DNA of 64,000 nt from contig JACJNW010000037.1 in assembly GCA_014695195.1 (NCBI GenBank), forward strand, positions 62,001 to 126,000, in the 5' to 3' direction. The translations under genes and the position numbers were made by a program. This document shows, piece by piece, positions 1 to 64,000 of this stretch. This stretch comes from Cyanobacteria bacterium FACHB-DQ100. Lineage in GTDB: Bacteria; Cyanobacteriota; Cyanobacteriia; Leptolyngbyales; Leptolyngbyaceae. The stretch's first letter is position 1. Each line of letters begins with the position of its first letter. The notes beneath the pieces were generated by a model that worked only from the letters and a program-made list of their open reading frames with translations, was not told the origin of the DNA and did not search any database.

Positions 1-756
1 CTGTGGGAAGCCGTCGCAGGCTACCGCATGATCAACCACAACTACTTCCGCATCGGTGGCGTTGCAGCTGATCTACCCTACGGCTGGATTGATAAATGCT
101 TAGATTTCTGTGACTACTTCCTGCCGAAAGTCGATGAATATGAACGGTTAATCACAGAGAATCCGATTTTCCGCCGTCGTGTTGATGGGGTAGGTGTCAT
201 CACTCGCGAAGATGCGATCAACTGGAGCTTATCTGGCCCGATGCTGCGTGCTTCTGGCGTGAAGTGGGACTTGAGAAAAGTTGATCACTACGAATGTTAT
301 GACGATTTTGATTGGGATGTGCAATGGGAAACGGCTGGCGACTGCTACGCTCGCTACATCGTGCGAATTCGCGAAATGCGTGAATCAATCAAGATCATCA
401 GGCAGGCAATCAAGGGACTTCCCGGTGGCCCGTTCGAGAATCTTGAAGCAAAACGGATGATGGAAGGACCAAAATCTGAGTGGAACGGGTTTGATTATCA
501 GTTTATCGGTAAGAAGATTGCGCCGACCTTCAAAATTCCGAAAGGTGAACACTATGTTCGTCTAGAAAGCGGTAAAGGCGAATTGGGTGTTTACATTATG
601 GGTGAGGATCACGTCTTCCCCTGGCGCTTTAAGGTTCGGGCAGCAGACTTTAACAACGTCCAGATCCTTCCCTATCTTGTCAAGGGCATGAAAGTTGCGG
701 ATATCGTGACCATTCTCGGTAGCATTGACATCATCATGGGATCGGTCGATCGCTAA
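1..756 (+). CDS. ndhH: NAD(P)H-quinone oxidoreductase subunit H, C-terminal part (5' end outside window)
   Basis: This is the 49-kDa-type subunit of the NDH-1 complex, part of the quinone-proximal module on the cytoplasmic side of the thylakoid membrane. In cyanobacteria it takes part in respiration and cyclic electron flow. The frame is open from base 1, and the ATG at 28 is internal because the residues before it (LWEAVAGYR) belong to the family. Diagnostic stretches are [36 protein letters not shown] and the C-terminal [18 protein letters not shown]. The visible 251 codons are roughly the last two thirds of a protein of about 394 residues. A rho-independent terminator follows 26 bases after the stop, so this ends its transcription unit. 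Identification is secure; only the start is missing. Confidence 0.97.
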
Positions 757-782
757 ACTGAATCCCGCCATCCATCATTTCT

Positions 783-811
783 GGGCAGGTGTAACAGACC
801 TGCCCATTTTG
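783..811 (+). terminator. Rho-independent terminator after ndhH
   Basis: The arms GGGCAGGT and ACCTGCCC enclose a 7-base loop and are followed by ATTTTGTT. The position 26 bases after the ndhH stop fits a terminator. Confidence 0.85.
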
Positions 812-1451
812 TTGCGCGGTGTAAACGGTTCGACATAACACAATACAATGACACGCGATCACGCCGTTTTAGGTTAGGATGGATCGTAGTCAATCTTAAG
901 CATTCAATAACCTCTTTTTATTCTGCTCCTCTATCGTGGGGAGTGAACTTGAATTCGGTTCTGACCTCAAGCGAAGAATTGAGTTTTATACTGACGCTAC
1001 TTTTGTATCGTCTGCTCACGATATTCCTGCTGATGTACCACTCAGCTTTCTCAGGCGATGAGAGTTGTCAACTGCGAATTTTCTGGACGATCTGAATTAG
1101 TGGCTTTTTAAGTGTTGAGATTTGGTTGAAACAGTTGCAAATTATTGATGGTGTCTAATTTAACAATCTAAGCTTCTGTGATGCGGGCTGGCTATCCCAC
1201 TAAAGTAGGATTTTCCGACTGAAGGAATTGAGCGTAAGCCGATCTTCGACTGCTTACGCCGTTAGCATCGAGGTTTCAGCACAAACACTGAGCGAATGCA
1301 CGGACATTCATTCGTGCAAAAAAGATTGACTTTCTTTGAGTTAGACGCTATCAATAGTATGTGAACTGAAGCGCAACCGCTGTATGTAGCGTTACTGATT
1401 TACAGTTCCGCTTGCCCGCTTTCTGTCATTCCACTATCCTCACAGTGAACT
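812..1451. other. Intergenic stretch of 640 bp with no recognised gene
   Basis: No open frame with family-like residues, tRNA or strong hairpin was recognised here. It separates the ndhH terminator from a small conserved gene and presumably holds that gene's promoter. Short CGAATG/CATTCG arms near 1293-1315 are too weak to call. Confidence 0.5.
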
Positions 1452-1664
1452 ATGAAGTACCAAGAGCAGCTAACTCCCTGGGTTGTCTATCAAATCACTC
1501 CCGACTTGCAGCGTCAAGTCGTCATTCGGTTTCGTCGTCGCAACGATGCAGATTCTTACCTGAAGGTATTAACGCAAACCCGCCCAACTGCCCAGTTTAT
1601 TGTTGCCTTCGATGCACCCCCCTCTGCCACACCAGCCGCTACGGGTGAAGCCGCACTTGTTTAA
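1452..1664 (+). CDS. Small conserved cyanobacterial protein of unknown function (70 aa)
   Basis: The product begins MKYQEQLTPWVVYQI and contains a basic stretch QVVIRFRRRNDADSYLKVL followed by a short strand ending in FIVAFD. Small proteins with this layout (aromatic WVVY start, arginine-rich RFRRRxDA helix, FxVxFD end) are common single genes in cyanobacteria, and no function is known to me. A different frame overlaps it on the same strand from 1412, but it lacks such residues. The gene stands alone, with long spacers on both sides. No clear ribosome binding site precedes the ATG. The last 15 residues are Pro/Ala/Thr rich and probably disordered. Confidence 0.65.
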   Translation: MKYQEQLTPWVVYQITPDLQRQVVIRFRRRNDADSYLKVLTQTRPTAQFIVAFDAPPSATPAATGEAALV

Positions 1665-1902
1665 GCAAACTTGTGGAGCTGAAGGTTCTAGGCGGAATGT
1701 AGTGTGCGATCGACCTATTACAGTGTGCGCACTGCCTTTTGCCTGAACATTAGACTAATCGCTAGAAGGTGAGCTTCTTCTAAGTCGGAGTGCATCACCG
1801 GCTTGCAAAACTCACTTCAATGGAATGACTTATTGCCTGCTTTTTGTGCGTGGTTTATTCTCTCCAGCTAACGCTCAGTTTAGTACAGATAATCTACTCT
1901 GA

Positions 1903-3147
1903 TTGGCTGGAAAATGCAATAGATTAGAAGCGATCGTTTCTAATGTTCAGGTTAAACCCGTGGTTGCTCAAGAAAATCAATCTGCGGACTTGAAACGTCC
2001 GCTTTACAACTTCATATCGCAGCAGATTCGCGAATTAGGGCGAATCACATTCGCAGGATTCATGAATTTAGCATTGTATTGTCCGCAGCTGGGCTATTAT
2101 GCTAGACCTCGCGAAAAAATTGGGGCGCAGGGTGATTTTTTCACCTCGCCCCATTTATCGTTTGATTTTGGTGAATTGGTTGCCGAGCAACTAGCGGAAA
2201 TGTGGCAAGTGCTCGGACAGCCGAATCCGTTTACCTTAGTTGAGATGGGTGCGGGACAGGGATTGCTTGCAGTCGATATTCTGCGGTATCTCGATCGCTT
2301 TTATCCTGAATGCTTTAATTCGCTGACTTATCTCATTGTTGAAAAGGCAGCCGCACATATTGTCGAGCAGCAGCACCGATTGCGGCGCTGGACGGAAGCG
2401 GGAACGCGGATCGAGTGGACAACGATCGAGGAGCTTCCAAATGATTCAATCGTAGGGTGTGTGTTCTCAAATGAATTAGTCGATGCGTTTCCGGTGCATC
2501 TAGTCACGCTGCAGAATCAAGTGCTCAAAGAAATTTATGTTTGTCTGCAAGACAATCGATTTGCTGAAGTGGTTGGTGATCTTTCAACTGAGAAATTAGT
2601 GAATTATTTTGACTTCGTTGGAGTCAAGATTTGTGGCTATGCAGACGGCTACCGGACTGAAGTGAATTTAGCCGCATTAGATTGGATGAGTACGATCGCC
2701 CAAAAATTGCAGCAAGGATTTGTTTTAACGATCGATTACGGCTATTTGGCAACGCGATACTACAATCCGATGCGATCACAAGGAACATTACAGTGCTACT
2801 ACCAGCACAGTCATCACAATGATCCATACCTCTATATCGGTGAGCAAGATATCACCGCTCATGTTGATTTCACAGCGCTGCAACTCCAGGGAGAGCGATC
2901 AGGACTGCAAACCGTTGGCTTTACGCAGCAGGGATTATTTTTAATGGCGTTGGGATTGGGCGATCGACTCGCTCAGATCACTCAGACGGAAGCCACCAGC
3001 ACCCAGGATTTACAAAACCGACTGCAACGCCGCGACGCACTACATCAGTTAATGAACCCAATGGGGCTAGGTGGCTTTGGTGTTCTGATTCAAAGTAAAA
3101 ACTTGAGTCAAGAGATTCAACTGAAAGGATTGATGCAGCGAATTTGA
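1903..3147 (+). CDS. Class I SAM-dependent methyltransferase, MidA/NDUFAF7-like
   Basis: This predicted protein-arginine methyltransferase belongs to the family whose mitochondrial member (NDUFAF7/MidA) methylates the NDUFS2 subunit of complex I. NDUFS2 is the homologue of NdhH, encoded just upstream in this window. Family features are the N-terminal GRITFAGFMNLALYCPQLGYY, the phrase GDFFTSPHLS, the SAM-binding loop LVEMGAGQGLLAVDIL, and FSNELVDAFPVH. The 414-residue length is a normal full-length size. The annotated start is TTG at 1903; the first 25 residues are not family-like, so a start a little downstream is possible. A role in NDH-1 assembly is inferred from the family and the neighbourhood and is not shown by the sequence. 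Confidence 0.85.
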   Translation: MAGKCNRLEAIVSNVQVKPVVAQENQSADLKRPLYNFISQQIRELGRITFAGFMNLALYCPQLGYYARPREKIGAQGDFFTSPHLSFDFGELVAEQLAEMWQVLGQPNPFTLVEMGAGQGLLAVDILRYLDRFYPECFNSLTYLIVEKAAAHIVEQQHRLRRWTEAGTRIEWTTIEELPNDSIVGCVFSNELVDAFPVHLVTLQNQVLKEIYVCLQDNRFAEVVGDLSTEKLVNYFDFVGVKICGYADGYRTEVNLAALDWMSTIAQKLQQGFVLTIDYGYLATRYYNPMRSQGTLQCYYQHSHHNDPYLYIGEQDITAHVDFTALQLQGERSGLQTVGFTQQGLFLMALGLGDRLAQITQTEATSTQDLQNRLQRRDALHQLMNPMGLGGFGVLIQSKNLSQEIQLKGLMQRI

Positions 3148-3202
3148 ACCAATTAAAAAGGAGTGAACGATTTAATTAACAGTTCGCTGCACCTTTTTCA
3201 GT

Positions 3203-4267
3203 CTAGTTACCCGATGCAACCCGTCTCGAATCCCGGACTTCAAGGCGGACGGGAGCAACGCCGCTTTGAATCAAGCCGAGAACACGAGCCGCACCGGCAG
3301 ATAAATCGATGACCCGATCGCCGGAGAACGGTCCGCGATCGTTGATGCGGACAGAAACGGTACGCCCGTTATCGAGATTGGTCACTTGCACGATGGTGCC
3401 AAACGGAAGCGTCCGATGTGCCGCAGTGAGTGCATTCTGGTTAAATCGCTCACCGCTGGCGCTCATGTTGCCGTGGAATCCTGGGCCATACCAAGATGCC
3501 ATGCCCGTCATTCGTAGACGAATCGGGCCGATCGCAATTTGGGGGGCGCGATTTGGACGATTGGAAATTTCGCGCAGGGGAGCAGCATTACCGAATAGGC
3601 GACGGAGACGATTTGCAACTTGCAGTGCGTCTTGCCCTGGGTCGCGGGTGCTATTGGGAAGAACGGTTTGTGGATCGACGGCGACGATCGTCTGTTTGTT
3701 TGCCTCGATTAAGAACTGATCGCCGGATTTAGTTTGATGCCATCTCACCGTGATTTGATTGGCATCGACTCCATTACGTTGGAGTTGGTTTAAGCGGGCT
3801 GCGATCGCGGTGGCTCTGGCGATCGGGTCAGCAGATGAATTTGAGGAATTCTGGCGCGGCTGGGTGCTGGATTCAACCGGGGTAGTAGCACCGTACTTGA
3901 GCTTCGCGGCTTGGGGGCTGGCTTGCACTTCACCGACTTTCACTGCGGTGGACGAGTTATGAGCTTCGCCAAGGAACGTAACAACGGGAATATTGCGGAC
4001 ATAAAGAGTGGCGGCTTTGCGCCCAGAAATTTCGTGCGAATGAATTTTTGCGATGGACTCCTCGGTTTGGCGGGTTTGTGAGGGTTGCTGTTCGCCGACT
4101 TTCACCACGCTGCGCCTTGTGGCTTGCGGGGAAGACGGTCGGGGAGTTTCAGACTCCGTAGATCCTTGGCTGGCTGCCGGGGTGGACTCTGCTAGGGCAG
4201 CAGTCGCACCGACGGTACTGGTACACAGTAGAGCGGCAGTCAAACCGCTAATCAGTTTCTGGTTCAT
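3203..4267 (-). CDS. rlpA: RlpA-like septal ring lytic transglycosylase, secreted
   Basis: This is an exported protein with a C-terminal double-psi beta-barrel of the RlpA family, which cuts naked glycan strands of peptidoglycan. The chosen ATG at 4267 opens a signal peptide (MNQKLISGLTAALLCTSTVG, cleavage near ALA-ES); 21 further codons upstream are open but would bury that signal. A long Ser/Thr/Pro-rich linker follows. The barrel carries the family motifs GMASWYGPGFHG, ERFNQNALTAAHRTLPFG, VRINDRGPF and RVIDLSAGAAR. No SPOR domain is seen. It is transcribed convergently toward the methyltransferase gene, with about 55 bases between the stops. The family assignment is strong, the catalytic activity is inferred. 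Confidence 0.9.
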   Translation of the reverse strand: MNQKLISGLTAALLCTSTVGATAALAESTPAASQGSTESETPRPSSPQATRRSVVKVGEQQPSQTRQTEESIAKIHSHEISGRKAATLYVRNIPVVTFLGEAHNSSTAVKVGEVQASPQAAKLKYGATTPVESSTQPRQNSSNSSADPIARATAIAARLNQLQRNGVDANQITVRWHQTKSGDQFLIEANKQTIVAVDPQTVLPNSTRDPGQDALQVANRLRRLFGNAAPLREISNRPNRAPQIAIGPIRLRMTGMASWYGPGFHGNMSASGERFNQNALTAAHRTLPFGTIVQVTNLDNGRTVSVRINDRGPFSGDRVIDLSAGAARVLGLIQSGVAPVRLEVRDSRRVASGN

Positions 4268-4609
4268 ACATCCTTTGTGAGATTCACTTCCAACCTTGAG
4301 TCCGAGATGTGGCAGTTTGCCATCTGACACAACTTAAGCTGTGCTAACTCGTACTCGCTCCGTGTTCACTCCTGAGTTCAGAACTGCAACAGACTAGCAT
4401 GAAGTTTTTCCTAATTGGATCAGGGTGATGCCTGTACGAAATAAAACTTCATATTTCCTTCAAATTCGGATGTAAGCTGAAATGATTGCTGCTATTGGCT
4501 TCTATAAGAAAAACGCTGAAGCAGTTTTTCTCCGACTTCACAAGAACTTAACATCTTCTTCATACAGCTTGTGAGGTATGCTGATGTTTTGCAGATTGAA
4601 TTCGCGCTC

Positions 4610-5638
4610 ATGGATTATCGGGAAGCAGGGGTTGATGTTGAAGCGGGACGGGCGTTTGTCGATCGCATTCGCGATTCTGTTCGGCGCACCTACCGTTCCG
4701 AGGTTTTAGGCGGCTTGGGGGGATTCAGTGGCTTGTTTCAATTGCCGTCTGGATATCAAGAGCCTGTCCTAGTGTCGGGAACAGATGGCGTTGGGACGAA
4801 GCTGAAATTGGCACATCAACTTGACGTTCATCACACGGTTGGCATCGATTTGGTGGCGATGTGTGTGAATGATGTCTTGACTTGTGGCGCTGAGCCATTG
4901 TTTTTCCTGGATTACGTCGCCACAGGGAAACTACTGCCAGAGCAGCTTGCTTCTGTAGTAGAAGGAATTGCAGAAGGGTGTGAGGCGGCGGGATGTGCGC
5001 TGCTTGGCGGTGAAACGGCGGAGATGCCAGGGTTTTATCAGCCGAATGAGTATGATCTAGCTGGATTTTGTGTGGGAATCGTTGAGAAAAGCCGGATTTT
5101 GGACGGGTCGCAGGTCAAGGTTGGAGATGTGGCGATCGCGCTTCCAAGTTCAGGGGTACATAGTAACGGGTTTAGCTTGGTGCGGAAGATTGTGATTGAT
5201 CGTGGATTTGATTGGAGCGATCGTCCTTCTGGATTGAGTGGTGCAACGCTCGGAGAAGTTTTGCTTACGCCGACTCAAATTTACGTGAAACCGATTCTTG
5301 CTGCGTTGAAGGCAGGACTTGAAATTCATGGCATGGCTCATATTACCGGAGGCGGTTTGCCTGAAAATTTACCTCGCTGTTTGGCTGAAAATCAAGCGAT
5401 TGAAATTGACCCAAATCAATGGCAAATTCCACCCATTTTTCATTGGTTAGCAACTGAAGGGAAAGTCGCACCCAATGCGATGTTTAATACCTTTAATATG
5501 GGAGTTGGATTCGTGGTTATTGTTCCGGGCGAAAGTGTCGATCGAACCGTGGAGTTTTTCAACTCGCAAGGATTAAACGCTGCTGCAATTGGAACCGTAA
5601 TTCCGGGAGCGGGTGAGTTATTAGGATTGCCTGAATAA
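4610..5638 (+). CDS. purM: Phosphoribosylformylglycinamidine cyclo-ligase (AIR synthetase)
   Basis: PurM converts FGAM to AIR with ATP in step five of de novo purine synthesis, in the cytosol. The start at 4610 gives [13 protein letters not shown], the canonical PurM N terminus; an in-frame GTG at 4571 adds 13 atypical residues. Motifs include [80 protein letters not shown] and FNMGVGF. The length of 342 residues is normal. The stop codon abuts the GTG start of rsmA directly, so the two genes are almost certainly one transcript. Confidence 0.97.
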
Positions 5639-6475
5639 GTGCCAAAAGCAAGAAAACAATTTGGTCAGCACTGGTTAAAAAGCGAAAAAGCTTTGAACAA
5701 AATTGTCAGTTCTGCAGAATTGACAGAAAACGATCGTGTTCTGGAAATTGGAGCAGGAACCGGGATTTTAACGCGGCAATTGATTGCTCAAGCTCAGGCA
5801 GTTGTGGCAGTGGAAATCGATCGAGATTTGTGCCCAATCCTAGTGCAAAAATTCGGCAAGTTTGAGAATTTCCTATTGCTTCAAGGTGATTTTCTCACGT
5901 TAGAGATTGACCCATTGCTGGAGCCATTTCCACCGTTTCAAAGTCCTCGAAAAGTTGTAGCCAATATTCCCTACAACATTACAGGGCCAATTTTGGAGAA
6001 GCTACTGGGCACGATCGCAGCTCCAAATCCAAACCCGTTTGAATCGATCGTTCTGTTGCTACAAAAAGAAGTAGCGCTGCGAATTTGTGCAAACTCAAAT
6101 TCATCGCATTACGGGGCATTATCCATTCGAGTTCAGTATTTAGCAGATGCCGAATTTATTTGTGATGTTTCAGCAAAAGCATTTTCGCCGCCGCCAAAAG
6201 TAGACTCCGCAGTAATCCGGTTGCGCCCAAGAGCGATCGAGCATCCTGCCACAGATCCAAAAAAACTAGAAACCTTGATCAAACTTGGCTTTTCAAGTCG
6301 GCGTAAGATGCTGCGAAACAATTTGAAAAGCGTGGTTGAACTTGAGCCGCTAAATGCTCTTCTTCAATCCTTAGAAATCAATCCACAAGCGAGGGCTGAA
6401 GATTTAAGCATAAGGCAATGGATCGATTTGAGTAACGCGTTTAGCCTGGACAAACTCGCTCATAATATACCTTAA
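5639..6475 (+). CDS. rsmA: 16S rRNA dimethyladenosine transferase
   Basis: RsmA (KsgA) dimethylates two adjacent adenosines in the 3' hairpin of 16S rRNA during 30S maturation. Family motifs are RKQFGQHWLKSEKALNKIV, the SAM loop LEIGAGTGILTRQL, VEIDRDL, the catalytic VVANIPYNITGPIL and KAFSPPPKVDSAVIRLRP, and SSRRKMLRNNLKS near the end. It has 278 residues. Translation starts at a GTG immediately after the purM stop, with the likely ribosome binding site inside purM, suggesting translational coupling. Its last 35 bases overlap the 3' end of the convergent secreted-protein gene. Confidence 0.97.
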   Translation: MPKARKQFGQHWLKSEKALNKIVSSAELTENDRVLEIGAGTGILTRQLIAQAQAVVAVEIDRDLCPILVQKFGKFENFLLLQGDFLTLEIDPLLEPFPPFQSPRKVVANIPYNITGPILEKLLGTIAAPNPNPFESIVLLLQKEVALRICANSNSSHYGALSIRVQYLADAEFICDVSAKAFSPPPKVDSAVIRLRPRAIEHPATDPKKLETLIKLGFSSRRKMLRNNLKSVVELEPLNALLQSLEINPQARAEDLSIRQWIDLSNAFSLDKLAHNIP

Positions 6476-7052
6476 CTTCTTCTTCGATACAGCGTCTATC
6501 TTTGTATCTTCGGCATCGTTTTGATTCTCTTTGGACTAATCTTGATTCTCTTGCTTGTTCCAAGGTTTGCTCTTCAAACGTGGCGGAAAACTTGCCTGTT
6601 TCGATCGATTGCTGTCCCCGCCTAATTTCATATTCAAACTGATTTTCACCGGGTTGAACTGCGAGAAATTTTCCTTCGTGACGATCGCCAAATCGCATCT
6701 CAAATCCTTCGGAAACATCGCCGCTAAAATATTCACGATCAGTAAATGGCTTTTGTTCGCCTGCAAACCCGAATGTTACGTTTTTAACGATCGCCCGTAG
6801 CTCTGGTGCAGGGCGAGTCGATTTTGAGAAGAACCGCGCTCGTGTCGCTGCCGATTGTTCTCCAGGACACTCCCCTGTAAATCGAATCCCTACCAGTGGA
6901 ACGGGAGTTTGGCGAGAGTCACCGATGCTGCGACCACCAAACAACAATCCCACGGGCGGCAGGTCTTGTGCATATCCGGTTGATACCGCAACCATTAGCC
7001 CAGCGATCGATAACCCGATTAACCCTAAAAATTTTTTCAGTGCTGTCTTCAT
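6441..7052 (-). CDS. Secreted protein of unknown function (203 aa)
   Basis: The product has a clear Sec signal peptide (MKTALKKFLGLIGLSIAGLM, cleavage near GYA-QD). The mature part is a soluble domain with mixed charges and six cysteines in the second half, including pairs near ESKRCRRYKDRRCIEEEV and the C-terminal VCPG, which may form disulfides in the periplasm. I do not recognise a characterised family. The gene overlaps rsmA tail to tail by 35 bases, an arrangement that could allow antisense interference between the two 3' ends. Confidence 0.75.
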   Translation of the reverse strand: MKTALKKFLGLIGLSIAGLMVAVSTGYAQDLPPVGLLFGGRSIGDSRQTPVPLVGIRFTGECPGEQSAATRARFFSKSTRPAPELRAIVKNVTFGFAGEQKPFTDREYFSGDVSEGFEMRFGDRHEGKFLAVQPGENQFEYEIRRGQQSIETGKFSATFEEQTLEQARESRLVQRESKRCRRYKDRRCIEEEVKVYYERVCPG

Positions 7053-7198
7053 TGCTCTTGTCGGTGTGAATCAAGCGGTTGCTGCTTCAATTTTTCTTCG
7101 CTGAACCGCGAGGCGATCAGCAAAAAACGTCGTAAAAGTTTACTAGCAAAATTGTCTCAGCAATCCTAATAATGGAATAGGTCAGAAAAAGCCGATTT

Positions 7199-8140
7199 AT
7201 GCGCTCCTATTCTCTAATTGCTCCCGCTAAAATTAACCTCTATTTGCAAATTGTTGGCGATCGCCCGGATGGATTTCATGAACTCATCATGGTTCTGCAA
7301 AGCATTGAACTCGCCGATCGGGTGACGGTACGATCGCGCAGTGTGGACGACATCTGGGTTCAGTGTGATCATCCTGCGGTTCCGGTGGATCAGACTAATT
7401 TGGCATATCGTGCCGCAGAGCTGATGATGCGCGAATTTCCAGAAGTGTATGCGAGGTTTGGCGGTATCGAAATCGATTTGCATAAGCGCATTCCAATGGG
7501 TGCGGGTCTAGCAGGCGGTTCGAGTAACGCTGCTGCGGTTCTGGTTGGAATCGATTTAATGTGGAATTTAGGCTTAACGCAGTCCGAGCTACAGGATTTG
7601 GGTGCGAAGCTTGGTTCAGACGTTCCCTTTTGCATTTCGGGTGGCACGGCGCTGGCAACCGGACGTGGCGAGAATCTTGCGGCTTTGACGAGTTTAGATC
7701 ACCTGTATGTTGTGTTAGCAAAATATCGGGATTTGCCTGTTTCAACGCCTTGGGCATATCAAACCTATCGACGAAACTTTGGTGAAACTTATGCCAAAAC
7801 GTCACAAGAAATTGAGGCGAAAAAAGCCCGATCAAGAGCGATTTTGAGCGCGATCGCCCACCATGATTACACACAGATCGGTCAGCAGTTGCACAATGAT
7901 TTAGAAAAAGTTGTGCTCCCTGAATTTGCAAAAGTGCAGCAATTGCGTGATCAGTTTGCGCGATTTAATCCAATTGGCACAATGATGTCAGGCTCAGGAT
8001 CGACGGTCTTTGCATTATCAGAATCGCGATCGCAAGCCGAAGCGATTAAAAACGCAATGCGAGCAAATATTCCCGATCCAGAGTTAGAACTTTGGGTGAC
8101 AAAATTAAGTCAGCGCGGCGTTCATTTAGCAACTCATTAA
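7199..8140 (+). CDS. ispE: 4-(cytidine 5'-diphospho)-2-C-methyl-D-erythritol kinase
   Basis: IspE phosphorylates CDP-ME with ATP in the plastidial/cyanobacterial MEP pathway that supplies carotenoids, phytyl chains and quinone tails. The GHMP-kinase signature is present: SLIAPAKINLYLQIVGDRPDGFHEL at the N terminus, the ATP loop PMGAGLAGGSSNAAAVL, GSDVPFCISGGTALATGRGE, and the C-terminal GTMMSGSGSTVFAL. The length of 313 residues is normal. It is followed after 12 bases by a small membrane protein gene in the same direction, so the two are probably co-transcribed. Confidence 0.97.
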   Translation: MRSYSLIAPAKINLYLQIVGDRPDGFHELIMVLQSIELADRVTVRSRSVDDIWVQCDHPAVPVDQTNLAYRAAELMMREFPEVYARFGGIEIDLHKRIPMGAGLAGGSSNAAAVLVGIDLMWNLGLTQSELQDLGAKLGSDVPFCISGGTALATGRGENLAALTSLDHLYVVLAKYRDLPVSTPWAYQTYRRNFGETYAKTSQEIEAKKARSRAILSAIAHHDYTQIGQQLHNDLEKVVLPEFAKVQQLRDQFARFNPIGTMMSGSGSTVFALSESRSQAEAIKNAMRANIPDPELELWVTKLSQRGVHLATH

Positions 8141-8152
8141 AAGGAAAAATTT

Positions 8153-8464
8153 ATGGCAGATTCACCCACACCTAAAGCCTCTCAAATGCCGAGTCCGCTT
8201 CGCTGTTTTATTGGTGCGATCGTGGCGGGTGTGATGGCATATGCGCTTTACAACATGACTAGCGCGATCGGAATTTCCTTTGCAACAAAACCAATTGTCG
8301 CAGATAGCTTGGTGGTTCAACGCATTTCTTCAGCGGTTAGAACTTTAGTGCTGGGGATGAGCGCGATGGGAACAGGGATTTTTGGGCTTGCCGCGTTTGG
8401 GCTGGCTGGCTTAGGGGTGCAATTGCTGCTGCGTAAGCCTGAACAAGAACAGCGGCCGGATTAG
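8153..8464 (+). CDS. DUF3082-type small membrane protein
   Basis: A 103-residue protein with two predicted membrane segments, the first around IGAIVAGVMAYALYNMTSAIGISFA and the second around LGMSAMGTGIFGLAAFGLAGLGVQLLL. The layout and the phrase after the first helix match the DUF3082 family of cyanobacteria and plastids, whose role is unknown. A good ribosome binding site (AAAAGGAAAAATTT) precedes the ATG. It lies 12 bases after ispE and is likely in the same operon. Confidence 0.8.
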   Translation: MADSPTPKASQMPSPLRCFIGAIVAGVMAYALYNMTSAIGISFATKPIVADSLVVQRISSAVRTLVLGMSAMGTGIFGLAAFGLAGLGVQLLLRKPEQEQRPD

Positions 8465-8829
8465 AGGTCGATCGTGCTCTTCCACAGAGTTGAAGCGCTT
8501 GGCTTTCTAGCTCTAGAAGCACCCATTCTTACACTGGGCGATCTCTGATAATTAAGCTCTGTAGCGCTTTGGCAAATTACAGTCACGAAAGGAGTGACTC
8601 CTGCGCGAAGTGCTGCTACAATCCGAAAGCTCGAATTGATGAGAAGGTTTGTCCATTTAATTTTTTCTGTCGAAACCTTCTTAATCGACTCTGTAAGAAG
8701 CTGACAAGTTAGGAACGCATGAGCTTTATTCGGTCGATCTCGAAAAATATGACCCCGAAAGCCCGCTCGATCGTTCACTAAAAATAGGTATCAAAGGCAT
8801 TCAAGCCTTGAGGAAAGTGTGAATTTTTT

Positions 8830-8863
8830 AGAGAAGCAGTTTGCTTGCCTTCTCTACTTTTTG
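8830..8863 (+). terminator. Terminator-like hairpin with no upstream gene
   Basis: Arms AGAGAAG and CTTCTCT around a 12-base loop, followed by ACTTTTTG. As no coding frame precedes it within about 350 bases, it may end a small RNA transcribed from the region 8640-8830. Confidence 0.5.
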
Positions 8864-8869
8864 CGCGAG

Positions 8870-8898
8870 TTTTCCACAGATTGATAGACTTTTCCACA
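8870..8898 (+). promoter_or_regulatory. Two DnaA-box-like sites TTTTCCACA
   Basis: TTTTCCACA occurs at 8870-8878 and 8890-8898 in the same orientation, 20 bases apart (about two helical turns). A third identical copy is at 9232-9240. This 9-mer is the box reported for cyanobacterial DnaA. Confidence 0.5.
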
Positions 8899-9439
8899 GG
8901 TACGTTTTTGAATTTGCGGAAAAACCGTATATTTGCTGAAAAAATCATTAAAATTTCTATTACTTGCCATTTTCAGCATTCAGAATACTACAGCCAAAAC
9001 GGCTGTAACCTGCGCTCAGCAGTTGTGTCAGGACGATAGAAGCATTCTATCGACCGTTTTTTATCTTGACAAAAATACAAGCTTTTCCTGAGACTCTACT
9101 CCATTCTGCCAACCTGCCTTTCATTGTTCAAAGAACGGCTGAAAGCATTACAAACCTTGCATTCTAACTATCTTATCGGTGTCAGTTTACACCCTGTCTG
9201 ATCAAAGGGATTTGATCTAGAAAATTTAAAGTTTTCCACAACCTGTTAAAAACGAAGCTTGTTTCTGCATCTCCTGATCGAGCAGTAAGCTGTATGAATT
9301 GAACTTGGATTTTTCAGCTTCTCTAATTAGAACGGAGTGCCACATTGCGCCTGATTTTATTGCAGAATGGAGAATGCGATCGACAACTCACTTCGATGAA
9401 CTTCGATGCGCTTTTCAAACACTTCGCATAACGATTCTT

Positions 9440-10018
9440 ATGGCATATCAGTGGTTTAAGGCATTTCACATTGTGGGAATCGTCTGCTGGTTTGCGGGAC
9501 TGTTTTATTTGCCCCGCCTGTTTGTCTATCACGCTGAAGCAAACGAGCAACCCGAACCCGCCCGCAGCATTCTCAAAAACCAATATCAAATCATGGAGAA
9601 GCGACTCTATCGCATCATCATGACCCCGGCATTGCTGCTCACAATCACAATGGCGATCGGGCTAATCTACACAGAACCCGATGTTCTCAAGCAGCCTTGG
9701 CTCCATATCAAGCTAGCGTGTGTCGCGCTTTTGATTGTTTACGATCATCTATGCTTGAGAATTATGAAACGCCTTGCTGCTGATACGTGCAAGATGACAG
9801 GGCAGCAGTTCCGCTGGTTTAATGAATTCCCCACCGTCTTGTTTGTTATCGTAGTCATGCTGGCGGTGTTTAAGAATGACATTCCCACCAGTACAACCGC
9901 TTGGGGCATTTTCGGCATGGTCGTGGCAATGGGAGCATTCATTCAGCTTTACGCCCGCAAGCGGCGCTTGGCGAGGGAACAACTTGCAGCAACCTCAACC
10001 TCAGAAGTTAGCGCATAA
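9440..10018 (+). CDS. hemJ: Protoporphyrinogen IX oxidase, HemJ family
   Basis: HemJ oxidises protoporphyrinogen IX to protoporphyrin IX, the last common step toward haem and chlorophyll, and is a membrane haem protein. The start at 9440 gives MAYQWFKAFHIVGIVCWFAG, with the conserved His in helix 1, then LFYLPRLFVYHAE, KRLYRIIMTPALLLT, WLHIKLACVALLIVYDH and RWFNEFPTVLFVIVVMLAVFK. Four to five membrane helices are predicted in 192 residues. An open extension upstream to 9299 is not family-like. A terminator hairpin follows at 10044. Confidence 0.93.
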   Translation: MAYQWFKAFHIVGIVCWFAGLFYLPRLFVYHAEANEQPEPARSILKNQYQIMEKRLYRIIMTPALLLTITMAIGLIYTEPDVLKQPWLHIKLACVALLIVYDHLCLRIMKRLAADTCKMTGQQFRWFNEFPTVLFVIVVMLAVFKNDIPTSTTAWGIFGMVVAMGAFIQLYARKRRLAREQLAATSTSEVSA

Positions 10019-10043
10019 ACCGCCAATTCAATCTGATTTCTAA

Positions 10044-10067
10044 GGCGTTCTGAAGAGCGTCTTTTTT
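10044..10067 (+). terminator. Terminator after hemJ
   Basis: GGCGTTC, a 4-base loop, GAGCGTC (two G-U pairs) and a run of six T, 26 bases after the hemJ stop. Confidence 0.7.
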
Positions 10068-10230
10068 ATTGTCAATTTGCCAGTAAAGCTGGACTGTAGG
10101 AAAATTTAAATAGTATTGATTATTCGCCAATCGGCAGATATGTTGCCAACAGGTGTGGCTGGAAGGAGGGCTTGCTGTGATGCGTAGAATTCAGCAAGGT
10201 ACTGTTTTTTCAAGTCAGGGAGAAAGCGAA

Positions 10231-10782
10231 ATGAATTTCAAAACTGTTTTATCCACGATCGTATCTTTTGGGATGGTGGCGCTGAGTAGTTTGCCTGCTT
10301 TGGCTAGAGATGTTGTGCTAAGAGCGGATTCTGCCAACTCTAGAGTGAGCCTACGATCGACTCCGAGTAACAATGCGCCCGCGCTTGCATCAGCGCCTTC
10401 GGGAAATCGAGTACAGGTCATCGTTCAGCGACCTGGAGCGAATGGAGTCACCTGGTATTACGTGCGGTCTTCTACAGGTGCGGAAGGCTGGATCGATGCA
10501 ATCTATACTCGTCCTGTCAATCGCGGCGGTTTAGGGTTCAATGACAGAACTGAGACTGATAGAAGTCGCCGCTATCTGATCCAGCAATACGAGGTCAGAC
10601 TCTTTTCCGAAAGATCGCAGGTCTTTCTGAATGTGTTCGATCGCAATAGAAATCGAACGGTCGCGAATGGGGTGCCCGTCAGCGTAATCAGCGGCAGGGA
10701 CGGTGTAACTTATACAGGTCGAAACGTGGTGCTGTTTGTTCATAACACCCGCGATGAAAAGACCATCACAATCACTCGGTAA
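10231..10782 (+). CDS. Secreted protein with bacterial SH3 domain
   Basis: The ATG at 10231 follows a purine-rich GGGAGAAAG site and opens a signal peptide (MNFKTVLSTIVSFGMVALSS, cleavage near ALA-RD). Next comes an SH3b domain of about 65 residues with the typical SRVSLRSTPSNNAPALASAPSG start and WYYVRSSTGAEGWI end, a fold that often binds peptidoglycan or cell-wall peptides. The C-terminal 80 residues form a separate small beta-rich region. The upstream open codons from 10153 are not needed. It ends at a strong bidirectional terminator shared with tatC. Confidence 0.8.
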   Translation: MNFKTVLSTIVSFGMVALSSLPALARDVVLRADSANSRVSLRSTPSNNAPALASAPSGNRVQVIVQRPGANGVTWYYVRSSTGAEGWIDAIYTRPVNRGGLGFNDRTETDRSRRYLIQQYEVRLFSERSQVFLNVFDRNRNRTVANGVPVSVISGRDGVTYTGRNVVLFVHNTRDEKTITITR

Positions 10783-10787
10783 TTAAG

Positions 10788-10821
10788 AAAGCGCGATCGC
10801 TGAATATGGCGATCGCGCTTT
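10788..10821. terminator. Bidirectional terminator built from HIP1-like arms
   Basis: AAAGCGCGATCGC and GCGATCGCGCTTT form a perfect 13-bp stem around TGAATATG. It sits between the convergent SH3 gene and tatC and has T runs on both strands. Confidence 0.9.
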
Positions 10822-10842
10822 TTCGTGTCAAAGAAATTGCGG

Positions 10843-11655
10843 CTACTTACCTAAAAGCTTGACGATTCCAATTCCACCGAAATACAACCCTAAAACTGCG
10901 CCACCTAATAGACTCTGAGTCAGAGGATCGGTGGATGGCGTGATGACGGCTCCAAGAATCGCAGAGCCAAGTAGGACATACTTCCAGCCGGATAGCATTG
11001 TTTTTGACGAGACAATGCCTAAGAATCCAAGCAAGGCTTGAACCACTGGGATTTGAAATGCTAAACCCGTGCTAAACATCAGCAGTAAAACGAACTCGAA
11101 ATAGCGATCGATCGACCAAGCCTGCTCAACCACTTCTGCACCGTAAGAGATGAAGAAGTTCAGCGCAGCGGGAATCAATAACGCATAAGAGAACGCTAAT
11201 CCTCCTAGAAACAGAACGCTTGATCCTAAAATCACAGGAGCTAGAAATCGCTTTTCTCGCCGCGTTAATCCAGGCAGCACAAACGCCACAATCTGATACA
11301 AAATCATAGGGGCTGCCAGCACTAATCCGCTGTAGCCTGCAACCTTCATCGAAACAAAGAAATACTCTCCGGGTGCAAGCTGAAGAAATTTCACGCCCAC
11401 AGCAGGCACTTCAAGAAATTGCACCAGAGGTCTGACATAGATAAAGCACCCGATGATGCAAACGACGATCGCAATCAACGAATAAAAAATCCGCTGCCGC
11501 AATTCCTCCAGGTGGTCGAACAGCGACATCTCAACATCATCAATGATATTGTCGTCATCTTCGAGCGTGGCGGGTTGCGCGGGAGCCAATTCACTAGGGG
11601 AATCGTCGGCAACGACTGGAGTAGAAGAGGTTTCGAGTTCCGAAGGAGCAGTCAT
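10843..11655 (-). CDS. tatC: Sec-independent protein translocase subunit TatC
   Basis: TatC is the core membrane receptor of the twin-arginine translocase, exporting folded proteins across thylakoid and plasma membranes. Motifs are [18 protein letters not shown] before helix 1, [37 protein letters not shown], and [15 protein letters not shown], with six predicted helices. The acidic first 40 residues ([20 protein letters not shown]) are longer than in many homologues, and a start at the internal Met before SLFDHLEEL (about residue 43) cannot be excluded. The length of 270 residues fits cyanobacterial members. Confidence 0.95.
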
Positions 11656-11820
11656 GAATTGATGGCTTCTGTCCGATGGGCTGTAACCATTGTATCGAGG
11701 ACAGGCAACCCGACAAGCCCAAGCAACAGATTCGATCGCTTCATAAAGGTTTATCTAGCAATTTTCAGCAGATCCATAAGGAGATGAACGGTCTAGCACA
11801 ATCCCTCGCATTTGCTTAAG

Positions 11821-12738
11821 TTAACTTAGCAGACACGCCGCCGGAAAAAGCAAATATTCTAGGAAAAACAGTTTCCAAATAAATTGATAAAAGCGCGTCA
11901 CTTCTGCTTTATTTTGCAAATCAATTTTGTAACTCCGAAACCAAATTAAACATAATGCAATCAGGTGGCTGATTACCAGAAAGGGTGCGTTTACTCCGGG
12001 TAGAAAGAAGGCGATCGCAATGATCGATAAATAACATCCGGTTAAAACGGCTCGTGCCAAATTAAACACGGGTCGCTGTCCAAGTTTGAGCGTCAATGTC
12101 CGAATGTTGTACTGGCGATCGCCTTCAGTATCAGGCATATCTTTGAAGATGGCGATCGCGAACGTGAACACCAAAATAAATGCGGTTAATGCCCAAACTT
12201 TTGCGGGAATGGGAAAGCCTTGATTGAAATGGAGAAATAATCCTAGATTGACGATCGCGCCTCTGACCGTAAAGATGCAGAGCGAAGCCCAGAACGGAAA
12301 TCGCTTCAATCGCACCGGGGGCAACGAGTACAGTGTGCCGATCGCTAGACTCAATCCCACCATTCCAAGCAGGTAAGAACTTTGAGTGGCAGCGATCGCC
12401 ACGGCAAGCATTCCTGTTAAAAAGACGATCGTTTGTCCTTGTCGAGCCGAGAACTCACCCGAAGCAAGCGGCAGATGCGGCTTATTAATTTTGTCGATCG
12501 CAATATCTTCAAGCTGATTCAATCCAACGATGTAGATATTGCCACATAAACACGCAATTAAGGGGGCAAGCCAAGCAGTCGGTAGGAGTGGGCGATCGCT
12601 GCCGAGAACAATTAGATAAAGTCCAAGAACGCTCAGTGATGTTCCGATCACTGTATGAGGGCGGGAGAATTTCCAGAAAGCGTAGAGCCAGCGTTGAATG
12701 GGGTTAGCGTGCGGCGATCGGGGCGAAATTCGATTCAT
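11821..12738 (-). CDS. hpt: Homogentisate phytyltransferase
   Basis: This UbiA-family membrane prenyltransferase joins homogentisate to phytyl diphosphate, the committed step of tocopherol synthesis (VTE2 in plants, slr1736 type in Synechocystis). The first aspartate motif reads NQLEDIAIDKINKPHLPLASGE, and the second is KDMPDTEGDRQY. About eight membrane helices are predicted in 305 residues. It lies 53 bases downstream of the methyltransferase gene on the same strand, so the two tocopherol genes likely form an operon. Homologues acting on other aromatic acceptors exist, but the NKPHLPLASGE phrase and the neighbour support this call. Confidence 0.9.
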   Translation of the reverse strand: MNRISPRSPHANPIQRWLYAFWKFSRPHTVIGTSLSVLGLYLIVLGSDRPLLPTAWLAPLIACLCGNIYIVGLNQLEDIAIDKINKPHLPLASGEFSARQGQTIVFLTGMLAVAIAATQSSYLLGMVGLSLAIGTLYSLPPVRLKRFPFWASLCIFTVRGAIVNLGLFLHFNQGFPIPAKVWALTAFILVFTFAIAIFKDMPDTEGDRQYNIRTLTLKLGQRPVFNLARAVLTGCYLSIIAIAFFLPGVNAPFLVISHLIALCLIWFRSYKIDLQNKAEVTRFYQFIWKLFFLEYLLFPAACLLS

Positions 12739-12790
12739 GGATGTCCTAGAGTCCTGATTTTCCTACCGTACCTGGTTTTAGTCTTTTGCT

Positions 12791-13630
12791 CTAGGCTTTC
12801 GTGCCGCAGAGTAAGCCAAACTTAATTAACCCACGCTTGTATCCCTGCTGCATTGTTCCAAGTGACAGCGCGGCTTGAATCGTTGTCCACCCAGAGGTCA
12901 GCAAGCCAAAAATTGCGGAGGGAGTGAAAGCCGAATCGATCACTACATCCCAAAACGGCGCAACGGCTCTTGACCAATCTGCGGTACGAATCTGTTGCAG
13001 TCCGACACCCTGCGCGATCGCTTCATATTCGGGGAGCGAAATCACATACGGCAAACAGTACACGCGATAAATCTCAGCCAGACGCTTTTGATCGTCCACG
13101 GTTAAAGGCACTTTATCCGTCGGGCGATGACACCAGGTTGCCATCACAAAAGTTCCGCCGGGTTTGAGAACGCGATAGCATTCCTGCAAAAATTTCACCT
13201 TGTCGGGCATATGCTCGCCACTTTCAAGTGACCAAACGAGATCAAAAGAATTGTCGGCAAAGGGCATATTGAGTGCATCTGCGACTTGGAACTGGGCGTT
13301 GAGATGAGTTGATCGTGCTCGATCGATTGCTCGATTCGCCTGCACTGGACTAAGCGTGATCCCCGTTGCGGTTGCACCAAATTTTTCTGCTAGAAACAGT
13401 GAACTTCCGCCGATCCCGCAGCCGACATCTAGAATCTGCTGTGCCTCAGTGACGTTTGCCCAGTTGAGCAACTCTTCGATGAGATCAATCTGGGCTTGTC
13501 TGCGCTCTTTTCGAGTTTTGCCATCTGCGCCGTAGTAGCCGTGGTGCATATGCTCGCCCCAGGTTTGCTCCCACAGTCCCGAAGACGCATCGTAGAATTG
13601 CTTGATTTGTTCAGATAGCGATGAAGTCAT
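12791..13630 (-). CDS. Gamma-tocopherol methyltransferase (VTE4-like)
   Basis: A SAM-dependent methyltransferase that methylates gamma- to alpha-tocopherol in the family it resembles. Visible features are the start SLSEQIKQFYDASSGLWEQTWGEHMHHGYY, the SAM loop ILDVGCGIGGSSLFLAEKFGA, GITLSPVQANRA, and FDLVWSLESGEHMPDK. The length is 279 residues with no plastid-type extension. It is the first gene of a likely two-gene tocopherol operon with the phytyltransferase. Related MPBQ or phytol-quinone methyltransferases share most motifs, so exact substrate preference is inferred. Confidence 0.85.
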   Translation of the reverse strand: MTSSLSEQIKQFYDASSGLWEQTWGEHMHHGYYGADGKTRKERRQAQIDLIEELLNWANVTEAQQILDVGCGIGGSSLFLAEKFGATATGITLSPVQANRAIDRARSTHLNAQFQVADALNMPFADNSFDLVWSLESGEHMPDKVKFLQECYRVLKPGGTFVMATWCHRPTDKVPLTVDDQKRLAEIYRVYCLPYVISLPEYEAIAQGVGLQQIRTADWSRAVAPFWDVVIDSAFTPSAIFGLLTSGWTTIQAALSLGTMQQGYKRGLIKFGLLCGTKA

Positions 13631-14145
13631 AAATCTGCTTAGGAAATGTATTTAATTTATCAAATCACTTCTAGAAATTACGAGCCGTTGGGCACTAAAA
13701 GGAAGATTTGATAATCAGAAGTTAACTAGGTAATAAAAACTACGGTTCCACGAAAAAGGCTCAAAGATCTATTGTTATGTCTAGGGGTTAATATCGTTGG
13801 ACGTAGTTTTATGAAGTTGTAAAGAAAAAGTTACCCTTCAGGGTGCTGTGCGGTGATTTCGGGGATCACTTTAATGGAAATATCTTCAGAAAAAAACAGA
13901 AATAACTGAACTAGATTTCTGCATAACTTGAAGAGTTCGGACGTATATATGGGTATGTTGAATCGTAAATCTAGATTATTAATTTACCCGACTTATTTCA
14001 CTCAATCTTTATCAAAGCTAGGATTATCTCCCTTCTAAAACTCACGGAAATCTCAGATTCGCTCTGTATCTAATAGTAAGAAAAGAGATCATTTCCTCAG
14101 CCTTGAAAAGAGCAAAACTCTCTTAATCTCTTTGGGAAGGTCATC
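13631..14145. other. 515-bp intergenic region between divergent genes
   Basis: This divergent spacer separates the tocopherol operon from the small nitrogenase-C-terminal-type gene. It must hold both promoters, but I see no clear hairpin, repeat or open frame. The sequence is AT rich around 13,880-14,000. Confidence 0.5.
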
Positions 14146-14457
14146 ATGTCTGAATCGCAATTTGCCTTTGATTTTCCACTTTCGTCGGCTGGTCAACCCC
14201 ACTCCAAACTTGACTTACTGAAGCCAATCCGCAGCTGGTTAGATTCCATTGAAATTCACGATCGCAAATCTGCTCATCTCGTCTGCAAACTGATCCCCGC
14301 ACAATGCCCGTTTGAGCGCGACATCAAACTCTTTGGACGCACGATCGCGCATATTCCGCCGATGTGCAAACTAAATCCGCTCTACGATCAGTTCGTGGGT
14401 CTGCGCTTCCGAGCATTGTGCTATCTGGTTGATGAATGCGGCGAAATGGTCGTTTAA
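14146..14457 (+). CDS. Mo-dependent nitrogenase C-terminal domain protein
   Basis: A 103-residue cytosolic protein of the family named after a C-terminal segment of Mo nitrogenase components in some annotations; it is widespread in cyanobacteria that do not fix nitrogen and its role is unknown. Characteristic stretches are LLKPIRSWLDSIEIHDRKSA, CKLIPAQCPFERDI and HIPPMCKLNPLYDQ, followed by LRFRALCYLVDECGE. It carries five cysteines. Its last four bases overlap the 3' end of the convergent cobW-type gene. Confidence 0.85.
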   Translation: MSESQFAFDFPLSSAGQPHSKLDLLKPIRSWLDSIEIHDRKSAHLVCKLIPAQCPFERDIKLFGRTIAHIPPMCKLNPLYDQFVGLRFRALCYLVDECGEMVV

Positions 14458-15488
14458 GCAAACTGTGCCGCTAACCGATTGGAGTCGAGATCTTTGCCGA
14501 TAAAGACCAATCGAGTTTGTCGCAGTTCATCCGGTTTCCAAGGTCGATCGTAGAAATGCTCGAATCTTGAGCCAACCCCTTGAACAACTAATCGCATCGG
14601 TTTATCAGGAACCGCCACAAATCCCTTCACACGGTAGATTTCCTGCTCTTGAACCAGTTTTTCTAAGCGCGATCGCAGTTGATTCGGATCAAACGATCGA
14701 TCCAGGATCAGATGCGTCGATTGAATTTCATCATCGTGATCGTGTTCTTCTTCGCTGTCGTGATGGCTTGGACGAGCGGCTAAGTTCTCTTCAACTGCCG
14801 CATTGAACCCAAGCAGCAAACTTGGATCGAGTTCGCGATCGTTCCGCCCATTTTCGACGATTTTCACGGCTCTGGGAAGTTCTTGTTCGACGAGCGATCG
14901 GACTTGCTCTTGCGCTTCCATATCGACGAGATCGGTTTTATTCAAAATCACCAGATCCGCACAGGCAAGCTGATCTTCAAACAGTTCTTGCAGTGGGGTT
15001 TCGTGATCGAGATTGGGATCAGCTTGTCGTTGGGCTTCAACGGCTTGCAGATCAGCCGCAAGAGTGCCTGTGGAAACAGCTTCGCAATCGACAACGGTAA
15101 TCACACCATCAACGGTTGCTGCATTGCGAATCTCATGCCAGCGGAATGCTTTGATTAATGGTTTCGGCAATGCTAAACCAGAAGTTTCGATCAAAATGCA
15201 ATCTAAGCTGTCTCGACGCTTGAGTAACTCCAACATCGTCGGAAGAAATTCTTCTTGGACGGTGCAGCAGAGACAGCCGTTGGTGAGTTCAACAATGTTG
15301 CTGGTTTCGTCTTCGGGGCAAACTTCGCAGGATTTTAGGAGTTCTCCATCGATCCCCAGTTCTCCAAATTCATTGACCAATACTGCAATTCGCCGACCTT
15401 GATTGTTTTGTAGCAAATGACGAATGAGGGTTGTTTTTCCACTGCCTAAAAAGCCAGTAATGACCGTAACCGGAATCTTTGCAGCCAT
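14454..15488 (-). CDS. CobW/COG0523-family GTP-binding metallochaperone
   Basis: A G3E-family GTPase thought to insert or supply metal ions to target proteins. The G1 loop is VTGFLGSGKTTLIRHLL, the metal-binding CxCC motif appears as NGCLCCTVQEE, and the NKTD guanine-specificity motif reads LVILNKTDLVD. A His/Asp/Glu-rich loop (SHHDSEEEHDHDDE, about residues 240-255) may bind zinc. The C-terminal CobW_C domain ends with LVFIGKDLDSNRL. It is the next gene downstream of heme oxygenase on the same strand, 170 bases apart. Metal and client are unknown. Confidence 0.9.
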   Translation of the reverse strand: MAAKIPVTVITGFLGSGKTTLIRHLLQNNQGRRIAVLVNEFGELGIDGELLKSCEVCPEDETSNIVELTNGCLCCTVQEEFLPTMLELLKRRDSLDCILIETSGLALPKPLIKAFRWHEIRNAATVDGVITVVDCEAVSTGTLAADLQAVEAQRQADPNLDHETPLQELFEDQLACADLVILNKTDLVDMEAQEQVRSLVEQELPRAVKIVENGRNDRELDPSLLLGFNAAVEENLAARPSHHDSEEEHDHDDEIQSTHLILDRSFDPNQLRSRLEKLVQEQEIYRVKGFVAVPDKPMRLVVQGVGSRFEHFYDRPWKPDELRQTRLVFIGKDLDSNRLAAQFA

Positions 15489-15658
15489 AGTTTATTTAAG
15501 TCCGTTGCCTTCAGTTCATGCGGCGCGTGTCCGCGAGTATCAATATTCGATCGAATCGAACCGTCGCCGATCGTACCAATTCCAAACAACGAATCCTGGA
15601 AACTCGATGATTTTCTTCACCGTAGCCTCCAGGATTCAACCGATTGAGAAGCAAATTT

Positions 15659-16378
15659 CTAATTTTCTGCCGTTGCCAGTTCGGTGCTACCCCGTCCGCG
15701 TCTGCGGGTGAGAGCATTAAACAAAGCAAGTCCGATCGCTTTAATCAAGTTGCCTTCTAGCTCTTTGAACATTTCCATGTTCATGCCAAACGCATCGTTC
15801 GCTTCTTCAACAATTCGATCAGCCATCGCATCGTCGATCGCCATCGAATCGAGCCGAGCGCGATACTCTTTCTTGAAGGCTTTCTCGTCGGAGATGTGTT
15901 TGAACTCATAGAAGTTCGTGCCTTCTCCTTCAGTCAAATTCATGCCGTTTTGGGCAATCTTCTTGAGAATTTGACCGCCGGATAGGTCACCAATGTAGCG
16001 GGTGTAAGAGTGAGCAATCAGGAGTTCAGGATTGCTGCTGCCAACTTGGTGAATTCGTGCAACGTAGGATTGAGTCGCTCTCGAAGGAGCAACTTGCTCA
16101 CGCCAGTTTTTGCCAAAATAATAAGCTAAATCTTGCTCTAGCGCTTCTTTACGTTCGAGTTCGGGGAAGTACACCTTTGACAAGATTGCATGGTCTTTGT
16201 GGCGGCGCATTTCCTCTTCCATTGCCGAATAAACAAAGTAAAAGTTTGCAACGAGCTTACGGTAGGACTCCTTTTCTACCGTTCCTTTTAGAAAACACGC
16301 GATGAAGCCTGTGTTCTCCGCCATTGTGTGAGCTTTCTTGGTTCCTTCGCGAAGTTTTGTTGCTAAATTGCTGCTCAT
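15659..16378 (-). CDS. ho1: Biliverdin-producing heme oxygenase
   Basis: Heme oxygenase cleaves haem to biliverdin IX-alpha, CO and Fe(II) using ferredoxin, the entry step to phycobilins. The N terminus MSSNLATKLREGTKKAHTMAEN contains the proximal-histidine motif, and the distal helix reads HSYTRYIGDLSGGQILKKIAQ. The 239-residue length matches cyanobacterial HO1. Haem supply by hemJ, also in this window, feeds the same pathway. No specific regulatory site is seen in the 250-bp upstream spacer. Confidence 0.96.
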   Translation of the reverse strand: MSSNLATKLREGTKKAHTMAENTGFIACFLKGTVEKESYRKLVANFYFVYSAMEEEMRRHKDHAILSKVYFPELERKEALEQDLAYYFGKNWREQVAPSRATQSYVARIHQVGSSNPELLIAHSYTRYIGDLSGGQILKKIAQNGMNLTEGEGTNFYEFKHISDEKAFKKEYRARLDSMAIDDAMADRIVEEANDAFGMNMEMFKELEGNLIKAIGLALFNALTRRRGRGSTELATAEN

Positions 16379-16630
16379 TCTAAACTTCCCAACACTGTAA
16401 ATTTAAGTGATTCGCTGGCGTTTGATGTTCGCTTGTGATCCCAAACCTTAGATTAAGTTCCTGAATCCAGTGCCCTTCAAAGCTTTGAACCCGGAATCGT
16501 ACCCTAAATGCCAGAATCACCCTGTTGCGTTATTTACTAAGGTATGTCGAATTGATGAACGTTTTTATTACAAATTCTTACACAGGGCAGATGCTACATC
16601 GATTTTCAACCTTTTAACTTTCTCTAACTC

Positions 16631-17245
16631 ATGCTGCAACAGGCTCTTACTTGGATTCAGAATTTTGGCGCGTTAGGTACGATCGTATTCATGGCTCTCT
16701 ATGTTCTCGCTGCCGTTCTTTTCATTCCCGGAACGATTCTAACGCTCGGAGCGGGAGCCGTGTTTGGGGTGGTGTGGGGATCGATTTATGTGTTCGTTGG
16801 AGCGTCTTGCGGGGCGATCGCGGCGTTCTTGATTGGACGCTATTTGGCGCGGGGTTGGGTGACACAACGAATTGAAGGAAACCCAAAATTCAAAGCGATC
16901 GACGAGGCGGTGGCGGCATCGGGATTAAAAATCGTGATTTTGACTCGGTTATCGCCTGTGTTCCCGTTTACGTTGCTCAACTATGCGTTTGGAGTGACGC
17001 GGGTAACGCTGAGAGATTATGCGATCGGTTGTGTGGGCATGATTCCCGGCACTGTGATGTATGTGTATATCGGTTCGCTAGCGGGGAGTTTGGCAACGAT
17101 CGGTACAACGCAATTGAGCCAAGAAGCACAATCGATGCAATGGGCAATTCGCATCGTCGGGTTGATTGCTACAGTGATTGTATCGGTGTATGTAACGCGA
17201 ATTGCTCGAAAAGCATTGCAGGATAACGGTTTAGAACAGAATTAA
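16631..17245 (+). CDS. TVP38/TMEM64 (DedA-like) membrane protein
   Basis: A 204-residue integral membrane protein of the VTT/SNARE-associated fold. It shows FIPGTILTLGAGAVFGVVWG and the re-entrant-loop phrase LTRLSPVFPFTLLNYAFGVTRV, diagnostic for the family, and five to six helices. Relatives in eukaryotes scramble lipids, and bacterial DedA members take part in lipid-carrier recycling, but substrate here is unknown. Its stop lies 4 bases before the next gene, an FAD-dependent disulfide reductase. Such pairing recurs in cyanobacteria. Confidence 0.9.
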   Translation: MLQQALTWIQNFGALGTIVFMALYVLAAVLFIPGTILTLGAGAVFGVVWGSIYVFVGASCGAIAAFLIGRYLARGWVTQRIEGNPKFKAIDEAVAASGLKIVILTRLSPVFPFTLLNYAFGVTRVTLRDYAIGCVGMIPGTVMYVYIGSLAGSLATIGTTQLSQEAQSMQWAIRIVGLIATVIVSVYVTRIARKALQDNGLEQN

Positions 17246-17249
17246 TCAC

Positions 17250-18749
17250 ATGAAAAACTCACTCATTTCTCCGATCGATGTTCACAATGAATTGCTGGTT
17301 TCTCGCGTTCATCCGCTCGATTGGAGCAATCCACAACCTGCGGAACGGTATGACCTAATCGTAATTGGTGCGGGGACGGCGGGTTTAGTGGTTGCTGCAG
17401 GAGCGGCAGGATTAGGAATTGGGTTGAAAGTTGCCTTAATTGAGAAGCATCTCATGGGCGGCGATTGTCTCAATGTCGGCTGTGTGCCGTCGAAAACAAT
17501 GATTCGATCGTCTCGCGTGGTCGGAGAAATGCAGCAGGCGCGATCGTTCGGAGTGATGCCACCGGATCAAATTGAAGTCGATTTTGCAGCCGTGATGGAA
17601 CGGGTGCGGCGAGTGCGAGCGGAAATCAGCGAGAACGATTCAGCCCAACGATTTCAAGAACTTGGAGTTGATGTATTTCTGGGTGAAGGGAAATTTTTGG
17701 ATCGAGAGCAGATTGCGGTTGGCGATCAAATTCTTAGATTCAAAAAAGCTGTAATTGCTACGGGAGCGCGTGCCAGCCATCCCGATATTCCAGGATTGGC
17801 GGAAGCAGGATTTTTGACGAATGAAACGGTCTTTTCATTAACCGATCGCCCGAATCGATTAGCAATTATTGGCGGCGGTTCGATCGGCTGTGAAATGGCG
17901 CAAACTTTCCGACGTTTGGGATGTGAAGTCACGCTATTTCATAACAAAAATCGATTGCTCGATCGTGAAGATCCCGAAGCCGCAGAACTCCTACAGCAAG
18001 TGTTTCTAAAAGAGGGAATTCAGATTGTTTTTAATAGCTCGATCGATAAAGTTGAAAAAACTAATCAGGGAAAAGTCATTCACTTCAATTCACAGCAGAC
18101 TACGGTTGATGAAATATTAGTTGGAGCGGGTCGATCGCCCAACGTAGAGCGATTAAATCTAGATGCGGCTGGCGTTAATTACAACAAAAAAGGCGTGAAA
18201 GTGAATGATTATTTGCAGACTACAAACCCACGAATTTATGCAGCAGGTGATATTTGTATGGGCTGGAAATATACTCATGCAGCCGATGCCGCAGCGCGAA
18301 TTGTGATTAAAAATGCGTTCTTTTCACCGTTTGGATTAAGTCGATCGAAGCTCAGCAATTTAGTCATGCCCAGAGCTATTTACACTGATCCTGAAATTGC
18401 CCAAGTTGGACTGAGTGAAGCTCCAAACGCTGAAGTTATCAAGATTCCGTTAGAGCGAGTCGATCGCGCAATTGCAGATGAAGAAACCAACGGATTTGTC
18501 AAAATTTTGCACAAAAAAGGATCAGATCAAATTTTGGGAGCAACGATCGTCGCCCGTCACGCAGGCGAAATGATTAGCGAAATTACTTTGGCGATCGTCG
18601 GCAAACGCGGTTTAAACACCTTATCCAGCGTGATTCATCCTTATCCCACGCAAGCCGAAGCGATCAAAAAAGCCGCAGATGCTTATCGAAAAACCCTGCT
18701 TACGCCAAATAGTCAGAGACTTTTAGCATTCTTGACCAAACTTTCATAA
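17250..18749 (+). CDS. FAD-dependent pyridine nucleotide-disulfide oxidoreductase, mercuric reductase-like
   Basis: A 499-residue class I flavoprotein. The FAD loop is DLIVIGAGTAGLVVAAGAAG, the redox-active disulfide reads GGDCLNVGCVPSKTM, the NAD(P) loop is LAIIGGGSIGCEMAQTFRRLG, and the FAD-ribityl motif is IYAAGDICMG. The C-terminal dimerisation region has HPYPTQAEAIKKAADAY, with the catalytic His-Pro pair. It lacks the N-terminal HMA domain and the C-terminal Cys pair of true MerA, so mercury reduction is doubtful. It is probably translated together with the TVP38 gene 4 bases upstream. Confidence 0.88.
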   Translation: MKNSLISPIDVHNELLVSRVHPLDWSNPQPAERYDLIVIGAGTAGLVVAAGAAGLGIGLKVALIEKHLMGGDCLNVGCVPSKTMIRSSRVVGEMQQARSFGVMPPDQIEVDFAAVMERVRRVRAEISENDSAQRFQELGVDVFLGEGKFLDREQIAVGDQILRFKKAVIATGARASHPDIPGLAEAGFLTNETVFSLTDRPNRLAIIGGGSIGCEMAQTFRRLGCEVTLFHNKNRLLDREDPEAAELLQQVFLKEGIQIVFNSSIDKVEKTNQGKVIHFNSQQTTVDEILVGAGRSPNVERLNLDAAGVNYNKKGVKVNDYLQTTNPRIYAAGDICMGWKYTHAADAAARIVIKNAFFSPFGLSRSKLSNLVMPRAIYTDPEIAQVGLSEAPNAEVIKIPLERVDRAIADEETNGFVKILHKKGSDQILGATIVARHAGEMISEITLAIVGKRGLNTLSSVIHPYPTQAEAIKKAADAYRKTLLTPNSQRLLAFLTKLS

Positions 18750-18804
18750 TCAGTTGAATCTGGGTAAGTTTTGTTAAGCTGAGAGCGCCTTAACCCACAA
18801 CGAT

Positions 18805-19689
18805 ATGCAGCCCCTATTCAATCAGTCTGTCAAAGTCGAAACCCTGACCGTTGCGATCGACAATCTCCCTGCTCATTTAGATGGAACAAAACTCGTTCAA
18901 CTTTCGGATTTACATTACGACGGCAAGCGTTTATCTGAGAAAGCGCTGAACCAAGCGATCGAGGCAACCAATCAAGCCGAAGCCGATCTTGTGGTGATCA
19001 CAGGCGATTTTGTCACCGACGATCCGGCTCCAATCTATGAGTTAGCCAAGCGATTGAAACACGTAGAAGCGCGATCGGGCATCTATGGAATTTTGGGCAA
19101 TCATGATTTGTACGGTCGCAACAGCAAGCAAATCATTACCGATGCCCTCGCACAAGTTGAAATTCAAGTGCTGTGGAATGAGGTCGCCTACCCGCTTGGC
19201 GAAGGACTTGCACTGGTTGGTCTAGCTGATTATTGGACAGGTGCATTTAAGCAAAAAGCAGGGGCGGTAATGGAGCAACTTCCCGCAGATTTGGCGCGGA
19301 TTGTCCTCGCGCATAACCCTGACTGCGCCGATTCTCTGCAAAAATATCGCGTAGATCTACAGCTTTCGGGGCATAGCCACGGTGGACAAATCATTATTCC
19401 GGGAATTTTGAATGTCTCAGTTCTGTCTGCCTATTTGTACCGCAATCTACCTAAGCAAGTTCGGCATCGTATTCCTGTGTTAGCCGCTTGTTACCGCGTG
19501 ATGAAACACTGGGAATGGGTGAAAGGCTTTCATCAAGTCGGAAATAATCGGCTGTATGTGAATCGCGGTTTAGGAACCTATTTTCCAGGGCGATTATTCT
19601 GTGCGCCAGAAGTGACAGTCATTACGCTAAAGCACAAAGCGGCTGAACTTGCTCAGGAAGAGAGCATGATGGTCAGCGCTGCACCATAG
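18805..19689 (+). CDS. Membrane-associated-type metallophosphoesterase
   Basis: A calcineurin-like phosphoesterase of the YaeI/YkuE type. Metal-binding motifs in order are QLSDLHYDGKRLS, VVITGDFVTDD, GILGNHDLYG, VLAHNPDCAD and LQLSGHSHGGQI, complete for a dinuclear centre. The 294 residues lack the N-terminal membrane helix of some homologues. It follows the flavoprotein gene after 55 bases. The natural substrate in this subfamily is not settled (UDP-diacylglucosamine-like or lipid phosphoesters in some members). Confidence 0.88.
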   Translation: MQPLFNQSVKVETLTVAIDNLPAHLDGTKLVQLSDLHYDGKRLSEKALNQAIEATNQAEADLVVITGDFVTDDPAPIYELAKRLKHVEARSGIYGILGNHDLYGRNSKQIITDALAQVEIQVLWNEVAYPLGEGLALVGLADYWTGAFKQKAGAVMEQLPADLARIVLAHNPDCADSLQKYRVDLQLSGHSHGGQIIIPGILNVSVLSAYLYRNLPKQVRHRIPVLAACYRVMKHWEWVKGFHQVGNNRLYVNRGLGTYFPGRLFCAPEVTVITLKHKAAELAQEESMMVSAAP

Positions 19690-19698
19690 AAGCAACCT

Positions 19699-20898
19699 CT
19701 ATTGCATTCGATCGATCGTTCGATACTGAATCGCTTCTGCAACATGATGCGCTTGTAACGTCTCGTCGCCTGCTAAATCTGCGATCGTTTTTGCCACTTT
19801 AAGGATGCGATCGCTCGCCCTCACCGATAATCCCAACCGTCGAATGGCATTTTCTAACAGCGATCGTGTTGTATCGTCAAGTTTGCACCACTGGCGTAAG
19901 TGAGCGCTCTGCATCTCGGCATTACAGCGCAGGGGAGTGTCTTTGAAGCGGAAAGCGGCGCGATCGCGGGCTTGTTGAACTCTAGCGCGTACCGTTGCTG
20001 AATCTTCTCCGGTGGGTTGCTGCGTAATTTCTTCGGGCTTTAGTCGATTCACCCCCACTTGCAGATCAATTCTGTCCATCAACGGGCCAGATAATCTCGC
20101 CCAATATTGCTCTCTTGCTCTCGGTGAACAAGTGCAAGGCTGCACTGTATCTGCATAAAATCCACAAGGACAAGGATTGGTACTGGCAACTAAGGTAAAT
20201 TGCGCCGGAAAAGAAACCGATTGCCGGGTTCGAGAGATCGTCACGTTGCCATCTTCCAGCGGTTGCCTCAAAAACTCTAAAACATCGCGTCGAAATTCTG
20301 TTAATTCGTCCAGGAATAAAACGCCTCGATGTGCCAGCGAAATCTCACCCGGACGCGGAAACGTACCGCCGCCAACCAACGCCGCACCCGAAGCCGAATG
20401 ATGCGGGCTGCGAAACGGACGATCGCCAATGAGTGATCCTTTATCTTTCAAGAGTCCCGCGACCGAGTGAATTTGAGTGACTTCTAACGCTTCTTCAAAC
20501 TCCAGGGGCGGCATGATTCCAGGTAATCTTCGCGCCAGCATCGTTTTTCCACTGCCTGGAGGCCCAACAAAAATGAGGTTATGTCCGCCAGCCGCAGCAA
20601 TTTCTAGCGCGCGTCTTGCATGGGCTTGACCTTTGACATCGCGCAAATCGGGAGCCGAAATTTGCATCTCAGCGATCTCAAGCGCGGTATCAATTTGAGC
20701 CGGAATGTAACCAATCGGATTGTTGAGAAACGCGCCGACTTCAGATAAATGCTTGAAGCCGTAAACGTTGAGATCCTTGACCACCGCCGCTTCTCGAACA
20801 TTATCGGCAGGCACGACTAAATTAGAAATGCCAAGTTGTTTTGCGGCAGCCGCGATCGCCAAAACTCCTGCTACCGGACGCAAACTACCATCGAGCGA
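19699..20898 (-). pseudogene. comM: comM (yifB), C-terminal 400 codons, cut by the integrated element
   Basis: This is the C-terminal part of the Mg-chelatase-like AAA+ ATPase ComM/YifB, a helicase that promotes branch migration during natural transformation. The fragment has SLDGSLRPVAGVLAIAAAAK at the cut, the Walker A loop FVGPPGSGKTMLARRLPG, RSPHHSASGAALVGGG, the Walker B LFLDELTEF, and a C-terminal AAA lid with RASDRILKVAKTIADL. The N-terminal LonB-like portion is absent and appears, in the same orientation, at 45,201-45,410, 24 kb away. No start codon is available upstream within the element, so the protein is presumably inactive. Stop codon and 3' end are intact. Confidence 0.93.
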
Positions 20899-20919
20899 CA
20901 GTCAAACGATTTAAGGAAC
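20887..20919. other. Left attachment junction
   Basis: Host comM codons end at the core AGCGA (20,894-20,898). Element sequence follows as CAGTCA and then the 15-base arm AACGATTTAAGGAAC (20,905-20,919), the exact reverse complement of the arm at the right end. Confidence 0.88.
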
Positions 20920-23900
20920 AGTCAGAAAGGCGAAAAATCGCAAGAAAAAACCGTTCAAAATTTTGGCTCAGAAACGGCTGAGAACCTTGTAACGTATAGC
21001 TTTGAATCGGAACACGAACCTTATGTTTATATAAGAGATACAGACGGTTCCTGTTCCGATGTGAGGTTTGGCTCTGAAGCTTTTCGATCCTTCCTGGTAA
21101 CGCTGCTGCCGAAGAACGGATCACGTGAAATTTGGTTCAAGTATGGACACGGTAAATTTTTTGTAGGCGACTGGCAAGAATCGGGACATTTTCCCCTGTA
21201 CGCCACAAAAAAGACGGGTGAAGCCGCTTCTACTCGCGTCAAAACCGAGAAGGTTACAGAGGACGCTTACGCTTATCTCAGGGATCTTTCTGAAGCAGCG
21301 CTAGAGCCAAATGAAGACGGCGAACTCCCATCAGGTGGAATCTTCTACTTACCGACTCAGCCACAAGGACACGCAGGTAAAGAAGCTTGTGATTCAACTG
21401 ATGATCTTCCTTGTGAGATGGATGCTGGCACCCAAGCCGAGCAGTTGGCAAAGTGGCAAGAATTCACCAGAATCACAGGGTTGATTCCCGCGTCTCTCCT
21501 TTCAAGCGGTGGCAAGAGCATACACGGGCACATCAAACTAACTGAGCATTACCCGATAGAGCAAGCTGACTACTTGCGTCGTCTGTTCATCTTAGGAATG
21601 AACGGTGATCACATCGTCGTCAGTAACCGCACTCAACCAATGAGAATCCCTGGATTCTTCCGTGTTGAGAAAGGAGCAGAACAAACGCTTCTCTTTAGCT
21701 CAAACGCTCGTTACACCTATGATCGGGTGTTAGAAGGTCTAACGGTCTGGTTTGCTCATATCGGCTATCCGATGCCAGACCGAATCTCGGATGATTGGTG
21801 GTCAGAGCTTAAACCAGCGCTCAAGTTAGCTGAGAAAGAGAGCGATCAAGAGCTTCTAGAATATCTGAACCAAGGGATCGACGCTTGGGAAGAGAACGAA
21901 CGGCTGAAAGAGGAACAGAAGCTTAAAGAGCGTGAAGCTAGAAAAGCGCAACGCATCGCAAACGGCACTCAATCGAGTGACCTACTGAAAGCTTTTGAGA
22001 ACTGCGTTAATAATGCTGATTCAAGTGATTTCGATTTACGCGATCACGGTTGGATCGGGAATCACAAAAAAGTCAGAGGATTCTGCACATTCCACGCTGG
22101 TACTACTAAATCTGCTTTCCTCTCGGAACATCACGGTAAATATTTTTTCCACTGTCCAACCTGCCTATCTAAGAAAGGTGAGTCCCTAGATCTTTTCACT
22201 TATTGGCTCAGCGATCTCAAGGGTCAGATCGTCACTGACTATCCAAAGGGTAAAGAATGGGTAGAACTGGCGAAAGAGTTTCTTGCTGATCACGGTGTTG
22301 TTTACGAAGAACCTGAGCGCACGATCACCCAAAAGATCACCGCTGCTTCAGCAGATGGATCGACCGTCGAAGAATCGATCGAAATCCCCTACACGAAAGA
22401 AGCTTGGATCGCCGCTAAAAATCAATCTGAGTATGATGCTTACCGAGAAACCGCAGAAGCACCGCTAGAGTTTGACGAATGGCTGAAGCAGAAGAAAGAA
22501 GCTTGGAGAGATGCCCAGATTCAAGCTGAATATACAGATTATTGCAAAACTGTAGAGAAGCCGCTCAAGTTTAAGAAGTGGCTGAAACAGCGCTCTACTG
22601 TTTGGGCACAGGGTCAAGGGTTTGAGGAGTGGAAACAGGCTCGAAAATTTACACCCAATCAAACGATCAATCAGCCGTTTATCGATCTTTCGACTCCTGA
22701 AGTTGGCACGATTGTAATTCTCAAGAGCGGACTGAACACTCGTAAAACACAGTACGCAACCGATACGATCGCTAAATCTGAGAACGGTTTTAACGCGATT
22801 CTTCCGACAAACTTCCTAGCTCTCCAGTTTGGCTCTAGAGCCTCAAAAAGCCTGTGGGAACACAAACCCTATCAACACGGCTTAGAGTTAGTTGAAGAAG
22901 CTTCTAAACTCAATCCTGACACCTATAAAACCGTTCACCTACGCTCGGATGAAGTTCGTAAAGCTCTCCGTACCGTAGGCTGTCCTGATAGCATTTGTAA
23001 ACTGTCTCACAAACAACTGAAGGGTAAACCGTTCATTGTTGATGAAGTTGACGCAGTGCATGAAGCTTTTTTGAGTCGAGATACTGCGATTAAGCGTAAT
23101 CGGTCTGAAGCTCAAGAGCGGTACGCTTATGCTCTCCAGAAATGCTCTTACGCGCTTCTGATGAGTGGTACAGCAAGCGATATCGATGTCAACTTGGTTA
23201 AAGCGCTTGCCCCTAACAAGAAGATCATCGTTATCGAGAACATCCATAAGCCTGTACAGCAGAAATTCATTCGACACGCAGCAGGATCGGGTACTTTATC
23301 GAAAGAGCTTGATAGAACTATCAGTAACCGTGAACCGTTCATTGTACTTGCTGATAACGCCCAGAAGCTTGAAGCGCTCCACCAAACGTTACAAGAAAAA
23401 AAGCTTAATGGGTACTGTCTCACCGCATCTAGCCAGAATGAACCGTGGGCTAAGAGTTTAACAGATGATGCAGATTTGTTTTTTGAAAAGAACAAAGTAG
23501 ATTACTTCCTTGCATCTCCTACGATCGGAAGCGGTTTTAGTTGCAACATCGAAGGATATTTCAAGGCACAGTTCACCCCATTTGTGGGGCACAACTTGAC
23601 CAACGGTCAAAAGCAATTTCTGATTAGATTCCGTGATCCTGAGATTATCCGCCACTACGAGACACCCTCGACAGCTAAAGACCGTTCTCAAGTCTCGCTT
23701 AAGCTAACAGCTTCTGAAGCGATGCAGGACATCATAAGCAGCTTGGAAGAGTACGCATCATCAGCGCTCGAAGGGGAAGCTCTATCGAGTCTTGAAGCTA
23801 AAGTGATGAATCTGATTAAAGACTTCAGAAAGAACGCATTCACAAAAGCTTTGAGCGAATCCACAGCCGTTGAGAATTTCGAGCGTCGTAATCTGGATCT

Positions 23901-25011
23901 TTGTCTGAAACACGCGCTAGAGCAAGAAGGGCACAAGGTAGAAGATTACAAAGTATCTGATGATCAATCGTCAGATGAGATCTCGGAATTAGAAGCGGAT
24001 GTGAAAACCTGTAGAGAGATTCAGGAAATCGAACGCTTTAATAAGGTCGCGGCAGCGAAGTTAATCGATCAAGAGGAAGAAGAGACGATCACCTCGACGA
24101 TGAACCCTACACCAGAGCAGAGAATCGCTAAAGAGCGCTATTCGCTTGAAATGAGATTCCCTGAAATCGGCAATACTGACTCCTGGAAAGAAAACGGAGG
24201 CGCATTTATCCGGCAAATCAGAGATGAAAATCTAGGAGAGAAGGCAACGCGCTACTACTTGTTCCAAAATCCTGAAGTGATCCAACCGAGGCAACGTAAG
24301 AAGATCGTCAAATGGGTAAACCAGAACGCGATTGATATTAATGACATCAAACGTGATGACACAATGATGATCCAAGCGTTGCAGCACGAAAGCTTCAAGC
24401 AATTGATTTCGCTGAAGAAAGTTTCAAAGGATTCACCAGAGCTTAAAGCGTTTATCGATTACTGCACACCCAAGATTCAAGACAAACTCAAGACCCAGAT
24501 CGGCAAATCGTCACCTATGCGATTTTTTGGACGGGTGATCGAAAAGCTTGGATTCCAAACTGAGCGGGTGAAAGACGGAGGTAAATGGGTTTACGAAGTT
24601 TCAAACATCTGGGAGAGTAACGCAGCCGCACGTGACATCCTTCGTTGTGTTGAACAACGCTTCAAAAATAGCCTGAGTGATCCAGAAAATGACGCAGAAA
24701 AAACCGCTCAAAATTTTGACTCAAAAACGGCTGAATCCCTTGCCCAGTATGATTTTGAATCGGAACACGAGCCTTATGTTTATATAAGAGAAAACATTGG
24801 TTCCTGTTCCGATGATTTCGACTATTCAGAGGCAAATTATCAGGCGTTCATTCGGGATCTTGGTTTAACCGAACCACAACGAAAGGCACTCGAATCACTC
24901 CAAGCAGAACTGGCTAAATCAAACTATGCCCATGAAGAAGTAGAGAAGGCGCGATCATTTCTCCCTCGCAAATTGTGGAGTCTGCTAGAGTCTCCTCTAG
25001 CCACTGCCTAA
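20896..25011 (+). CDS. Plasmid replication initiator, CyRepA1-like primase-helicase, 5' end displaced
   Basis: A very large protein (1371 codons from the junction) of the kind annotated in cyanobacteria as CyRepA1 plasmid replication protein. Visible parts are an archaeo-eukaryotic-primase motif SSGGKSIHGHIKL (near 21,505), a CHC2-like zinc finger CTFHAG...FFHCPTC (22,083-22,170), a helicase P-loop-like SGLNTRKTQ (22,725), a Walker B VDEVDAVHEAF (23,040), MSGTAS (23,160) and SPTIGSGFS (23,520). The P-loop lacks the usual second glycine. The reading frame runs open leftward into comM antisense with no plausible native start; an ATG at 20,836 is the only in-frame one nearby. In the circle its true N terminus would be supplied by 45,018-45,200. 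A 118-bp segment is duplicated at both ends of this frame. Confidence 0.85.
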   Translation, partial: RQSNDLRNSQKGEKSQEKTVQNFGSETAENLVTYSFESEHEPYVYIRDTDGSCSDVRFGSEAFRSFLVTLLPKNGSREIWFKYGHGKFFVGDWQESGHFPLYATKKTGEAASTRVKTEKVTEDAYAYLRDLSEAALEPNEDGELPSGGIFYLPTQPQGHAGKEACDSTDDLPCEMDAGTQAEQLAKWQEFTRITGLIPASLLSSGGKSIHGHIKLTEHYPIEQADYLRRLFILGMNGDHIVVSNRTQPMRIPGFFRVEKGAEQTLLFSSNARYTYDRVLEGLTVWFAHIGYPMPDRISDDWWSELKPALKLAEKESDQELLEYLNQGIDAWEENERLKEEQKLKEREARKAQRIANGTQSSDLLKAFENCVNNADSSDFDLRDHGWIGNHKKVRGFCTFHAGTTKSAFLSEHHGKYFFHCPTCLSKKGESLDLFTYWLSDLKGQIVTDYPKGKEWVELAKEFLADHGVVYEEPERTITQKITAASADGSTVEESIEIPYTKEAWIAAKNQSEYDAYRETAEAPLEFDEWLKQKKEAWRDAQIQAEYTDYCKTVEKPLKFKKWLKQRSTVWAQGQGFEEWKQARKFTPNQTINQPFIDLSTPEVGTIVILKSGLNTRKTQYATDTIAKSENGFNAILPTNFLALQFGSRASKSLWEHKPYQHGLELVEEASKLNPDTYKTVHLRSDEVRKALRTVGCPDSICKLSHKQLKGKPFIVDEVDAVHEAFLSRDTAIKRNRSEAQERYAYALQKCSYALLMSGTASDIDVNLVKALAPNKKIIVIENIHKPVQQKFIRHAAGSGTLSKELDRTISNREPFIVLADNAQKLEALHQTLQEKKLNGYCLTASSQNEPWAKSLTDDADLFFEKNKVDYFLASPTIGSGFSCNIEGYFKAQFTPFVGHNLTNGQKQFLIRFRDPEIIRHYETPSTAKDRSQVSLKLTASEAMQDIISSLEEYASSALEGEALSSLEAKVMNLIKDFRKNAFTKALSESTAVENFERRNLDLCLKHALEQEGHKVEDYKVSDDQSSDEISELEADVKTCREIQEIERFNKVAAAKLIDQEEEETITSTMNPTPEQRIAKERYSLEMRFPEIGNTDSWKENGGAFIRQIRDENLGEKATRYYLFQNPEVIQPRQRKKIVKWVNQNAIDINDIKRDDTMMIQALQHESFKQLISLKKVSKDSPELKAFIDYCTPKIQDKLKTQIGKSSPMRFFGRVIEKLGFQTERVKDGGKWVYEVSNIWESNAAARDILRCVEQRFKNSLSDPENDAEKTAQNFDSKTAESLAQYDFESEHEPYVYIRENIGSCSDDFDYSEANYQAFIRDLGLTEPQRKALESLQAELAKSNYAHEEVEKARSFLPRKLWSLLESPLATA
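20943..21060 (+). repeat. 118-bp direct repeat inside rep, copy 1
   Basis: Aligns without gaps to 24,696-24,813 with 98 of 118 bases identical by hand count. Both copies are in the same reading frame and encode QNFxSxTAExL then FESEHEPYVYIR and GSCSD. Confidence 0.9.
24696..24813 (+). repeat. 118-bp direct repeat inside rep, copy 2
   Basis: Second copy near the C terminus of the replication protein; see copy 1 at 20,943-21,060. Recombination between the copies would delete almost all of the gene while staying in frame. Confidence 0.9.
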
Positions 25012-25022
25012 AGTTCAGCAAT

Positions 25023-25043
25023 GGGGAGCGCGTCTCACTCCCC
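25023..25043 (+). repeat. Intercistronic hairpin GGGGAG/CTCCCC, copy 1
   Basis: Located 11 bases after the rep stop. Nearly the same 21-base hairpin recurs at 25,460-25,480, after the next gene. No T run follows, so it may be an mRNA-processing or stability element instead of a terminator. Confidence 0.6.
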
Positions 25044-25074
25044 CAAAACTTTTAGCATCTCATACCAAACAATC

Positions 25075-25440
25075 ATGACCAAACTGAGAAAAGCAACATC
25101 TATCGGTTTTTGCTCTAAAAAATCTTTCGATTGGAAACGTCAAGACTTACAAAAGCTGACATCCAAACAGATCGAATCTTTAGCACTTCGCGTTGTGCCT
25201 CACAAACTGGCTATCGAGTTTTCCTATGACTGCGATTCGGATTTATATGATCGAGAGAGTTTTGAAGCCAAAGTACCGCATTGGCCTTACGATATGGAGT
25301 TTGCATTAAATCACACAGATACTAAGGCTTGGATCGCTGCTCAATCTATTGGTGTTTCTTCAAATGATTTGGCTATGTTCTATACAAACGCTGTAAAGCT
25401 TATTTGCCTCGCTGCTAGCTATTTATCCAACGTTGAGTAA
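25075..25440 (+). CDS. Element protein of unknown function (121 aa)
   Basis: The chosen ATG at 25,075 gives MTKLRKATSIGFCSKKSFDW; an ATG at 25,021 is also in frame but runs through the hairpin at 25,023-25,043. The protein is soluble, with acidic centre YDCDSDLYDRESFE and a hydrophobic C-terminal helix FYTNAVKLICLAASYLSN. No family is recognised. It follows rep by 63 bases on the same strand and is flanked by twin hairpins, which suggests a rep-linked transcript and perhaps a part in copy control. Confidence 0.6.
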   Translation: MTKLRKATSIGFCSKKSFDWKRQDLQKLTSKQIESLALRVVPHKLAIEFSYDCDSDLYDRESFEAKVPHWPYDMEFALNHTDTKAWIAAQSIGVSSNDLAMFYTNAVKLICLAASYLSNVE

Positions 25441-25459
25441 TAGCCGTCACCGCAACACT

Positions 25460-25480
25460 GGGGAGTGCGTATCACTCCCC
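25460..25480 (+). repeat. Intercistronic hairpin GGGGAGTG/CACTCCCC, copy 2
   Basis: Eight-base perfect stem around CGTAT, 20 bases after the stop of the 121-residue gene and about 30 bases before the next start. Same core as the hairpin at 25,023. Confidence 0.65.
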
Positions 25481-25511
25481 TCTAAAAACCTCCCTACCAC
25501 ATCAAACCAAC

Positions 25512-25739
25512 ATGCTCGAATCTGCACTCCAAAAGCTCGAAAACGCTCGTCTACGTGACAAAATCGAGCATCTCACGAAACAACTAGAGCAAACGCAAAC
25601 GCAAAATCAACAGTTAACCCGAAAGCTTGCACGATTGGAACATCAAGCGAAAGTCGAGAAATTTGACGCGATCGAGACTGCCTTAAAAAGTCTGATCGCA
25701 TCTGGACATATTAGGCGCTGCGAACCTAACGAGAATTAG
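25512..25739 (+). CDS. Small coiled-coil protein (75 aa)
   Basis: Nearly the whole product (ESALQKLENARLRDKIEH to RLEHQAKVEKF) is a heptad-patterned coiled coil rich in Gln, Leu and charged residues, followed by a short tail ending RRCEPNEN. It is the third gene of the rep-led strand, with a strong terminator 19 bases after its stop. Function unknown; a dimeric adaptor or regulator is plausible. Confidence 0.65.
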   Translation: MLESALQKLENARLRDKIEHLTKQLEQTQTQNQQLTRKLARLEHQAKVEKFDAIETALKSLIASGHIRRCEPNEN

Positions 25740-25757
25740 ATAAATCGTATAACTCAC

Positions 25758-25792
25758 GCAACCTCTAGAAGATTTCCTAGAGGTTGCTTTTG
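25758..25792 (+). terminator. Terminator closing the rep gene group
   Basis: GCAACCTCTAG and CTAGAGGTTGC form an 11-bp stem followed by TTTTG. Confidence 0.88.
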
Positions 25793-25865
25793 TATAAACT
25801 CTAGCGAAAAACTACGTTCTACGAATTTGCTACAATCGAGAAGTAATAAAGCGTTAGTCGTAGCA

Positions 25866-26060
25866 ATGCCGACCGTCTTAAAAGATGAACTTAGAGTAAG
25901 AGTGTCAGCTAGTCAAAAGCGTACTTTTGCAGCGATCGCTAATCTACAAGGTTGTACGGTATCCGATCTATTACGAGAGTTTGTCACTGACAAGATCTCT
26001 AAGTATTCGGAGATTGATTCTCAAGCCAAAAGCAAAAGCCGCTCTCTAGTTCGTTGCTAG
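25866..26060 (+). CDS. Ribbon-helix-helix-like DNA-binding protein (64 aa)
   Basis: From the ATG at 25,866 the product reads MPTVLKDELRVRVSASQKRT then a helix-turn-helix pair AAIANLQGCTVSDLLREFV, the size and pattern of CopG/Arc-type repressors (a basic beta strand followed by two helices). Upstream in-frame codons back to 25,827 precede the best start. Its 3' end is part of a terminator hairpin. Such proteins in plasmids often control copy number or partition, which would suit its place just after the rep group. Confidence 0.6.
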   Translation: MPTVLKDELRVRVSASQKRTFAAIANLQGCTVSDLLREFVTDKISKYSEIDSQAKSKSRSLVRC

Positions 26061-26072
26061 AGAAACGGCTTT
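26035..26072 (+). terminator. Hairpin overlapping the end of the RHH gene
   Basis: AAAGCCG-CTCTCTAG pairs with CTAGAG-AAACGGCTTT, giving an interrupted stem; the stop codon lies within it. Confidence 0.6.
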
Positions 26073-26106
26073 CAAATGTTTAAACTTATTCGTTCGTGTG
26101 TTCCTA

Positions 26107-26532
26107 ATGTACCAAAAAAATAGACCAACTAGATCACAACTTGAGAACTGGCTTTTGAATCCTAAAGCTATCTCTTGGGTTCAGGGCTATTGCCAGAATC
26201 GCTTTAGCGTGTCTGAAATACGGATCGCAATGCAGCATTTGATCGAGCGCTTACTACAGTTTGACGGTGACGAATCGATCGTAACGCCAGATAGTAGATT
26301 CTCATTCGGTGTGGATACTGCCAAGTGGCAATTGTGGGTAGTCGCTGATCTCATGGGAGTAGCACATATGCCCGATTACCCTGTGAGATTAGCTGACACG
26401 CTCGAATCCTCCCCAACTTCTAAGGGTTTCTTCAATAGCGCTCCTAATCGTTCCTCTAGTCCTGCTCAACAGGCAAAGCAACAGCGCAGCCTTAAGCAGT
26501 TCAAACGCTCTCAGAAAGTTCACACACGATGA
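26107..26532 (+). CDS. Element protein of unknown function (141 aa)
   Basis: The product starts MYQKNRPTRSQLENWLL and has a helical centre SVSEIRIAMQHLIERLLQFDG and WQLWVVADLMGV, then a basic, Ser/Gln-rich tail ending LKQFKRSQKVHTR. The tail could bind nucleic acid. No family is recognised. Its stop overlaps the start of the following coiled-coil gene by 4 bases (ATGA), so the two are translationally coupled. Confidence 0.6.
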   Translation: MYQKNRPTRSQLENWLLNPKAISWVQGYCQNRFSVSEIRIAMQHLIERLLQFDGDESIVTPDSRFSFGVDTAKWQLWVVADLMGVAHMPDYPVRLADTLESSPTSKGFFNSAPNRSSSPAQQAKQQRSLKQFKRSQKVHTR

Positions 26533-27101
26533 TTAATCTCGCAAACCCATTCAAACAAAAGGAAATCGACGTTATGACACTCGCAAGTTACGAAGCAGTT
26601 TTGAGCGATCGCACCAAAGCAATTCTAGAGTTGAATCGACAGAAGCAAGAGTTAGAAGCGCGAGAAGCTCGAAAGCTTGAACTGATTGGAGCTATCGAGC
26701 AAGCCTCACAGTTAATCGATGCGGCTGATTCGGATGCTCAGACAATCCAAGCTGATATCCAAGCAAAGCAGCGTGAGTTAGACGCGATCGAGAAATCGCT
26801 AACGAAGGAACAGCAGAAAGTTGCCAAGGATGCCGAAGCGATCCAAAAGCGGTTCCTTGAGAAAGCACAGAAGTTTAATCGGTTGATCGATGAAGCTGAA
26901 TCGATCTGGAAAGAGCTAGGAGCGGAAATCTCCCAGACTGAAGCGATCACTTTCCGCGTTTGCTACGGAGTCAACAACCCGATCAATCTGGGTCAAGTGT
27001 TTGATTTCAAATTTAGCGATCTACCTTTATTTGGTAAACACGATAATAGCCCTCAGATCAACGCTGTGACACGCTACCAGGGGCATCCTAACGCACTCTA
27101 A
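26529..27101 (+). CDS. Coiled-coil protein (190 aa)
   Basis: Residues 20-135 form a long alpha-helical coiled coil (ILELNRQKQELEAREARKLE, then AKQRELDAIEKSLTKEQQKV), followed by a compact C-terminal part with VCYGVNNPINLGQVFDFKF. The start overlaps the previous gene by ATGA; an alternative Met at residue 16 also exists. No enzyme motif is seen. A structural or scaffold role within the element is possible but not demonstrated. Confidence 0.65.
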   Translation: MINLANPFKQKEIDVMTLASYEAVLSDRTKAILELNRQKQELEAREARKLELIGAIEQASQLIDAADSDAQTIQADIQAKQRELDAIEKSLTKEQQKVAKDAEAIQKRFLEKAQKFNRLIDEAESIWKELGAEISQTEAITFRVCYGVNNPINLGQVFDFKFSDLPLFGKHDNSPQINAVTRYQGHPNAL

Positions 27102-27117
27102 ACAAGTTCTCGCCACT

Positions 27118-27158
27118 GAAAACCTCTAGGCAGCCTAAGAAACTGCTAGAGGTTTTCT
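27118..27158. terminator. Terminator between convergent gene groups
   Basis: GAAAACCTCTAG and CTAGAGGTTTTC pair perfectly over 12 bases. It lies between the plus-strand coiled-coil gene and the minus-strand terS partner and can serve both directions. Its arms resemble the terminator at 25,758. Confidence 0.85.
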
Positions 27159-27168
27159 TATGTTTGTC

Positions 27169-27375
27169 TCAATCGTTGAAGCTCACGCTATCTCTAAAGC
27201 TTGCTCTTTTGTTTGGCACTGGCGAATGCTTTTGAATGCTGTCGATAAATTGTTCTCGTAAATGCGAGCAATCGTACTTCTTCAAAAGATTATCGATCGT
27301 TTGCATCTGTCGATCTGTCGATTGCTTCTGAAGCTTTTTGCCGATTAAATTAACTACTGAATCAATTTCACTCAT
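27169..27375 (-). CDS. Small protein coupled to terS (68 aa)
   Basis: From the ATG at 27,375 the product begins MSEIDSVVNLIGKKLQKQST. Its ATG overlaps the TGA of the terminase gene (ATGA), indicating translational coupling. It is helical and basic, with HLREQFIDSIQKHSPV near the centre. No family is recognised. In phage satellites, small genes next to terS often redirect packaging, but that role here is only a suggestion from position. Confidence 0.55.
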   Translation of the reverse strand: MSEIDSVVNLIGKKLQKQSTDRQMQTIDNLLKKYDCSHLREQFIDSIQKHSPVPNKRASFRDSVSFND

Positions 27376-27917
27376 TTGATAACTTCCCATTCGCTTCTTT
27401 CATTCTGTCGTAACTTAATCCCGTAAGATTCACAAATTCTCAACCCTAGCGCTAATTCTTGACTGTATCCACTGATTTTTAATAAAGTCTCAATCGCTTG
27501 TACCTTGGAAAACATCTTAAGTTTTCTCTTTCGTTTAATCCCTTCGCCTGATTCAATTTCATCAACGCTAAAGTCACTCACGCAGGCTAGAGCGTTCGAT
27601 TTCAATAGCTCATCTTTCGGTAGCATTTCGCCAGTATCAAGATCAAGCAGGTGATCTATTCTGGCAAATGCGATTGATTGAAGCTCTCGGATTAATCGCG
27701 CTTCATCGATAACGATTTTTTCCTCTACTTGTCCTTTCAAATAGGATAAATAGGCTGAAATGCTAGGGTTTTTTAGAAGTTTGCAACCCTCAACGCCTGC
27801 GATCGTTCGCTTAGTCGCTTTGTATCCCGCTAAAACATAAGCATCTGTCGCGCTCTCTCCTTTGAAGATAGCCTCAGCAAATCGCCTTTGTTTCTGCGTA
27901 AGCTTACCGTCGAACAC
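27372..27917 (-). CDS. terS: Phage terminase small subunit-like protein
   Basis: The N terminus LTQKQRRFAEAIFKGESATDAYVLAGYK is the characteristic helix-turn-helix of Terminase_2 small subunits, which bind phage pac/cos DNA and recruit the large subunit for packaging. The rest (TIAGVEGCKLLKNPSISAYL, then a helical region and IETLLKISGYSQEL) fits the family, at 181 residues. No large terminase, portal or capsid gene is present in the element. A lone terS next to an integrase is a hallmark of phage satellites, so the element may hijack a helper phage. It is co-oriented with the recombinase 34 bases upstream. Confidence 0.75.
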   Translation of the reverse strand: MFDGKLTQKQRRFAEAIFKGESATDAYVLAGYKATKRTIAGVEGCKLLKNPSISAYLSYLKGQVEEKIVIDEARLIRELQSIAFARIDHLLDLDTGEMLPKDELLKSNALACVSDFSVDEIESGEGIKRKRKLKMFSKVQAIETLLKISGYSQELALGLRICESYGIKLRQNERSEWEVIK

Positions 27918-27950
27918 ACTTAAGAAATTACTTTAGAACCTATCTACAGT

Positions 27951-29825
27951 TTAACTATCGGTTGTCTGTTGACTTCTCAATTGATGCTCTAATGCCGTTC
28001 TTTCGTTCATTTCATCTGCTTGCCTTTGTAAGGCTTCTAATTCTTTCTGAAGTTCGGTTGCTAGGTTGAAATTCATCACTACCGATCCATCGGATAAAGT
28101 TGTATTGAACTCACGAACATAGACAGACTCAACATCATCATGAGCGCTTAAGAATTCCTCCACAGCTTCGCTTAAGACCTTGCTAGGGAGCTTATCGAAA
28201 GACACAATTACATTCACATCCCAAACGACAGAGCGCTTACGCTTCACTGGCTTATTATTCGTAAGTGCAAAGTCTTGGTTTTCGCTAGGCTTACAAAAGA
28301 TTTTACTAATCAAATCTCGATATATAAAATACTTTTGATCATCCGTGAGACGTTGCCAGAAGCGCTTATCTCGCAGCGCTCCTAAGATTCTCGCTTTAGT
28401 TTCTAATGGTAATTCCTCAGTTTGTTTCTCAAGAGTTAAACCTTTGATTTCGTTCGTGAGACGTTCGATCGCTAATGCTACCTCTGGCACATCTTTCTTT
28501 AATGGTTCTAATTTTTTGATTTCATCTTGTTTCTTCAAAATCTCAGGATTCACAGGAGATTCAATCGGCTTTTCTGCCATCTCTCGAAAGTCGATCGCAA
28601 ACCGTTTGAGCTTGCCAACAATTTGATCTTCTATGTAGTCTGCTCGAATGTAATTGGATGTACCATTGACCCCGCTATTGCATGATCCTAAGTTTGCGCG
28701 TTGGCAATAGTAGTAATAGTAATCGCGATCTCTTCTTCCTGATGTACCCTTACCAGCTTTTGAGTAATAAAGATTTCGTCCGCACACCTCACACTTAACT
28801 AACCCCGATAAAGGGTGCTTGCGTATGTTTGAGGTGAAGCCATGACTCTCTTTATTCTCTTGAATAATTGCCTGAATTCGTTGGGATTCTTCCTCAGTGA
28901 TCAAGCGCTGATCCTGATGAGTTCCCCAGAGAGGCTTTCGATTTTCTTCTGAATCATTGAAGTAGACTAAATGCCCTCTTAAGACGGGGTTTGTAATCCA
29001 TTTTGCAAACCCAGAAGGTGATCTCTGAAATATACCTTCATTATCAAACCCAGAGTGTACCGTTCTACCTCTAGCTAGGGTTTGTATTCCATAGTTTCGA
29101 TTGAATGCTCTAATGGTTTGTCTAATGCTTTTAATTTTTAAATAATTTTCAACTAAATAACGAGCGGCATCATATCGGCTTTTGCTGCATTCATTTTGAT
29201 CGCCGTTCTTCCACTGCCTAAACTCATCTTCTGACCATTCAGAAGTGTCAATCATTGGAAAATCTTTAGGACGCTCCTCAAGTAAACATAAGAATGGTCT
29301 TTTGTCTAATTTGTGTCGTCTTGTTTCTACTTTTTTATTATCAATTTCTACAATTTCTTTATCTCCTTTGAGGTATCCAAAAGGTGGGTGCATAGCCTCT
29401 CTACGCTCTCTAAGCGCTTCCCAACCGTGTCTGGTACGATTGCTGATGTTATCTGCTTCGGTTTCAGCCATTGCGATGAACAGATTAAGCGCGATCGAAG
29501 ATGTATCAACTGATGTATCTATCGCTTGATCAATCGCTCTCAAAATAACGCCGTTTTGCGCCATTTCGTCTTTCAAATCGTGCAAAACTTTAGCTCTACG
29601 AGAAAGCCGATCTACCCTTGTCACAACGATTTGATCGACCTTCTTATCTCTAACGTCTTGCCTCAGCTTCTCAAACTTCTTTCGCTTACCTGATGTGCCT
29701 GACGATATTTCGGTAATGATTTCGTTTGCGCCAGCTTCCTTGAGCCTTCTCGTTTGGTTGTCTAATGTGTGCGTACCGTTAGCCTGTTCAGTTTTTGATA
29801 AACGGACATAACCCACGATTCGCAT
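27951..29825 (-). CDS. Large serine recombinase (integrase/excisase)
   Basis: A 624-residue recombinase from the ATG at 29,825, after an out-of-family extension of five codons. The catalytic domain holds MRIVGYVRLSKTEQ with the nucleophilic serine at residue 10, EISSGTSGKRKKFEKL, and VVTRVDRLSRRAKVLHDL. Then come the recombinase domain and a zinc ribbon (LVKCEVCGRNLYYSKAGKG, YYYCQRANLGSC), and a coiled coil (KKQDEIKKLEPLKKDVPEV). The layout resembles phage integrases and cyanobacterial XisF. It very likely made the comM insertion. No separate recombination directionality factor is recognised. Confidence 0.93.
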   Translation of the reverse strand: MRIVGYVRLSKTEQANGTHTLDNQTRRLKEAGANEIITEISSGTSGKRKKFEKLRQDVRDKKVDQIVVTRVDRLSRRAKVLHDLKDEMAQNGVILRAIDQAIDTSVDTSSIALNLFIAMAETEADNISNRTRHGWEALRERREAMHPPFGYLKGDKEIVEIDNKKVETRRHKLDKRPFLCLLEERPKDFPMIDTSEWSEDEFRQWKNGDQNECSKSRYDAARYLVENYLKIKSIRQTIRAFNRNYGIQTLARGRTVHSGFDNEGIFQRSPSGFAKWITNPVLRGHLVYFNDSEENRKPLWGTHQDQRLITEEESQRIQAIIQENKESHGFTSNIRKHPLSGLVKCEVCGRNLYYSKAGKGTSGRRDRDYYYYYCQRANLGSCNSGVNGTSNYIRADYIEDQIVGKLKRFAIDFREMAEKPIESPVNPEILKKQDEIKKLEPLKKDVPEVALAIERLTNEIKGLTLEKQTEELPLETKARILGALRDKRFWQRLTDDQKYFIYRDLISKIFCKPSENQDFALTNNKPVKRKRSVVWDVNVIVSFDKLPSKVLSEAVEEFLSAHDDVESVYVREFNTTLSDGSVVMNFNLATELQKELEALQRQADEMNERTALEHQLRSQQTTDS

Positions 29826-29925
29826 AAGACCACATCTCAAGAACTACGATCGATATTCTGGCATCGTCTAATTATTTTGTGAATGTTTTTAGGGAACTCT
29901 AAACCCGTCCCTCAAACATCGACTG

Positions 29926-30069
29926 ATGGAAGAATCACCGCTTGATCTAATGCTGCACTCCGAACCCGCGCTCGCGCCTATGCCGATTGAAGCTTGGGCG
30001 ATCCTTCTGTTCATGCTTGGGCTAGTCGCTTGGTGTCTGTGGTCAGAATCGAAAGATTCTATCGATTAA
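29926..30069 (+). CDS. MEE-type one-helix microprotein, element copy (47 aa)
   Basis: Begins MEESPLDLMLHSEPALAPMP and continues with a single predicted membrane helix IEAWAILLFMLGLVAWCLW and a charged tail SESKDSID. It is one of seven related copies in the window, all with the same order: MEE, an LxxNSEPAIAP box, one helix, an acidic/basic tail. The leader AGGGAACTCTAAACCCGTCC upstream is also shared. Full-length frame with no decay, so it may be expressed. It sits between the recombinase and the protease operon. Confidence 0.6.
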   Translation: MEESPLDLMLHSEPALAPMPIEAWAILLFMLGLVAWCLWSESKDSID

Positions 30070-30486
30070 CTCTCACGCTCTCACTCAAGACTCAACAAAA
30101 GACCTTCTATAAACTTGTCTAATGATCTCTCGTTTGATGCCGAACTCCCTAATGATTATTCTCTTTTGTGAGAAATAATCGAAATTAGTCCAATCAGTTC
30201 ATTTTTAGTCCTAACGTTCAAACTTTAGGCTTATCAATCGCTGTAACTCTTACGGTATGACAGTTTCAATATTCAAAATATCTAAGGAATGCTGCGTAGA
30301 GCGCAGAAGTCCTGAATATTTTTCGCAATTTTTTGGACATCTTATGGTTATAAATTCCAAACTGTATGGGGCTTTCAAGGTTCAAGGTGTGTTGATGAGG
30401 TTGGACTAATTTGTGATCGCTGGACTCAGCAACTTTGCTTTGTTATTTATAGGAAGAGATTATTGATTCAGCTTAAATTGAGTCTT
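30070..30486. other. Element spacer of about 420 bp without recognised gene
   Basis: No protein frame with credible residues is visible. The 5' ends of nearby genes face away from it, except for the MEE microprotein, and the protease operon ends at its right side. Confidence 0.45.
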
Positions 30487-30490
30487 AAAA

Positions 30491-30521
30491 GGGACATAAA
30501 GACGTTTACCCTCTATGTCCC
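30491..30521 (-). terminator. Terminator of the protease operon
   Basis: On the minus strand GGGACATA and TATGTCCC (arms at 30,514-30,521 and 30,491-30,498) are followed by TTTTAAG. Confidence 0.75.
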
Positions 30522-30547
30522 CAATTGAGGAACTCAAATTAATTTTT

Positions 30548-31429
30548 CTATAGTTCTAATTTACGAGCCAGATTTGCGTGAAGAATCCACGGACTCTGGT
30601 TGGTTAAAACTGCTTCTGATGCCGCCATTAAGTCCTGCCTTGCTTTTTCTGCTAGTTGTTGAGCCACAACTTGCTGAGTTAACTGACTAACAGTACTACT
30701 CAATATGACTGCATAAAATTCCCTCAGGGTTTGCTGTCTTAAGTTCAATAAATGCGTGTTTGTTCCGATACCAGCTGCTTTATATGCATCTAATACAGTA
30801 AAGCGATTATCACCATCTAGATCTATTGGGCTTGCCACATGGAGCATGAAATAAATTAGAAATAGGTTAGCGCTCCATTTAAGCGAACATTGAAATTGAT
30901 TAATAGTGGTGATAGTAGAGAGATCTACAGAAGCGCTCAAGCTAGCAGCTAAATCCGTTGCACCTAATAGACAAATCTCTGGTGGCAAAACTTTACCTGT
31001 CTGGTTAATACTTCTTGCTTCTAAGAAATTAAATGTCCCTGCGTAGCATTGCCCTAAAACGACAAGCGCAACCTCAATGTCTGTTAAAGACTTAATTACC
31101 TCAAGAAGGGGACATGGCTGAATGTCCGGTGAAGCCACGATCCCTGTAATACCACCATGACCTGTGACTACAACCACTAACTTCTTAAAGTTTCTGGAAC
31201 ACAACTCAACCTCTAACTGGGCTGTCTGATGGACTTGTATACCAGTAGGAAAGCTGTAGGCGTAGGCAAAATTAGAACCACTTGGTTGGTCAATGAATAA
31301 AAGAATGTTCTGCATTGGAAATTTTCTATGCAGTAGACATTGAACCCCAAAAGATATGTCACTTAAAAAGCGATCCTCATCAGAACCGCTTAAGAAAACC
31401 CAGATTGAATCAGAATCCAGAAGCTTCAA
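30548..31429 (-). CDS. Caspase-fold (clan CD) cysteine protease-like protein
   Basis: A 293-residue protein with two catalytic-strand motifs in caspase order: LVVVVTGHGGITGI with His91 and VALVVLGQCYAGTFNF with Cys128. A third strand ICLLGATDLAASLSAS suits the S1-pocket strand. Residues 203-214 read DLDGDNRFTVLDAY, an EF-hand-like calcium loop also seen in C13/caspase-type bacterial proteases. No signal peptide. Its ATG overlaps the end of the 93-residue gene upstream (4 bases), so the pair is one operon. A role in defence or programmed death is inferred only from family and cargo position. Confidence 0.7.
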   Translation of the reverse strand: MKLLDSDSIWVFLSGSDEDRFLSDISFGVQCLLHRKFPMQNILLFIDQPSGSNFAYAYSFPTGIQVHQTAQLEVELCSRNFKKLVVVVTGHGGITGIVASPDIQPCPLLEVIKSLTDIEVALVVLGQCYAGTFNFLEARSINQTGKVLPPEICLLGATDLAASLSASVDLSTITTINQFQCSLKWSANLFLIYFMLHVASPIDLDGDNRFTVLDAYKAAGIGTNTHLLNLRQQTLREFYAVILSSTVSQLTQQVVAQQLAEKARQDLMAASEAVLTNQSPWILHANLARKLEL

Positions 31430-31707
31430 AGCCTATTGAAATTAGGAACTACAGAAGTAACAGTAACATCCTCTATCAGAATTTTCTCTTGAATCTCAAA
31501 TGGTGTTGAAGTGTTAGAAGAAATGGGATCGCCATTTTTCTGAAGGAAGAAGAACTCTCGTTCACCAGTTCTTAAAATATAGTAAACATCGGGCTGATCC
31601 TTCACTTCAGCCCGATAAAGAGTGTACTTACCCATCCCAATCAAGCGTAGAACTTCGTCTGGAAGCTTGTGAAGATGGTCTTTCTTAATAGAGACGGTAG
31701 GAATCAT
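31426..31707 (-). CDS. Partner protein of the caspase-like protease (93 aa)
   Basis: Product begins MIPTVSIKKDHLHKLPDEVL and is predicted as a small beta-rich domain (TLYRAEVKDQPDVYYILRTG, EFFFLQKNG) with a flexible end. No family is recognised. It is the first gene of a two-gene operon, overlapping the protease by 4 bases. Possible jobs are an inhibitor, a sensor or a protease substrate. Confidence 0.65.
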   Translation of the reverse strand: MIPTVSIKKDHLHKLPDEVLRLIGMGKYTLYRAEVKDQPDVYYILRTGEREFFFLQKNGDPISSNTSTPFEIQEKILIEDVTVTSVVPNFNRL

Positions 31708-31922
31708 ATATTGTACTCCCCGCTCAGGGTTAGCGGTATCTTAATCCTATCTCAAGCAATCAATCTGTATATCACAGTGCATTCACTGCCATAAAATTTC
31801 ATCAGAGCGTAGATAGATTCTAGTATTACCAGGGGGATACTGACTAACATCTTTTCTTTTTATGTCATTTTGGACTTAAATATAAAAACTATAAAATTAT
31901 AAGAAATAGTTATCAAGCTTGA

Positions 31923-32105
31923 TTAGAAACTCTCACTAATTGAATAAGCGTCATGCGGACTAATTTGAGAATTATCATTTTGGGTTGAGCATTCTTTCCC
32001 ATAGAGAATTACCTTTTCTTCATTGGGGTGAAATTCAGCGCACCAAACGCCATCATTTAGCCAGACCTTGATCGGATGGGTGAAATCTGCGATCTCAAAA
32101 CTCAA
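31923..32105 (-). CDS. Small WC/YGxEC-motif protein (60 aa)
   Basis: Contains KVWLNDGVWCAEFHPNEEKV then ILYGKECS. The same spacing (W, WC, P, E-ILYG-EC) appears in the 73-residue membrane protein at 59,863-60,084, and a decayed end is at 50,206. This copy lacks the transmembrane start of that one. The tail NSQISPHDAYSISESF is polar. Function unknown. Confidence 0.5.
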   Translation of the reverse strand: MSFEIADFTHPIKVWLNDGVWCAEFHPNEEKVILYGKECSTQNDNSQISPHDAYSISESF

Positions 32106-32302
32106 AGGTATCGCACCGATGACAGCTAAAGAATCATCTGAGGCAATTTCTCACGCCTAATCGATAGCTGACGCTTTAGAGACGGCATAAGAGGGAGCTG
32201 AAGGAGTAGGCTTTAGTAGGTTCCCTTGCAATGCTGAAGATGCTACAGAACTGCTTATGCTTCTCTGAGGATGCCCATCGCTTAAGAGGAGCTAGGCTTG
32301 AT

Positions 32303-32992
32303 TTAAAACAAATCGTGCTGAACCTCATCCCCTTCATCGTCTTGATTATCAGTTCTCTCTGCACAGTAAGCGTTTGAAATCTTGCAATATTTACACTCGT
32401 GAAAGCTAGGGACTTTTCTAGCAGGATTAACTGAACTGACTAAACGAACAACTTCACGAAATTCCTGCTTGAAATTCTCATCAAGCATCATAGAAGAGAT
32501 GTCAAAAATTTCATTCCCATAGACCAAGCGACCCTCCAACTTTTTATTGCGGCAGTGAACAGACCCACCTGAGAGAGGCAACAGTAACATGTAACATAAA
32601 ACCTGCATGACATGATCGCTCTTCTGCCGACCTGTTTTACAGTCCTCAACTACAATTTCGTCACCTCGGATGGCAACTATATCAGCTTTGCCTGCAACTT
32701 TAGTCCGACCGTCTTTACCAATAATCGTAAACTTGTTTTGATCTTCAATGTAGACCGTGTAACCTTCAGACTCTAGCTGCCCAGCCCGTTCCTTGACTAA
32801 TCGATCATGCTTTGCAAGCACAGCACTCATATCAGATTCGATTTTGTCAAATTTATGATTTGCCTGAAACCAAGCTGCCCATTGACAATGGTTACTACCA
32901 GCAAGCAACGGAGTCAGCCATGTCACCCAAATGTAAGGATCATCTCGTTTTTCTGCGGGTGATGGAGAATAAGAAGATACAGATAGAACCAT
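32303..32992 (-). CDS. PD-(D/E)XK nuclease with Fe-S cysteines, Cas4/AddB-like
   Basis: A 229-residue protein with the nuclease core GKADIVAI (Asp104), DEIVVEDCKTGR (Asp117, Lys119) and a motif III MQVLCYML (Gln130, Tyr134). Four cysteines flank the core as in Cas4 and AddB: Cys36 in NHCQWAAWF and Cys200, 203 and 210 in FHECKYCKISNAYC. This suggests a 4Fe-4S cluster. No cas genes or repeat arrays are nearby, so it is a stand-alone exonuclease, perhaps for element recombination, replication or host defence. Family call is good; role is open. Confidence 0.78.
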   Translation of the reverse strand: MVLSVSSYSPSPAEKRDDPYIWVTWLTPLLAGSNHCQWAAWFQANHKFDKIESDMSAVLAKHDRLVKERAGQLESEGYTVYIEDQNKFTIIGKDGRTKVAGKADIVAIRGDEIVVEDCKTGRQKSDHVMQVLCYMLLLPLSGGSVHCRNKKLEGRLVYGNEIFDISSMMLDENFKQEFREVVRLVSSVNPARKVPSFHECKYCKISNAYCAERTDNQDDEGDEVQHDLF

Positions 32993-33130
32993 AGGAGTGA
33001 TGTGTTAATTGTGTCCTAGGCACATCTAAACAATGAAAAGCTATAGCAGCTACAAACTACTAGGGCTTTTCATTGTTTCTTGTTAAAAAAGTCACTTTAA
33101 ACACTGAAACTTAGTCTAACCGTTTTAGTC

Positions 33131-33376
33131 TTAGTCGTCGTTTTCTAATTGGCAAAGTATTTGCCAAACCTGATCAGGGACTAAACCGATAGGAAACACT
33201 ACTAAATTGTCATCCCCATACAGATGTTCTAATTGACACATTATAATTCCATGTAGGAGTTGAGCAGTTCTAATAAATTCCCATCTTTTTCCGTTGAAAC
33301 GAAACAACGCGACTAGATAGGAATCAAAAACTACTGCATATTCAAAGTTATAGGGTGAAAGGGAAGTATCCGTCAT
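33131..33376 (-). CDS. Element protein of unknown function (81 aa)
   Basis: From an ATG at 33,376 the product begins MTDTSLSPYNFEYAVVFD and has alternating strand-like stretches (YLVALFRFNGKRWEFIRTAQ) and a helix LVPDQVWQILCQLE. Five further upstream codons are open. No family is recognised. Confidence 0.5.
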   Translation of the reverse strand: MTDTSLSPYNFEYAVVFDSYLVALFRFNGKRWEFIRTAQLLHGIIMCQLEHLYGDDNLVVFPIGLVPDQVWQILCQLENDD

Positions 33377-33454
33377 CATTCCAGCATTCATTACTATTCT
33401 CTAAAGCTTAGGATAAATATGGTGAAAAGTTCACGTGACTTTAACCCAAAAGTT

Positions 33455-33649
33455 CGCTCTAGCTCCCTGAGAATGCCCTACAGCTTCTCTCTAATGCTGA
33501 GCGCTAACGATAATCGTTTTGTAAAAGTTCCCTCTAAAGCCTCTCTCTGACGATTTAAGCGATAGGGGTCTTTAGTGAGGTGTGTGCTTATAGAGAGTGA
33601 CACACCCCCGATCTATAAGAGACATTTCTAGGGTGTGTGTCACCCTTTT
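33455..33649. repeat. 200-bp direct repeat, copy 1
   Basis: Shares a collinear 195-203 bp module with 34,522-34,724, including CTCTCTAATGCTGAGCGC, the palindrome AACGATAATCGTT, GATTTAAGCGATAGGGG and a GTGACACACCC/GGGTGTGTGTCAC hairpin. Confidence 0.85.
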
Positions 33650-33727
33650 CGATTCGCTACTAAAGGCTTAATGCTTTGAATCTGGACTAAAGAAGTAGTC
33701 TTTTCAGACATCCTCCAAAATAATCAG

Positions 33728-33757
33728 CCCGATCGCTGGAAAGAGCGATCGGGCTTT
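33728..33757. terminator. Bidirectional terminator downstream of CigR-like gene
   Basis: CCCGATCGCT pairs with AGCGATCGGG around a short loop, followed by CTTTG on the plus strand; it lies at the 3' side of the minus-strand gene. Confidence 0.7.
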
Positions 33758-33820
33758 GTTGTTCACAGGCAATCATTTAGAGAGCCATCAGTCTGAATAG
33801 CTTATCCAGGGAACCAAATC

Positions 33821-34297
33821 CTAAATGAATTGGGCGATGAAATCGACTACGATCTTTGTCGCAGAATCGCAGAGGACAACATTAGATCCAATGACAACCA
33901 ACTCATACTGACCCGGGATATTGAGGTATGTGTTCACTGTTTTAGGCAGAATCACTTTTTTAGCAATGCCAGGGGGCAAGCCTTTCCCACGAGCTAACCG
34001 CTTTTGAATTCCAGGGGGCAGGGAAGAAATTTGGCTGGCAACCAGATTGCGGGTGCTGACATTCAGAACCTCATTGCGTACTACTCTGCCACTGAGCAGC
34101 GCTGTCAACTGGGTTCGTTGTTCGGAAGAAAAAGAAGAAATTGTGGTGATTTGGGTAGAAGACGTAGTGGGCTGCACTAGGGTTGTCTGTTCACCTTTTT
34201 TGCCCTTGCTAGGTTTTGCCTCAGCAGCAGTAATGCACAAGCTGCTCAAAATGGCGGCTCCTAATAATACCGCCGTAAATTGTTTCCAAGTTGCCAT
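33821..34297 (-). CDS. Secreted CigR-like protein
   Basis: The ATG at 34,297 follows a GAGG site and opens a signal peptide (MATWKQFTAVLLGAAILSSL, cleavage near AEA-KP). The mature part has a Ser/Thr linker and the signature LPPGIQKRLARGKGLPPGIAKK, typical of CigR/RcnB-type periplasmic proteins, then a short C-terminal domain with GSNVVLCDSATKIVVDFI. Two 200-bp direct repeats flank it at 33,455 and 34,522, which suggests it is a cassette gained as a unit or by duplication of the flank. Molecular function is not established in this family outside Salmonella CigR. Confidence 0.75.
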   Translation of the reverse strand: MATWKQFTAVLLGAAILSSLCITAAEAKPSKGKKGEQTTLVQPTTSSTQITTISSFSSEQRTQLTALLSGRVVRNEVLNVSTRNLVASQISSLPPGIQKRLARGKGLPPGIAKKVILPKTVNTYLNIPGQYELVVIGSNVVLCDSATKIVVDFIAQFI

Positions 34298-34521
34298 AAT
34301 TCTTTGCCTCAGCAATAAGGTGAATGATTTCAGGAGTGTTTGACTTGTTTAGAAACATCCTAAGAATTAACTACGCTCAAAGACACTACGTAGTTGGGAT
34401 AGTTCCCTCTTTTTTAGTGATAATTACTGCTCAAAATTGTGATTTAAATCGTTTATTCTAGGTGCGGCTTGTGTTTGGTATGGTTATAGACGCTCGCACA
34501 AAAACATAGCTTAGCTAGAAC

Positions 34522-34724
34522 CGCTCTAGCTACCTTGGCGATGCCCCCTAACGCCTCTCTAATGCTGAGCGCTAACGATAATCGTTTTGTAAAAGTTCTC
34601 TCTAATACCTCTCTTAGGCGATTTAAGCGATAGGGGTTCTTCAGTGAGTGTTTCTACTTGTTGTTGTGAGAGTGACAGACCCCTGATCTTATAAAGACGT
34701 TTCTAGGGGGTGTGTCACCCTTCT
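34522..34724. repeat. 200-bp direct repeat, copy 2
   Basis: Second copy of the module at 33,455-33,649, with small insertions (an extra TTGTTG stretch) before the GTGACA hairpin. The pair encloses the CigR-like gene. Confidence 0.85.
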
Positions 34725-34956
34725 GTGATGTACCAGTTACGCTTGATCCGAGGTGCTGAGAGACAAGACAGGAAGCGCGTTCTTTTGTATGGGGAAATCT
34801 CGTTTCCCTCCCCGCTCAAAGCGTTATTAGCGTTAAGTTTCAGCGATTCACTCTGATCGAAACTTCTCGCTGATTTTTCGGCTCAAATTCTCCCAACTGC
34901 GAGGGCAAATAGTGTGACAATTTGAACTTAAACTAATAGGCCTCAAACAAAAGAAA

Positions 34957-34981
34957 AGACCCTTGGTAGTGGCTAGGGTCT
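34957..34981 (-). terminator. Terminator of the 116-aa gene
   Basis: On the minus strand AGACCCT pairs with AGGGTCT, followed by TTTCTTTT, 25 bases after the stop. Confidence 0.8.
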
Positions 34982-35005
34982 ATCGATTGAATTTCTACGA
35001 TCGCT

Positions 35006-35356
35006 TTATCTTTTGACTCTTTTCTTAAGCTTGAAGCGTTTGATCCGCCTTTCGTGAATCTTTGGTAATGTCCTTTGAGTCACACGAATTAAGATGTCTT
35101 GATGCTCCGATCTGGTTGTTTGAATGACGGCAACAAACCTAGGGCGTTTACCGAAGCATTTTTGAGCGATGCTTACAATCTCGTCGAAGTTTTCTACAAC
35201 GCAGTTGAAAGCCTCAGTGTTGTAGGTTTCTACCACCGCTCGCCCATATTTAGGAAATGTGCCGCAAATATCAGCAGTGATGAATTCTTGCAACGCTGGT
35301 GATAAACTTCGGCTGAACTCTAGAGCGCGTCTGTATGGTGCTGAAGTGTTAGTCAT
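35006..35356 (-). CDS. Element protein of unknown function, basic tail (116 aa)
   Basis: Product begins MTNTSAPYRRALEFSRSLSP and ends in a strongly basic stretch KIHERRIKRFKLKKRVKR that may bind nucleic acid. The centre ENFDEIVSIAQKCFGKRPRF is helical followed by strand VAVIQTTRSEHQDILIRV. No family is recognised. A terminator follows on its strand. Confidence 0.6.
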   Translation of the reverse strand: MTNTSAPYRRALEFSRSLSPALQEFITADICGTFPKYGRAVVETYNTEAFNCVVENFDEIVSIAQKCFGKRPRFVAVIQTTRSEHQDILIRVTQRTLPKIHERRIKRFKLKKRVKR

Positions 35357-35392
35357 TGGGTAAAAAACTCATCTCGTTTAGTGTTACAAAAC

Positions 35393-35416
35393 AACCCTTA
35401 GCGAGTGCCAAGGGTT
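35393..35416 (-). terminator. Terminator of the 81-aa gene
   Basis: AACCCTT and AAGGGTT arms; on the minus strand followed by GTTTTGT. Confidence 0.7.
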
Positions 35417-35439
35417 CATCGAATGATTAGGACTATTGA

Positions 35440-35685
35440 TCAGGTTGAAACTTCCCAAGCGCTGTAGTAAACCTCTTCAAGCGCTCCAGTTGCCTCATCT
35501 AATCTTTTGGCTAAGTCGCTCCTTTTGGGTACTGTTTGCGACTTCTGAAAGGTGAACGTAGCCAGTACATCGATCACTTCATGCAATGGTAAACCTGAAT
35601 TTTGCGCGTGATAGTGAAGCGACAGCAATAGAGCATCTTTAGCAGAAGCGATCTCGGGATCTTGTGTTCCATCTTGAGCGGCAAA
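35440..35685 (-). CDS. Element protein of unknown function (81 aa)
   Basis: The ATG at 35,685 follows a strong AAGGAG ribosome binding site and gives MFAAQDGTQDPEIASAKDAL; the 16 codons upstream are outside this start. Predicted all-helical, with HEVIDVLATFTFQKSQTVP and LDEATGALEEVYYSAWEV. Unknown function. Confidence 0.65.
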   Translation of the reverse strand, partial: FAAQDGTQDPEIASAKDALLLSLHYHAQNSGLPLHEVIDVLATFTFQKSQTVPKRSDLAKRLDEATGALEEVYYSAWEVST

Positions 35686-35770
35686 CATTGGGGATCTCCT
35701 TAAATACTTTGGGTGAATGGGTGAGAGAACCACTGACTAAGACTTGAGAGGTTAGCCAGTGGCAGAAGCG

Positions 35771-35950
35771 TTAGAACGGAAGTAGATCCGCAAAGTGACA
35801 AGCCGTTCTAGTGGGCTTCACATACGCAGCATCACCCCAATCCGCCCTCGCTCTGAGTTGGCAGAGTCCATTCGAGTATTCACGGCATTGGGCGCAAGTT
35901 GAAGCTTTAGCGGTCGTCTGTGGTCTTTCGAGTGTCGTTTGATTTAACAT
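35771..35950 (-). CDS. Small cysteine-rich protein (59 aa)
   Basis: Read on the minus strand from the ATG at 35,950 to TAA at 35,771: MLNQTTLERPQTTAKASTC then AQCREYSNGLCQLRARADWG and a tail with PTRTACHFADLLPF. The cysteines at 19, 22, 30 and 51 (CxxC...C...CH) look like a zinc- or Fe-S-binding set. The ATG is in a tight gene string between two other small element genes. Family unknown. Confidence 0.6.
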   Translation of the reverse strand: MLNQTTLERPQTTAKASTCAQCREYSNGLCQLRARADWGDAAYVKPTRTACHFADLLPF

Positions 35951-36118
35951 TGGTTTGTCTCTTGTGTTTAGGGACTAAGGCAGTGCTTTAGATTGGTAGT
36001 CGGGGCACTGCCTTTTTGATTGGCTGATCTGCTTCCTCTCAGCCTGGTATCTTCGATACTCTGGCGAATCCTGTTCACCTGTCTCTTGAGCGGTTGTCTC
36101 TCCCCTCAACACTTACTA

Positions 36119-36195
36119 ATGTACACTAATAGTTTACAGTATGTCAACTATTAGTTTTTAGTTTATAGTAGAACTGTCAACTAATGGTTTACACT
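36119..36195. promoter_or_regulatory. Operator-like repeats upstream of the XRE regulator
   Basis: ACTAATAGTT (36,125-36,134) and AACTATTAGT (36,146-36,155) are perfect inverted halves. Related copies follow (TTAGTTTATAG near 36,159, and CTAATGGTTTACAC at 36,181). The position just before a helix-turn-helix gene suggests autoregulation. Confidence 0.6.
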
Positions 36196-36209
36196 TTGGA
36201 GTAAAGCAA

Positions 36210-36494
36210 ATGACAGCTAAACTGATGAGAATTCGACAGATTCGAGAGACGGAAGTATCAGGACTAGGAGAGCGTATCAAGCAAGCTCGATTAGATATCG
36301 CTGCAACTAAATCTCTAGAGGAAATCTGTAGAGAGGTCGGAGTATCCCGTACCTATTGGTACGACTTAGAGAAGGAAACTCTTAAAGGGACTTTAGCGAT
36401 CGAGAATTTGCGTAAGATTGAATCAGCGCTTGGGATCGATTTTGGGGTGAGTTTCGATGAACTGGCAGAAGCAGAGGTAAAAGCCAATGGCTGA
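36210..36494 (+). CDS. XRE-family helix-turn-helix regulator
   Basis: A 94-residue protein with an HTH at LGERIKQARLDIAATKSLEEI and CREVGVSRTYWYDLEKETLKG, matching XRE/Cro-type repressors. Its promoter region has inverted and repeated TTAGT elements, so it probably controls itself and the next two genes. Its stop overlaps the start of the following gene by 8 bases. It may act as the lysis-lysogeny-like or copy-number regulator of the element. Confidence 0.8.
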   Translation: MTAKLMRIRQIRETEVSGLGERIKQARLDIAATKSLEEICREVGVSRTYWYDLEKETLKGTLAIENLRKIESALGIDFGVSFDELAEAEVKANG

Positions 36495-36789
36495 ATCATT
36501 CGAGAAGCAAACGCTTAAAACGTTGGTTGAACTACTTGCCAGTATGAGAGACAACGATCAGCGCAATTTTGATCGGGTCACAGCTTCAATCGACACGCTG
36601 ACGCTAAATATCTCGCAACTGGCAGCGCAACAGAGATCTACGGCTGCAAATATCGAAAGTCTCACCCAAGCTATTCGAGAGCAGAGTCAATCGATCAATA
36701 ATCACTTACTGGTAGCTCAGTCGCAATCTGCCAATATTGCAGAGTTAACAAAACTTGCGACCGCTCTAGCAGCTCGTAGTAGTCAGTAG
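36487..36789 (+). CDS. Coiled-coil protein of the XRE operon (100 aa)
   Basis: Predicted long helix with heptads through FDRVTASIDTLTLNISQLAA and AANIESLTQAIREQSQSINN, ending in LTKLATALAARSSQ. It overlaps the XRE gene by 8 bases. A degraded homologue (LTKLATTLASHNR end) is fused to a group II intron fragment at 51,884-51,970. This indicates that the gene family has moved to other sites. Function unknown. Confidence 0.65.
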   Translation: MAESFEKQTLKTLVELLASMRDNDQRNFDRVTASIDTLTLNISQLAAQQRSTAANIESLTQAIREQSQSINNHLLVAQSQSANIAELTKLATALAARSSQ

Positions 36790-36801
36790 GAGGTGAACCA
36801 A

Positions 36802-37080
36802 ATGAATGAAGAATTAAACAAACGTATTCAAGGGTTTTTGGATGCTTTTGAAGGTGTTTTTGATGTTGATTGGGATTACACAAAAAACCTCATCTTAGAC
36901 GAAGATTTTATTGATCCCAGTGGGACTTTTATTAACCCTTTTCCAGGTGAACATTTTACGGGCGGTAAAGGCGACAATTGGGGTAATCGTTCAAGTTTAT
37001 TGAGCGCATACCGTGAGCTTAAAGCTTTTGCTACAAGCGAAGGCATCTACGATCCTGATGCTGCACCGTGGAATCAATGA
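36802..37080 (+). CDS. Acidic protein of unknown function (92 aa)
   Basis: The ATG at 36,802 is preceded by a strong AGGAGG ribosome binding site; a GTG at 36,793 is in frame but inside that site. Product MNEELNKRIQGFLDAFEGVF, then YTKNLILDEDFIDPSGTFIN and a C-terminal FATSEGIYDPDAAPWNQ. It is highly acidic, typical of DNA-mimic or anti-defence proteins, but no family is recognised. Third gene of the XRE operon. Confidence 0.65.
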   Translation: MNEELNKRIQGFLDAFEGVFDVDWDYTKNLILDEDFIDPSGTFINPFPGEHFTGGKGDNWGNRSSLLSAYRELKAFATSEGIYDPDAAPWNQ

Positions 37081-37128
37081 CTCTGTAGAACCATACCCCT
37101 AGACCGCTCTGAAGCACACCCAAAAGAA

Positions 37129-37157
37129 AACCTCCTTAGATTTGCTCTAGGGAGGTT
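37129..37157. terminator. Terminator after the XRE operon
   Basis: AACCTCC and GGAGGTT arms with inner TTAGA/TCTAG pairing, then CTTTAGTTT. Confidence 0.75.
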
Positions 37158-37181
37158 CTTTAGTTTCTGCCACCGTCTTAT

Positions 37182-37613
37182 TTATTTTTCTTGCTGATTT
37201 TGATTTTCTTCATGCCTATCGATCACAGTCTCAAAAATCCTCCGAAGCTTTTCTTCTTTAGAGTACCGATGAGAAGTTCTGTCCACACATAAACGCAGCC
37301 CCTCATCTGAGACTTTGGATAGGACAACCAGATCTAACCAAGAAAAACCGTTCTCATCTTCTGTTTTATGCTCAAATGTTTTTGCACCTGGATATTTGGT
37401 TTTCAAAAGCTCTACAATTTCTTGCTCTCGGTTCTGAAGTGTCTTAAACCCGTTTTCATAAATCGCTCTATAGTGTTCGACTTGTTCTTTAAGGTCTATG
37501 TATCGATTGACGGTTTCTAAATCCTCAGCATCTAAGGAAACGCAATTGTTACCGCTTTCGTTTTGCTTTGGAGTCCCTTCTATCGAATCCTCATTAGAAT
37601 CCTCTACTGTCAT
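37182..37613 (-). CDS. Element protein of unknown function (143 aa)
   Basis: An acidic N terminus (MTVEDSNEDSIEGTPKQNES) leads into a helical region VNRYIDLKEQVEHYRAIYEN and a short domain with GFSWLDLVVLSK. C terminus basic/polar (YSKEEKLRRIFETVIDRHEE). No motif recognised. Single gene between two terminator-like spacers. Confidence 0.55.
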   Translation of the reverse strand: MTVEDSNEDSIEGTPKQNESGNNCVSLDAEDLETVNRYIDLKEQVEHYRAIYENGFKTLQNREQEIVELLKTKYPGAKTFEHKTEDENGFSWLDLVVLSKVSDEGLRLCVDRTSHRYSKEEKLRRIFETVIDRHEENQNQQEK

Positions 37614-37724
37614 TGCTTCAGACCTCCTTTAGTTCGCTCTCAGGATAGTCCGATCATCTGTTCTCTAGCCACAGTAAAGCTAATGTGCAATTTCTAACGC
37701 TTAGCGGGTGATCTTGTCCTAGAC

Positions 37725-38111
37725 TCAAAGACGAGCTTTCACAACAAAAACGGTACATTCCGTCACCTGGAAATGTCCGATAGTCAAACCTCTTTTCATA
37801 TCCTTATATGATTTGGCAAATAGTTCAGGAGTAGGTACAAAATAACGATGTACATGAATCACTTTTAAGTATTCATCAGCATCATTTAGACATCTCTCCA
37901 TAAAATCTGTGTCTAATTCACCACCGGCTGTAGCGGTGAACTTTTCAATATCAATCTCATTCCAGTTTATTTGTAAGGTAGATCCAATCTCAGGAACTTC
38001 ACCATAGAACTTACCATATCCACTAGCCTCCCCCGGAACGTTATTTTTCAGAAGAAATGCAAAAAATCTAGCCTCGTCATCAACTAACGAGATCTGGCAA
38101 AGCGTAGCCAT
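37725..38111 (-). CDS. Element protein of unknown function (128 aa)
   Basis: Product begins MATLCQISLVDDEARFFAFL and contains YGKFYGEVPEIGSTLQINW, ADEYLKVIHVHRYFVPTPEL and a C-terminal strand GLTIGHFQVTECTVFVVKAR. It looks like a compact alpha/beta domain. No family is recognised. Confidence 0.55.
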   Translation of the reverse strand: MATLCQISLVDDEARFFAFLLKNNVPGEASGYGKFYGEVPEIGSTLQINWNEIDIEKFTATAGGELDTDFMERCLNDADEYLKVIHVHRYFVPTPELFAKSYKDMKRGLTIGHFQVTECTVFVVKARL

Positions 38112-38248
38112 ACCTTAACACCCTAATCCCTTTTCTTAGCTGTTCATCACAATAAGGTTGATCAGTGTATTAACGCTACAGTACTGGCAAAGTAAAAACC
38201 CTAACGGTTATTCGCTAGGGTTTGCTGTTGTTTGAGGCTTTAGGCTTG

Positions 38249-38527
38249 TTAAGCCCATTCATCATCTGGGATTGGTGTTTCATCCTCTGCCGTCTCTTCA
38301 GTGGGTTGTGTTGGCTCTGAAGACTGAGCAGAAGAACTGTCTACAGTGTTTGGTTTGGGTGAGCCGAATATTGAAGGTCTACCTTCCCGATACTCTGCAT
38401 AGAGGGCTAAAGCGTTTAGAACCGTAGCGGGAAAGTCGTCTCTAAGCTCTGGCGCTGCTTTCCAAACACGCTCGATCAAAGCGGCTAATCTCTCGGTTAC
38501 TCTTAAGCGAATCGTAGGACTAGGCAT
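38249..38527 (-). CDS. parR: ParR-like partition adaptor
   Basis: A 92-residue protein with an N-terminal ribbon-helix-helix-like part (MPSPTIRLRVTERLAALIER) followed by an acidic, disordered tail with TEETAEDETPIPDDEWA. It directly follows parM with one overlapping base (TAATG), the usual order of type II plasmid partition operons, where ParR binds the centromere and caps ParM filaments. No sequence family is certain; the call rests on size, fold pattern and position. Confidence 0.7.
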   Translation of the reverse strand: MPSPTIRLRVTERLAALIERVWKAAPELRDDFPATVLNALALYAEYREGRPSIFGSPKPNTVDSSSAQSSEPTQPTEETAEDETPIPDDEWA

Positions 38528-39573
38528 TAGTTAAGACCTCCATTGATGCGGATCAATTGTTGCATCACTAGGCAGGTTTGAAAGTCAGGCTGATCGAACA
38601 CTTCGATTGAATGCTTCTCACCCCATTTAGAAAGCTGTTCATCCGACAAAGTTAGACGCATCAGTGCGGCTCCCCCTCCTACCAGTGCGATTCTAGAAGT
38701 CTGTTCATCCTCACTCGAAAATCGAATCTCAGTACGAACCGCCAGCGCTGCATCTTCGATCCGAGTCTTCAGCACCTTTAGATGATTCTTAAGCAATGGC
38801 TTTAGGTCAATCTTTCGTAATTCGGTAACACCCTCGCTTAGTTTTGCGCTCAGACGCTCTACGCTTGGGGGTGCTGATGCGCCAGAGTCTTTCACTTTGG
38901 CTAGGAATGCAGGATCGTTTAAGAGGGATTTTAATACCAGATTGCAACCTCCCTGATCGCCTCCCATTAATGGCACGTTCACAACTTCACCAGATCGGTT
39001 TCTGTATGCGGCAAGGATCGTACCGAAACCGATATCGATCAGACCGTTGAATTCTGAAACCGATTTAAGAAGTACCGCACCTTCAAACTCAGTCCGAATC
39101 GAATCAAACGCGATTCTATAGCTCTTTCCTTTGACGGTGAAACCATCTGAAAGCGGTTTTACTTCTGCTTGAATCTGCTTGCTTAGGGTATCACTGGCGA
39201 ATGGAGAGGAGACGATTAGAGAGCAACTCAAATCACTAGATAGAATCTGCCCTTCTGCAATCTTTTGGATCACTTGTGCAATTGCAACCGATAGATCCTT
39301 TACCTTGTCACCTTGGCTTAAAGGAGTGCTGACACTGCCCACAGTCATCGAAATCGCATCGTCACCGCACACATAAGCGGACTTACCAATCTGAATCATT
39401 CCGTTTGCTTCTACCCTGCGGATCACGCTCGGAATTTTGAACGGTTCCAAGGGGACACCATTTACACTCACTGCCACCTTTGTTCCAGAGTTGCCACGGT
39501 CGATCGCTAGGAGCAGGTGATCAGGAGTGGTCTGATTCACTTTGATCGGGTTTTGTTCAGTCGTCAAAATCAT
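38527..39573 (-). CDS. parM: ParM-like actin-family ATPase for plasmid segregation
   Basis: The ATG at 39,573 follows AAAGAGG and gives a 348-residue protein. Actin-fold motifs are LLLAIDRGNSGTKVAVSVNG (phosphate 1), GLIDIGFGTILAAYRNRSGE (phosphate 2) and SRIALVGGGAALM (adenosine). ParM filaments push plasmid copies apart. Its presence, together with ParR and iterated repeats upstream, shows that the element is or recently was a low-copy plasmid. Upstream open codons to 39,648 are less likely. Confidence 0.82.
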   Translation of the reverse strand: MILTTEQNPIKVNQTTPDHLLLAIDRGNSGTKVAVSVNGVPLEPFKIPSVIRRVEANGMIQIGKSAYVCGDDAISMTVGSVSTPLSQGDKVKDLSVAIAQVIQKIAEGQILSSDLSCSLIVSSPFASDTLSKQIQAEVKPLSDGFTVKGKSYRIAFDSIRTEFEGAVLLKSVSEFNGLIDIGFGTILAAYRNRSGEVVNVPLMGGDQGGCNLVLKSLLNDPAFLAKVKDSGASAPPSVERLSAKLSEGVTELRKIDLKPLLKNHLKVLKTRIEDAALAVRTEIRFSSEDEQTSRIALVGGGAALMRLTLSDEQLSKWGEKHSIEVFDQPDFQTCLVMQQLIRINGGLN

Positions 39574-39609
39574 CGTTTTTACCTCTTTGTGGAATTGTTT
39601 GTTTTTGTG

Positions 39610-39679
39610 GGCTGTTTGTAGGCTTTGCATAGGTCTATTGTAGCACAACGCAAAACTTGATGCAGGCTGTTTGTAGGCT
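39610..39679. repeat. Twin 15-mers GGCTGTTTGTAGGCT
   Basis: Two identical copies at 39,610-39,624 and 39,665-39,679, 55 bases apart, just upstream of parM. Good candidates for ParR sites or operator sites of the partition operon. Confidence 0.7.
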
Positions 39680-39806
39680 ATTTGTTCACAACAAAACCAT
39701 CTAAAAACACTCTAGAAACCTCAAGAAATGCCATAGTTTTCTATTGCTTAATCGATAGAATAAGCCTTATCTTCTAACATTAATTAGAGGTATTTATAGA
39801 AGCCTA

Positions 39807-39935
39807 AAGACATCAAAGACACTAAAGACAAAATCTAAAGACAAAGACAAAAGACAAGCCAGAGACACGAAAGACACTGTCTTTAGCCTGTCTTTAGGGG
39901 TTCGGGAAGTTGTCTTTTTTGTCTTTTTGTCTTCA
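39807..39935. repeat. Iterated AAAGACA / TGTCTTT array, candidate centromere or origin
   Basis: About seven AAAGACA copies in one orientation (39,807-39,877) meet four or five TGTCTTT copies in the opposite orientation (39,878-39,935), with a dyad at the turning point. It lies 230 bases upstream of parM and directly after the 3' end of the 121-aa gene. Iterated heptamers next to parM fit a parC centromere or iteron origin. Confidence 0.7.
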
Positions 39936-39945
39936 GCGTTTGTTG

Positions 39946-40311
39946 TTAATTGTTGGATGAAAGCTCTAACATCCTGCTAAACATTTGAATTTCGCTTGAA
40001 TAACTCTCTAAATATTCACAAACGACATAAGGGCAGTCTTTACGCGATTTGGATCGGTAGCGTGTCGGAAACTGCATAATTTCGCCTCTCACGCGCCAGA
40101 GATGACCATTCCAAGGGAAGCACTCACCCTTAGACGGTCTGGTGTTGAATCCAAGCAAAAATTGTCCTTGCGTATTGGCTAAGTCGATCGCGCTCATTTG
40201 ATTCGCGATTGCATCTGGCAACTGAAACGAGCAGAGAATCCATAAGCGAGGTTGCTTGACCGTGACGCGATTGTGAACGCGAGCCTTATGCACTGCTTCT
40301 GAGAAATCCAT
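39946..40311 (-). CDS. Element protein of unknown function (121 aa)
   Basis: Product begins MDFSEAVHKARVHNRVTVKQ and reads RLWILCSFQLPDAIANQM, GQFLLGFNTRPSKGECFPWN and a basic FPTRYRSKSRKDCPYV. It could be a small beta-barrel. It is the last gene of the ATPase operon, 50 bases after the ATPase stop with a hairpin between. Confidence 0.55.
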   Translation of the reverse strand: MDFSEAVHKARVHNRVTVKQPRLWILCSFQLPDAIANQMSAIDLANTQGQFLLGFNTRPSKGECFPWNGHLWRVRGEIMQFPTRYRSKSRKDCPYVVCEYLESYSSEIQMFSRMLELSSNN

Positions 40312-40335
40312 TGTTTGATCCTTTGATATGGCTAA

Positions 40336-40356
40336 AGGGAAGCGGTAAACTTCCCT
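40336..40356. terminator. Hairpin between ATPase and 121-aa gene
   Basis: AGGGAAG and CTTCCCT arms around CGGTAAA, followed by AGTTTTT on the plus strand. It may attenuate readthrough. Confidence 0.5.
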
Positions 40357-40361
40357 AGTTT

Positions 40362-42119
40362 TTAGAAGTCGTAATCTGCGATTGAATACTTACCGTCAGC
40401 CTCAGAAAGGATCTGAGCTTTCACAAGCGAATCGAGTAAATCCTTTATCCTGTCGGTTGTGAACCTTGAATCATCCTTGAGCTTGCGAATGCTTTGCTTC
40501 ACATCATTCGGCTTGAATGATTTATCCGATCTAGCTGCCATCCAATCAACGATCCGTGTCGCAAGTTCCACTGATTGAGGCTTCCACTGTGGGAAAGTCT
40601 CAGTAATCATCGTGCGATAGGAAGTCACTTCATCAGCCGTATCTGAATCAATATCAAGCTGTGGTTCTGCGCTAGGAGCGTTATAAAGCCGCTCTAAGTC
40701 TTGAGCAGTTGCAATCGGTTTGTGTTCGATAATCTCGCTCGGCGTTGCTTCTGATGCCAGAGAAACCAGTTGCGAGATGTCAGCAACCTTGCCGTCAATC
40801 AAACAGGGTCGATCGTACTTTGAGATATCAAGCGCCCATTCTTTAGATTGAGCCTCAGCAAAGCCTTTGAGATAGACGTAACTCAAGTTATCTCGTAGAC
40901 TGCCTTCTCCCTCGATTCCGAGCGTTTTAACCTCTGATCCTTGAGCAAGTAGAATCAGCCTGATCTTGCTCGTTCTACCTGCTCGGATGATGAACTTTAG
41001 ATCCTTGACGACATCCAAACCTAAATCCTTGCATCCAGAAACGAAGGTCGGTACTTCATCCAGGATCACGTTGACGGGCATGAAATCATCCTTGCCAGTT
41101 CGATTCATTTGGTCTTCACGCTGCTTAACCAACGTTGTCAAACCTTCGAGATTTGCCGCGATCGCGTGGAAGTCATATGGCAACCCGATCACCTGCATTC
41201 CGATGAAATCCTTCGGTTTCTTTTTAGGAGTGATCACCAGCGTTGATCCATTCAAGAACCGACCCAACCGCTCTGCTAGATAAGATTTACCTGCGCCAGT
41301 CTTGCCCAATAGAAACAAATGTGGGTAATCGTCGTAATGGGTGTTTAACAAGTTCCAATCGAATAGCTTTGATTCTGGTGACGCGATAGGCAAGACGAAA
41401 GGCTGATCCGCTTGCTTCTGCGCTGGAGTGTCGATCGCTGCTAGTTGAGTATTGGGTGAGGGTTGATATTTTGGAGTCTCTACTCTGGGTGCGGTTGGTT
41501 CTGTTGACTGATAGAGCGTATCAAACGTGAAATCCTGTGTCTCTGCCACGATCGAGCGTCCTAAGTTTTCCGCTTCGATTTTTGCTTTTACGATTTGCTC
41601 AAACGTCCGCACGATATCGTGATCGAGTTCGCTAGACATCCCCAGAGATGCCCGTTGCTGATACTGATGAGTGAATGCGCCTAGTAAATCGTCGTAACAC
41701 TCGATCAGCGCTTCTTTAGGCATTCCACGCTTAGCCAGCGCATATATAAGTTTGAGTAGTTCTGGGCACGATTTGAGCAATAAGTATTCTGCTTCTCGGA
41801 TGCTTTGCTCCTGTGCGGATTGCTGAGCGATGAAATAGTTATAAACGGCAGCCGCAATCGGTAGAATTGCCGTAAGTCCAATCCCCACGGTTGCAGCCGT
41901 AGCCAATCCAGCACCCGCGCCAATAAAAGCGCTCATGTATGCAACGTTTTTACTATTTGCAGCAGTGCGATCGAGATCTCGCACCCACGGTCTAAGATTT
42001 TGCACCGCATCTTCTGATGACATCCCCAACTCTAAAACCATGTGACCTAACACTGATTCATCCTTGTCTGGGTAGGTCCGATCGGCTGCATTCTTGCCGT
42101 AACGCGATAAACTTGACAT
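40362..42119 (-). CDS. FtsK/HerA/TraD-like DNA-translocase ATPase with membrane hairpin
   Basis: A 585-residue ATPase. Residues 60-100 (YMSAFIGAGAGLATAATVGIG then ILPIAAAVYNYFIA) form a membrane hairpin, then a linker rich in Pro/Gln, then the RecA-like core: Walker A GKTGAGKS at 272-279, Walker B VNVILDEVPTF at about 349-359, and an Arg-finger-like RAGRTSKIRL. A C-terminal winged-helix-like region ends the protein (VKQSIRKLKDD, IKDLLDSLVKAQILS). The design suits a coupling protein or DNA pump in conjugation, element partition or packaging. It is preceded by four membrane or small genes. Confidence 0.75.
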   Translation of the reverse strand: MSSLSRYGKNAADRTYPDKDESVLGHMVLELGMSSEDAVQNLRPWVRDLDRTAANSKNVAYMSAFIGAGAGLATAATVGIGLTAILPIAAAVYNYFIAQQSAQEQSIREAEYLLLKSCPELLKLIYALAKRGMPKEALIECYDDLLGAFTHQYQQRASLGMSSELDHDIVRTFEQIVKAKIEAENLGRSIVAETQDFTFDTLYQSTEPTAPRVETPKYQPSPNTQLAAIDTPAQKQADQPFVLPIASPESKLFDWNLLNTHYDDYPHLFLLGKTGAGKSYLAERLGRFLNGSTLVITPKKKPKDFIGMQVIGLPYDFHAIAANLEGLTTLVKQREDQMNRTGKDDFMPVNVILDEVPTFVSGCKDLGLDVVKDLKFIIRAGRTSKIRLILLAQGSEVKTLGIEGEGSLRDNLSYVYLKGFAEAQSKEWALDISKYDRPCLIDGKVADISQLVSLASEATPSEIIEHKPIATAQDLERLYNAPSAEPQLDIDSDTADEVTSYRTMITETFPQWKPQSVELATRIVDWMAARSDKSFKPNDVKQSIRKLKDDSRFTTDRIKDLLDSLVKAQILSEADGKYSIADYDF

Positions 42120-42145
42120 CGTTCTTGCACCTCATTGGTAAGGAC

Positions 42146-42188
42146 AAAAGCGCGATCACACTCTTTGCTGGACTGAGATCGCGCTTTT
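42146..42188. terminator. Strong hairpin between ATPase and the membrane gene
   Basis: AAAAGCGCGATC and GATCGCGCTTTT give a 12-bp stem around 19 bases, with T runs on both sides. It lies in the spacer of two minus-strand genes, so it may act as an attenuator. Confidence 0.65.
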
Positions 42189-42195
42189 TGGTTGA

Positions 42196-42972
42196 TTATT
42201 TCGATTCAGCCTGAGAACGTAAAATACGTTTCTGAATCCGGTACTTCTGCGATTCCTTTGCTGTCAGGCGTTTCTTTTGGGCTTGATTACCGAAGCGATA
42301 ACCCAACTCACAGCCGACGATCGCCATTGCAGCCGCAATCAAACCGGGGATCGATAGAACACCATTAACGACTAGCGGGAAAGTTGCAAAGGCTAGTGCA
42401 GCCTCCAGGAAGTACATCACGTAGCGCGTGGTTTCAGATTCCCGTTGCGATTTATCGTGTGCGGTTCTAGCCCATTGCTTAGCTTTCGGTAGCAGCGTCG
42501 GACTGTCTGAAGTTTCCTTCGGATTAACGAAACGCTGTAACCCTAGCTTGAATGCAAGCGCGTCAGCCAGATCAGGATCAAGCTTGTAAACCAATGGCTC
42601 GATCTCCTTCCACTGGATGAACAAGCCGATCGCGCATCCGGTAATGATTCCGACTCCTGTACCAATGGGAATTCCTGCCATATCAAGCGCTTGGCTCATC
42701 ACTGGTACAACCCATCGGGCGTATCCATACATCGAGACGGCGACAGACAAACCAGCGAAGCTGTAACCCGCAATCATCCACAAGTTCTTATCTAAGGCAA
42801 AGTGCATCATCCCCTGCGCCAGATCGCCCACATGAGACAAAATCGATGCTCTCGGATGCTTCTCTCCTTTGTCGTCAAATCTCTTGAATTGGGGCTTGTT
42901 TCGGTCAAATTCGCGATCGCCTGTGATGACTTCTGGCTTGATCGGTCGATCAGAATTTCTCTGTGTTTTCAT
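42196..42972 (-). CDS. Multi-spanning membrane protein of the ATPase operon (258 aa)
   Basis: At least four membrane stretches are predicted (LWMIAGYSFAGLSVAVSMYG, IGTGVGIITGCAIGLFI, VMYFLEAALAFATFPLVV and LIAAAMAIVGCELGYRF). N terminus is charged (MKTQRNSDRPIKPEVITGDR) and C terminus basic. Its ATG overlaps the stop of the 144-aa gene by 4 bases. It is likely the membrane anchor for the ATPase, but no family is recognised. Confidence 0.65.
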   Translation of the reverse strand: MKTQRNSDRPIKPEVITGDREFDRNKPQFKRFDDKGEKHPRASILSHVGDLAQGMMHFALDKNLWMIAGYSFAGLSVAVSMYGYARWVVPVMSQALDMAGIPIGTGVGIITGCAIGLFIQWKEIEPLVYKLDPDLADALAFKLGLQRFVNPKETSDSPTLLPKAKQWARTAHDKSQRESETTRYVMYFLEAALAFATFPLVVNGVLSIPGLIAAAMAIVGCELGYRFGNQAQKKRLTAKESQKYRIQKRILRSQAESK

Positions 42973-43403
42973 CGAATTAATCCTCTCTGGCGTAAAACTT
43001 GGTTAACTTTCTCGATCGGTGCTTGTCGGATGTCTGAAATAGTTCCAGCTTCATCGACGATCGCTGTGTAGCCTGATTTGCTGCAAAGTGCTGTGTTTGC
43101 GGGTAACAGTCGTTTACTCTGGCGGTTGGTCGGATCGTAGAAGGCGTTACCACCCTCTACCAGTGGGAATCGCTCATCAACTAAAAGGCATCGTTCAGCC
43201 CGTTTAAGCGCGATTCGTTCATCTCTAGTAGCTTGTTCAGCAGAGCGATTAATCGACTGTTCAGCCTGCTCTGTACGTTGTCTCTGTGATTGCTCTGCCT
43301 GCTGTTTGGTATTTAGCTCCAAAGCGATCGGGACAATACAGACCGCACAAACGACAATGGAGCATATCGGACGGTAGCGAGGGTGAACGTTTAGAAAACT
43401 CAT
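42969..43403 (-). CDS. Membrane-anchored protein (144 aa)
   Basis: An N-terminal membrane anchor (ICSIVVCAVCIVPIALELN) is followed by a Gln/Arg-rich coiled coil (KQQAEQSQRQRTEQAEQSIN) and a small domain (LLVDERFPLVEGGNAFYD, TALCSKSGYTAIVDEAG). Overlaps both neighbours by ATGA. The layout resembles an accessory of a secretion or DNA-transfer machine, unrecognised by sequence. Confidence 0.6.
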   Translation of the reverse strand: MSFLNVHPRYRPICSIVVCAVCIVPIALELNTKQQAEQSQRQRTEQAEQSINRSAEQATRDERIALKRAERCLLVDERFPLVEGGNAFYDPTNRQSKRLLPANTALCSKSGYTAIVDEAGTISDIRQAPIEKVNQVLRQRGLIR

Positions 43404-43543
43404 TTTCTCTGTGCCTCCTGCCAGAATTGCTGAGCGCTTCTAGACAGCACATAGGCGATTGATGGAACGTTCGGAATCATCCAGAGAATTGCTAGGGCAA
43501 TCGACACCCATCCGATGAAGCTCGATTTTTGTTCTGGGGTCAT
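43400..43543 (-). CDS. Small membrane protein (47 aa)
   Basis: From the ATG at 43,543: MTPEQKSSFIGWVSIALAIL then WMIPNVPSIAYVLSRSAQQF. One to two membrane segments. The ATG overlaps the end of the 116-aa gene and its stop overlaps the start of the 144-aa gene. Confidence 0.55.
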   Translation of the reverse strand: MTPEQKSSFIGWVSIALAILWMIPNVPSIAYVLSRSAQQFWQEAQRK

Positions 43544-43890
43544 TGCAGATAAACCCCTTCCTTCAATTGCTGAATCAGCGCATTCATCAAATCCAAGCAT
43601 TCTTCAGAAGAGATGCCATGCTGTGCTAGAAGCTCGATCGCGCTCCATGCGTCGCCATCGTTAGGAATTGAAGCTGATTCGTCGATATGCTCCTGCAAGC
43701 AAATCTCGTCTCCGTCTTGCTCCTGCGAGATAGTGTCGGAGTATTGCCAATCGCAAAGCTGTAAGAGCATTCCGAACTTCTCAGAAGCTGTGAGGATTTG
43801 CAGGCGATCTCCGTATTCCTCAATTAATGCTTTGAGTGCTGATTGATTCGATGTGCCGTAATAGCTGATCAGGCTGTGCTTTGTTGCCAT
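43540..43890 (-). CDS. Element protein of unknown function (116 aa)
   Basis: An all-helical, acidic product (MATKHSLISYYGTSNQSALK, then GDEICLQEHIDESASIPND, SAIELLAQHGISSEECLDLM). No family is recognised. Coupled by ATGA overlap to the small membrane protein that follows. Confidence 0.6.
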   Translation of the reverse strand: MATKHSLISYYGTSNQSALKALIEEYGDRLQILTASEKFGMLLQLCDWQYSDTISQEQDGDEICLQEHIDESASIPNDGDAWSAIELLAQHGISSEECLDLMNALIQQLKEGVYLQ

Positions 43891-43978
43891 AATTGAAAAA
43901 TCCTCAAATGATTTGCGTTGTTTGTGGGTGAGTGCCGTCCGATGATTGCGAGTCTGGGGACGGCATTTGATTTAACGC

Positions 43979-44164
43979 TTAGTGTCGATTTTTGGTGATC
44001 ATCGGTCGATCCTGTGGGATCTGGCTAGTCGGTGCAAGCGCTTTAGCCTCAAGAGTTTTGAACACTTGACACGCGCCAATGATTAGCAGAAGCGCGACCA
44101 TTGTTTGAGCGAAGCGGGTATCGAATTCGGTCAAAAAAGACTCGTTTTTATTTTTCGTTAACAT
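43979..44164 (-). CDS. Small membrane protein, first of the ATPase operon (61 aa)
   Basis: The ATG at 44,164 follows GAGAGG. MLTKNKNESFLTEFDTRFAQ leads to a membrane helix TMVALLLIIGACQVFKTL and a polar tail. A 65-codon upstream extension is open but unlikely because it spans a terminator hairpin. Confidence 0.6.
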   Translation of the reverse strand: MLTKNKNESFLTEFDTRFAQTMVALLLIIGACQVFKTLEAKALAPTSQIPQDRPMITKNRH

Positions 44165-44215
44165 AGAAATACGTCCTCTCTCGGGATCGATGTTTGTTTG
44201 TGGTTGAGCAGTGCG

Positions 44216-44248
44216 AAGCCCTCTGAAGGTTGAATCTTCAGAGGGCTT
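44216..44248. terminator. Perfect 13-bp hairpin before the ATPase operon
   Basis: AAGCCCTCTGAAG and CTTCAGAGGGCTT around GTTGAAT, followed by TTGTTTTT on the plus strand. Lies upstream of the 61-aa gene, possibly an attenuator. Confidence 0.75.
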
Positions 44249-44545
44249 TTGTTTTTGCTGAAGAACCCAGCAGTCGATCACGCCAGCGCTAAACCAACGG
44301 TGATCGAGTGTGGAATCTTTTGAAAATGGCTTATCGAGTGCTACTCGGTTGATCCTCACTGGTTACTGTCGCTTCTTCCAGGATTGAGCCTATTCGGTTG
44401 TTTCAGTTCTGATAATCCTTGAGATTCAACGATTGCAACCCTTCAGGTGTTTTAAGCTTTCGTTTTTCTCTCGCACCCTCATTATAGCGTAAATAAATGG
44501 GGTATTATTTTATCTTTTCACCATATGATTAACAAATAAAAAAGC

Positions 44546-44551
44546 TATAAT
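44546..44551 (+). promoter_or_regulatory. Probable -10 box TATAAT of the RHH gene
   Basis: TATAAT at 44,546-44,551, 36 bases before the first ATG at 44,588. The region upstream is very AT rich, and no clear -35 is seen. Confidence 0.45.
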
Positions 44552-44587
44552 GGAAGGGTAAAAGTAAGATCAAAAGTAGGTGTAGAA

Positions 44588-44833
44588 ATGTGTTTAGCGA
44601 CGATGCCACGGAAACGAACAAATTTTGTTATTGACGATCGCGTTTTAGCGGCATTGAAGAATATGGCTAGACGATCAAACACAAGCGTTAATCGCTTCGT
44701 AGAGAATGTCTTATTTGAACTCGCTAAAGAACAGGGCGAAATCGATGCTTCTGCTGAACCGCTCGGAGAAACACGCGGTAGACCGTCTGATCAATACGAA
44801 AAAGCTTCAGACTCCACACAAGAGGAAATCTGA
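44588..44833 (+). CDS. Ribbon-helix-helix-like small regulator (81 aa)
   Basis: Product includes MPRKRTNFVIDDRVLAALKN then ARRSNTSVNRFVENVLFELA, a typical Arc/MetJ-type RHH layout, and an acidic, Ser-rich tail (GRPSDQYEKASDSTQEEI). Two starts are possible: ATG 44,588 and ATG 44,603. The gene is the nearest one upstream of the displaced rep start (45,018), so it may repress rep or bind the palindrome at 44,844. Confidence 0.65.
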   Translation: MCLATMPRKRTNFVIDDRVLAALKNMARRSNTSVNRFVENVLFELAKEQGEIDASAEPLGETRGRPSDQYEKASDSTQEEI

Positions 44834-44843
44834 AGCTTAATCT

Positions 44844-44861
44844 CACTTGTTATAACAAGTG
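44844..44861. promoter_or_regulatory. Perfect 18-bp palindrome CACTTGTTATAACAAGTG
   Basis: A perfect dyad between the RHH gene and the rep start codon. It may be an operator or dimer-binding site. Confidence 0.75.
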
Positions 44862-44964
44862 CTTACGCTAGGCTAAAAGAGTCGCGTTAGAGAATAATGT
44901 TGACGGGGTTTTGATCGAAGTTTCGATCCGAGAGTCAGGCTTCCCCGCCGAAAGGCAATAAAAA

Positions 44965-44986
44965 AGCCACCTCGCCAAAGGTGACT
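44965..44986 (-). terminator. Terminator-like hairpin on minus strand
   Basis: AGCCACC and GGTGACT arms with T-rich flank on the minus strand (TTTTTTATT). It separates the RHH gene from the rep leader. Confidence 0.55.
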
Positions 44987-45017
44987 CTCAGTTTCTAAAT
45001 AATTCTTATCCACGATT

Positions 45018-45200
45018 ATGACTGATTTATACAATCCCGACAAGTCCCTAGATCCGATTTCTCCTTCGCCAGCTCCTAGCTCAACTCACGCTACACCTAT
45101 TTTACCAGAAAATGAGAATCATTCTCATACGATTGAAGCTTCAGATGATCCGACCGATGTTCCTTTTAACGGTTCCTTAAATCGTTCGATAATCAAGCGA
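45018..45200 (+). CDS. Displaced N-terminal 61 codons of the replication protein
   Basis: ATG at 45,018 opens MTDLYNPDKSLDPISPSPAP and runs through the right arm to SIIKR at the core. In the integrated state it ends three codons after the core with a stop in comM (RDFA). In a circle, the codon CGA of the core is followed by CAG TCA AAC GAT from 20,899, the same frame as the left-end replication gene. The joined protein would have 1431 codons. A DnaA-box-like TTATCCACG lies at 45,006-45,014, four bases before the ATG. No Shine-Dalgarno site is seen. Confidence 0.85.
45172..45200. other. Right attachment junction
   Basis: Arm GTTCCTTAAATCGTT (45,172-45,186), nine bases, then core AGCGA (45,196-45,200). 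Host comM sequence follows (GACTTCGCC). Confidence 0.88.
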
Positions 45201-45410
45201 GACTTCGCCTAAAAACAAATACTTATCTAAACCTTCGGTTTGAACTTGTTCTGCTGCTGCGAGAATGCCAATACTAATGGGCAGATCAAAGCTCGGCCCT
45301 TCTTTCCTCAGATCCGCAGGCGCAAGGTTAATCACAATCCGCCGCATCGGAAATGCAAATCCAGAATTCTTGATCGCCGTTTTAACCCGCTCTTTTGATT
45401 CTTGAACTTC
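45201..45410 (-). pseudogene. comM: comM (yifB), 5' region fragment without start
   Basis: On the minus strand this encodes VQESKERVKTAIKNSG, PMRRIVINLAPADLRKEG, SFDLPISIGILAAAEQ and KYLFLGEVS, the N-terminal part of ComM that ends exactly where the fragment at 19,699-20,898 begins (SLDGSLRP). The first roughly 33 codons are missing; before the VQES residues the frame meets a stop and changes into repeat-module sequence at about 45,405. So comM is damaged at two points, by the element and by the repeat. Confidence 0.9.
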
Positions 45411-45687
45411 GGTGCCTTATCTGCGGACTACCAAATTTCTCTTTCTCTTTATTCTTTCCTACATACAAAACTGGCTAACTGGCTAACCTTAAGAAGCAGA
45501 AGTACAGACAGTAAAAGGATTATGAGTGGGTTAGCCACTTCAAAAACTGCCTAAAACTGGCTAACAACTGGCTAACCCATGCCGCCGACATGAAAGAGCT
45601 GATCAACGAATTGACGGGCTTCTTTGTTTGCAGCATTTAATCGCGCCTAATCTGGGAACTCTAACCCCGTTCCTTATCCCCAGCGGC
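45405..45687 (+). repeat. MEE-type repeat module, copy truncated by a MITE
   Basis: Starts with the shared CTTCxGTxCCxTATCTGCGGACT, then AT-rich sequence, paired ACTGGCTAAC direct repeats (45,468-45,488 and 45,553-45,577), an inverted GTTAGCC, and the leader CCTAATCTGGGAACTCTAAC. The leader stops at 45,687, where a 130-bp MITE starts instead of ATGGAAGAA. The module replaced the 5' end of comM. Confidence 0.7.
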
Positions 45688-45817
45688 GGTACTGTCAACT
45701 TAACCGTTCAAAGGCTCGCTTATTGAAAAATTGCCTAATTTTCAAAGGCTGAACAGCTCATTTCTTCGTGGCTCATTCTCAATAATTAGAGCGAAATCTA
45801 GTTAAGTTGACAGTACC
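45688..45817. mobile_element. 130-bp MITE, copy 1
   Basis: Terminal inverted repeat GGTACTGTCAACTTAAC / GTTAAGTTGACAGTACC, 17 bp each. No coding capacity. Nearly identical to copies at 46,660-46,789 and 49,122-49,250. Confidence 0.9.
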
Positions 45818-46065
45818 GTGATCGGAGTCCTCTCGCCGGAGCTAGAAGTTATCTATTGATACTTACTATCAACGCACCATGAGGCTACGGAAGCATGTGC
45901 GTTGAGGGTTTTAGCGGGACGATTCAATGTCGAATCAGCATTAAACTGCAAGAAACATGAAAATTCCTAACATTCCAAAGTTGAAGAGTCATTAGCGAGA
46001 ATAAGATTACAAATAGGCATTCCGTTGATAGAAACCATCCTGAAAAATAGTAGGAGGTCGGAGCT

Positions 46066-46458
46066 ATGGATGAGCGTCATCGATACTTGCGAATCGCCCT
46101 TATTATTATTGGAATTGCTTTTCTCCTGATCTATCCGTTGATGAAGTTCTGGTCATCAGGCTGGGCATGGCAACCGGGTCAATACGAATACGAACAGATG
46201 ATCATCGGCATTTATGCAACGCTCGGTGTCTTTTTGCTATGGGCTGCTCGAAAGCCAGAAGCGCATCTCAGTTTAATCTGGTTCACCGTCTGGTCAAGTG
46301 TGGTGCATGGGTTGATCATGGCGGTACACGCAGGGATTGACCCTGCAGAACGTGGACACCTACTTGGCGATGTTCCAGCATTGTTCTTGGTAGCAGTTGT
46401 TCTTGGTTTTCTAGCGCCGCGTGAAGTGGTGCCAGTGCATGAACCAGTGCATGACTGA
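46066..46458 (+). CDS. Four-helix membrane protein, DUF6632-like
   Basis: A 130-residue protein with four predicted helices (YLRIALIIIGIAFLLIYPLM, MIIGIYATLGVFLLWAARK, LSLIWFTVWSSVVHGLIMAV and ALFLVAVVLGFLAP). The WQPGQYEYEQMIIGIYATLG and HGLIMAVHAG phrases resemble small bacterial membrane proteins annotated as DUF6632; I give that name with moderate confidence. A GGAGGTCGGAGCT ribosome binding region precedes the ATG. C terminus has an unusual PVHEPVHD duplication. Confidence 0.7.
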   Translation: MDERHRYLRIALIIIGIAFLLIYPLMKFWSSGWAWQPGQYEYEQMIIGIYATLGVFLLWAARKPEAHLSLIWFTVWSSVVHGLIMAVHAGIDPAERGHLLGDVPALFLVAVVLGFLAPREVVPVHEPVHD

Positions 46459-47049
46459 GTGCAATATAACAATTTAAATGCAGCGGACGGTCGAAAGTTG
46501 CTGCTGTAGAATTCCAGGGCGTTTGCTGCCGCTGGTTTGAGCCGTTAGCGGCTCGTTTTCTCCATACTTGTGTACTGTTTCAATCACGTAGCGGTCTCCA
46601 TAATGGCCATATGACTCAACGCGTTCGTAGAGCAGCCATTCTCATCATTGTCACCCTTGGGTACTGTCAACTTAACCGTTCAAAGGCTTGCTTATTGAGA
46701 AATTGCCTAATTTTCAAAGGTTGAATGGCTCTTTTCTTCGTGGCTCATTCTCAATAATTAGAGCGAAATCTAGTTAAGTTGACAGTACCATCAAGACTGC
46801 TCAGGAATTATCGTGCCTAATTTTGAATCTGTTCCGTTAAGTTGATAATGCCGTTGAGCCACATATCAGCTTATCGATGGAAGGAAAAGTCGAAACTGAC
46901 AGCTATAGTTTGAGAATGGAGTTCTATCAGCTCATCGCTTGGGCGTAACGAATGGACAGTAGACCTTTTACTAAGCCAGGGTGCATGAGCAGAGTTCAAC
47001 CTCACGCTTCCACCCTCTCCAACTTCAAACCTTTAGGAAAAAGCCAGCG
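46459..47049. other. 590-bp spacer with one MITE
   Basis: Apart from the MITE at 46,660-46,789, no gene is evident. Short fragments of MITE-like sequence (GTTAAGTTGATAATGCC near 46,843) suggest an older decayed copy. Confidence 0.45.
46660..46789. mobile_element. 130-bp MITE, copy 2
   Basis: Same 17-bp inverted ends as the copy at 45,688, same length. Flanks are unrelated, showing independent insertion. Confidence 0.9.
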
Positions 47050-47994
47050 ATGAATACCCGACTCATCGTCAATCCTACCTCTGGCCCTGTCGAGAATCCT
47101 GAGTTATTAACTGACATAGCAGAAGCCCTGCAAACTCAAGGCATTCAAGCTGAAATCTGCACCACTACACCCGATGAAGATGGTGAAGGTTTAGCTGCTG
47201 ATGCTGCTAAAGCAGGCGCTAAACTTGTGATTGTCGCCGGGGGCGATGGCACGATCGAAGCCGTAGCACGTGGATTAGTGCATACTCAAACTATGCTAGG
47301 TATTATTCCGCTAGGAACGCGCAATAACATTGCGGCTAGCTTGAATATTCCCAACGATTTAACCCAAGCCATCCAGACCCTGGCCGAGGGTGAGCATGGT
47401 CGGTTTGATATGGGCAAGGCGAACAATTATTACTTCATGGAAGTGGTAGGCGTGGGTCTAGAAGCCTCACTCTTTCCTTGTGGAGATGAAGTCAAAGAAG
47501 GAATCAAGAAAAATTATCTGGTTGCCTTTAAAAGTATCTTCTCAGGGGTCAAAACTTTTGTGCAATTTAGCCCGCACCGTTTGGTCTTACGCTTCGACGG
47601 CAAACGGATGCGTCGTCTGCGCACCTTACAAGTCAACATCTGCAACAGCCCTCGCTATGGGGTAGAGTTTGCCTTAGCGCCTGAGGCAAAAATGAATGAT
47701 GGCAAGCTAGACGTGATTTACATTGACAATCCCTCCAAATGGGATCATCTGCGCCACTTCTTTACAGCGATGCGGGGTGAGCAACTCCCTCATAAACGGC
47801 TCAATACCTATCGAGCCTCTAAGATTGAGGTCAGAAGCTATCCACCTTTAGATGTTCATGCAGACGGAGAGTGCCTGGGCACTACCCCAGTCACTGTTGA
47901 GGTGATTCCCAGAGCCCTTTGGATTTGCGTGCCTACACCTGAGCTACTGGCAAAGTTTGCAGACGAAAGCGGAAGTCCTGTTTTGACGCAGTAA
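47050..47994 (+). CDS. YegS/BmrU-family lipid kinase (diacylglycerol kinase catalytic domain)
   Basis: The ATG at 47,050 opens MNTRLIVNPTSGPVENPELL, the NPxSG start of the kinase domain. The ATP loop is LVIVAGGDGTIEAVARGL and the next motif is GIIPLGTRNNIAASLNIP. The C-terminal lobe carries LDVHADGECLGTTPVTVEVI, typical of this family. 314 residues, soluble. It phosphorylates diacylglycerol or related lipids. Downstream, convergent, is a PAP2-type phosphatase, which could act on the same lipid phosphates. A 23-codon upstream extension is not needed. Confidence 0.9.
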   Translation: MNTRLIVNPTSGPVENPELLTDIAEALQTQGIQAEICTTTPDEDGEGLAADAAKAGAKLVIVAGGDGTIEAVARGLVHTQTMLGIIPLGTRNNIAASLNIPNDLTQAIQTLAEGEHGRFDMGKANNYYFMEVVGVGLEASLFPCGDEVKEGIKKNYLVAFKSIFSGVKTFVQFSPHRLVLRFDGKRMRRLRTLQVNICNSPRYGVEFALAPEAKMNDGKLDVIYIDNPSKWDHLRHFFTAMRGEQLPHKRLNTYRASKIEVRSYPPLDVHADGECLGTTPVTVEVIPRALWICVPTPELLAKFADESGSPVLTQ

Positions 47995-48067
47995 CTTTAA
48001 AGATCCTGAGAGAGCGGTTTTCCCTTAAAGCTGACAGCGTTTTCACTGCTCGCCTATCAATCTCAGT

Positions 48068-48745
48068 TCAAATCCCACCAATCTGAATCAGTCCGTACAG
48101 GCACGCTCCCAGCCAGATGCCGCCAGCAATCCATCCACTCAAGACATCTGTCGGCCAATGCACACCCAAATATACCCGGCTAAAGCCCACCCCTAAGGTT
48201 AAGCCAGTTGCCAAGGGGGCAGTGATGCCTAAAGGAATACCCAGACAGTGCGTCAGGTTAACCGCCAACAAACCATAGAAGGAAATGGCACTCATGGCGT
48301 GACCGCTGGGATAACTGTAATCCATCGGACGTTGAGAAGATGCCCACAGATCGGGTCGTTTTCGCTGAAAGAGAGACTTGAAGATGCCGTTAAGCAGCCA
48401 TGAACCGCTCAGCCCGATCGCCAAAACCAGGGTTGCAACCGCCTCGTTGCGGTAAATCAGAATTCCTCCGATCACAATGAGTATAGGGATAGTAATTTCG
48501 CCCTGAGCCAGCCAGGTTATGGCTGTCATGTAGCGGTCTAGGGTCGGATTAGCCCACGCTTTGAGAGTCAACAAGCATGACTCTTCAAGAGGCAGCAACC
48601 AGTCCCATAGCAGAAAGCGGGCGAGGAAAACACCCATTGCTAGGGCGATCGCGCCAGCGATCAGACCCGCCAGCAAATAGGGCATAAAAGCAAGGAGTGA
48701 CTGGAACAACCAGTAAAGGCCAGTACTAACCTCCGTCATTGGCAA
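48068..48745 (-). CDS. Phosphatase PAP2 family membrane protein
   Basis: A 225-residue membrane protein with the PAP2 signature in order: KSLFQRKRPDL (KxxxxxxRP), SYPSGHAMSA (PSGH) and SRVYLGVHWPTDVLSGW (SRxxxxxHxxxD), all intact. Six helices are predicted. It dephosphorylates lipid phosphates such as phosphatidic acid or undecaprenyl diphosphate. It converges with the lipid kinase gene, which acts in the reverse sense. Confidence 0.92.
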   Translation of the reverse strand: MPMTEVSTGLYWLFQSLLAFMPYLLAGLIAGAIALAMGVFLARFLLWDWLLPLEESCLLTLKAWANPTLDRYMTAITWLAQGEITIPILIVIGGILIYRNEAVATLVLAIGLSGSWLLNGIFKSLFQRKRPDLWASSQRPMDYSYPSGHAMSAISFYGLLAVNLTHCLGIPLGITAPLATGLTLGVGFSRVYLGVHWPTDVLSGWIAGGIWLGACLYGLIQIGGI

Positions 48746-48926
48746 TCTCCTACAAACGGCTGACTGTAATTTGGCAAAATTGTATGCTGTTCACTGCCTA
48801 CGTGGAAGCAGCGCTGGTCTGAGATTTAATTAGAAAGGTGGATCTTAGACAAAGATAAAGATAAAAATTTTCTGCCTGAGCACATGAATTCGATGAGCCA
48901 TACGAATCGCGGTCTAACTAGTATTT

Positions 48927-49106
48927 AGACTGACTCTTTCCGTCTAATCCTCCGAGTCTAGACATTAGACCGAAAACTGTCGCCCTAATGCCCTCGCCAG
49001 GCGATTTAGACTGCACAAAGTCGGTATAACACCCTAAGTTGGGGAATTAGATCGACTCTTTCTGCCTAATCCCGGAATTTGGCACATTAGATCGACTTAC
49101 GTTCCG
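48927..49106. repeat. Degenerate 120-bp tandem units with CTAAT/ATTAGA boxes
   Basis: Two related units start at 48,927 (TTTAGACTGACTCTTTCCGT) and 49,047 (ATTAGATCGACTCTTTCTGC), each followed by CTAATCC and a CATTAGA box. The layout resembles the paired repeats of the MEE modules with a different 7-mer. No coding frame. Confidence 0.5.
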
Positions 49107-49121
49107 CACGTTACCCCTCGG

Positions 49122-49250
49122 GGTACTGTCAACTTAACCGTTCAAAGGCTTGCTTATTGAAAATTGCCTAATTTTCAAAGGCTGAACAGCTCGTTTCTTC
49201 GTGGCTCATTCTCAATAATTAGAGCGAAATCTAGTTAAGTTGACAGGACC
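49122..49250. mobile_element. 130-bp MITE, copy 3
   Basis: 129 bp. The right inverted end has one substitution (GACAGGACC). Its right flank CATTTGCCTGGCTCTTCGAC is also found at 59,172, behind a MITE stump. Confidence 0.88.
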
Positions 49251-49490
49251 CATTTGCCTGGCTCTTCGACTTTAGTGCCCTGACTGCGGACATACAGAAA
49301 ACATGTAAATAAAAATATTTATCTTTTATTTAAGTAACTTAGGTAACTCAGGTAACTTCTGTCTCAATTTCCCATCCTCTGGGCATTTATAGAGTTACCT
49401 ATTTTCAATTTTTGAAGTAACTTCAGGTAACTTGGTGGGTAACTTTCAGTTTCTGGGCACGATCGATCAGTCCCCTTCCCGTAAACTCTA
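49251..49490 (+). repeat. MEE-type repeat module, GGTAACT variant
   Basis: Opens with CATTTGCCTGGCTCTTCGAC and TGACTGCGGAC, then AGGTAACTC-AGGTAACTT 9-bp pair (49,339-49,356), inverted AGTTACC at about 49,392, a second direct pair, and the leader GCACGATCGATCAGTCCCC before ATGGAAGAA. Same order as the GGCTAAC modules, but the repeated 7-mer differs. Confidence 0.6.
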
Positions 49491-49649
49491 ATGGAAGAAA
49501 CTGCTCTCGATCTAATGTTGAATTCCGAGCCACCCATTTCGCCCATGACGATCGAAGCATGGCTGCTTCTGGCGTTCATGCTTGGGCTAGGGGGTCAGGG
49601 ACTTCTATCAGAGCAGCGGGATTTGATGTACCCTGAATTGTCCATCTAG
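49491..49649 (+). CDS. MEE-type one-helix microprotein (52 aa)
   Basis: MEETALDLMLNSEPPISPMT, then helix IEAWLLLAFMLGLGGQGLL, and tail SEQRDLMYPELSI. Full frame but the helix has a Gly-Gly-Gln stretch, so it may be decaying. Confidence 0.5.
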   Translation: MEETALDLMLNSEPPISPMTIEAWLLLAFMLGLGGQGLLSEQRDLMYPELSI

Positions 49650-49664
49650 AACCAAAGCTATTTT

Positions 49665-50195
49665 TTGCAGCAACCCTCCCCGCCGCCTAAACCAGTTCCT
49701 CTTTCTCAGTCCCGAACGAAATTAACCCGCTTGAACAATAAGATTGAATCACCCAGCGCTGCTCGATTGGTCTGGATTCATGGGGCAGAAAAAAGGCTCT
49801 TTGGTCTACTCTGGAGGACTTTCTTTAAGTCCTCAGACTGCTCTGCACTTCCGACTTATATTGCAGGGGATGTGCCTTTTCACCTCTTGCAACGAGGACA
49901 AATTCAAGCTTGGAACAGGTGGATGAGCCAACGCAACTTCCCCGAGCTGAGCAACACTACCGACCTCAGTGGTGCTGATCTCAGCAGAGCTAATCTCCGG
50001 GGCGCCTACCTCTTCAATACCGACCTCAGCAGTGCCGATCTCAGCGGTGCCAATCTCCGGGGCGCCGACCTCAGCGGCGCTGATCTCAGCGAAGCCAATC
50101 TCAGCAGGGCTAACCTCAGCGGTGCCGATCTCAACGGCGCGAATCTCAATGGTGCTGGTCTCGATGGTGTAATCGTAGAGAGCACTTTTTGGTGA
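49665..50195 (+). CDS. Pentapeptide repeat protein (176 aa)
   Basis: Residues 98-170 are an uninterrupted run of A(D/N)Lxx pentapeptides ([36 protein letters not shown]), predicted to form a right-handed quadrilateral beta helix. The N-terminal 95 residues are basic and not repeat like ([29 protein letters not shown]). The start shown is TTG at 49,665, 15 bases after the microprotein stop. Some pentapeptide proteins mimic DNA or bind targets, but most cyanobacterial ones have unknown roles. Confidence 0.75.
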
Positions 50196-50205
50196 AAGCC
50201 TAAAG

Positions 50206-50254
50206 CGGTAAAGAAGGAATTTTCTACGGTTCCGAACCCATTGGTTTTAGATAA
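50206..50254 (+). pseudogene. Decayed C-terminal end of a YGxEC small protein
   Basis: The bases match the end of the gene at 59,863-60,084 almost exactly (reading [11 protein letters not shown] then stop, against ILYGSECSGFR). The upstream part is missing. Confidence 0.55.
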
Positions 50255-50419
50255 CGCGATCGATGCTCGTTAATTTGCGCGATCTTATCTTCTAACCGCT
50301 TAAGTCGAAACTTGGGGCTGTGCCAGATTAAACGTCCCTCTAGAAGAACACTTAATCTAGCGTGACAGCGATCGCGCTCAGTTTGGGAACGCTGAACCCG
50401 TCCCTTATTCCCAGTGGCG

Positions 50420-50530
50420 ATGGAAGAAATCGATTTTCTAATGAATTCTGAAACCGCGATCGCGCCCATGACGATCGCAGCTTTGCTGCTTCTGGTGTTC
50501 ATGCTTGGGCTCCACGCCGTACTAGCTTGA
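50420..50530 (+). CDS. MEE-type one-helix microprotein, short (36 aa)
   Basis: MEEIDFLMNSETAIAPMTIA followed by ALLLLVFMLGLHAVLA and stop. The charged tail of other copies is lost. The leader GGGAACGCTGAACCCGTCCC upstream is shared. Confidence 0.5.
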   Translation: MEEIDFLMNSETAIAPMTIAALLLLVFMLGLHAVLA

Positions 50531-50594
50531 TTGCGATACTCTGAAGCATGGAGGATCTTTCTCACTCATTTCGCGGGGCAATTGCTTTTATCCT

Positions 50595-50927
50595 ATGAAT
50601 AGTGAATCTTCTCATCCGTTGCCTTGGTTCTCGTTAGGGCTGTTTTGGTGCGCTCATGCCATGCTGGGATGGTATCTCGCGGCTCATCATGTTGTCTGGC
50701 TCGTTGGAGTCGCCGCAATCCTCGCAATCGTGATCATCTCTGAAAAGGGCAAGGCTTTGCGTGAGCAGGTGTCCTGGGCGATTTCTCGCACTTTATTTAT
50801 CGTTTTATTCATCAGCGTTTCGATTAGTGTCTGTGCATTTCTGTTTGTCAGCAGGTTTGAGTTCTTGGGTTTGGTCTTTCTACCCCTTGTGTACAGCGAC
50901 TTTTTATTTGTCGTGGTGCCAAATTGA
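50595..50927 (+). CDS. Small membrane protein of unknown function (110 aa)
   Basis: Three to four predicted helices (SLGLFWCAHAMLGWYLAAHH, VVWLVGVAAILAIVIISEK, LFIVLFISVSISVCAFLFV and FLGLVFLPLVYSDFLFVVV). No family is recognised. It follows the microprotein by 64 bases on the same strand. Whether it is expressed is uncertain. Confidence 0.5.
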   Translation: MNSESSHPLPWFSLGLFWCAHAMLGWYLAAHHVVWLVGVAAILAIVIISEKGKALREQVSWAISRTLFIVLFISVSISVCAFLFVSRFEFLGLVFLPLVYSDFLFVVVPN

Positions 50928-51077
50928 TGTCATCGAACGTGTGAGGCTTGTCTCTACTGGGGTTTAGCCTTGAGCCTGAACAGGGGGAGACAAACTGGCA
51001 ACAGCTTCAATGCTTGGAAGCGTGCAGCGATCAGGTTTGCTCAGCGACATGAATTTATCGTGATGCCATTTAATTAG

Positions 51078-51443
51078 TCACCGTACAGCATCCTCTGAAG
51101 AAATGAGTTGATATCCGGCATCAGATGGCGACACAACCGAAATAAAAATCAATGGTTCGTTACCGTTGTTGAACACTCCATGTACACATCCGGTGTGAGC
51201 AATTACCACATCTCCTGCAAAGATCGACTTCTTGGCTCCTGTTGCATCCAGATAATATTCTCCCTTTCCGTTCAAAATAGTCCAGGTATCTTGTCCATGC
51301 GGATGGATATGCGAATAGATCTCCTGTCCGGGCTTGATATACCAAGCTACAACAGTCGCCTCCTTAGATTCAGTAATGACCGATCGAATAGGCTCTCCGT
51401 CGGCTGGCTGAAAAAAATCAGTACTTTTGTATATTCTGCTCAT
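51078..51443 (-). CDS. Cupin-domain protein (121 aa)
   Basis: A single-domain cupin. Motif 1 is GQEIYSHIHPHGQDTWTILNGKGEYYLD with three metal-ligand histidines and motif 2 is GDVVIAHTGCVHGVFNNGNEP. Such small cupins bind a metal and may be isomerases, dioxygenases or sugar-binding sensors, and the substrate cannot be read here. Stands alone in a repeat-rich zone. Confidence 0.85.
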   Translation of the reverse strand: MSRIYKSTDFFQPADGEPIRSVITESKEATVVAWYIKPGQEIYSHIHPHGQDTWTILNGKGEYYLDATGAKKSIFAGDVVIAHTGCVHGVFNNGNEPLIFISVVSPSDAGYQLISSEDAVR

Positions 51444-51624
51444 ACCTAACTTTTCTCTTTGTCACGAAGTAAACACAACGTAGGCGTAAAGAATAGACTG
51501 ATTTCACAGAGTTTATTGTTTTGCTGACAACACTTCAGCGGCTTGAATTTGAATAACGCCGGGCGATTTGATCCCACCGCTTCTACACAGGTAATGTAAG
51601 CCGCATAACGGCTCAAATCAGCGG

Positions 51625-51665
51625 CGGTAGAGAGCCTCGAACTCAGTACCAGTGGCTCTCTACCG
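51625..51665. other. Isolated 12-bp-stem hairpin next to intron fragment
   Basis: CGGTAGAGAGCC pairs with GGCTCTCTACCG around a 17-base loop. It lies 18 bases before a group II intron 5' end, a class of element that often targets stem-loops. Confidence 0.55.
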
Positions 51666-51683
51666 TCCGCCTGCATTTGAATT

Positions 51684-51868
51684 GTGTACGCCCGGCATGG
51701 GCGTGAGAACTTATGAGGTGAAAGTCCTCTGTGGTGGAACCAGCGTCCAAATGCTCGAAAGTTATAGGAGCCGAGTGACGATAACTACTAGCCAAGAGCA
51801 AGGGCAAACTCGCGAGGGAATGTTTGGAGGAAGCTGGAGGCAAAGCTGTGAGCCGAGGCTCCACTAAT
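51684..51868 (+). mobile_element. Group II intron fragment (domain I, 5' part)
   Basis: Begins GTGTACGCCCGGCATGGGCG and contains GAGGTGAAAGTCCTCTGTGG, AGCCAAGAGCAAGGGC and GGAAGCTGGAGGCAAAGC, the conserved 5' domain of cyanobacterial group II introns. It breaks off at about 51,868; no reverse transcriptase or domains V-VI follow. Confidence 0.75.
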
Positions 51869-51883
51869 CTGCTGCTTTATTTC

Positions 51884-51970
51884 CGCCAAGCTGCACTAGC
51901 GCAGCAACAGAGCGCAAACATTGAAGCCTTGACGAAACTTGCGACCACTCTTGCTTCTCACAATCGCTAG
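51884..51970 (+). pseudogene. C-terminal remnant of the XRE-operon coiled-coil gene
   Basis: RQAALAQQQSANIEALTKL then ATTLASHNR and stop, aligning with residues 73-100 of the element gene at 36,487-36,789. The rest of the gene is absent. Another plasmid-like element was probably here before. Confidence 0.65.
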
Positions 51971-52002
51971 AACCACTTGCAAACATCTGAAGAAAAAGTG
52001 TT

Positions 52003-52027
52003 TGGTGCGACTAGGGAGCGAACCCGG
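52003..52027 (-). other. tRNA 3'-end-like fragment
   Basis: On the minus strand GGGTTCGCTCCCTAGTCGCA then CCA, resembling a T-arm and acceptor end with CCA. No upstream arms are recognised, so it is at most an attachment-site relic. Confidence 0.3.
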
Positions 52028-52035
52028 GGAACGCT

Positions 52036-52296
52036 TTAATTTAGGCACTCATACAAAGAGCAAAGAGCAGCAAGCAGTGTTTCATAGGTTGGCGCTGCTT
52101 TTTTATTGATCAGCACCCGATAACACACCCGTGATGAGCGCCACCCCACGCCTTCAACCAGCATGTAGAAACTAGCATTGAGCACGTTCCATAAATCCAC
52201 TTCTCGGGGTCGCTCACTTGGTTTCGCTTCGGGCAACAGGTCACTCAACAATCCATATTGAGCAGGGGTGAGGTTGCTAGGATAGGCGTCACTCAT
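52036..52296 (-). pseudogene. IS5-type transposase, N-terminal fragment with frameshift
   Basis: YPSNLTPAQYGLLSDLLPEA then RPREVDLWNVLNASFYMLVE is the DUF4096-type start of IS5/IS4-group transposases. After VEGVGWR the residues no longer fit, as expected for a shift; the catalytic DDE region is missing. 86 codons remain. Confidence 0.75.
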
Positions 52297-52535
52297 GGCT
52301 CTCTCGGTGCTGTAGTGGTTGTATTTACAGCGGATTACTGGAGGGCTTCTTTACGCGCTTCATGGTCTTTTCAAACATCCTCTTACGATTGAGCAAGAAG
52401 GCGGCGATTAGATGAAACGCAAGATAAAGAGAAACTTAATTAACGTTTAACCCCAAATTAATCCTACAACTGTATGACTTTGATTAAAACGAAGCAATTA
52501 ATTAGTTTCTTTATATACAAAATATACGAACGAGA

Positions 52536-52859
52536 ATGACAAACTTGAGGGTTCGAGTTTTAACGCGGTTAACGGCTCATCCTGAGCGGGAGCAAGAGCT
52601 AAAGAATACTCTGGTGCAATTTATGCAGGAGCGCTGTCAACAAGTGGGCTGTCACAACTGTGAATTACTGCATCACTTGACTAATGCGGCAGAGTTTATT
52701 CTGGTCGAGGAATGGGACGCGGAAGCGCGGATAAAGTCAGAGCTTGATTCTCAGCTTTTTGCCAGGTTAGGTGAGGCAGCAGCGGAACTCTTTATCGAAC
52801 CCCTTCAAATTCATTGGTACGAAGTGATACCCCCTCAATCTTGTACTGAAACCCAGTAG
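52536..52859 (+). CDS. Antibiotic biosynthesis monooxygenase (ABM) domain protein
   Basis: A 107-residue dimeric alpha/beta-barrel type protein: MTNLRVRVLTRLTAHPEREQ, CHNCELLHHLTNAAEFILVE, and LGEAAAELFIEPLQIHWYEV. Members act as quinol monooxygenases, haem-degrading enzymes or ABM-like stress proteins. A cysteine pair near CHNC is unusual. Single gene. Confidence 0.75.
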   Translation: MTNLRVRVLTRLTAHPEREQELKNTLVQFMQERCQQVGCHNCELLHHLTNAAEFILVEEWDAEARIKSELDSQLFARLGEAAAELFIEPLQIHWYEVIPPQSCTETQ

Positions 52860-53087
52860 CGAATATCTACTCATCACAAGCTTCAGGGGTGGGATTTCTG
52901 GCGTAACTGTCGGACTCACTTCTTTTCACCCATCGGCTCAGTTGCGGCTGGCATGACTAGCTTCAGTCTTTCCACAATCCTTACCGCCTGTTCGTGAAAG
53001 CGAATATCTCGCCAGAGGAGTGCGTACTTTAGCACGGCATGACAGCATTTCTGTATTCCTTAATACGGCATAGCGTTACAACGCTTT

Positions 53088-53882
53088 ATGCTAATCACAG
53101 AAATTCCCGCATTTTGGGTTATTAACCGCTTGGACTGTCGTATGCAAACCGCCAAGGGCAATGTTTTGCTGCCCGTCTCCCGCATTCTCCTGGTCGAAGA
53201 TGACACACACCACTGCCACCTGCTCGAAACTAGCCTGCGACAGGAAGGCTTTGATGTCATTGCCTGTCTAGATGGGCTAGAGGCGCTAAACTGTGCCCGC
53301 TCCATGCCTGCTCAAGCCCGTGACACTGCCTTTGATCTAATGATTTTGGATCGCACTCTACCGCGTCTCAATGGGCTAGATGTCTGCCGCTTGTTGCGGC
53401 AAGAGGGCAATTATATTCCGATTGTGATGATGAGCGAACAGGCGGACGAACACGATAAGGTGATCGGGCTGGAGCTTGGTGCCGATGAGTACCTGTCCAA
53501 ACCCTTCAGCAATCGCATCCTGATTGCCCGCTGCCGAGCGCTGTTGCGCTATTGCCAAGCGATATATCAACCCAAAAATCCCGCCAAGGTGCTGAAGTTT
53601 AAGGATCTGGCGCTGTATCTTGAGGAATGTCGAGCAACGCTGAGTGAGCAGGAGTTACAACTGTCGCCAAAAGAGTTTGCCTTATTGCGAGAATTCCTAC
53701 AAAGCCGAGGACGGATACTGTCGCGAGACAATTTGCTGGAGCGGGTCTGGGGTGATGATTATTATGGCGATACCAAAACGGTAGATGTGCATATCCGTTG
53801 GCTGAGGCAGAAGCTAGAATGCGATCCGAGCAATCCGGAGTACATTACAACGCTGCGAGGGTTCGGTTATCGGCTGGGATAG
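53088..53882 (+). CDS. OmpR/PhoB-family response regulator
   Basis: Receiver domain with the start VSRILLVEDDTHHCHLLETS, the phosphoacceptor Asp in LMILDRTLPRLNGLDV and the conserved lysine in DEYLSKPFSNRIL, then a winged helix with ELQLSPKEFALLREFLQSRG and VDVHIRWLRQKLECDPSNPEY. The annotated ATG at 53,088 adds 27 residues before the receiver; the ATG at 53,142 is also possible. A hybrid histidine kinase is encoded 600 bases away on the other strand and could be the partner, but this is not shown. Confidence 0.9.
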   Translation: MLITEIPAFWVINRLDCRMQTAKGNVLLPVSRILLVEDDTHHCHLLETSLRQEGFDVIACLDGLEALNCARSMPAQARDTAFDLMILDRTLPRLNGLDVCRLLRQEGNYIPIVMMSEQADEHDKVIGLELGADEYLSKPFSNRILIARCRALLRYCQAIYQPKNPAKVLKFKDLALYLEECRATLSEQELQLSPKEFALLREFLQSRGRILSRDNLLERVWGDDYYGDTKTVDVHIRWLRQKLECDPSNPEYITTLRGFGYRLG

Positions 53883-53908
53883 GGCACTTTGAGCAGGGAT
53901 CCCCACTT

Positions 53909-54213
53909 AGCTTTTGACTCACAAACTTCTGTGCTTCTTCTGCGGACTTTTTTTTTCTCTTTTTCTCTTTATTCTTTCCTATATACAAAACTGGCTAACT
54001 GGCTAACCTTAAAACGGAAAAGTACAGACAGTAAAAGGATTATGAGTGGGTTAGCCACCTCAAAAACTGACTAAAACTGGCTAACAACTGGCTAACCCAT
54101 GTTGATCGACCTGGGAGAAACGATCGACAGATTGACGGGATTCTTTGTTTGAAAAATGAACACGATTGCGCCTAATCTGGGAACTCTAAACCCGTCCCAT
54201 ATCCCCAGCGGCA
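53909..54213 (+). repeat. MEE-type repeat module, full GGCTAAC variant
   Basis: CAAACTTCTGTGCTTCTTCT-GCGGACT start, AT-rich segment, ACTGGCTAACTGGCTAAC pair at 53,990, inverted GTTAGCC at about 54,050, second ACTGGCTAACAACTGGCTAA pair at 54,078, and leader CCTAATCTGGGAACTCTAAA up to the ATG. Strongly similar to the module at 45,405. Confidence 0.7.
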
Positions 54214-54288
54214 ATGGAAGAAATCGATTTGTTAATGAACTCTGATCCCGCGATCGCTCCTTACAAGTGCGATTTACAAAATTTGTAA
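54214..54288 (+). pseudogene. MEE-type microprotein, truncated copy
   Basis: MEEIDLLMNSDPAIAPYKCD then LQNL and stop; the helix part is lost after the AIAP box. Confidence 0.55.
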
Positions 54289-54308
54289 TGTCAATCGCTA
54301 CAGATGAG

Positions 54309-54435
54309 TGCCTAATCTGGAAACCCTAACCCCGTCCCTCATGCCAGCGGCAATGGAAGAAATCGATTTATTAATGAACTCTGACCCGCGATCGGTATGG
54401 GCGAGATCGAAGCTTGGTTACTCCTGGTGTGAAAC
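54309..54435 (+). pseudogene. MEE-type leader plus microprotein, frameshifted copy
   Basis: Second leader (CCTAATCTGGAAACCCTAAC) and ATG at 54,353. MEEIDLLMNSDP is followed by a one-base loss; adding one base restores a frame with IEAWLLLV. Tandem to the copy before it. Confidence 0.55.
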
Positions 54436-54508
54436 TGAGGATGAATTAGAAAAACTCTGAGATTTGGAAGTTGTTCTGTAATTGGCATCAGCAATCAAGC
54501 AGAAAACA

Positions 54509-57481
54509 TTACATTGATGCCATTCTTCCCGATAATTCCATCACGGCTTTGAGTAATTCTGCTGGGTTCACGGGCTTGGGGACGTGGATTTGGAATCCTG
54601 CATCCAGAATCTGGACACGATCGCTTTCGGCAGCATAGGCGGTTAACGCTCCTGCTGGGATTTTTCCGCCCTGTTCTTGAGATCGGGCGCGGACTTGATG
54701 AATTAAGGCATAGCCGTCTTCCTCTGGCATACCGATATCACTGAGTAACAGATCCGGTTTAAGGGCTTGCAAGTGTTGTAATGCTTCGTGGGTAGAAGTG
54801 GCGGTTATGACACTTGCACCGTAATGTTCTAAGGCTGCTTTCAAAAACTCGCGGGTGTCTGCCTCATCGTCTACGACTAATACTGTGAGTCCCTTGAGAT
54901 AGAAAGCTGTATTTTGAGCCGTTTGATCTTGAATGGAAAACTTATCGGGTTCAACCCAAACCGACGGTGATAACAGCAGAGGCAGTCGAACCGTGAAGGT
55001 TGTGCCCTGTCCTTCTCCTGGGCTGGCAACCGAAATCTGACCACTGTGCAGTTCCACCAGATTTCGCACGATCGCGAGTCCTAGCCCTAAGCCGCCCTGT
55101 GATCTAGTTGTGGTGGCATCAGCTAGGCGGAAGCGATCGAACACATGGGGCAGAAAGTCAAAACGAATGCCTTTGCCCGTATCGATGACTTGCAGTTGAG
55201 CGAAGGAGCCGACTTGCTCTAAACGAACCGTAACCTGTCCCTCTTCAGGGGTGAATTTAATCGCGTTCGTCAGCAAATTCCAAACGATTTGTTGCAACCG
55301 ATCAGGATCACCAGAAATAAAATCGAGATCGAGGTTGAGCAAACATTCCAGTTGGATGGATTTGGCATTGGCAGCGGGGCGAACCGTGTCTAACGCTGCT
55401 TGAACACTGGGAATCAGATTGGTCGGACGCAGATTGAGGCGCATCTGTCCCTGAATGATACGCGAAATATCCAGCAGGTCTTCAATTAACTGGGTTTGCG
55501 CTTGGGCATTGCGTTCGATCGATGCTAAGGCTTGCTCTACTTTTTCGGGCGGCAATTGGCGCGTTCGCAGCAAGCGTGACCAACCTAGGATTCCATTCAG
55601 GGGAGAGCGCAACTCATGGGATAAGACTGCTAAAAATTCATCCTTCATCCGACCTGCTTTTTCCAGTTCGAGGCGAGCATCTCGTTCTTTTTGGAGTGCC
55701 TGTGCCCGTTCTTCGATCACTAATTTTTGGTCATGAATATCGGTACAAGAGCCGAACCATTTAAGGATTTGACCCTTTTCATCTCGTAACGGAAAGGCGC
55801 GTCCTAAATGCCAGCGATACTCTCCATTCTCGCCACACCGTAAACGGTACTCAATGCCATAGGTTTGCCCAGTTCGCAGAGAATTTTGCCAGATTTCGAT
55901 CGTGCTTGGCATATCATCAGGATGGATAACGCTTTGCCATCCTTCGTCTCGGGCTTGTTCTAACGTCGTTCCGGTGTAGTCGTACCAGCGTTGATTGAAG
56001 TATTCGTGGTAGCCATCTGTCCGAGTAATCCAAAAGATTTGTAGCATCGTGTCGGCGAGGGTGCGAAAGAGGAATTCGCTCTCGCGCAAGGCTTTCTCAG
56101 TCTGTTTGCGTTCGGTGACATCTAGGAAGGCACCGATCACCCCACGAATCTTGTTCGATTTATCTCGCAGGGGTACCGCACGACCATAGATCGAGCGCAC
56201 ATCGTTCTCGCTAAATACGAACTCAAATTCCCCTTCGTGCGCTTGTCCCGTCCGTCCTGCATGTTGCATCGGTAACTCGCCCGGGGGAATGTCTTGCCCA
56301 TTTTGTTGAATTTTGAAGGGAAACGGATATTTGCCATCGGGGGGTGTGGCGGTCATGACGGCATCGAATGGCAGTCGCATCAGTTCATAGGCAGTGCGGT
56401 TGGGTGTCATGTGATGGCATTGCGGATCCTGGGCGATCCAGACCGCAGCCGGAACCGTTTCCATGAAGGTCTCTAGTTCTTCAGCTCGTGCTTGAATGAT
56501 TGCCTGACTTTCCTGGAGGGCAGCGTCTGCTTGTTTGCGGTCTGTGATATCGCCATTAACGCCCACCATCCGCAACGGCTTGCCTGCCTCATCATAGAAG
56601 ACCTGTGCTCTGGCATGGAGCCAGCGAATATCTCCGTCTGGTCGAATGATGCGCCAATCTGTAAAAAGCTCTCCTGTGTTCAATGACTGTCGTACATCGG
56701 CTTCTGCTTGAGCTAAATCGTCGGGGTGAACTCGGCTTGCCCAGGCTTCATAACTGCCACTAAATTCTCCTGGCTTTAGACCGTAAAGGGTTTCTAGCTC
56801 TTTCGACCAAATATTTTCATTCGTCTGGATATTCCATTCAAAGCAACCAATGTTGGCGACAGTTTGGGCTAAATCCAATCGCTCTTTTTTTCGTTGTAAG
56901 GCTGCTTCAGCCTGTTTGCGGGCAGTGATGTCGCTCACAGTGCCAATGAACCCAGAGCAATTTCCAGTCTCATCGATCAGGGCAGTGGCTTGACCACTCA
57001 CCCAGACGATCAAGCCATCGGGATACTGAAACCGATATTCCAGGCTAAATTCTTTACCAGATTCAACTAGGGCTTGCCACTGCTCAAACATAGACTCGCG
57101 ATCGTCGGGATGCAGTGCCTTGGCCCATTCTTCCCCGATTGCTTGTTCAGGCGTGAGTTGGGTGATCTCGCACCATCGATCGTTGACATAGGTACAGTGA
57201 CCCGCAGCGTCAGTGAGATAAATTCCAACAGGTGCACAGGTGCAAAGTGTGCGAAAGCGTTGCTCGCTCTCTCGCAAAGCGGCTTCCGTTTGCCAAAGAT
57301 TTTTCAGGGGATGGACTGCGTTGGGGTGTGGTGCTTCGACAGCCTGCTGAACGTTTTGGGGGTGAGGCTCAGTGTTTTGGGATTGGCTTTTTTGTTGTTC
57401 TAGTTGTTCCAGCTGTTGACGCAAGTGGGCAATTTCTTCGAGAAGTTGCTCTCTTGTCTTCCCTGAGTCTTTCATACACAA
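54509..57481 (-). CDS. Multi-PAS hybrid sensor histidine kinase with C-terminal receiver
   Basis: A 990-residue cytosolic kinase. After an N-terminal coiled coil (HLRQQLEQLEQQKSQS) come four PAS/PAC units, recognisable by FRTLCTCAPVGIYLTDAAGH, ERLDLAQTVANIGCFEWN, LETFMETVPAAVWIAQDPQ and FRTLADTMLQIFWITRTDG. The H-box FLAVLSHELRSPLNGILGWS is near residue 622, the N-box and G-boxes (WNLLTNAIKFTPE, IDTGKGIRFDF, GGLGLGLAIVRNLVELHSG) follow. A receiver domain with LTVLVVDDEADTREFL starts near 865 and its Asp lies in LLLSDIGMPEEDGY near 915. No membrane segment. Signal unknown. Confidence 0.94.
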   Translation of the reverse strand: MCMKDSGKTREQLLEEIAHLRQQLEQLEQQKSQSQNTEPHPQNVQQAVEAPHPNAVHPLKNLWQTEAALRESEQRFRTLCTCAPVGIYLTDAAGHCTYVNDRWCEITQLTPEQAIGEEWAKALHPDDRESMFEQWQALVESGKEFSLEYRFQYPDGLIVWVSGQATALIDETGNCSGFIGTVSDITARKQAEAALQRKKERLDLAQTVANIGCFEWNIQTNENIWSKELETLYGLKPGEFSGSYEAWASRVHPDDLAQAEADVRQSLNTGELFTDWRIIRPDGDIRWLHARAQVFYDEAGKPLRMVGVNGDITDRKQADAALQESQAIIQARAEELETFMETVPAAVWIAQDPQCHHMTPNRTAYELMRLPFDAVMTATPPDGKYPFPFKIQQNGQDIPPGELPMQHAGRTGQAHEGEFEFVFSENDVRSIYGRAVPLRDKSNKIRGVIGAFLDVTERKQTEKALRESEFLFRTLADTMLQIFWITRTDGYHEYFNQRWYDYTGTTLEQARDEGWQSVIHPDDMPSTIEIWQNSLRTGQTYGIEYRLRCGENGEYRWHLGRAFPLRDEKGQILKWFGSCTDIHDQKLVIEERAQALQKERDARLELEKAGRMKDEFLAVLSHELRSPLNGILGWSRLLRTRQLPPEKVEQALASIERNAQAQTQLIEDLLDISRIIQGQMRLNLRPTNLIPSVQAALDTVRPAANAKSIQLECLLNLDLDFISGDPDRLQQIVWNLLTNAIKFTPEEGQVTVRLEQVGSFAQLQVIDTGKGIRFDFLPHVFDRFRLADATTTRSQGGLGLGLAIVRNLVELHSGQISVASPGEGQGTTFTVRLPLLLSPSVWVEPDKFSIQDQTAQNTAFYLKGLTVLVVDDEADTREFLKAALEHYGASVITATSTHEALQHLQALKPDLLLSDIGMPEEDGYALIHQVRARSQEQGGKIPAGALTAYAAESDRVQILDAGFQIHVPKPVNPAELLKAVMELSGRMASM

Positions 57482-57735
57482 GTCCTGTGTAGCGCAATGT
57501 GCAAAATCCTATTTATACAGAGAAAGAATACGGCTGATTTTTTAACTCTTCCACTTTAAAACGCGAAACCAAACTGTGGTGGATGAAGCACTAAATATTT
57601 TGCAATACGATTTGATATTCCTAGTGTAGAGACGACAGGAGGATGCTTAAAGGCATGCCCTATCAAGTTGATCTTTGAGCGCACCAGATCCGGAAGCCTC
57701 CTGGGAAAAGGGTTGGGGATGAGGGAAAACCATAC

Positions 57736-58098
57736 TTGCATTTAGCAACGCTGAAAATTATTACTCTGACAAATACAAAGACGGGTAGAGCGCGAGAAAT
57801 TGAGATGCGCCCAGTGTTAGTAGAGATTCTGTCCGGTGCAAATCTTCCGACAAAGGGCTATTTGTTCCCGTCGAGCCGTAGCGCAGGTTATATCACTCGT
57901 CAGGCTTTGGATAAGGAACTGAGAGAAGTTTGTGAAGCGTTGGAATTGCGCGGCGTTGGAACACATTCATTCCGTCGGTCGCTGGCGACGTCGCTGCATA
58001 GCAAGGGAGTCCCGATTAAAACGATCGCGTCAATTACGGGACACGAATCCCTAAATGAACTCTCTCGATATTTGGAAGTCACCCTAGATCAGCGGTGA
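57736..58098 (+). pseudogene. Tyrosine recombinase, C-terminal catalytic half only
   Basis: The fragment has KIITLTNTKTGRAREIEM, THSFRRSLATSLHSKGVPI (HxxR), SITGHESLNELSRYLEVTL with GH and the catalytic tyrosine in SRYLE. The N-terminal core-binding part and the first arginine are absent; the frame begins with TTG at 57,736. Probably an integrase remnant. Confidence 0.7.
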
Positions 58099-58312
58099 TC
58101 TGCAATCATGCAGTTGCGCTGAATTCTCGATCACGGATGGGTGAGGCCCTATCCGTTACTTCCGAGGCTGTAGCGATCGCTCGAATCTAGCAACGTCTGA
58201 GGAGTTTGCTAAGTCCAAGAAGTGTAGGGTCTGGTACTGAGCCTCAGCCAAATCGTTTCTCCAATCATGCCAACAGCCCCAATAACCGCGCTGAAAAGTT
58301 TGTATTTCCCTA

Positions 58313-58885
58313 CTATGAAGTCAGCGTCCTCTCAATCCGACGGTCAGGGATGAGCCACATCACGGCGACCAAAACGTATACCGCGCAAGCGATCATGGGG
58401 TTGATAAAAGCAAACAAAATTGCTAGAGCATAAAAAATTAACGATAGTTTGCCTTTAACGTCCCGACCCAACGCGATCGCAAGCATGGAATCTTGACCGT
58501 GATGGGCAATCAGAATGCGAGTCAGGACGAAGTAGGCGATGGCGTTGAATAATAAAACTGCACCATAACAGGCAACAGGTACAGGAGCAAAGTTCTCGCC
58601 CATCCAGCTTGTCACGAAGGGGATGAGCGATAACCAAAACAGCAGATGCAGATTTGCCCAAAGCGTACGACCGTTGACGTGCCGAACCGCTTGAAGCAAG
58701 TGATGATGGTTGTTCCAGTAGATACCGAGATAAATAAAACTCAGCACATAACTCAGAAAGACCGGAATGAGTGGGCGCAGAGCGGCTAGATCCGTTCCAT
58801 GCGGCGTTTTGAGTTCTAAGACCATAATGGTAATGAGGATAGCGATCACCCCATCGCTGAAGGCTTCTAGTCTACCTTTTCCCAT
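58313..58885 (-). CDS. TMEM175-like potassium channel family protein (DUF1211)
   Basis: A 190-residue protein with six predicted helices and the selectivity-helix signature RLEAFSDGVIAILITIMVLE at the N terminus, typical of bacterial TMEM175 homologues that form tetrameric K+-permeable channels. The LGIYWNNHHHLLQAVRHVNG phrase after helix 3 is also conserved. Alone in its transcription unit. Ion selectivity here is inferred. Confidence 0.85.
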   Translation of the reverse strand: MGKGRLEAFSDGVIAILITIMVLELKTPHGTDLAALRPLIPVFLSYVLSFIYLGIYWNNHHHLLQAVRHVNGRTLWANLHLLFWLSLIPFVTSWMGENFAPVPVACYGAVLLFNAIAYFVLTRILIAHHGQDSMLAIALGRDVKGKLSLIFYALAILFAFINPMIACAVYVLVAVMWLIPDRRIERTLTS

Positions 58886-58948
58886 CAGTGTTACACTCCT
58901 TTTCGCTCGTTATTCAACCACTCTAATGAATTGCATCTCGATTTATTA

Positions 58949-59154
58949 AACCTGAGTTCGGGATAAGGAATTGCCGAAGAGCTTGATTTCTCGTACCTTT
59001 TGGATCTGATGACTGCGAAGCCATTGTCAATAAGGCTAACAGATGCGATTGTTCTCAATTGGAAAAGTCTATTGAGAACAATATGTAAGGCAGTAGTCCG
59101 GCTAAATCCTGTCCCATCGAGCTTCCAGCATTTAGCTTAACCCGAACTCAGGTT
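58949..59154. mobile_element. 206-bp MITE
   Basis: Perfect 14-bp ends AACCTGAGTTCGGG and CCCGAACTCAGGTT. No gene inside, so non-autonomous. It abuts a 130-bp-MITE stump at its right end. Confidence 0.8.
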
Positions 59155-59171
59155 AGTTAAGTTGACGTACC
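59153..59171. repeat. Stump of the 130-bp MITE
   Basis: GTTAGTTAAGTTGACGTAC is the right end of the MITE family, followed by the same flank CATTTGCCTGG seen after copy 3 at 49,251. The 206-bp MITE likely replaced the rest. Confidence 0.6.
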
Positions 59172-59547
59172 CATTTGCCTGGTTCTTCGACTTCTGTACC
59201 CTATCTGCGGACTACTACTTTCTTCTTATTCTCCACTCTATTTTCATAAATATAGAAAACTGGCTAACTGGCTAGCTCAAGAAAGCTAAAATTCCCACTG
59301 TGTAAAGACTTTAAGCGGGTTAGCCAGTCTTCAAGGTGCCTAAACTGGCTAACCTAGCAGGGGTTTTTAGGAGGCTGAAACGCCTGCCCCGTATGGCGGT
59401 TAGCCAGTTTTTGAAGTGCCTAACCGAGCTGCTAAACTGTGCCAGAAACCGGGGCACGATCGCGGGTTAGCCACTACTTGCAATCTGATTGTCATCAAAT
59501 CTCTGTTTCTGAGCACGATCGACCAGTCCCCACCCGCGCAGACTGCA
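59172..59547 (+). repeat. MEE-type repeat module, long GGCTAAC variant
   Basis: CATTTGCCTGGTTCTTCGAC start, CCTATCTGCGGACT, ACTGGCTAACTGGCTAGC pair, multiple inverted GGTTAGCCA boxes (59,320, 59,398 and 59,464), and the leader GCACGATCGACCAGTCCCC before the ATG. Confidence 0.65.
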
Positions 59548-59682
59548 ATGGAAGAAACGATCGATTTCGTGTTGAATTCCGAGCCAGCGATCGCGCCCAT
59601 GACGATCGAAGCATGGCTGATTTTGGCGTTCATGCTCACGCTAGTGGCTTGGGGACTTATGGGAGAGCGGCGCGATTCGTGA
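59548..59682 (+). CDS. MEE-type one-helix microprotein, best-preserved copy (44 aa)
   Basis: MEETIDFVLNSEPAIAPMTI, helix EAWLILAFMLTLVAWGLM and tail GERRDS. Intact frame. The helix has the length of one membrane span, and the net charge of the tail suits an outside-in or inside-out single-pass orientation that cannot be decided here. Confidence 0.6.
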   Translation: MEETIDFVLNSEPAIAPMTIEAWLILAFMLTLVAWGLMGERRDS

Positions 59683-59862
59683 TCCATTGGAGGTGCGATC
59701 GCTGGCTCAACTTGGGAATCCTGAAATTACTCTGATTTAAGGTTGCTATCCCGCCAGATTGACGGGATTTTTCGTTTGAGAATGAACAACTGGCGATCAA
59801 CTAAAGGTGCGATCGTTCCTTAGATATGGGAATTCTTGAGCCATCCTCCTTTTAAGGCAGCG

Positions 59863-60084
59863 ATGAATAAATTTCAGTGGCGCTCTCAATGGCGAATCAG
59901 GCGCGATCGTATCCCCCAAATGATTCTCGTCCTTGCGCTCGGTGCAATTCCCGTCAGCTTTGCCGCCGCGTGGGTAACTGACGAGTTTCGACTATGGCAG
60001 GCAGGCGGGAAATGGTGCGTTCAGATTGCACCGAGCGGTGAAGAAAGAATTCTCTACGGTTCCGAATGCAGCGGTTTTAGATAG
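59863..60084 (+). CDS. Membrane-anchored WC/YGxEC-motif protein (73 aa)
   Basis: From the ATG at 59,863: a basic start MNKFQWRSQWRIRRDRIPQM, a membrane helix ILVLALGAIPVSFAAAWV, then RLWQAGGKWCVQIAPSGEER and ILYGSECSGFR. The C-terminal half shares the W-WC-P-E-ILYG-EC pattern with the element protein at 31,923-32,105 (minus). The two cysteines could form a disulfide. Unknown function. Confidence 0.6.
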   Translation: MNKFQWRSQWRIRRDRIPQMILVLALGAIPVSFAAAWVTDEFRLWQAGGKWCVQIAPSGEERILYGSECSGFR

Positions 60085-60097
60085 CGCTGGCTTGAGC

Positions 60098-60280
60098 TTA
60101 GGCGGAATTTCTTGTTCTGGCTTCCCGTTTGATGAACTGTTCCAAATCTTCACGGGTGAGCGCAACGATCACGGTATCAGTCTTGGTAGAAACCTGCTTC
60201 AAGAATTCAAGCGATTCGATCGCAATGTCGATCGTCATTTGCTGGGCGGCTGATAGCGGGGCGGCTTCAGGTTGGTGCAT
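60098..60280 (-). CDS. Small helical protein (60 aa)
   Basis: MHQPEAAPLSAAQQMTIDIA then LEFLKQVSTKTDTVIVALTR. A weak GGAACA site precedes the ATG. No family recognised. Converges with the WC/YGxEC gene. Confidence 0.45.
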   Translation of the reverse strand: MHQPEAAPLSAAQQMTIDIAIESLEFLKQVSTKTDTVIVALTREDLEQFIKREARTRNSA

Positions 60281-60314
60281 TCTGGATGTTCCAAAAAACG
60301 GAGGTTTAAGATAA

Positions 60315-60403
60315 GGCTAACGTTCCGCCTCACCCGCCGCTAGTAAGCTCTTGGACTCAACCAACCAATGTTATGCGGTCGGTGTGCAGGCGGATTGTTA
60401 GGC
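60315..60403 (-). repeat. attC site of SDR cassette
   Basis: On the minus strand GCCTAAC, then CCGCCTGCACACCGACCGC, a loop with CATTGGTTGGTTGAGTCC, then GCGGCGGGTGAGGCGGA and GTTAGCC. Structure and position just after the SDR stop match an integron attC (one mismatch in the right core). Confidence 0.65.
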
Positions 60404-60417
60404 ATGAAGCGCAGTTA

Positions 60418-61170
60418 TTAAGTGAGATTCAGCCCCCCATCTGAAATTAAAATCTCTCCTGTCAAATAGTGGCTCGAAATCAACATCGAAGCCACTTGCG
60501 CGATCTCCTCAGGTTGTGCCCCCCGTCCCATTGGAGATCGCTCTTCCCATAGCTTTCGGGCTGCTGTCCAATTTTTGCTCATCGGAGTCTCTACTAAACC
60601 TGGTGCGATCGCATTCACACGAATTTGGGGGGCAAGACTCAATGCAAGCAGCTTTGTCATGTGGTTTAGAGCCGCTTTACTTGCAGAATATGGGATTGAG
60701 GCTCCTTTTGGGCGAATCCCAGCATGAGAACTAATATTGAGAATGCAGCTAGGACATTCACGACTAGAGGACTGACGTAGTGCATCTTCAGCCTCTGCGA
60801 TGAGTGTCCAAGGTGCAATGACGTTGACTTCGTACAGATCGCGCCAAATCTCTGGTGTCGCTTCTTTGAGGGATGTATGTGGAATTGTGGCACTAATCCC
60901 TGCATTATTGACCAACACATCTATTCGCTGGTGATGCGATAAGACTCTAGCAATCAAATCACGAGCCTGACCCTGATCGGACAAATCAGCTTGGAAATAA
61001 GATGCACTGGGATACACTGTCGCCAATGACTGCCCAACTGACACCGATGACCTGGAGTGAAAAACAACAATAAACCCATCTTCGGCAAGCCGCTTTGCGA
61101 TCGCCATCCCAATTCCTGATGTCGAACCCGTCACCAGTGCAACTCTCTTTTCGCTTCCCTTTTCAGTCAC
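60418..61170 (-). CDS. SDR-family oxidoreductase, integron cassette gene
   Basis: A 250-residue short-chain dehydrogenase with the NAD(P) motif VALVTGSTSGIGMAIAKRLA, NNAG in DVLVNNAGISATI, catalytic Ser in CILNISSHAGI, and YSASKAALNHMTKLLA (YxxxK). It ends with GEILISDGGLNLT. Likely a 3-oxoacyl-type or sugar reductase; substrate unknown. It is enclosed by attC-like sites on both sides in the cassette arrangement, so it was likely acquired as an integron cassette. Confidence 0.85.
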   Translation of the reverse strand: MTEKGSEKRVALVTGSTSGIGMAIAKRLAEDGFIVVFHSRSSVSVGQSLATVYPSASYFQADLSDQGQARDLIARVLSHHQRIDVLVNNAGISATIPHTSLKEATPEIWRDLYEVNVIAPWTLIAEAEDALRQSSSRECPSCILNISSHAGIRPKGASIPYSASKAALNHMTKLLALSLAPQIRVNAIAPGLVETPMSKNWTAARKLWEERSPMGRGAQPEEIAQVASMLISSHYLTGEILISDGGLNLT

Positions 61171-61206
61171 AATCTGACACTTCTCATCTTCCTTGAGTTT
61201 AATTCT

Positions 61207-61286
61207 GCCTAACGACCAAGCTCACCGGACGCAGACAACCTCTCGACCAACCAATCTCATCGTTCCGGTGCAGCAACTTGTTAGGT
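61207..61286 (-). repeat. attC site of the VOC-like cassette
   Basis: On the minus strand ACCTAAC, GTTGCTGCACCGGAACG, a loop GATTGGTTGGTCGAGAGG, then GTCCGGTGAGCTTGGTC and GTTAGGC. Both RYYYAAC and GTTRRRY cores are intact, with the imperfect palindrome typical of attC sites. Confidence 0.78.
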
Positions 61287-61298
61287 GGCGACTTTACG

Positions 61299-61964
61299 CT
61301 ACCAATTCATAACAAGCGGCAACTGAGGTCGGAAATCTACCTGTTTCCCCTGCATTTCTCCATCAAACCCAAGCTCTATACAGTACTCTGCTCCTCCTCG
61401 TAGCTTTATCTGATTGGTATCAACCACTGCTTGAAGTTCGGGTGACAAACTATTTGCAGCAGGACTGACCAACTCTACACGAGTAATTTCGCGTAAACCA
61501 ATACCATGATCTAGAGGTTGTGACTTCTCAACAGGATATCGATCTGGACGTTGACCAAATGGAGTCTGGAACAGCCATGGCTCAGTCAACACATCACTAT
61601 TCTTTCCCACCTCAATACTCATTGTTTTAGGCAAATAAGGTGGGCGATATGCCCAACTGGAAAATGCAACTGTGTCACCAATGACCGGGCGCAGACAGAT
61701 CCCAAATGGACATGCACCATCGTTCCGATGCGTCCATCGCTCCCAAAGACGAGTGGAACGGATTAGCTCAGACCTTGCCTCTTCTGGATCATGAATCCAC
61801 AACAACTCCAACATTGCGTTATGAAAAAAGAAACGGCGATTAGTTGTGCCCTGCCCAGGATGCGTACTAGAGGTTCCCTCCACCAAACCGAATGATACTA
61901 GGCGCTCAGCTTCGTAAGCACCAATATCAGTCCAGATAAAGAGATGATCGAATTCAAATGTCAT
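61299..61964 (-). CDS. Glyoxalase/VOC-like protein, integron cassette gene
   Basis: A 221-residue protein starting MTFEFDHLFIWTDIGAYEAE with GQGTTNRRFFFHNAMLELLW, typical of glyoxalase-like VOC proteins. Substrate is unknown. The stop is 13 bases from the intact attC at 61,207, the usual cassette spacing. The upstream half-site at 62,061 marks its left recombination point. Confidence 0.75.
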   Translation of the reverse strand: MTFEFDHLFIWTDIGAYEAERLVSFGLVEGTSSTHPGQGTTNRRFFFHNAMLELLWIHDPEEARSELIRSTRLWERWTHRNDGACPFGICLRPVIGDTVAFSSWAYRPPYLPKTMSIEVGKNSDVLTEPWLFQTPFGQRPDRYPVEKSQPLDHGIGLREITRVELVSPAANSLSPELQAVVDTNQIKLRGGAEYCIELGFDGEMQGKQVDFRPQLPLVMNW

Positions 61965-62060
61965 AGTTTCAGAGCCATCTGAGGATGGGCTTACTCAACG
62001 TCCTAAGTTTAATGAATCCAACAGACACGTTCCAAGCACCGCCAACACCAATGACTCAAG

Positions 62061-62087
62061 CCAGCTAACGACCTGAGCTGAACCGCC
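62061..62087 (-). repeat. Half attC (right simple site)
   Basis: On the minus strand GGCGGTTCAGCTCAGGTC followed by GTTAGCT. Matches the 3' half of the other attC sites, as expected at the left edge of a cassette after loss of the preceding one. Confidence 0.5.
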
Positions 62088-62102
62088 CTGAGTAAAGGCT
62101 CG

Positions 62103-62886
62103 ATGCCCAGAAAAATCATCATCCTGGGGGCAAATACGGGGGCTGGAAAATCTGTTCGGATTAGCGAGGATTTAATTCGCGAGTGGATCGCTCAAGGCGG
62201 AAACGTTATTGTCCTGGGGATGCTGAATTCTCTCGGCTTTCAGAATGCGAAACGCTTCGATATTCCCCATATTGGGCATTACAATCTTGCTGATCCTGAT
62301 CAGCGAAAAGCCTTCTATAACGATATTTCATATCGCCCTAGACGAGGCAAATCAATGCTTGGAGCAGCTGCTCTTTGGCGGGACGCTCGGAGATAAACAG
62401 CCTGCAATATTGGAGCGATTTAGCGAAATTGCAGCGAAGGCGAGTCAGAATGGCGCGATCGTGGCAGCAGAAGCTGAAGTATACGATCGCTCGATTAACT
62501 TCCTCAAAGCAGTTTCAGGCATTGAAGAAACGCAATATTTCAAGCATTGGCGCAATTCCGCCCCGTGGAATATCCGGATCGGCTCCGGCAATTTGTCGGG
62601 CTTTCTGCCGTCCCTGGGCGACCCGCTCGGCGCGAATGGCGAGCCGATCAGAAAATTTCTATATGTCACCTCATCCCAGAAAAACGCTCGAATCGTAAAG
62701 CGCATCTATCGTCTGCGTTATCCGAATAAGCGCATTGAGCGCATCGACTCGGAGACAAATCGAGAAGGGGCATTCGATTCATTTTTCGATGATCCAACAG
62801 CCTACTTGCAAGAAGCAGATTTGGATATTCTGATCCTTTCCCCTTCAGCAAGAACAGGGGTTTCGATCGAGTGGGAAGGCTTCTAT
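62103..62886 (+). pseudogene. Frameshifted plasmid-replication helicase fragment
   Basis: Frame 1 (from ATG 62,103) reads KIIILGANTGAGKSVRISED with a full Walker A. Near 62,310-62,330 the frame changes to one reading HIALDEANQCLEQLLFGGTL (Walker B DEAN). It goes on to YVTSSQKNARIVKRIYRLRY and ILSPSARTGVSIE. The order resembles the helicase half of CyRepA1-like initiators, including the last SPSARTG against SPTIGSG of the element's Rep. It is cut at about 62,886 by the next gene's end. Confidence 0.65.
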
Positions 62887-62888
62887 GC

Positions 62889-63254
62889 TTATCTACCCGA
62901 ATTGTTCTTGAACGCTTTCATCTGTGCATCCACAGCATTCATGTAGCCCTGATCCTGCAAAATGCTCTGCGGCAGTAGATTTGCCTTGATCGCCACTTGT
63001 ACCACATCATTTGCCGTTAGAGTTCCTTGGTTACATCCATCCGCAAAGGCTCCATAGCTACGCAAGCCCTGCGCCCGGAGACGACCTTGGTATGCAGCAT
63101 ACACTAAGTCATACGGCGTTAGAGGCGGAACGGCTGCCGCTGTCGCAACGGGAGCAGTCGTTGCATTCGTCGGGGTTGATTCTGCTCGCACGATCGGCAT
63201 CGGAAGCAGAACAGTAGTCAGGAGCAGTCCCAGCATGAGTTTCCAATGATTCAT
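62889..63254 (-). CDS. Secreted protein of unknown function (121 aa)
   Basis: From the ATG at 63,254: a signal peptide MNHWKLMLGLLLTTVLLPMP (cleavage near VRA-ES), a Thr/Ala linker and a helical domain PYDLVYAAYQGRLRAQGLRS, NDVVQVAIKANLLPQSILQD. Its 3' end abuts the broken helicase. Family not recognised. Confidence 0.65.
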   Translation of the reverse strand: MNHWKLMLGLLLTTVLLPMPIVRAESTPTNATTAPVATAAAVPPLTPYDLVYAAYQGRLRAQGLRSYGAFADGCNQGTLTANDVVQVAIKANLLPQSILQDQGYMNAVDAQMKAFKNNSGR

Positions 63255-63379
63255 GTCCTTTCTCCTAAGCATTCGTTGAGTTAGCGCACGTGTTAGCGAG
63301 CTAGTTTTACAGCTTAGAGGATGTCTCAGCCGTTGAAAAGTGGTCAGAACACTAAAGCCATCCTCTCAAGGTTTGAACA

Positions 63380-63528
63380 ATGGAAGAATCTTTAGTCGAT
63401 CTATTAGTGAACTCTGAACCCGCGATCGCGCCCATGACGATACGATCGAGGCATGGCTGATTCTGGCGTTCATGATTGGGCTAGTGGCTTGGGGACTTAT
63501 GGGAGAGCGGCGTGATCCGGGAAGATGA
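63380..63528 (+). pseudogene. MEE-type microprotein with 4-base duplication
   Basis: MEESLVDLLVNSEPAIAPMT followed by an inserted repeat (CGATACGAT for CGAT) that shifts the frame; removing four bases restores IEAWLILAFMIGLVAWGLM and GERRDPGR then stop. Confidence 0.6.
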
Positions 63529-63819
63529 TCTTAGGTTGGGGATGCGATCGGGCTGAATACTTCAGAGAATTGAGTCGCGTTCTAGACATGTGGGTCAGCG
63601 TGATTGAATGGCTCTTCTGACGGAAATCTTTAGAAAGCCAGCCACAGGTATCAGACGACAGCATTTGTTCTGTGCTGCCTTTTGCTCAATGTTTTTGATC
63701 GGGGTGCAATTTTTTTCGATTTAGAGCACGCTAGGAATAGGTCGTATTGGGGGAGAACACGATGAATCTGCATCCTGCTCCTTGCACGCGTGAGCGACGA
63801 TTTTCCATAGGACAATCAA

Positions 63820-64000
63820 TTACGGCAGCGCCTCTCCAAACTGACCCACTTCGTTGGAAGCGAAGATTCGTTTGTCTGCAAGAAGAGCAGCAACAGCGGC
63901 ATGATTGAGTGGTCGCGAGAAGATGTAGCCTTGCCCGTTCTCACATCTGAGAACCTTAAGTTGAGCTAATTGTTTTTTCGTCTCCACACCCTCTGCAACC
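63820..64000 (-). CDS. EAL-domain protein, C-terminal end (5' part outside window)
   Basis: The minus-strand frame reads VAEGVETKKQLAQLKVLRCE then GQGYIFSRPLNHAAVAALLA, the last conserved part of EAL-type cyclic-di-GMP phosphodiesterases. The catalytic motif EALLR lies outside. Stop at 63,820. It probably begins well to the right. Confidence 0.85.
   Translation of the reverse strand, partial: VAEGVETKKQLAQLKVLRCENGQGYIFSRPLNHAAVAALLADKRIFASNEVGQFGEALP

Follow-up and report, generated by a model that had tools for sequence, protein, structure and literature searches.

Tycheposons are cyanobacterial integrating elements, proposed as satellites, that use a tyrosine recombinase and a tRNA target. 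Those of marine picocyanobacteria are named in PMC11389934 and PMC10803314. PICI/SaPI elements are integrated, have their own replication gene and carry no structural or lytic genes, and in some members terS directs packaging into helper particles; Gram-positive PICIs are typically ~15 kb and have a pri-rep module (PMC6092414). The idea of a satellite phage-plasmid has already been published for group G8 of cryoconite viromes (Bellas et al. 2015, PMC4490671), whose members have a P4-like prim-pol, are smaller than 16 kb and were assembled from virus-size fractions; one of them, ML_43_3791, encodes ParB, a terminase, a resolvase and an integrase plus a phage tail gene. Mycobacteriophage BPs, which shows integration-dependent immunity, has its attP in the repressor gene, and the integrated, C-terminally shortened form of the repressor is the stable one (PMC4557955). 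The comM gene is a preferred target of mobile elements, which are argued thereby to inhibit transformation (Croucher et al. 2016, PMC4774983).

We analysed a 64,000-nucleotide stretch of Cyanobacteria bacterium FACHB-DQ100 (the window), which contains an integrative CyRepA1-type plasmid of 24.3 kb with an actin-like partition gene (Table 1). We conclude that this element is a plasmid-derived candidate satellite, but not a PICI. Like PICI/SaPI elements, it is integrated, has its own rep gene and a terS, and shows no structural or lytic genes; unlike them, the window element and its sister described below are 24–26 kb long, encode a serine recombinase, a CyRepA1-type rep and an actin-like partition protein, and have no known helper (PMC6092414). 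A CyRepA1-type rep rather than pri-rep, and lengths of 24,302 and 26,259 bp against ~15 kb, rule out membership. Like G8, it has plasmid-like genes and a near or complete lack of virion genes, and G8 is likewise proposed to use a helper, whereas the window element has a CyRepA1-type rep and a large serine recombinase (LSR), lies in comM and gave no evidence of a virion (PMC4490671). A phage-plasmid would carry virion genes on a plasmid replicon; here, terS alone is firm. Its serine recombinase and comM target also exclude it from the tycheposons.

Table 1. Features of the integrated element and of the comM gene that it interrupts (window positions)
Feature	Position	Strand	Evidence
comM C-terminal part, severed by insertion (Mg-chelatase-like)	19699..20883	-	PF01078 8.8e-97, PF13335 2.6e-33
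attL, left core copy AGCGA, in comM	20894..20898	.	homology to intact comM of G007 (L003) stops at 20898
rep from codon 62 on (CyRepA1-like), element left end	20899..25011	+	NCBIfam CyRepA1 2.2e-53; 25 plasmid records matched by tblastn
attP arm AACGATTTAAGGAAC, left end	20905..20919	+	partner of right arm
68-codon gene, ATGA-coupled to terS	27169..27375	-	counterpart behind terS in G001, 42–43% identical
lone TerS, Terminase_2	27372..27917	-	181 aa, GTG start; Pfam and PHROG
LSR with Resolvase, Recombinase and Zn-ribbon domains	27951..29825	-	profile search
92-aa neighbour of actin-like gene (ParR-like by position only)	38249..38527	-	34% over 59 aa to 83-aa G001 neighbour
actin-like partition protein (ParM-like)	38527..39648	-	PHROG 691 'partition protein' 8.5e-11; G001 counterpart 25% identical
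121-aa protein, no family	39946..40311	-	63% identical in sister element
AAA/FtsK-like ATPase, 585 aa, near putative membrane proteins	40362..42119	-	P-loop matches below cut-off; PHROG FtsK/SpoIIIE-like 0.0017
81-aa gene ahead of rep, weakly ribbon-helix-helix-like	44588..44833	+	Pfam RHH matches below cut-off
rep first 61 codons, element right end	45018..45200	+	in frame with 20899 once ends joined; G001 likewise
attP arm GTTCCTTAAATCGTT, right end	45172..45186	+	15/15 inverted match to left arm; reached by 0/500 shuffles
attR, right core copy AGCGA, in comM	45196..45200	.	homology to intact comM restarts at 45192 (L003, L007) or 45199 (L006)
comM N-terminal part (upper limit approximate)	45196..45545	-	ComM N-terminal motif ~45329; DNA homology 45192–45416 to intact comM L003

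Comparison with intact comM places the element at 20899–45200, within comM. The insertion, its exact ends and the split rep gene were absent from the earlier note on this DNA. Six of seven other genomes of the genus have an open comM frame of more than 500 aa at the insertion locus. No tRNA was found in the 64-kb window, and Rfam searches at gathering thresholds gave no match in 20800–45400. The LSR ORF has its stop at 27951 and an ATG at 29825, the upper bound given in the earlier note, and its product has all three domains expected of an LSR. The two ends of the element carry a short core and inverted attP arms that agree at 15/15 positions in the window element and at 13/15 in its relative in genome G001, scores reached by none of 500 shuffles in either case. 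When up to three first-look candidates per genome were scored, the LSR clade (E ≤ 1e-60) was present in at least 4 of 388 genomes of the class, and all four elements lie at one comM point. Together with the core and arms, this fixed target shows, at the level of sequence, an LSR-carrying element inserted at a single point in comM. The elements described by Croucher et al. 2016 likewise target comM, but those examples are from Proteobacteria and have integrases like CF65_00446, whereas these are from cyanobacteria and have LSRs (PMC4774983).

The predicted attP lies within the rep coding sequence, such that integration puts 61 codons at the right end and the remainder at the left end. In both the window element and the G001 element, rep becomes a single open frame once the ends are joined. 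The in-frame runs, 61 and 53 codons, were matched by 127 and 194 of 20,000 Markov sequences, respectively. The two elements share 24 of 30 nt at the rep ATG; similarity between the rep N-termini is weak when taken alone, with 53 of 2,000 shuffles scoring equally high. Against the NCBIfam CyRepA1 model (cut-off 200), the window rep scored 182.1 bits, just below the cut-off (E 2.2e-53), and the G001 rep 300.1 bits, above it (4e-89); no match to rep was found among phage records. We infer that integration separates rep from its start and that excision rebuilds it, although TTG 20836 or GTG 21061 are possible alternative starts for the integrated form. As in BPs, attP lies within a key coding gene and integration alters the product; here, however, that gene is rep, which would lose its N-terminus and start (PMC4557955). 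In two free plasmids, rep is preceded by a stretch similar to the 81-aa gene (47% identity over 73 aa, ~1.7 kb before rep, in L041; 36% over 64 aa, ~2.2 kb before rep, in L043). The CyRepA1 plasmid pSYSA of Synechocystis also has a small gene and a control region ahead of rep, but is a free plasmid (PMC9978351). What is new in this element is an attP inside rep: a literature search, mostly at the level of listings and with little coverage of subscription journals, returned no description of a TerS-bearing CyRepA1 integrative plasmid or of any plasmid whose rep gene contains attP.

The earlier note, made from the letters alone, had read the 181-aa product as a Terminase_2-type small subunit (TerS) encoded next to the integrase and coupled through ATGA to a 68-codon gene, and had named assignment to a non-phage family as the result that would overturn this. 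Each part of that description held. TerS matched Pfam Terminase_2 (PF03592) at 72.8 bits (cut-off 26.1, E 5.9e-20; model positions 1–129 of 141) and PHROG 51 'terminase small subunit' at 1.3e-24; no non-phage family arose in the Pfam and PHROG searches, and NCBIfam gave no match. The terS gene begins 33 nt past the LSR stop, in the same orientation, and its own stop, TGA (27374–27372), overlaps the ATG at 27375 (the mechanically called ORF there is 73 aa). Sequence matches in the PDB were to the SPP1-like and Pam5 small terminases. A Foldseek search with the TerS model (pLDDT 85.7) returned nothing significant, and small terminases emerged only in a second structural comparison, in which the SF6 TerS DNA-binding domain (4zc3) aligned over 56 residues with Z 9.1 and rmsd 1.4 Å. 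By this comparison, TerS has an N-terminal helix-turn-helix (HTH) DNA-binding domain of the SF6/SPP1 type. For the 68-aa protein alone, AlphaFold predicted three helices at low confidence (mean pLDDT 68.5).

The C-terminal tail of TerS (YGxxLRQN...W) is common to several other cyanobacterial Terminase_2 proteins, some of whose genes are followed by an ORF that we judged by eye to resemble the large terminase (TerL). A protein from a Fischerella plasmid had suggested that the tail was a plasmid-only extension, an idea dropped when wider alignment found the tail elsewhere. TerS proteins of prophages in the same family (G002, G017) are 24–29% identical to that of the window and lack the tail. Between the window and G001, 113 of 181 TerS residues are identical but only 15 of 39 four-fold sites agree, which suggests that selection maintains the protein. 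When an embedded packaging site was sought through synonymous conservation across terS, no peak appeared.

The earlier note's claim that capsid, portal and large terminase are missing stood up in a scan of 31 element ORFs chosen from listings, of which 30 were compared with PHROGs and the 81-aa gene with Pfam and NCBIfam: none was convincing. No convincing TerL partner for TerS was seen in the same unit. Three weak matches were rejected as virion or packaging genes: the 585-aa AAA protein as a terminase large subunit (E 0.036, over its P-loop stretch), a 190-aa protein (26529–27101) as a minor head protein (0.016) or portal (0.53), and an HTH protein (36210–36494) as a terminase small subunit (family 24579, 4.5e-4), for which transcription regulator was the better match (6.8e-6). 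We take these 'head and packaging' matches to reflect a shared P-loop, coiled coil and HTH, respectively. The PHROG-scanned ORFs (30 of 31) thus agree with the PICI pattern of no structural or lytic genes, and terS, with the coupled gene beside it, appears from sequence to be the sole firm virion or packaging gene of the element.

The ParM/ParR pair of the earlier note survived in part. The actin-like protein is ParM-like, weakly, by its PHROG match, and no Pfam model exceeded its cut-off; the 92-aa protein had no family match in Pfam, PHROGs or NCBIfam, and ParR is a label by position. The C-terminal 120 aa of the AAA protein are 42% identical in the G001 element. Among ten proteins submitted to PADLOC, 32303–32992 matched Cas4 models, with weaker DruK and Cas1g matches; L025:1237-2217 matched PDC-S33, and the AAA protein gave weak mad8 and PDC-M04A matches.

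A related element of 26,259 bp occupies the same comM point in Phormidium tanganyikae FI6-MK23 (G001), of the same genus, and has the same LSR–TerS–small-gene block. Identities between the two are 45–49% for the LSR, 62% for TerS, 42–43% for the small gene and 25% for the actin-like protein. The block is not a chance arrangement, since two genomes have it. Two more comM elements of the same LSR clade, one complete and one of only ~6 kb, have no detected TerS; one of them also has a related AAA protein. The small gene is present alongside terS in 2/2 elements and was not found in these two, one of them partial. TerS and the small gene therefore look, on this gene content, like an add-on.

Across the phylum, 5 of 386 genomes matched, including the window's own, and the other four matches were weak (G059, G308, G352 and G388). 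These four, and the single relative found in IMG/VR (L031), were rejected as kindred elements, as their surroundings, judged by eye, read as those of ordinary phages, where TerL and portal-like ORFs accompany TerS; the G002 and G017 matches were rejected as prophages with TerS–TerL. In the Fischerella plasmid, a C-terminal-only Terminase_2 protein directly follows a CyRepA-type rep, and G001 has two solo terS copies, with no TerL read in the surrounding 19.5 and 19.9 kb. The IMG/VR scans covered TerS, the small gene, the 121-aa gene and the LSR, and the last three gave no relative; short peptides seeded both these and the genome-contig scans, which are therefore most sensitive to near relatives.

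The earlier note had inferred a hybrid satellite-plasmid. What stood is that an integrated plasmid-type element, equipped with its own rep and an actin-like gene, carries a lone and conserved TerS, and that this recurs in a second genome; no helper phage, pac site or virion-derived copy of the element was found by the own-genome TerL search, terS conservation or the IMG/VR peptide scans. The own-genome search, with the PHROG 2 family only, gave a single weak TerL match (2.4e-4) outside any phage context, and this match recurs at the same profile positions in all eight genomes of the genus; the TerL of the G002 prophage had no match in the genome, nor was a second Terminase_2 protein found there. 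Prophage-type TerLs do occur in the genus, with matches of 6.9e-18 or better in G001, G002, G004 and G007, so some sort of helper is present. In the G001 prophage, the ORF preceding TerL is not among that genome's Terminase_2 matches. Packaging by a helper phage is, from the gene content, plausible.

Our preferred reading, to which we give a probability of about 0.5, is an integrative CyRepA1-type plasmid whose rep is split by attP and whose TerS steers the circle into helper particles. While integrated, rep would be off or weak, because its start codon and the sequence ahead of it are cut away; excision would switch replication on, and the actin-like pair would maintain the excised circle. 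On helper infection, TerS would bind a site in the element and direct the helper's TerL there, and the 68-aa protein may aid TerS or hamper the helper's own TerS. Interrupted comM would lower transformation and so shield the element from deletion through uptake of intact comM.

The strongest alternative, which we consider rather unlikely, is that TerS is a domesticated plasmid DNA-binding protein that plays no part in packaging and acts, for example, in excision, in transcription or in the control of copy number. Its gene is co-oriented with the integrase and close behind it, no helper was found, fragments or solo copies occur in the Fischerella plasmid and G001, and the closest same-family prophage relatives are distant. 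Yet the entire Terminase_2 domain is retained, with a tail common to several cyanobacterial TerS, and integration does not require the protein, because TerS was not seen in two elements that share this kind of integrase and this target. In an improbable alternative, the small gene encodes the LSR's recombination directionality factor, and terS is a mere passenger of the operon. The small gene's place in the LSR operon and its small, helical predicted product would suit this, but it accompanies terS in 2/2 elements and was not found in the other two same-clade elements, one of them partial; such an absence is not decisive, because directionality factors need not be conserved. Least probable is a defective prophage or phage-plasmid stripped of all virion genes but TerS, which the lone packaging gene and the frequency of LSRs in phages would fit, and which as a best reading is ruled out by the plasmid-type backbone (CyRepA1-like rep, actin-like partition, 81-aa gene with relatives near free-plasmid rep genes) and by the TerS-less element of the same clade and target with a related AAA protein, while the sister element, with a TerS 62% identical, keeps this reduced gene set too, its frames open.

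The satellite reading can be extended, more tentatively, to a lineage: cyanobacterial integrative plasmids may have turned into phage satellites by gaining TerS and a TerS partner, with the attP-in-rep switch such that integration in comM silences the replicon and damages DNA uptake, and the excised circle replicates and is packaged by TerS. If true, this would show in concrete terms how a plasmid can become a phage satellite in filamentous cyanobacteria, with the backbone first and terS later. Serine-recombinase integration that splits rep would be a simple switch and would keep a plasmid origin from being active within the chromosome, and the comM target links the element to the conflict in which mobile elements oppose natural transformation.

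Comparison with the intact comM (L003) of a same-genus genome placed the ends of the element at 20898 and 45192, with a core-to-core length of 24,302 bp and the core AGCGA. A sister element of 26,259 bp occupies the same comM position in Phormidium tanganyikae FI6-MK23 (G001). At the right end of the window element, an ATG at 45018 opens 61 codons that stay in frame up to the core, and when the ends are joined these run on into the rep gene of the left end; the sister element behaves likewise, with 53 whole codons. Of 20000 Markov sequences built from each right end, 127 (window) and 194 (G001) reached an equal or longer ATG-started run; the other two frames held 0 codons each in the window, and 0 and 17 in G001. 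Over the 30 nt beginning at the start codon, the two rep N-termini agree at 24, and their amino-acid similarity is weak on its own (53 of 2000 shuffles score equally high). In tblastn against plasmids, matches to the joined N-terminus begin only at residue 112. The joined attP sites resemble each other and carry inverted arms matching at 15/15 positions (window) and 13/15 (G001), values reached by 0 of 500 shuffles. We conclude, with a probability of about 0.9, that the element is an integrative plasmid with its rep gene split at attP. A parallel is mycobacteriophage BPs, in which, according to part of PMC4557955, attP lies within the repressor gene. The positions of the start codon and the junction mean that integration separates rep from its own start and upstream region, and we infer that integrated rep would be silent. 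Its first in-frame starts past the junction are GTG 21061 and ATG 21418; a further possible start upstream, TTG 20836, lies inside comM.

Features of the window, of the sister element and of related loci
Sequence	Position	Strand	Feature
Window	19699-20883		comM, C-terminal part, split by element
Window	about 45196-45545		comM, N-terminal part, split by element
Window	27169-27375	-	68-codon small gene
Window	27917-27372	-	TerS, 181 aa; Pfam Terminase_2 PF03592, PHROG 51 'terminase small subunit'
Window	27951-29825	-	Large serine recombinase (LSR)
Window	29926-30047, 49454-49580, 59435-59634		Short repeat
Window	30548-31429		293-aa protein
Window	32303-32992		Cas4-like nuclease
Window	35446-35955		97-aa gene and ~190 bp upstream
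Window	44418-44472		55-nt non-coding stretch
Window	44866-44896		Conserved stretch before rep
L025 (sister element)	12874-12929		Counterpart of 55-nt stretch
L025 (sister element)	28-1194, 1237-2217		37-kD nucleoid-protein (NA37) gene; RelA/SpoT-domain gene
L069, L070 (G001)	9506-10274, 9254-10025		Solo terS copies
L041 (Fischerella sp. NIES-4106 plasmid4)	22417-22776		119-aa protein
L084 (G458), L085 (G545)	1308-1544, 1335-1541		Small Cys-containing ORF

A tblastn search with rep matched 25 plasmid records, none covering 80% of the query; the named ones are cyanobacterial and several are annotated CyRepA1. The search against phage records gave no match. The NCBIfam CyRepA1 model (cut-off 200) scored the window rep at 182 bits, below cut-off, and the G001 rep, which also has DUF3854, at 300 bits. 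In free plasmids of Fischerella and Tolypothrix, stretches similar to the 81-aa gene before rep occur 1.7 and 2.2 kb upstream of rep. Replication of pSYSA needs its CyRepA1 rep gene and a preceding small gene with an antisense RNA (PMC9978351, in part), and by analogy the 81-aa gene may be the counterpart of that small gene in replication. The 55-nt stretch, 93% identical in the sister element, lies between divergent AAA-side and rep-side genes and could be an origin, operator or small RNA. A possible copy-control element ~120–150 nt upstream of the rep start codon is identical to the sister element in 29 of 32 alignment columns.

Identity between the two elements is 62% for TerS, 42% for the small gene, 45–49% for the LSR, 63% for a 121-aa protein, 76% over 76 residues for the 97-aa protein, 42% for the AAA C-terminus, and 25% and 34% for the actin-like gene and its neighbour; a large share of the other cargo lacks a counterpart. 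The DNA of the 97-aa gene and its upstream region is 75% identical, above most of the element. Possible anti-phage cargo comprises the Cas4-like nuclease in the window element and the NA37 and RelA/SpoT-domain genes (the latter PADLOC candidate PDC-S33) in the sister. The 293-aa protein, possibly defence cargo, had no Pfam, PHROG, PADLOC or NCBIfam match; its GHGG and GQCYAG motifs look, to our eye, caspase-like. The short repeat resembles a small single-membrane-span peptide and also occurs in the G001 contig.

The earlier note had described a lone TerS next to the integrase, and this description holds. The protein matches PF03592 at 72.8 bits (cut-off 26.1; model positions 1-129 of 141) and PHROG 51 at 1.3e-24, starts 33 nt from the upstream LSR end, and is coupled to the small gene by an ATGA at 27375-27372, where the terS stop overlaps the ATG. 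Its AlphaFold model (alignment of 18 rows) has a mean pLDDT of 85.7. A plain Foldseek search with this model gave no significant match; in a second structural look, residues 1-60 aligned with the SF6 small terminase DNA-binding domain (Z 9.1, rmsd 1.4 Å, 56 residues), and the model aligned with full SPP1-like 3zqq at Z 8.0, but with an rmsd of 15.4. The sequence profile led to SPP1-like TerS 3zqp (4.3e-17) and to the small terminase 21di (2e-14) of the cyanophage Pam5. Several other cyanobacterial Terminase_2 proteins share its C-terminal tail, which the alignment shows to be absent from both same-family prophage TerS. Between the two elements 113 of 181 TerS residues are identical, and four-fold sites agree at 15 of 39. 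Of 31 element ORFs selected from ORF listings, 30 were scanned with PHROGs, and, TerS apart, the packaging or virion names that appeared were all weak: TerL for the AAA P-loop (0.036), minor head protein for a coiled-coil protein (0.016), and a TerS family for an HTH protein (4.5e-4) that regulators match better.

With both LSRs as queries and up to 3 candidates scored per genome, relatives at E <= 1e-60 were found in 4 of 388 class genomes (the two elements, G458 and G545), all at the same point of comM. The G458 element, about 23 kb between the comM halves with its LSR adjoining the junction, encodes, where rep would be, a 1100-aa ORF left unnamed by the Pfam and NCBIfam models, as well as a related AAA protein (32% over 252 aa); tblastn found neither TerS nor the small gene there. 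The ~6 kb known of the G545 element, ending at the contig start, contain a D5/DUF5906-type primase and no detected TerS. Terminase_2 occurs in 13 of the 388 genomes, and TerS homologues in 4 of 42 genomes of the family: the two comM elements and two prophages with TerL. Given this distribution, which covers four elements, one of them partial, TerS and the small gene may have been added to a line of comM-integrating plasmids. The small gene accompanies TerS in 2/2 cases and the LSR of other elements in 0/2, which in so small a set hints at a partner of TerS more than at an excision factor. The TerS-less G458 and G545 elements have similar small Cys-containing ORFs, convergent with the LSR, that tblastn did not find in the window or sister element; these are candidate directionality factors.

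In PICIs with terS, TerS directs packaging toward PICI DNA (PMC6092414, in part). The whole domain, the C-terminal tail and conservation at the protein level favour use as TerS here too. Against this, neither a packaging site in the element, an element-like relative in IMG/VR nor a convincing helper was found: the TerL of the G002 prophage has no match in the own genome, which gave one weak PHROG 2 match (2.4e-4) that recurs in 8/8 genus genomes, and the Terminase_2 matches do not include the ORF preceding TerL in the G001 prophage. Stronger TerL matches in G001, G002, G004 and G007 indicate that the genus does serve as host to some phages. With solo or partial TerS genes present in other settings, a non-packaging role is also conceivable. 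The earlier note had proposed a hybrid satellite-plasmid. Its plasmid half stands, as an integrative plasmid with a CyRepA1-type rep, and we put the chances of a satellite role at about even. G001 also carries a solo Terminase_2 terS, with little besides, at two unrelated chromosomal places; the copies are 90% identical over 779 alignment columns and are perhaps a mobile terS cassette. In the Fischerella plasmid, the 119-aa protein immediately 3′ of a CyRepA-like rep matches Terminase_2 in the C-terminal portion alone (6.4e-9) and lacks the DNA-binding domain.

In three same-family genomes, G017 (L014-L015), G023 (L016-L017) and G024 (L018-L019), comM is split elsewhere, at roughly residue 110-130 of the C part; behind the N part, G017 and G024 carry a gene resembling a tyrosine recombinase. 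comM seems to attract two kinds of element. Proteobacteria are known to harbour elements inserted in comM, and PMC4774983 argues that these inhibit transformation. The present elements share that target and would be a cyanobacterial case of comM insertion, with serine recombinases.
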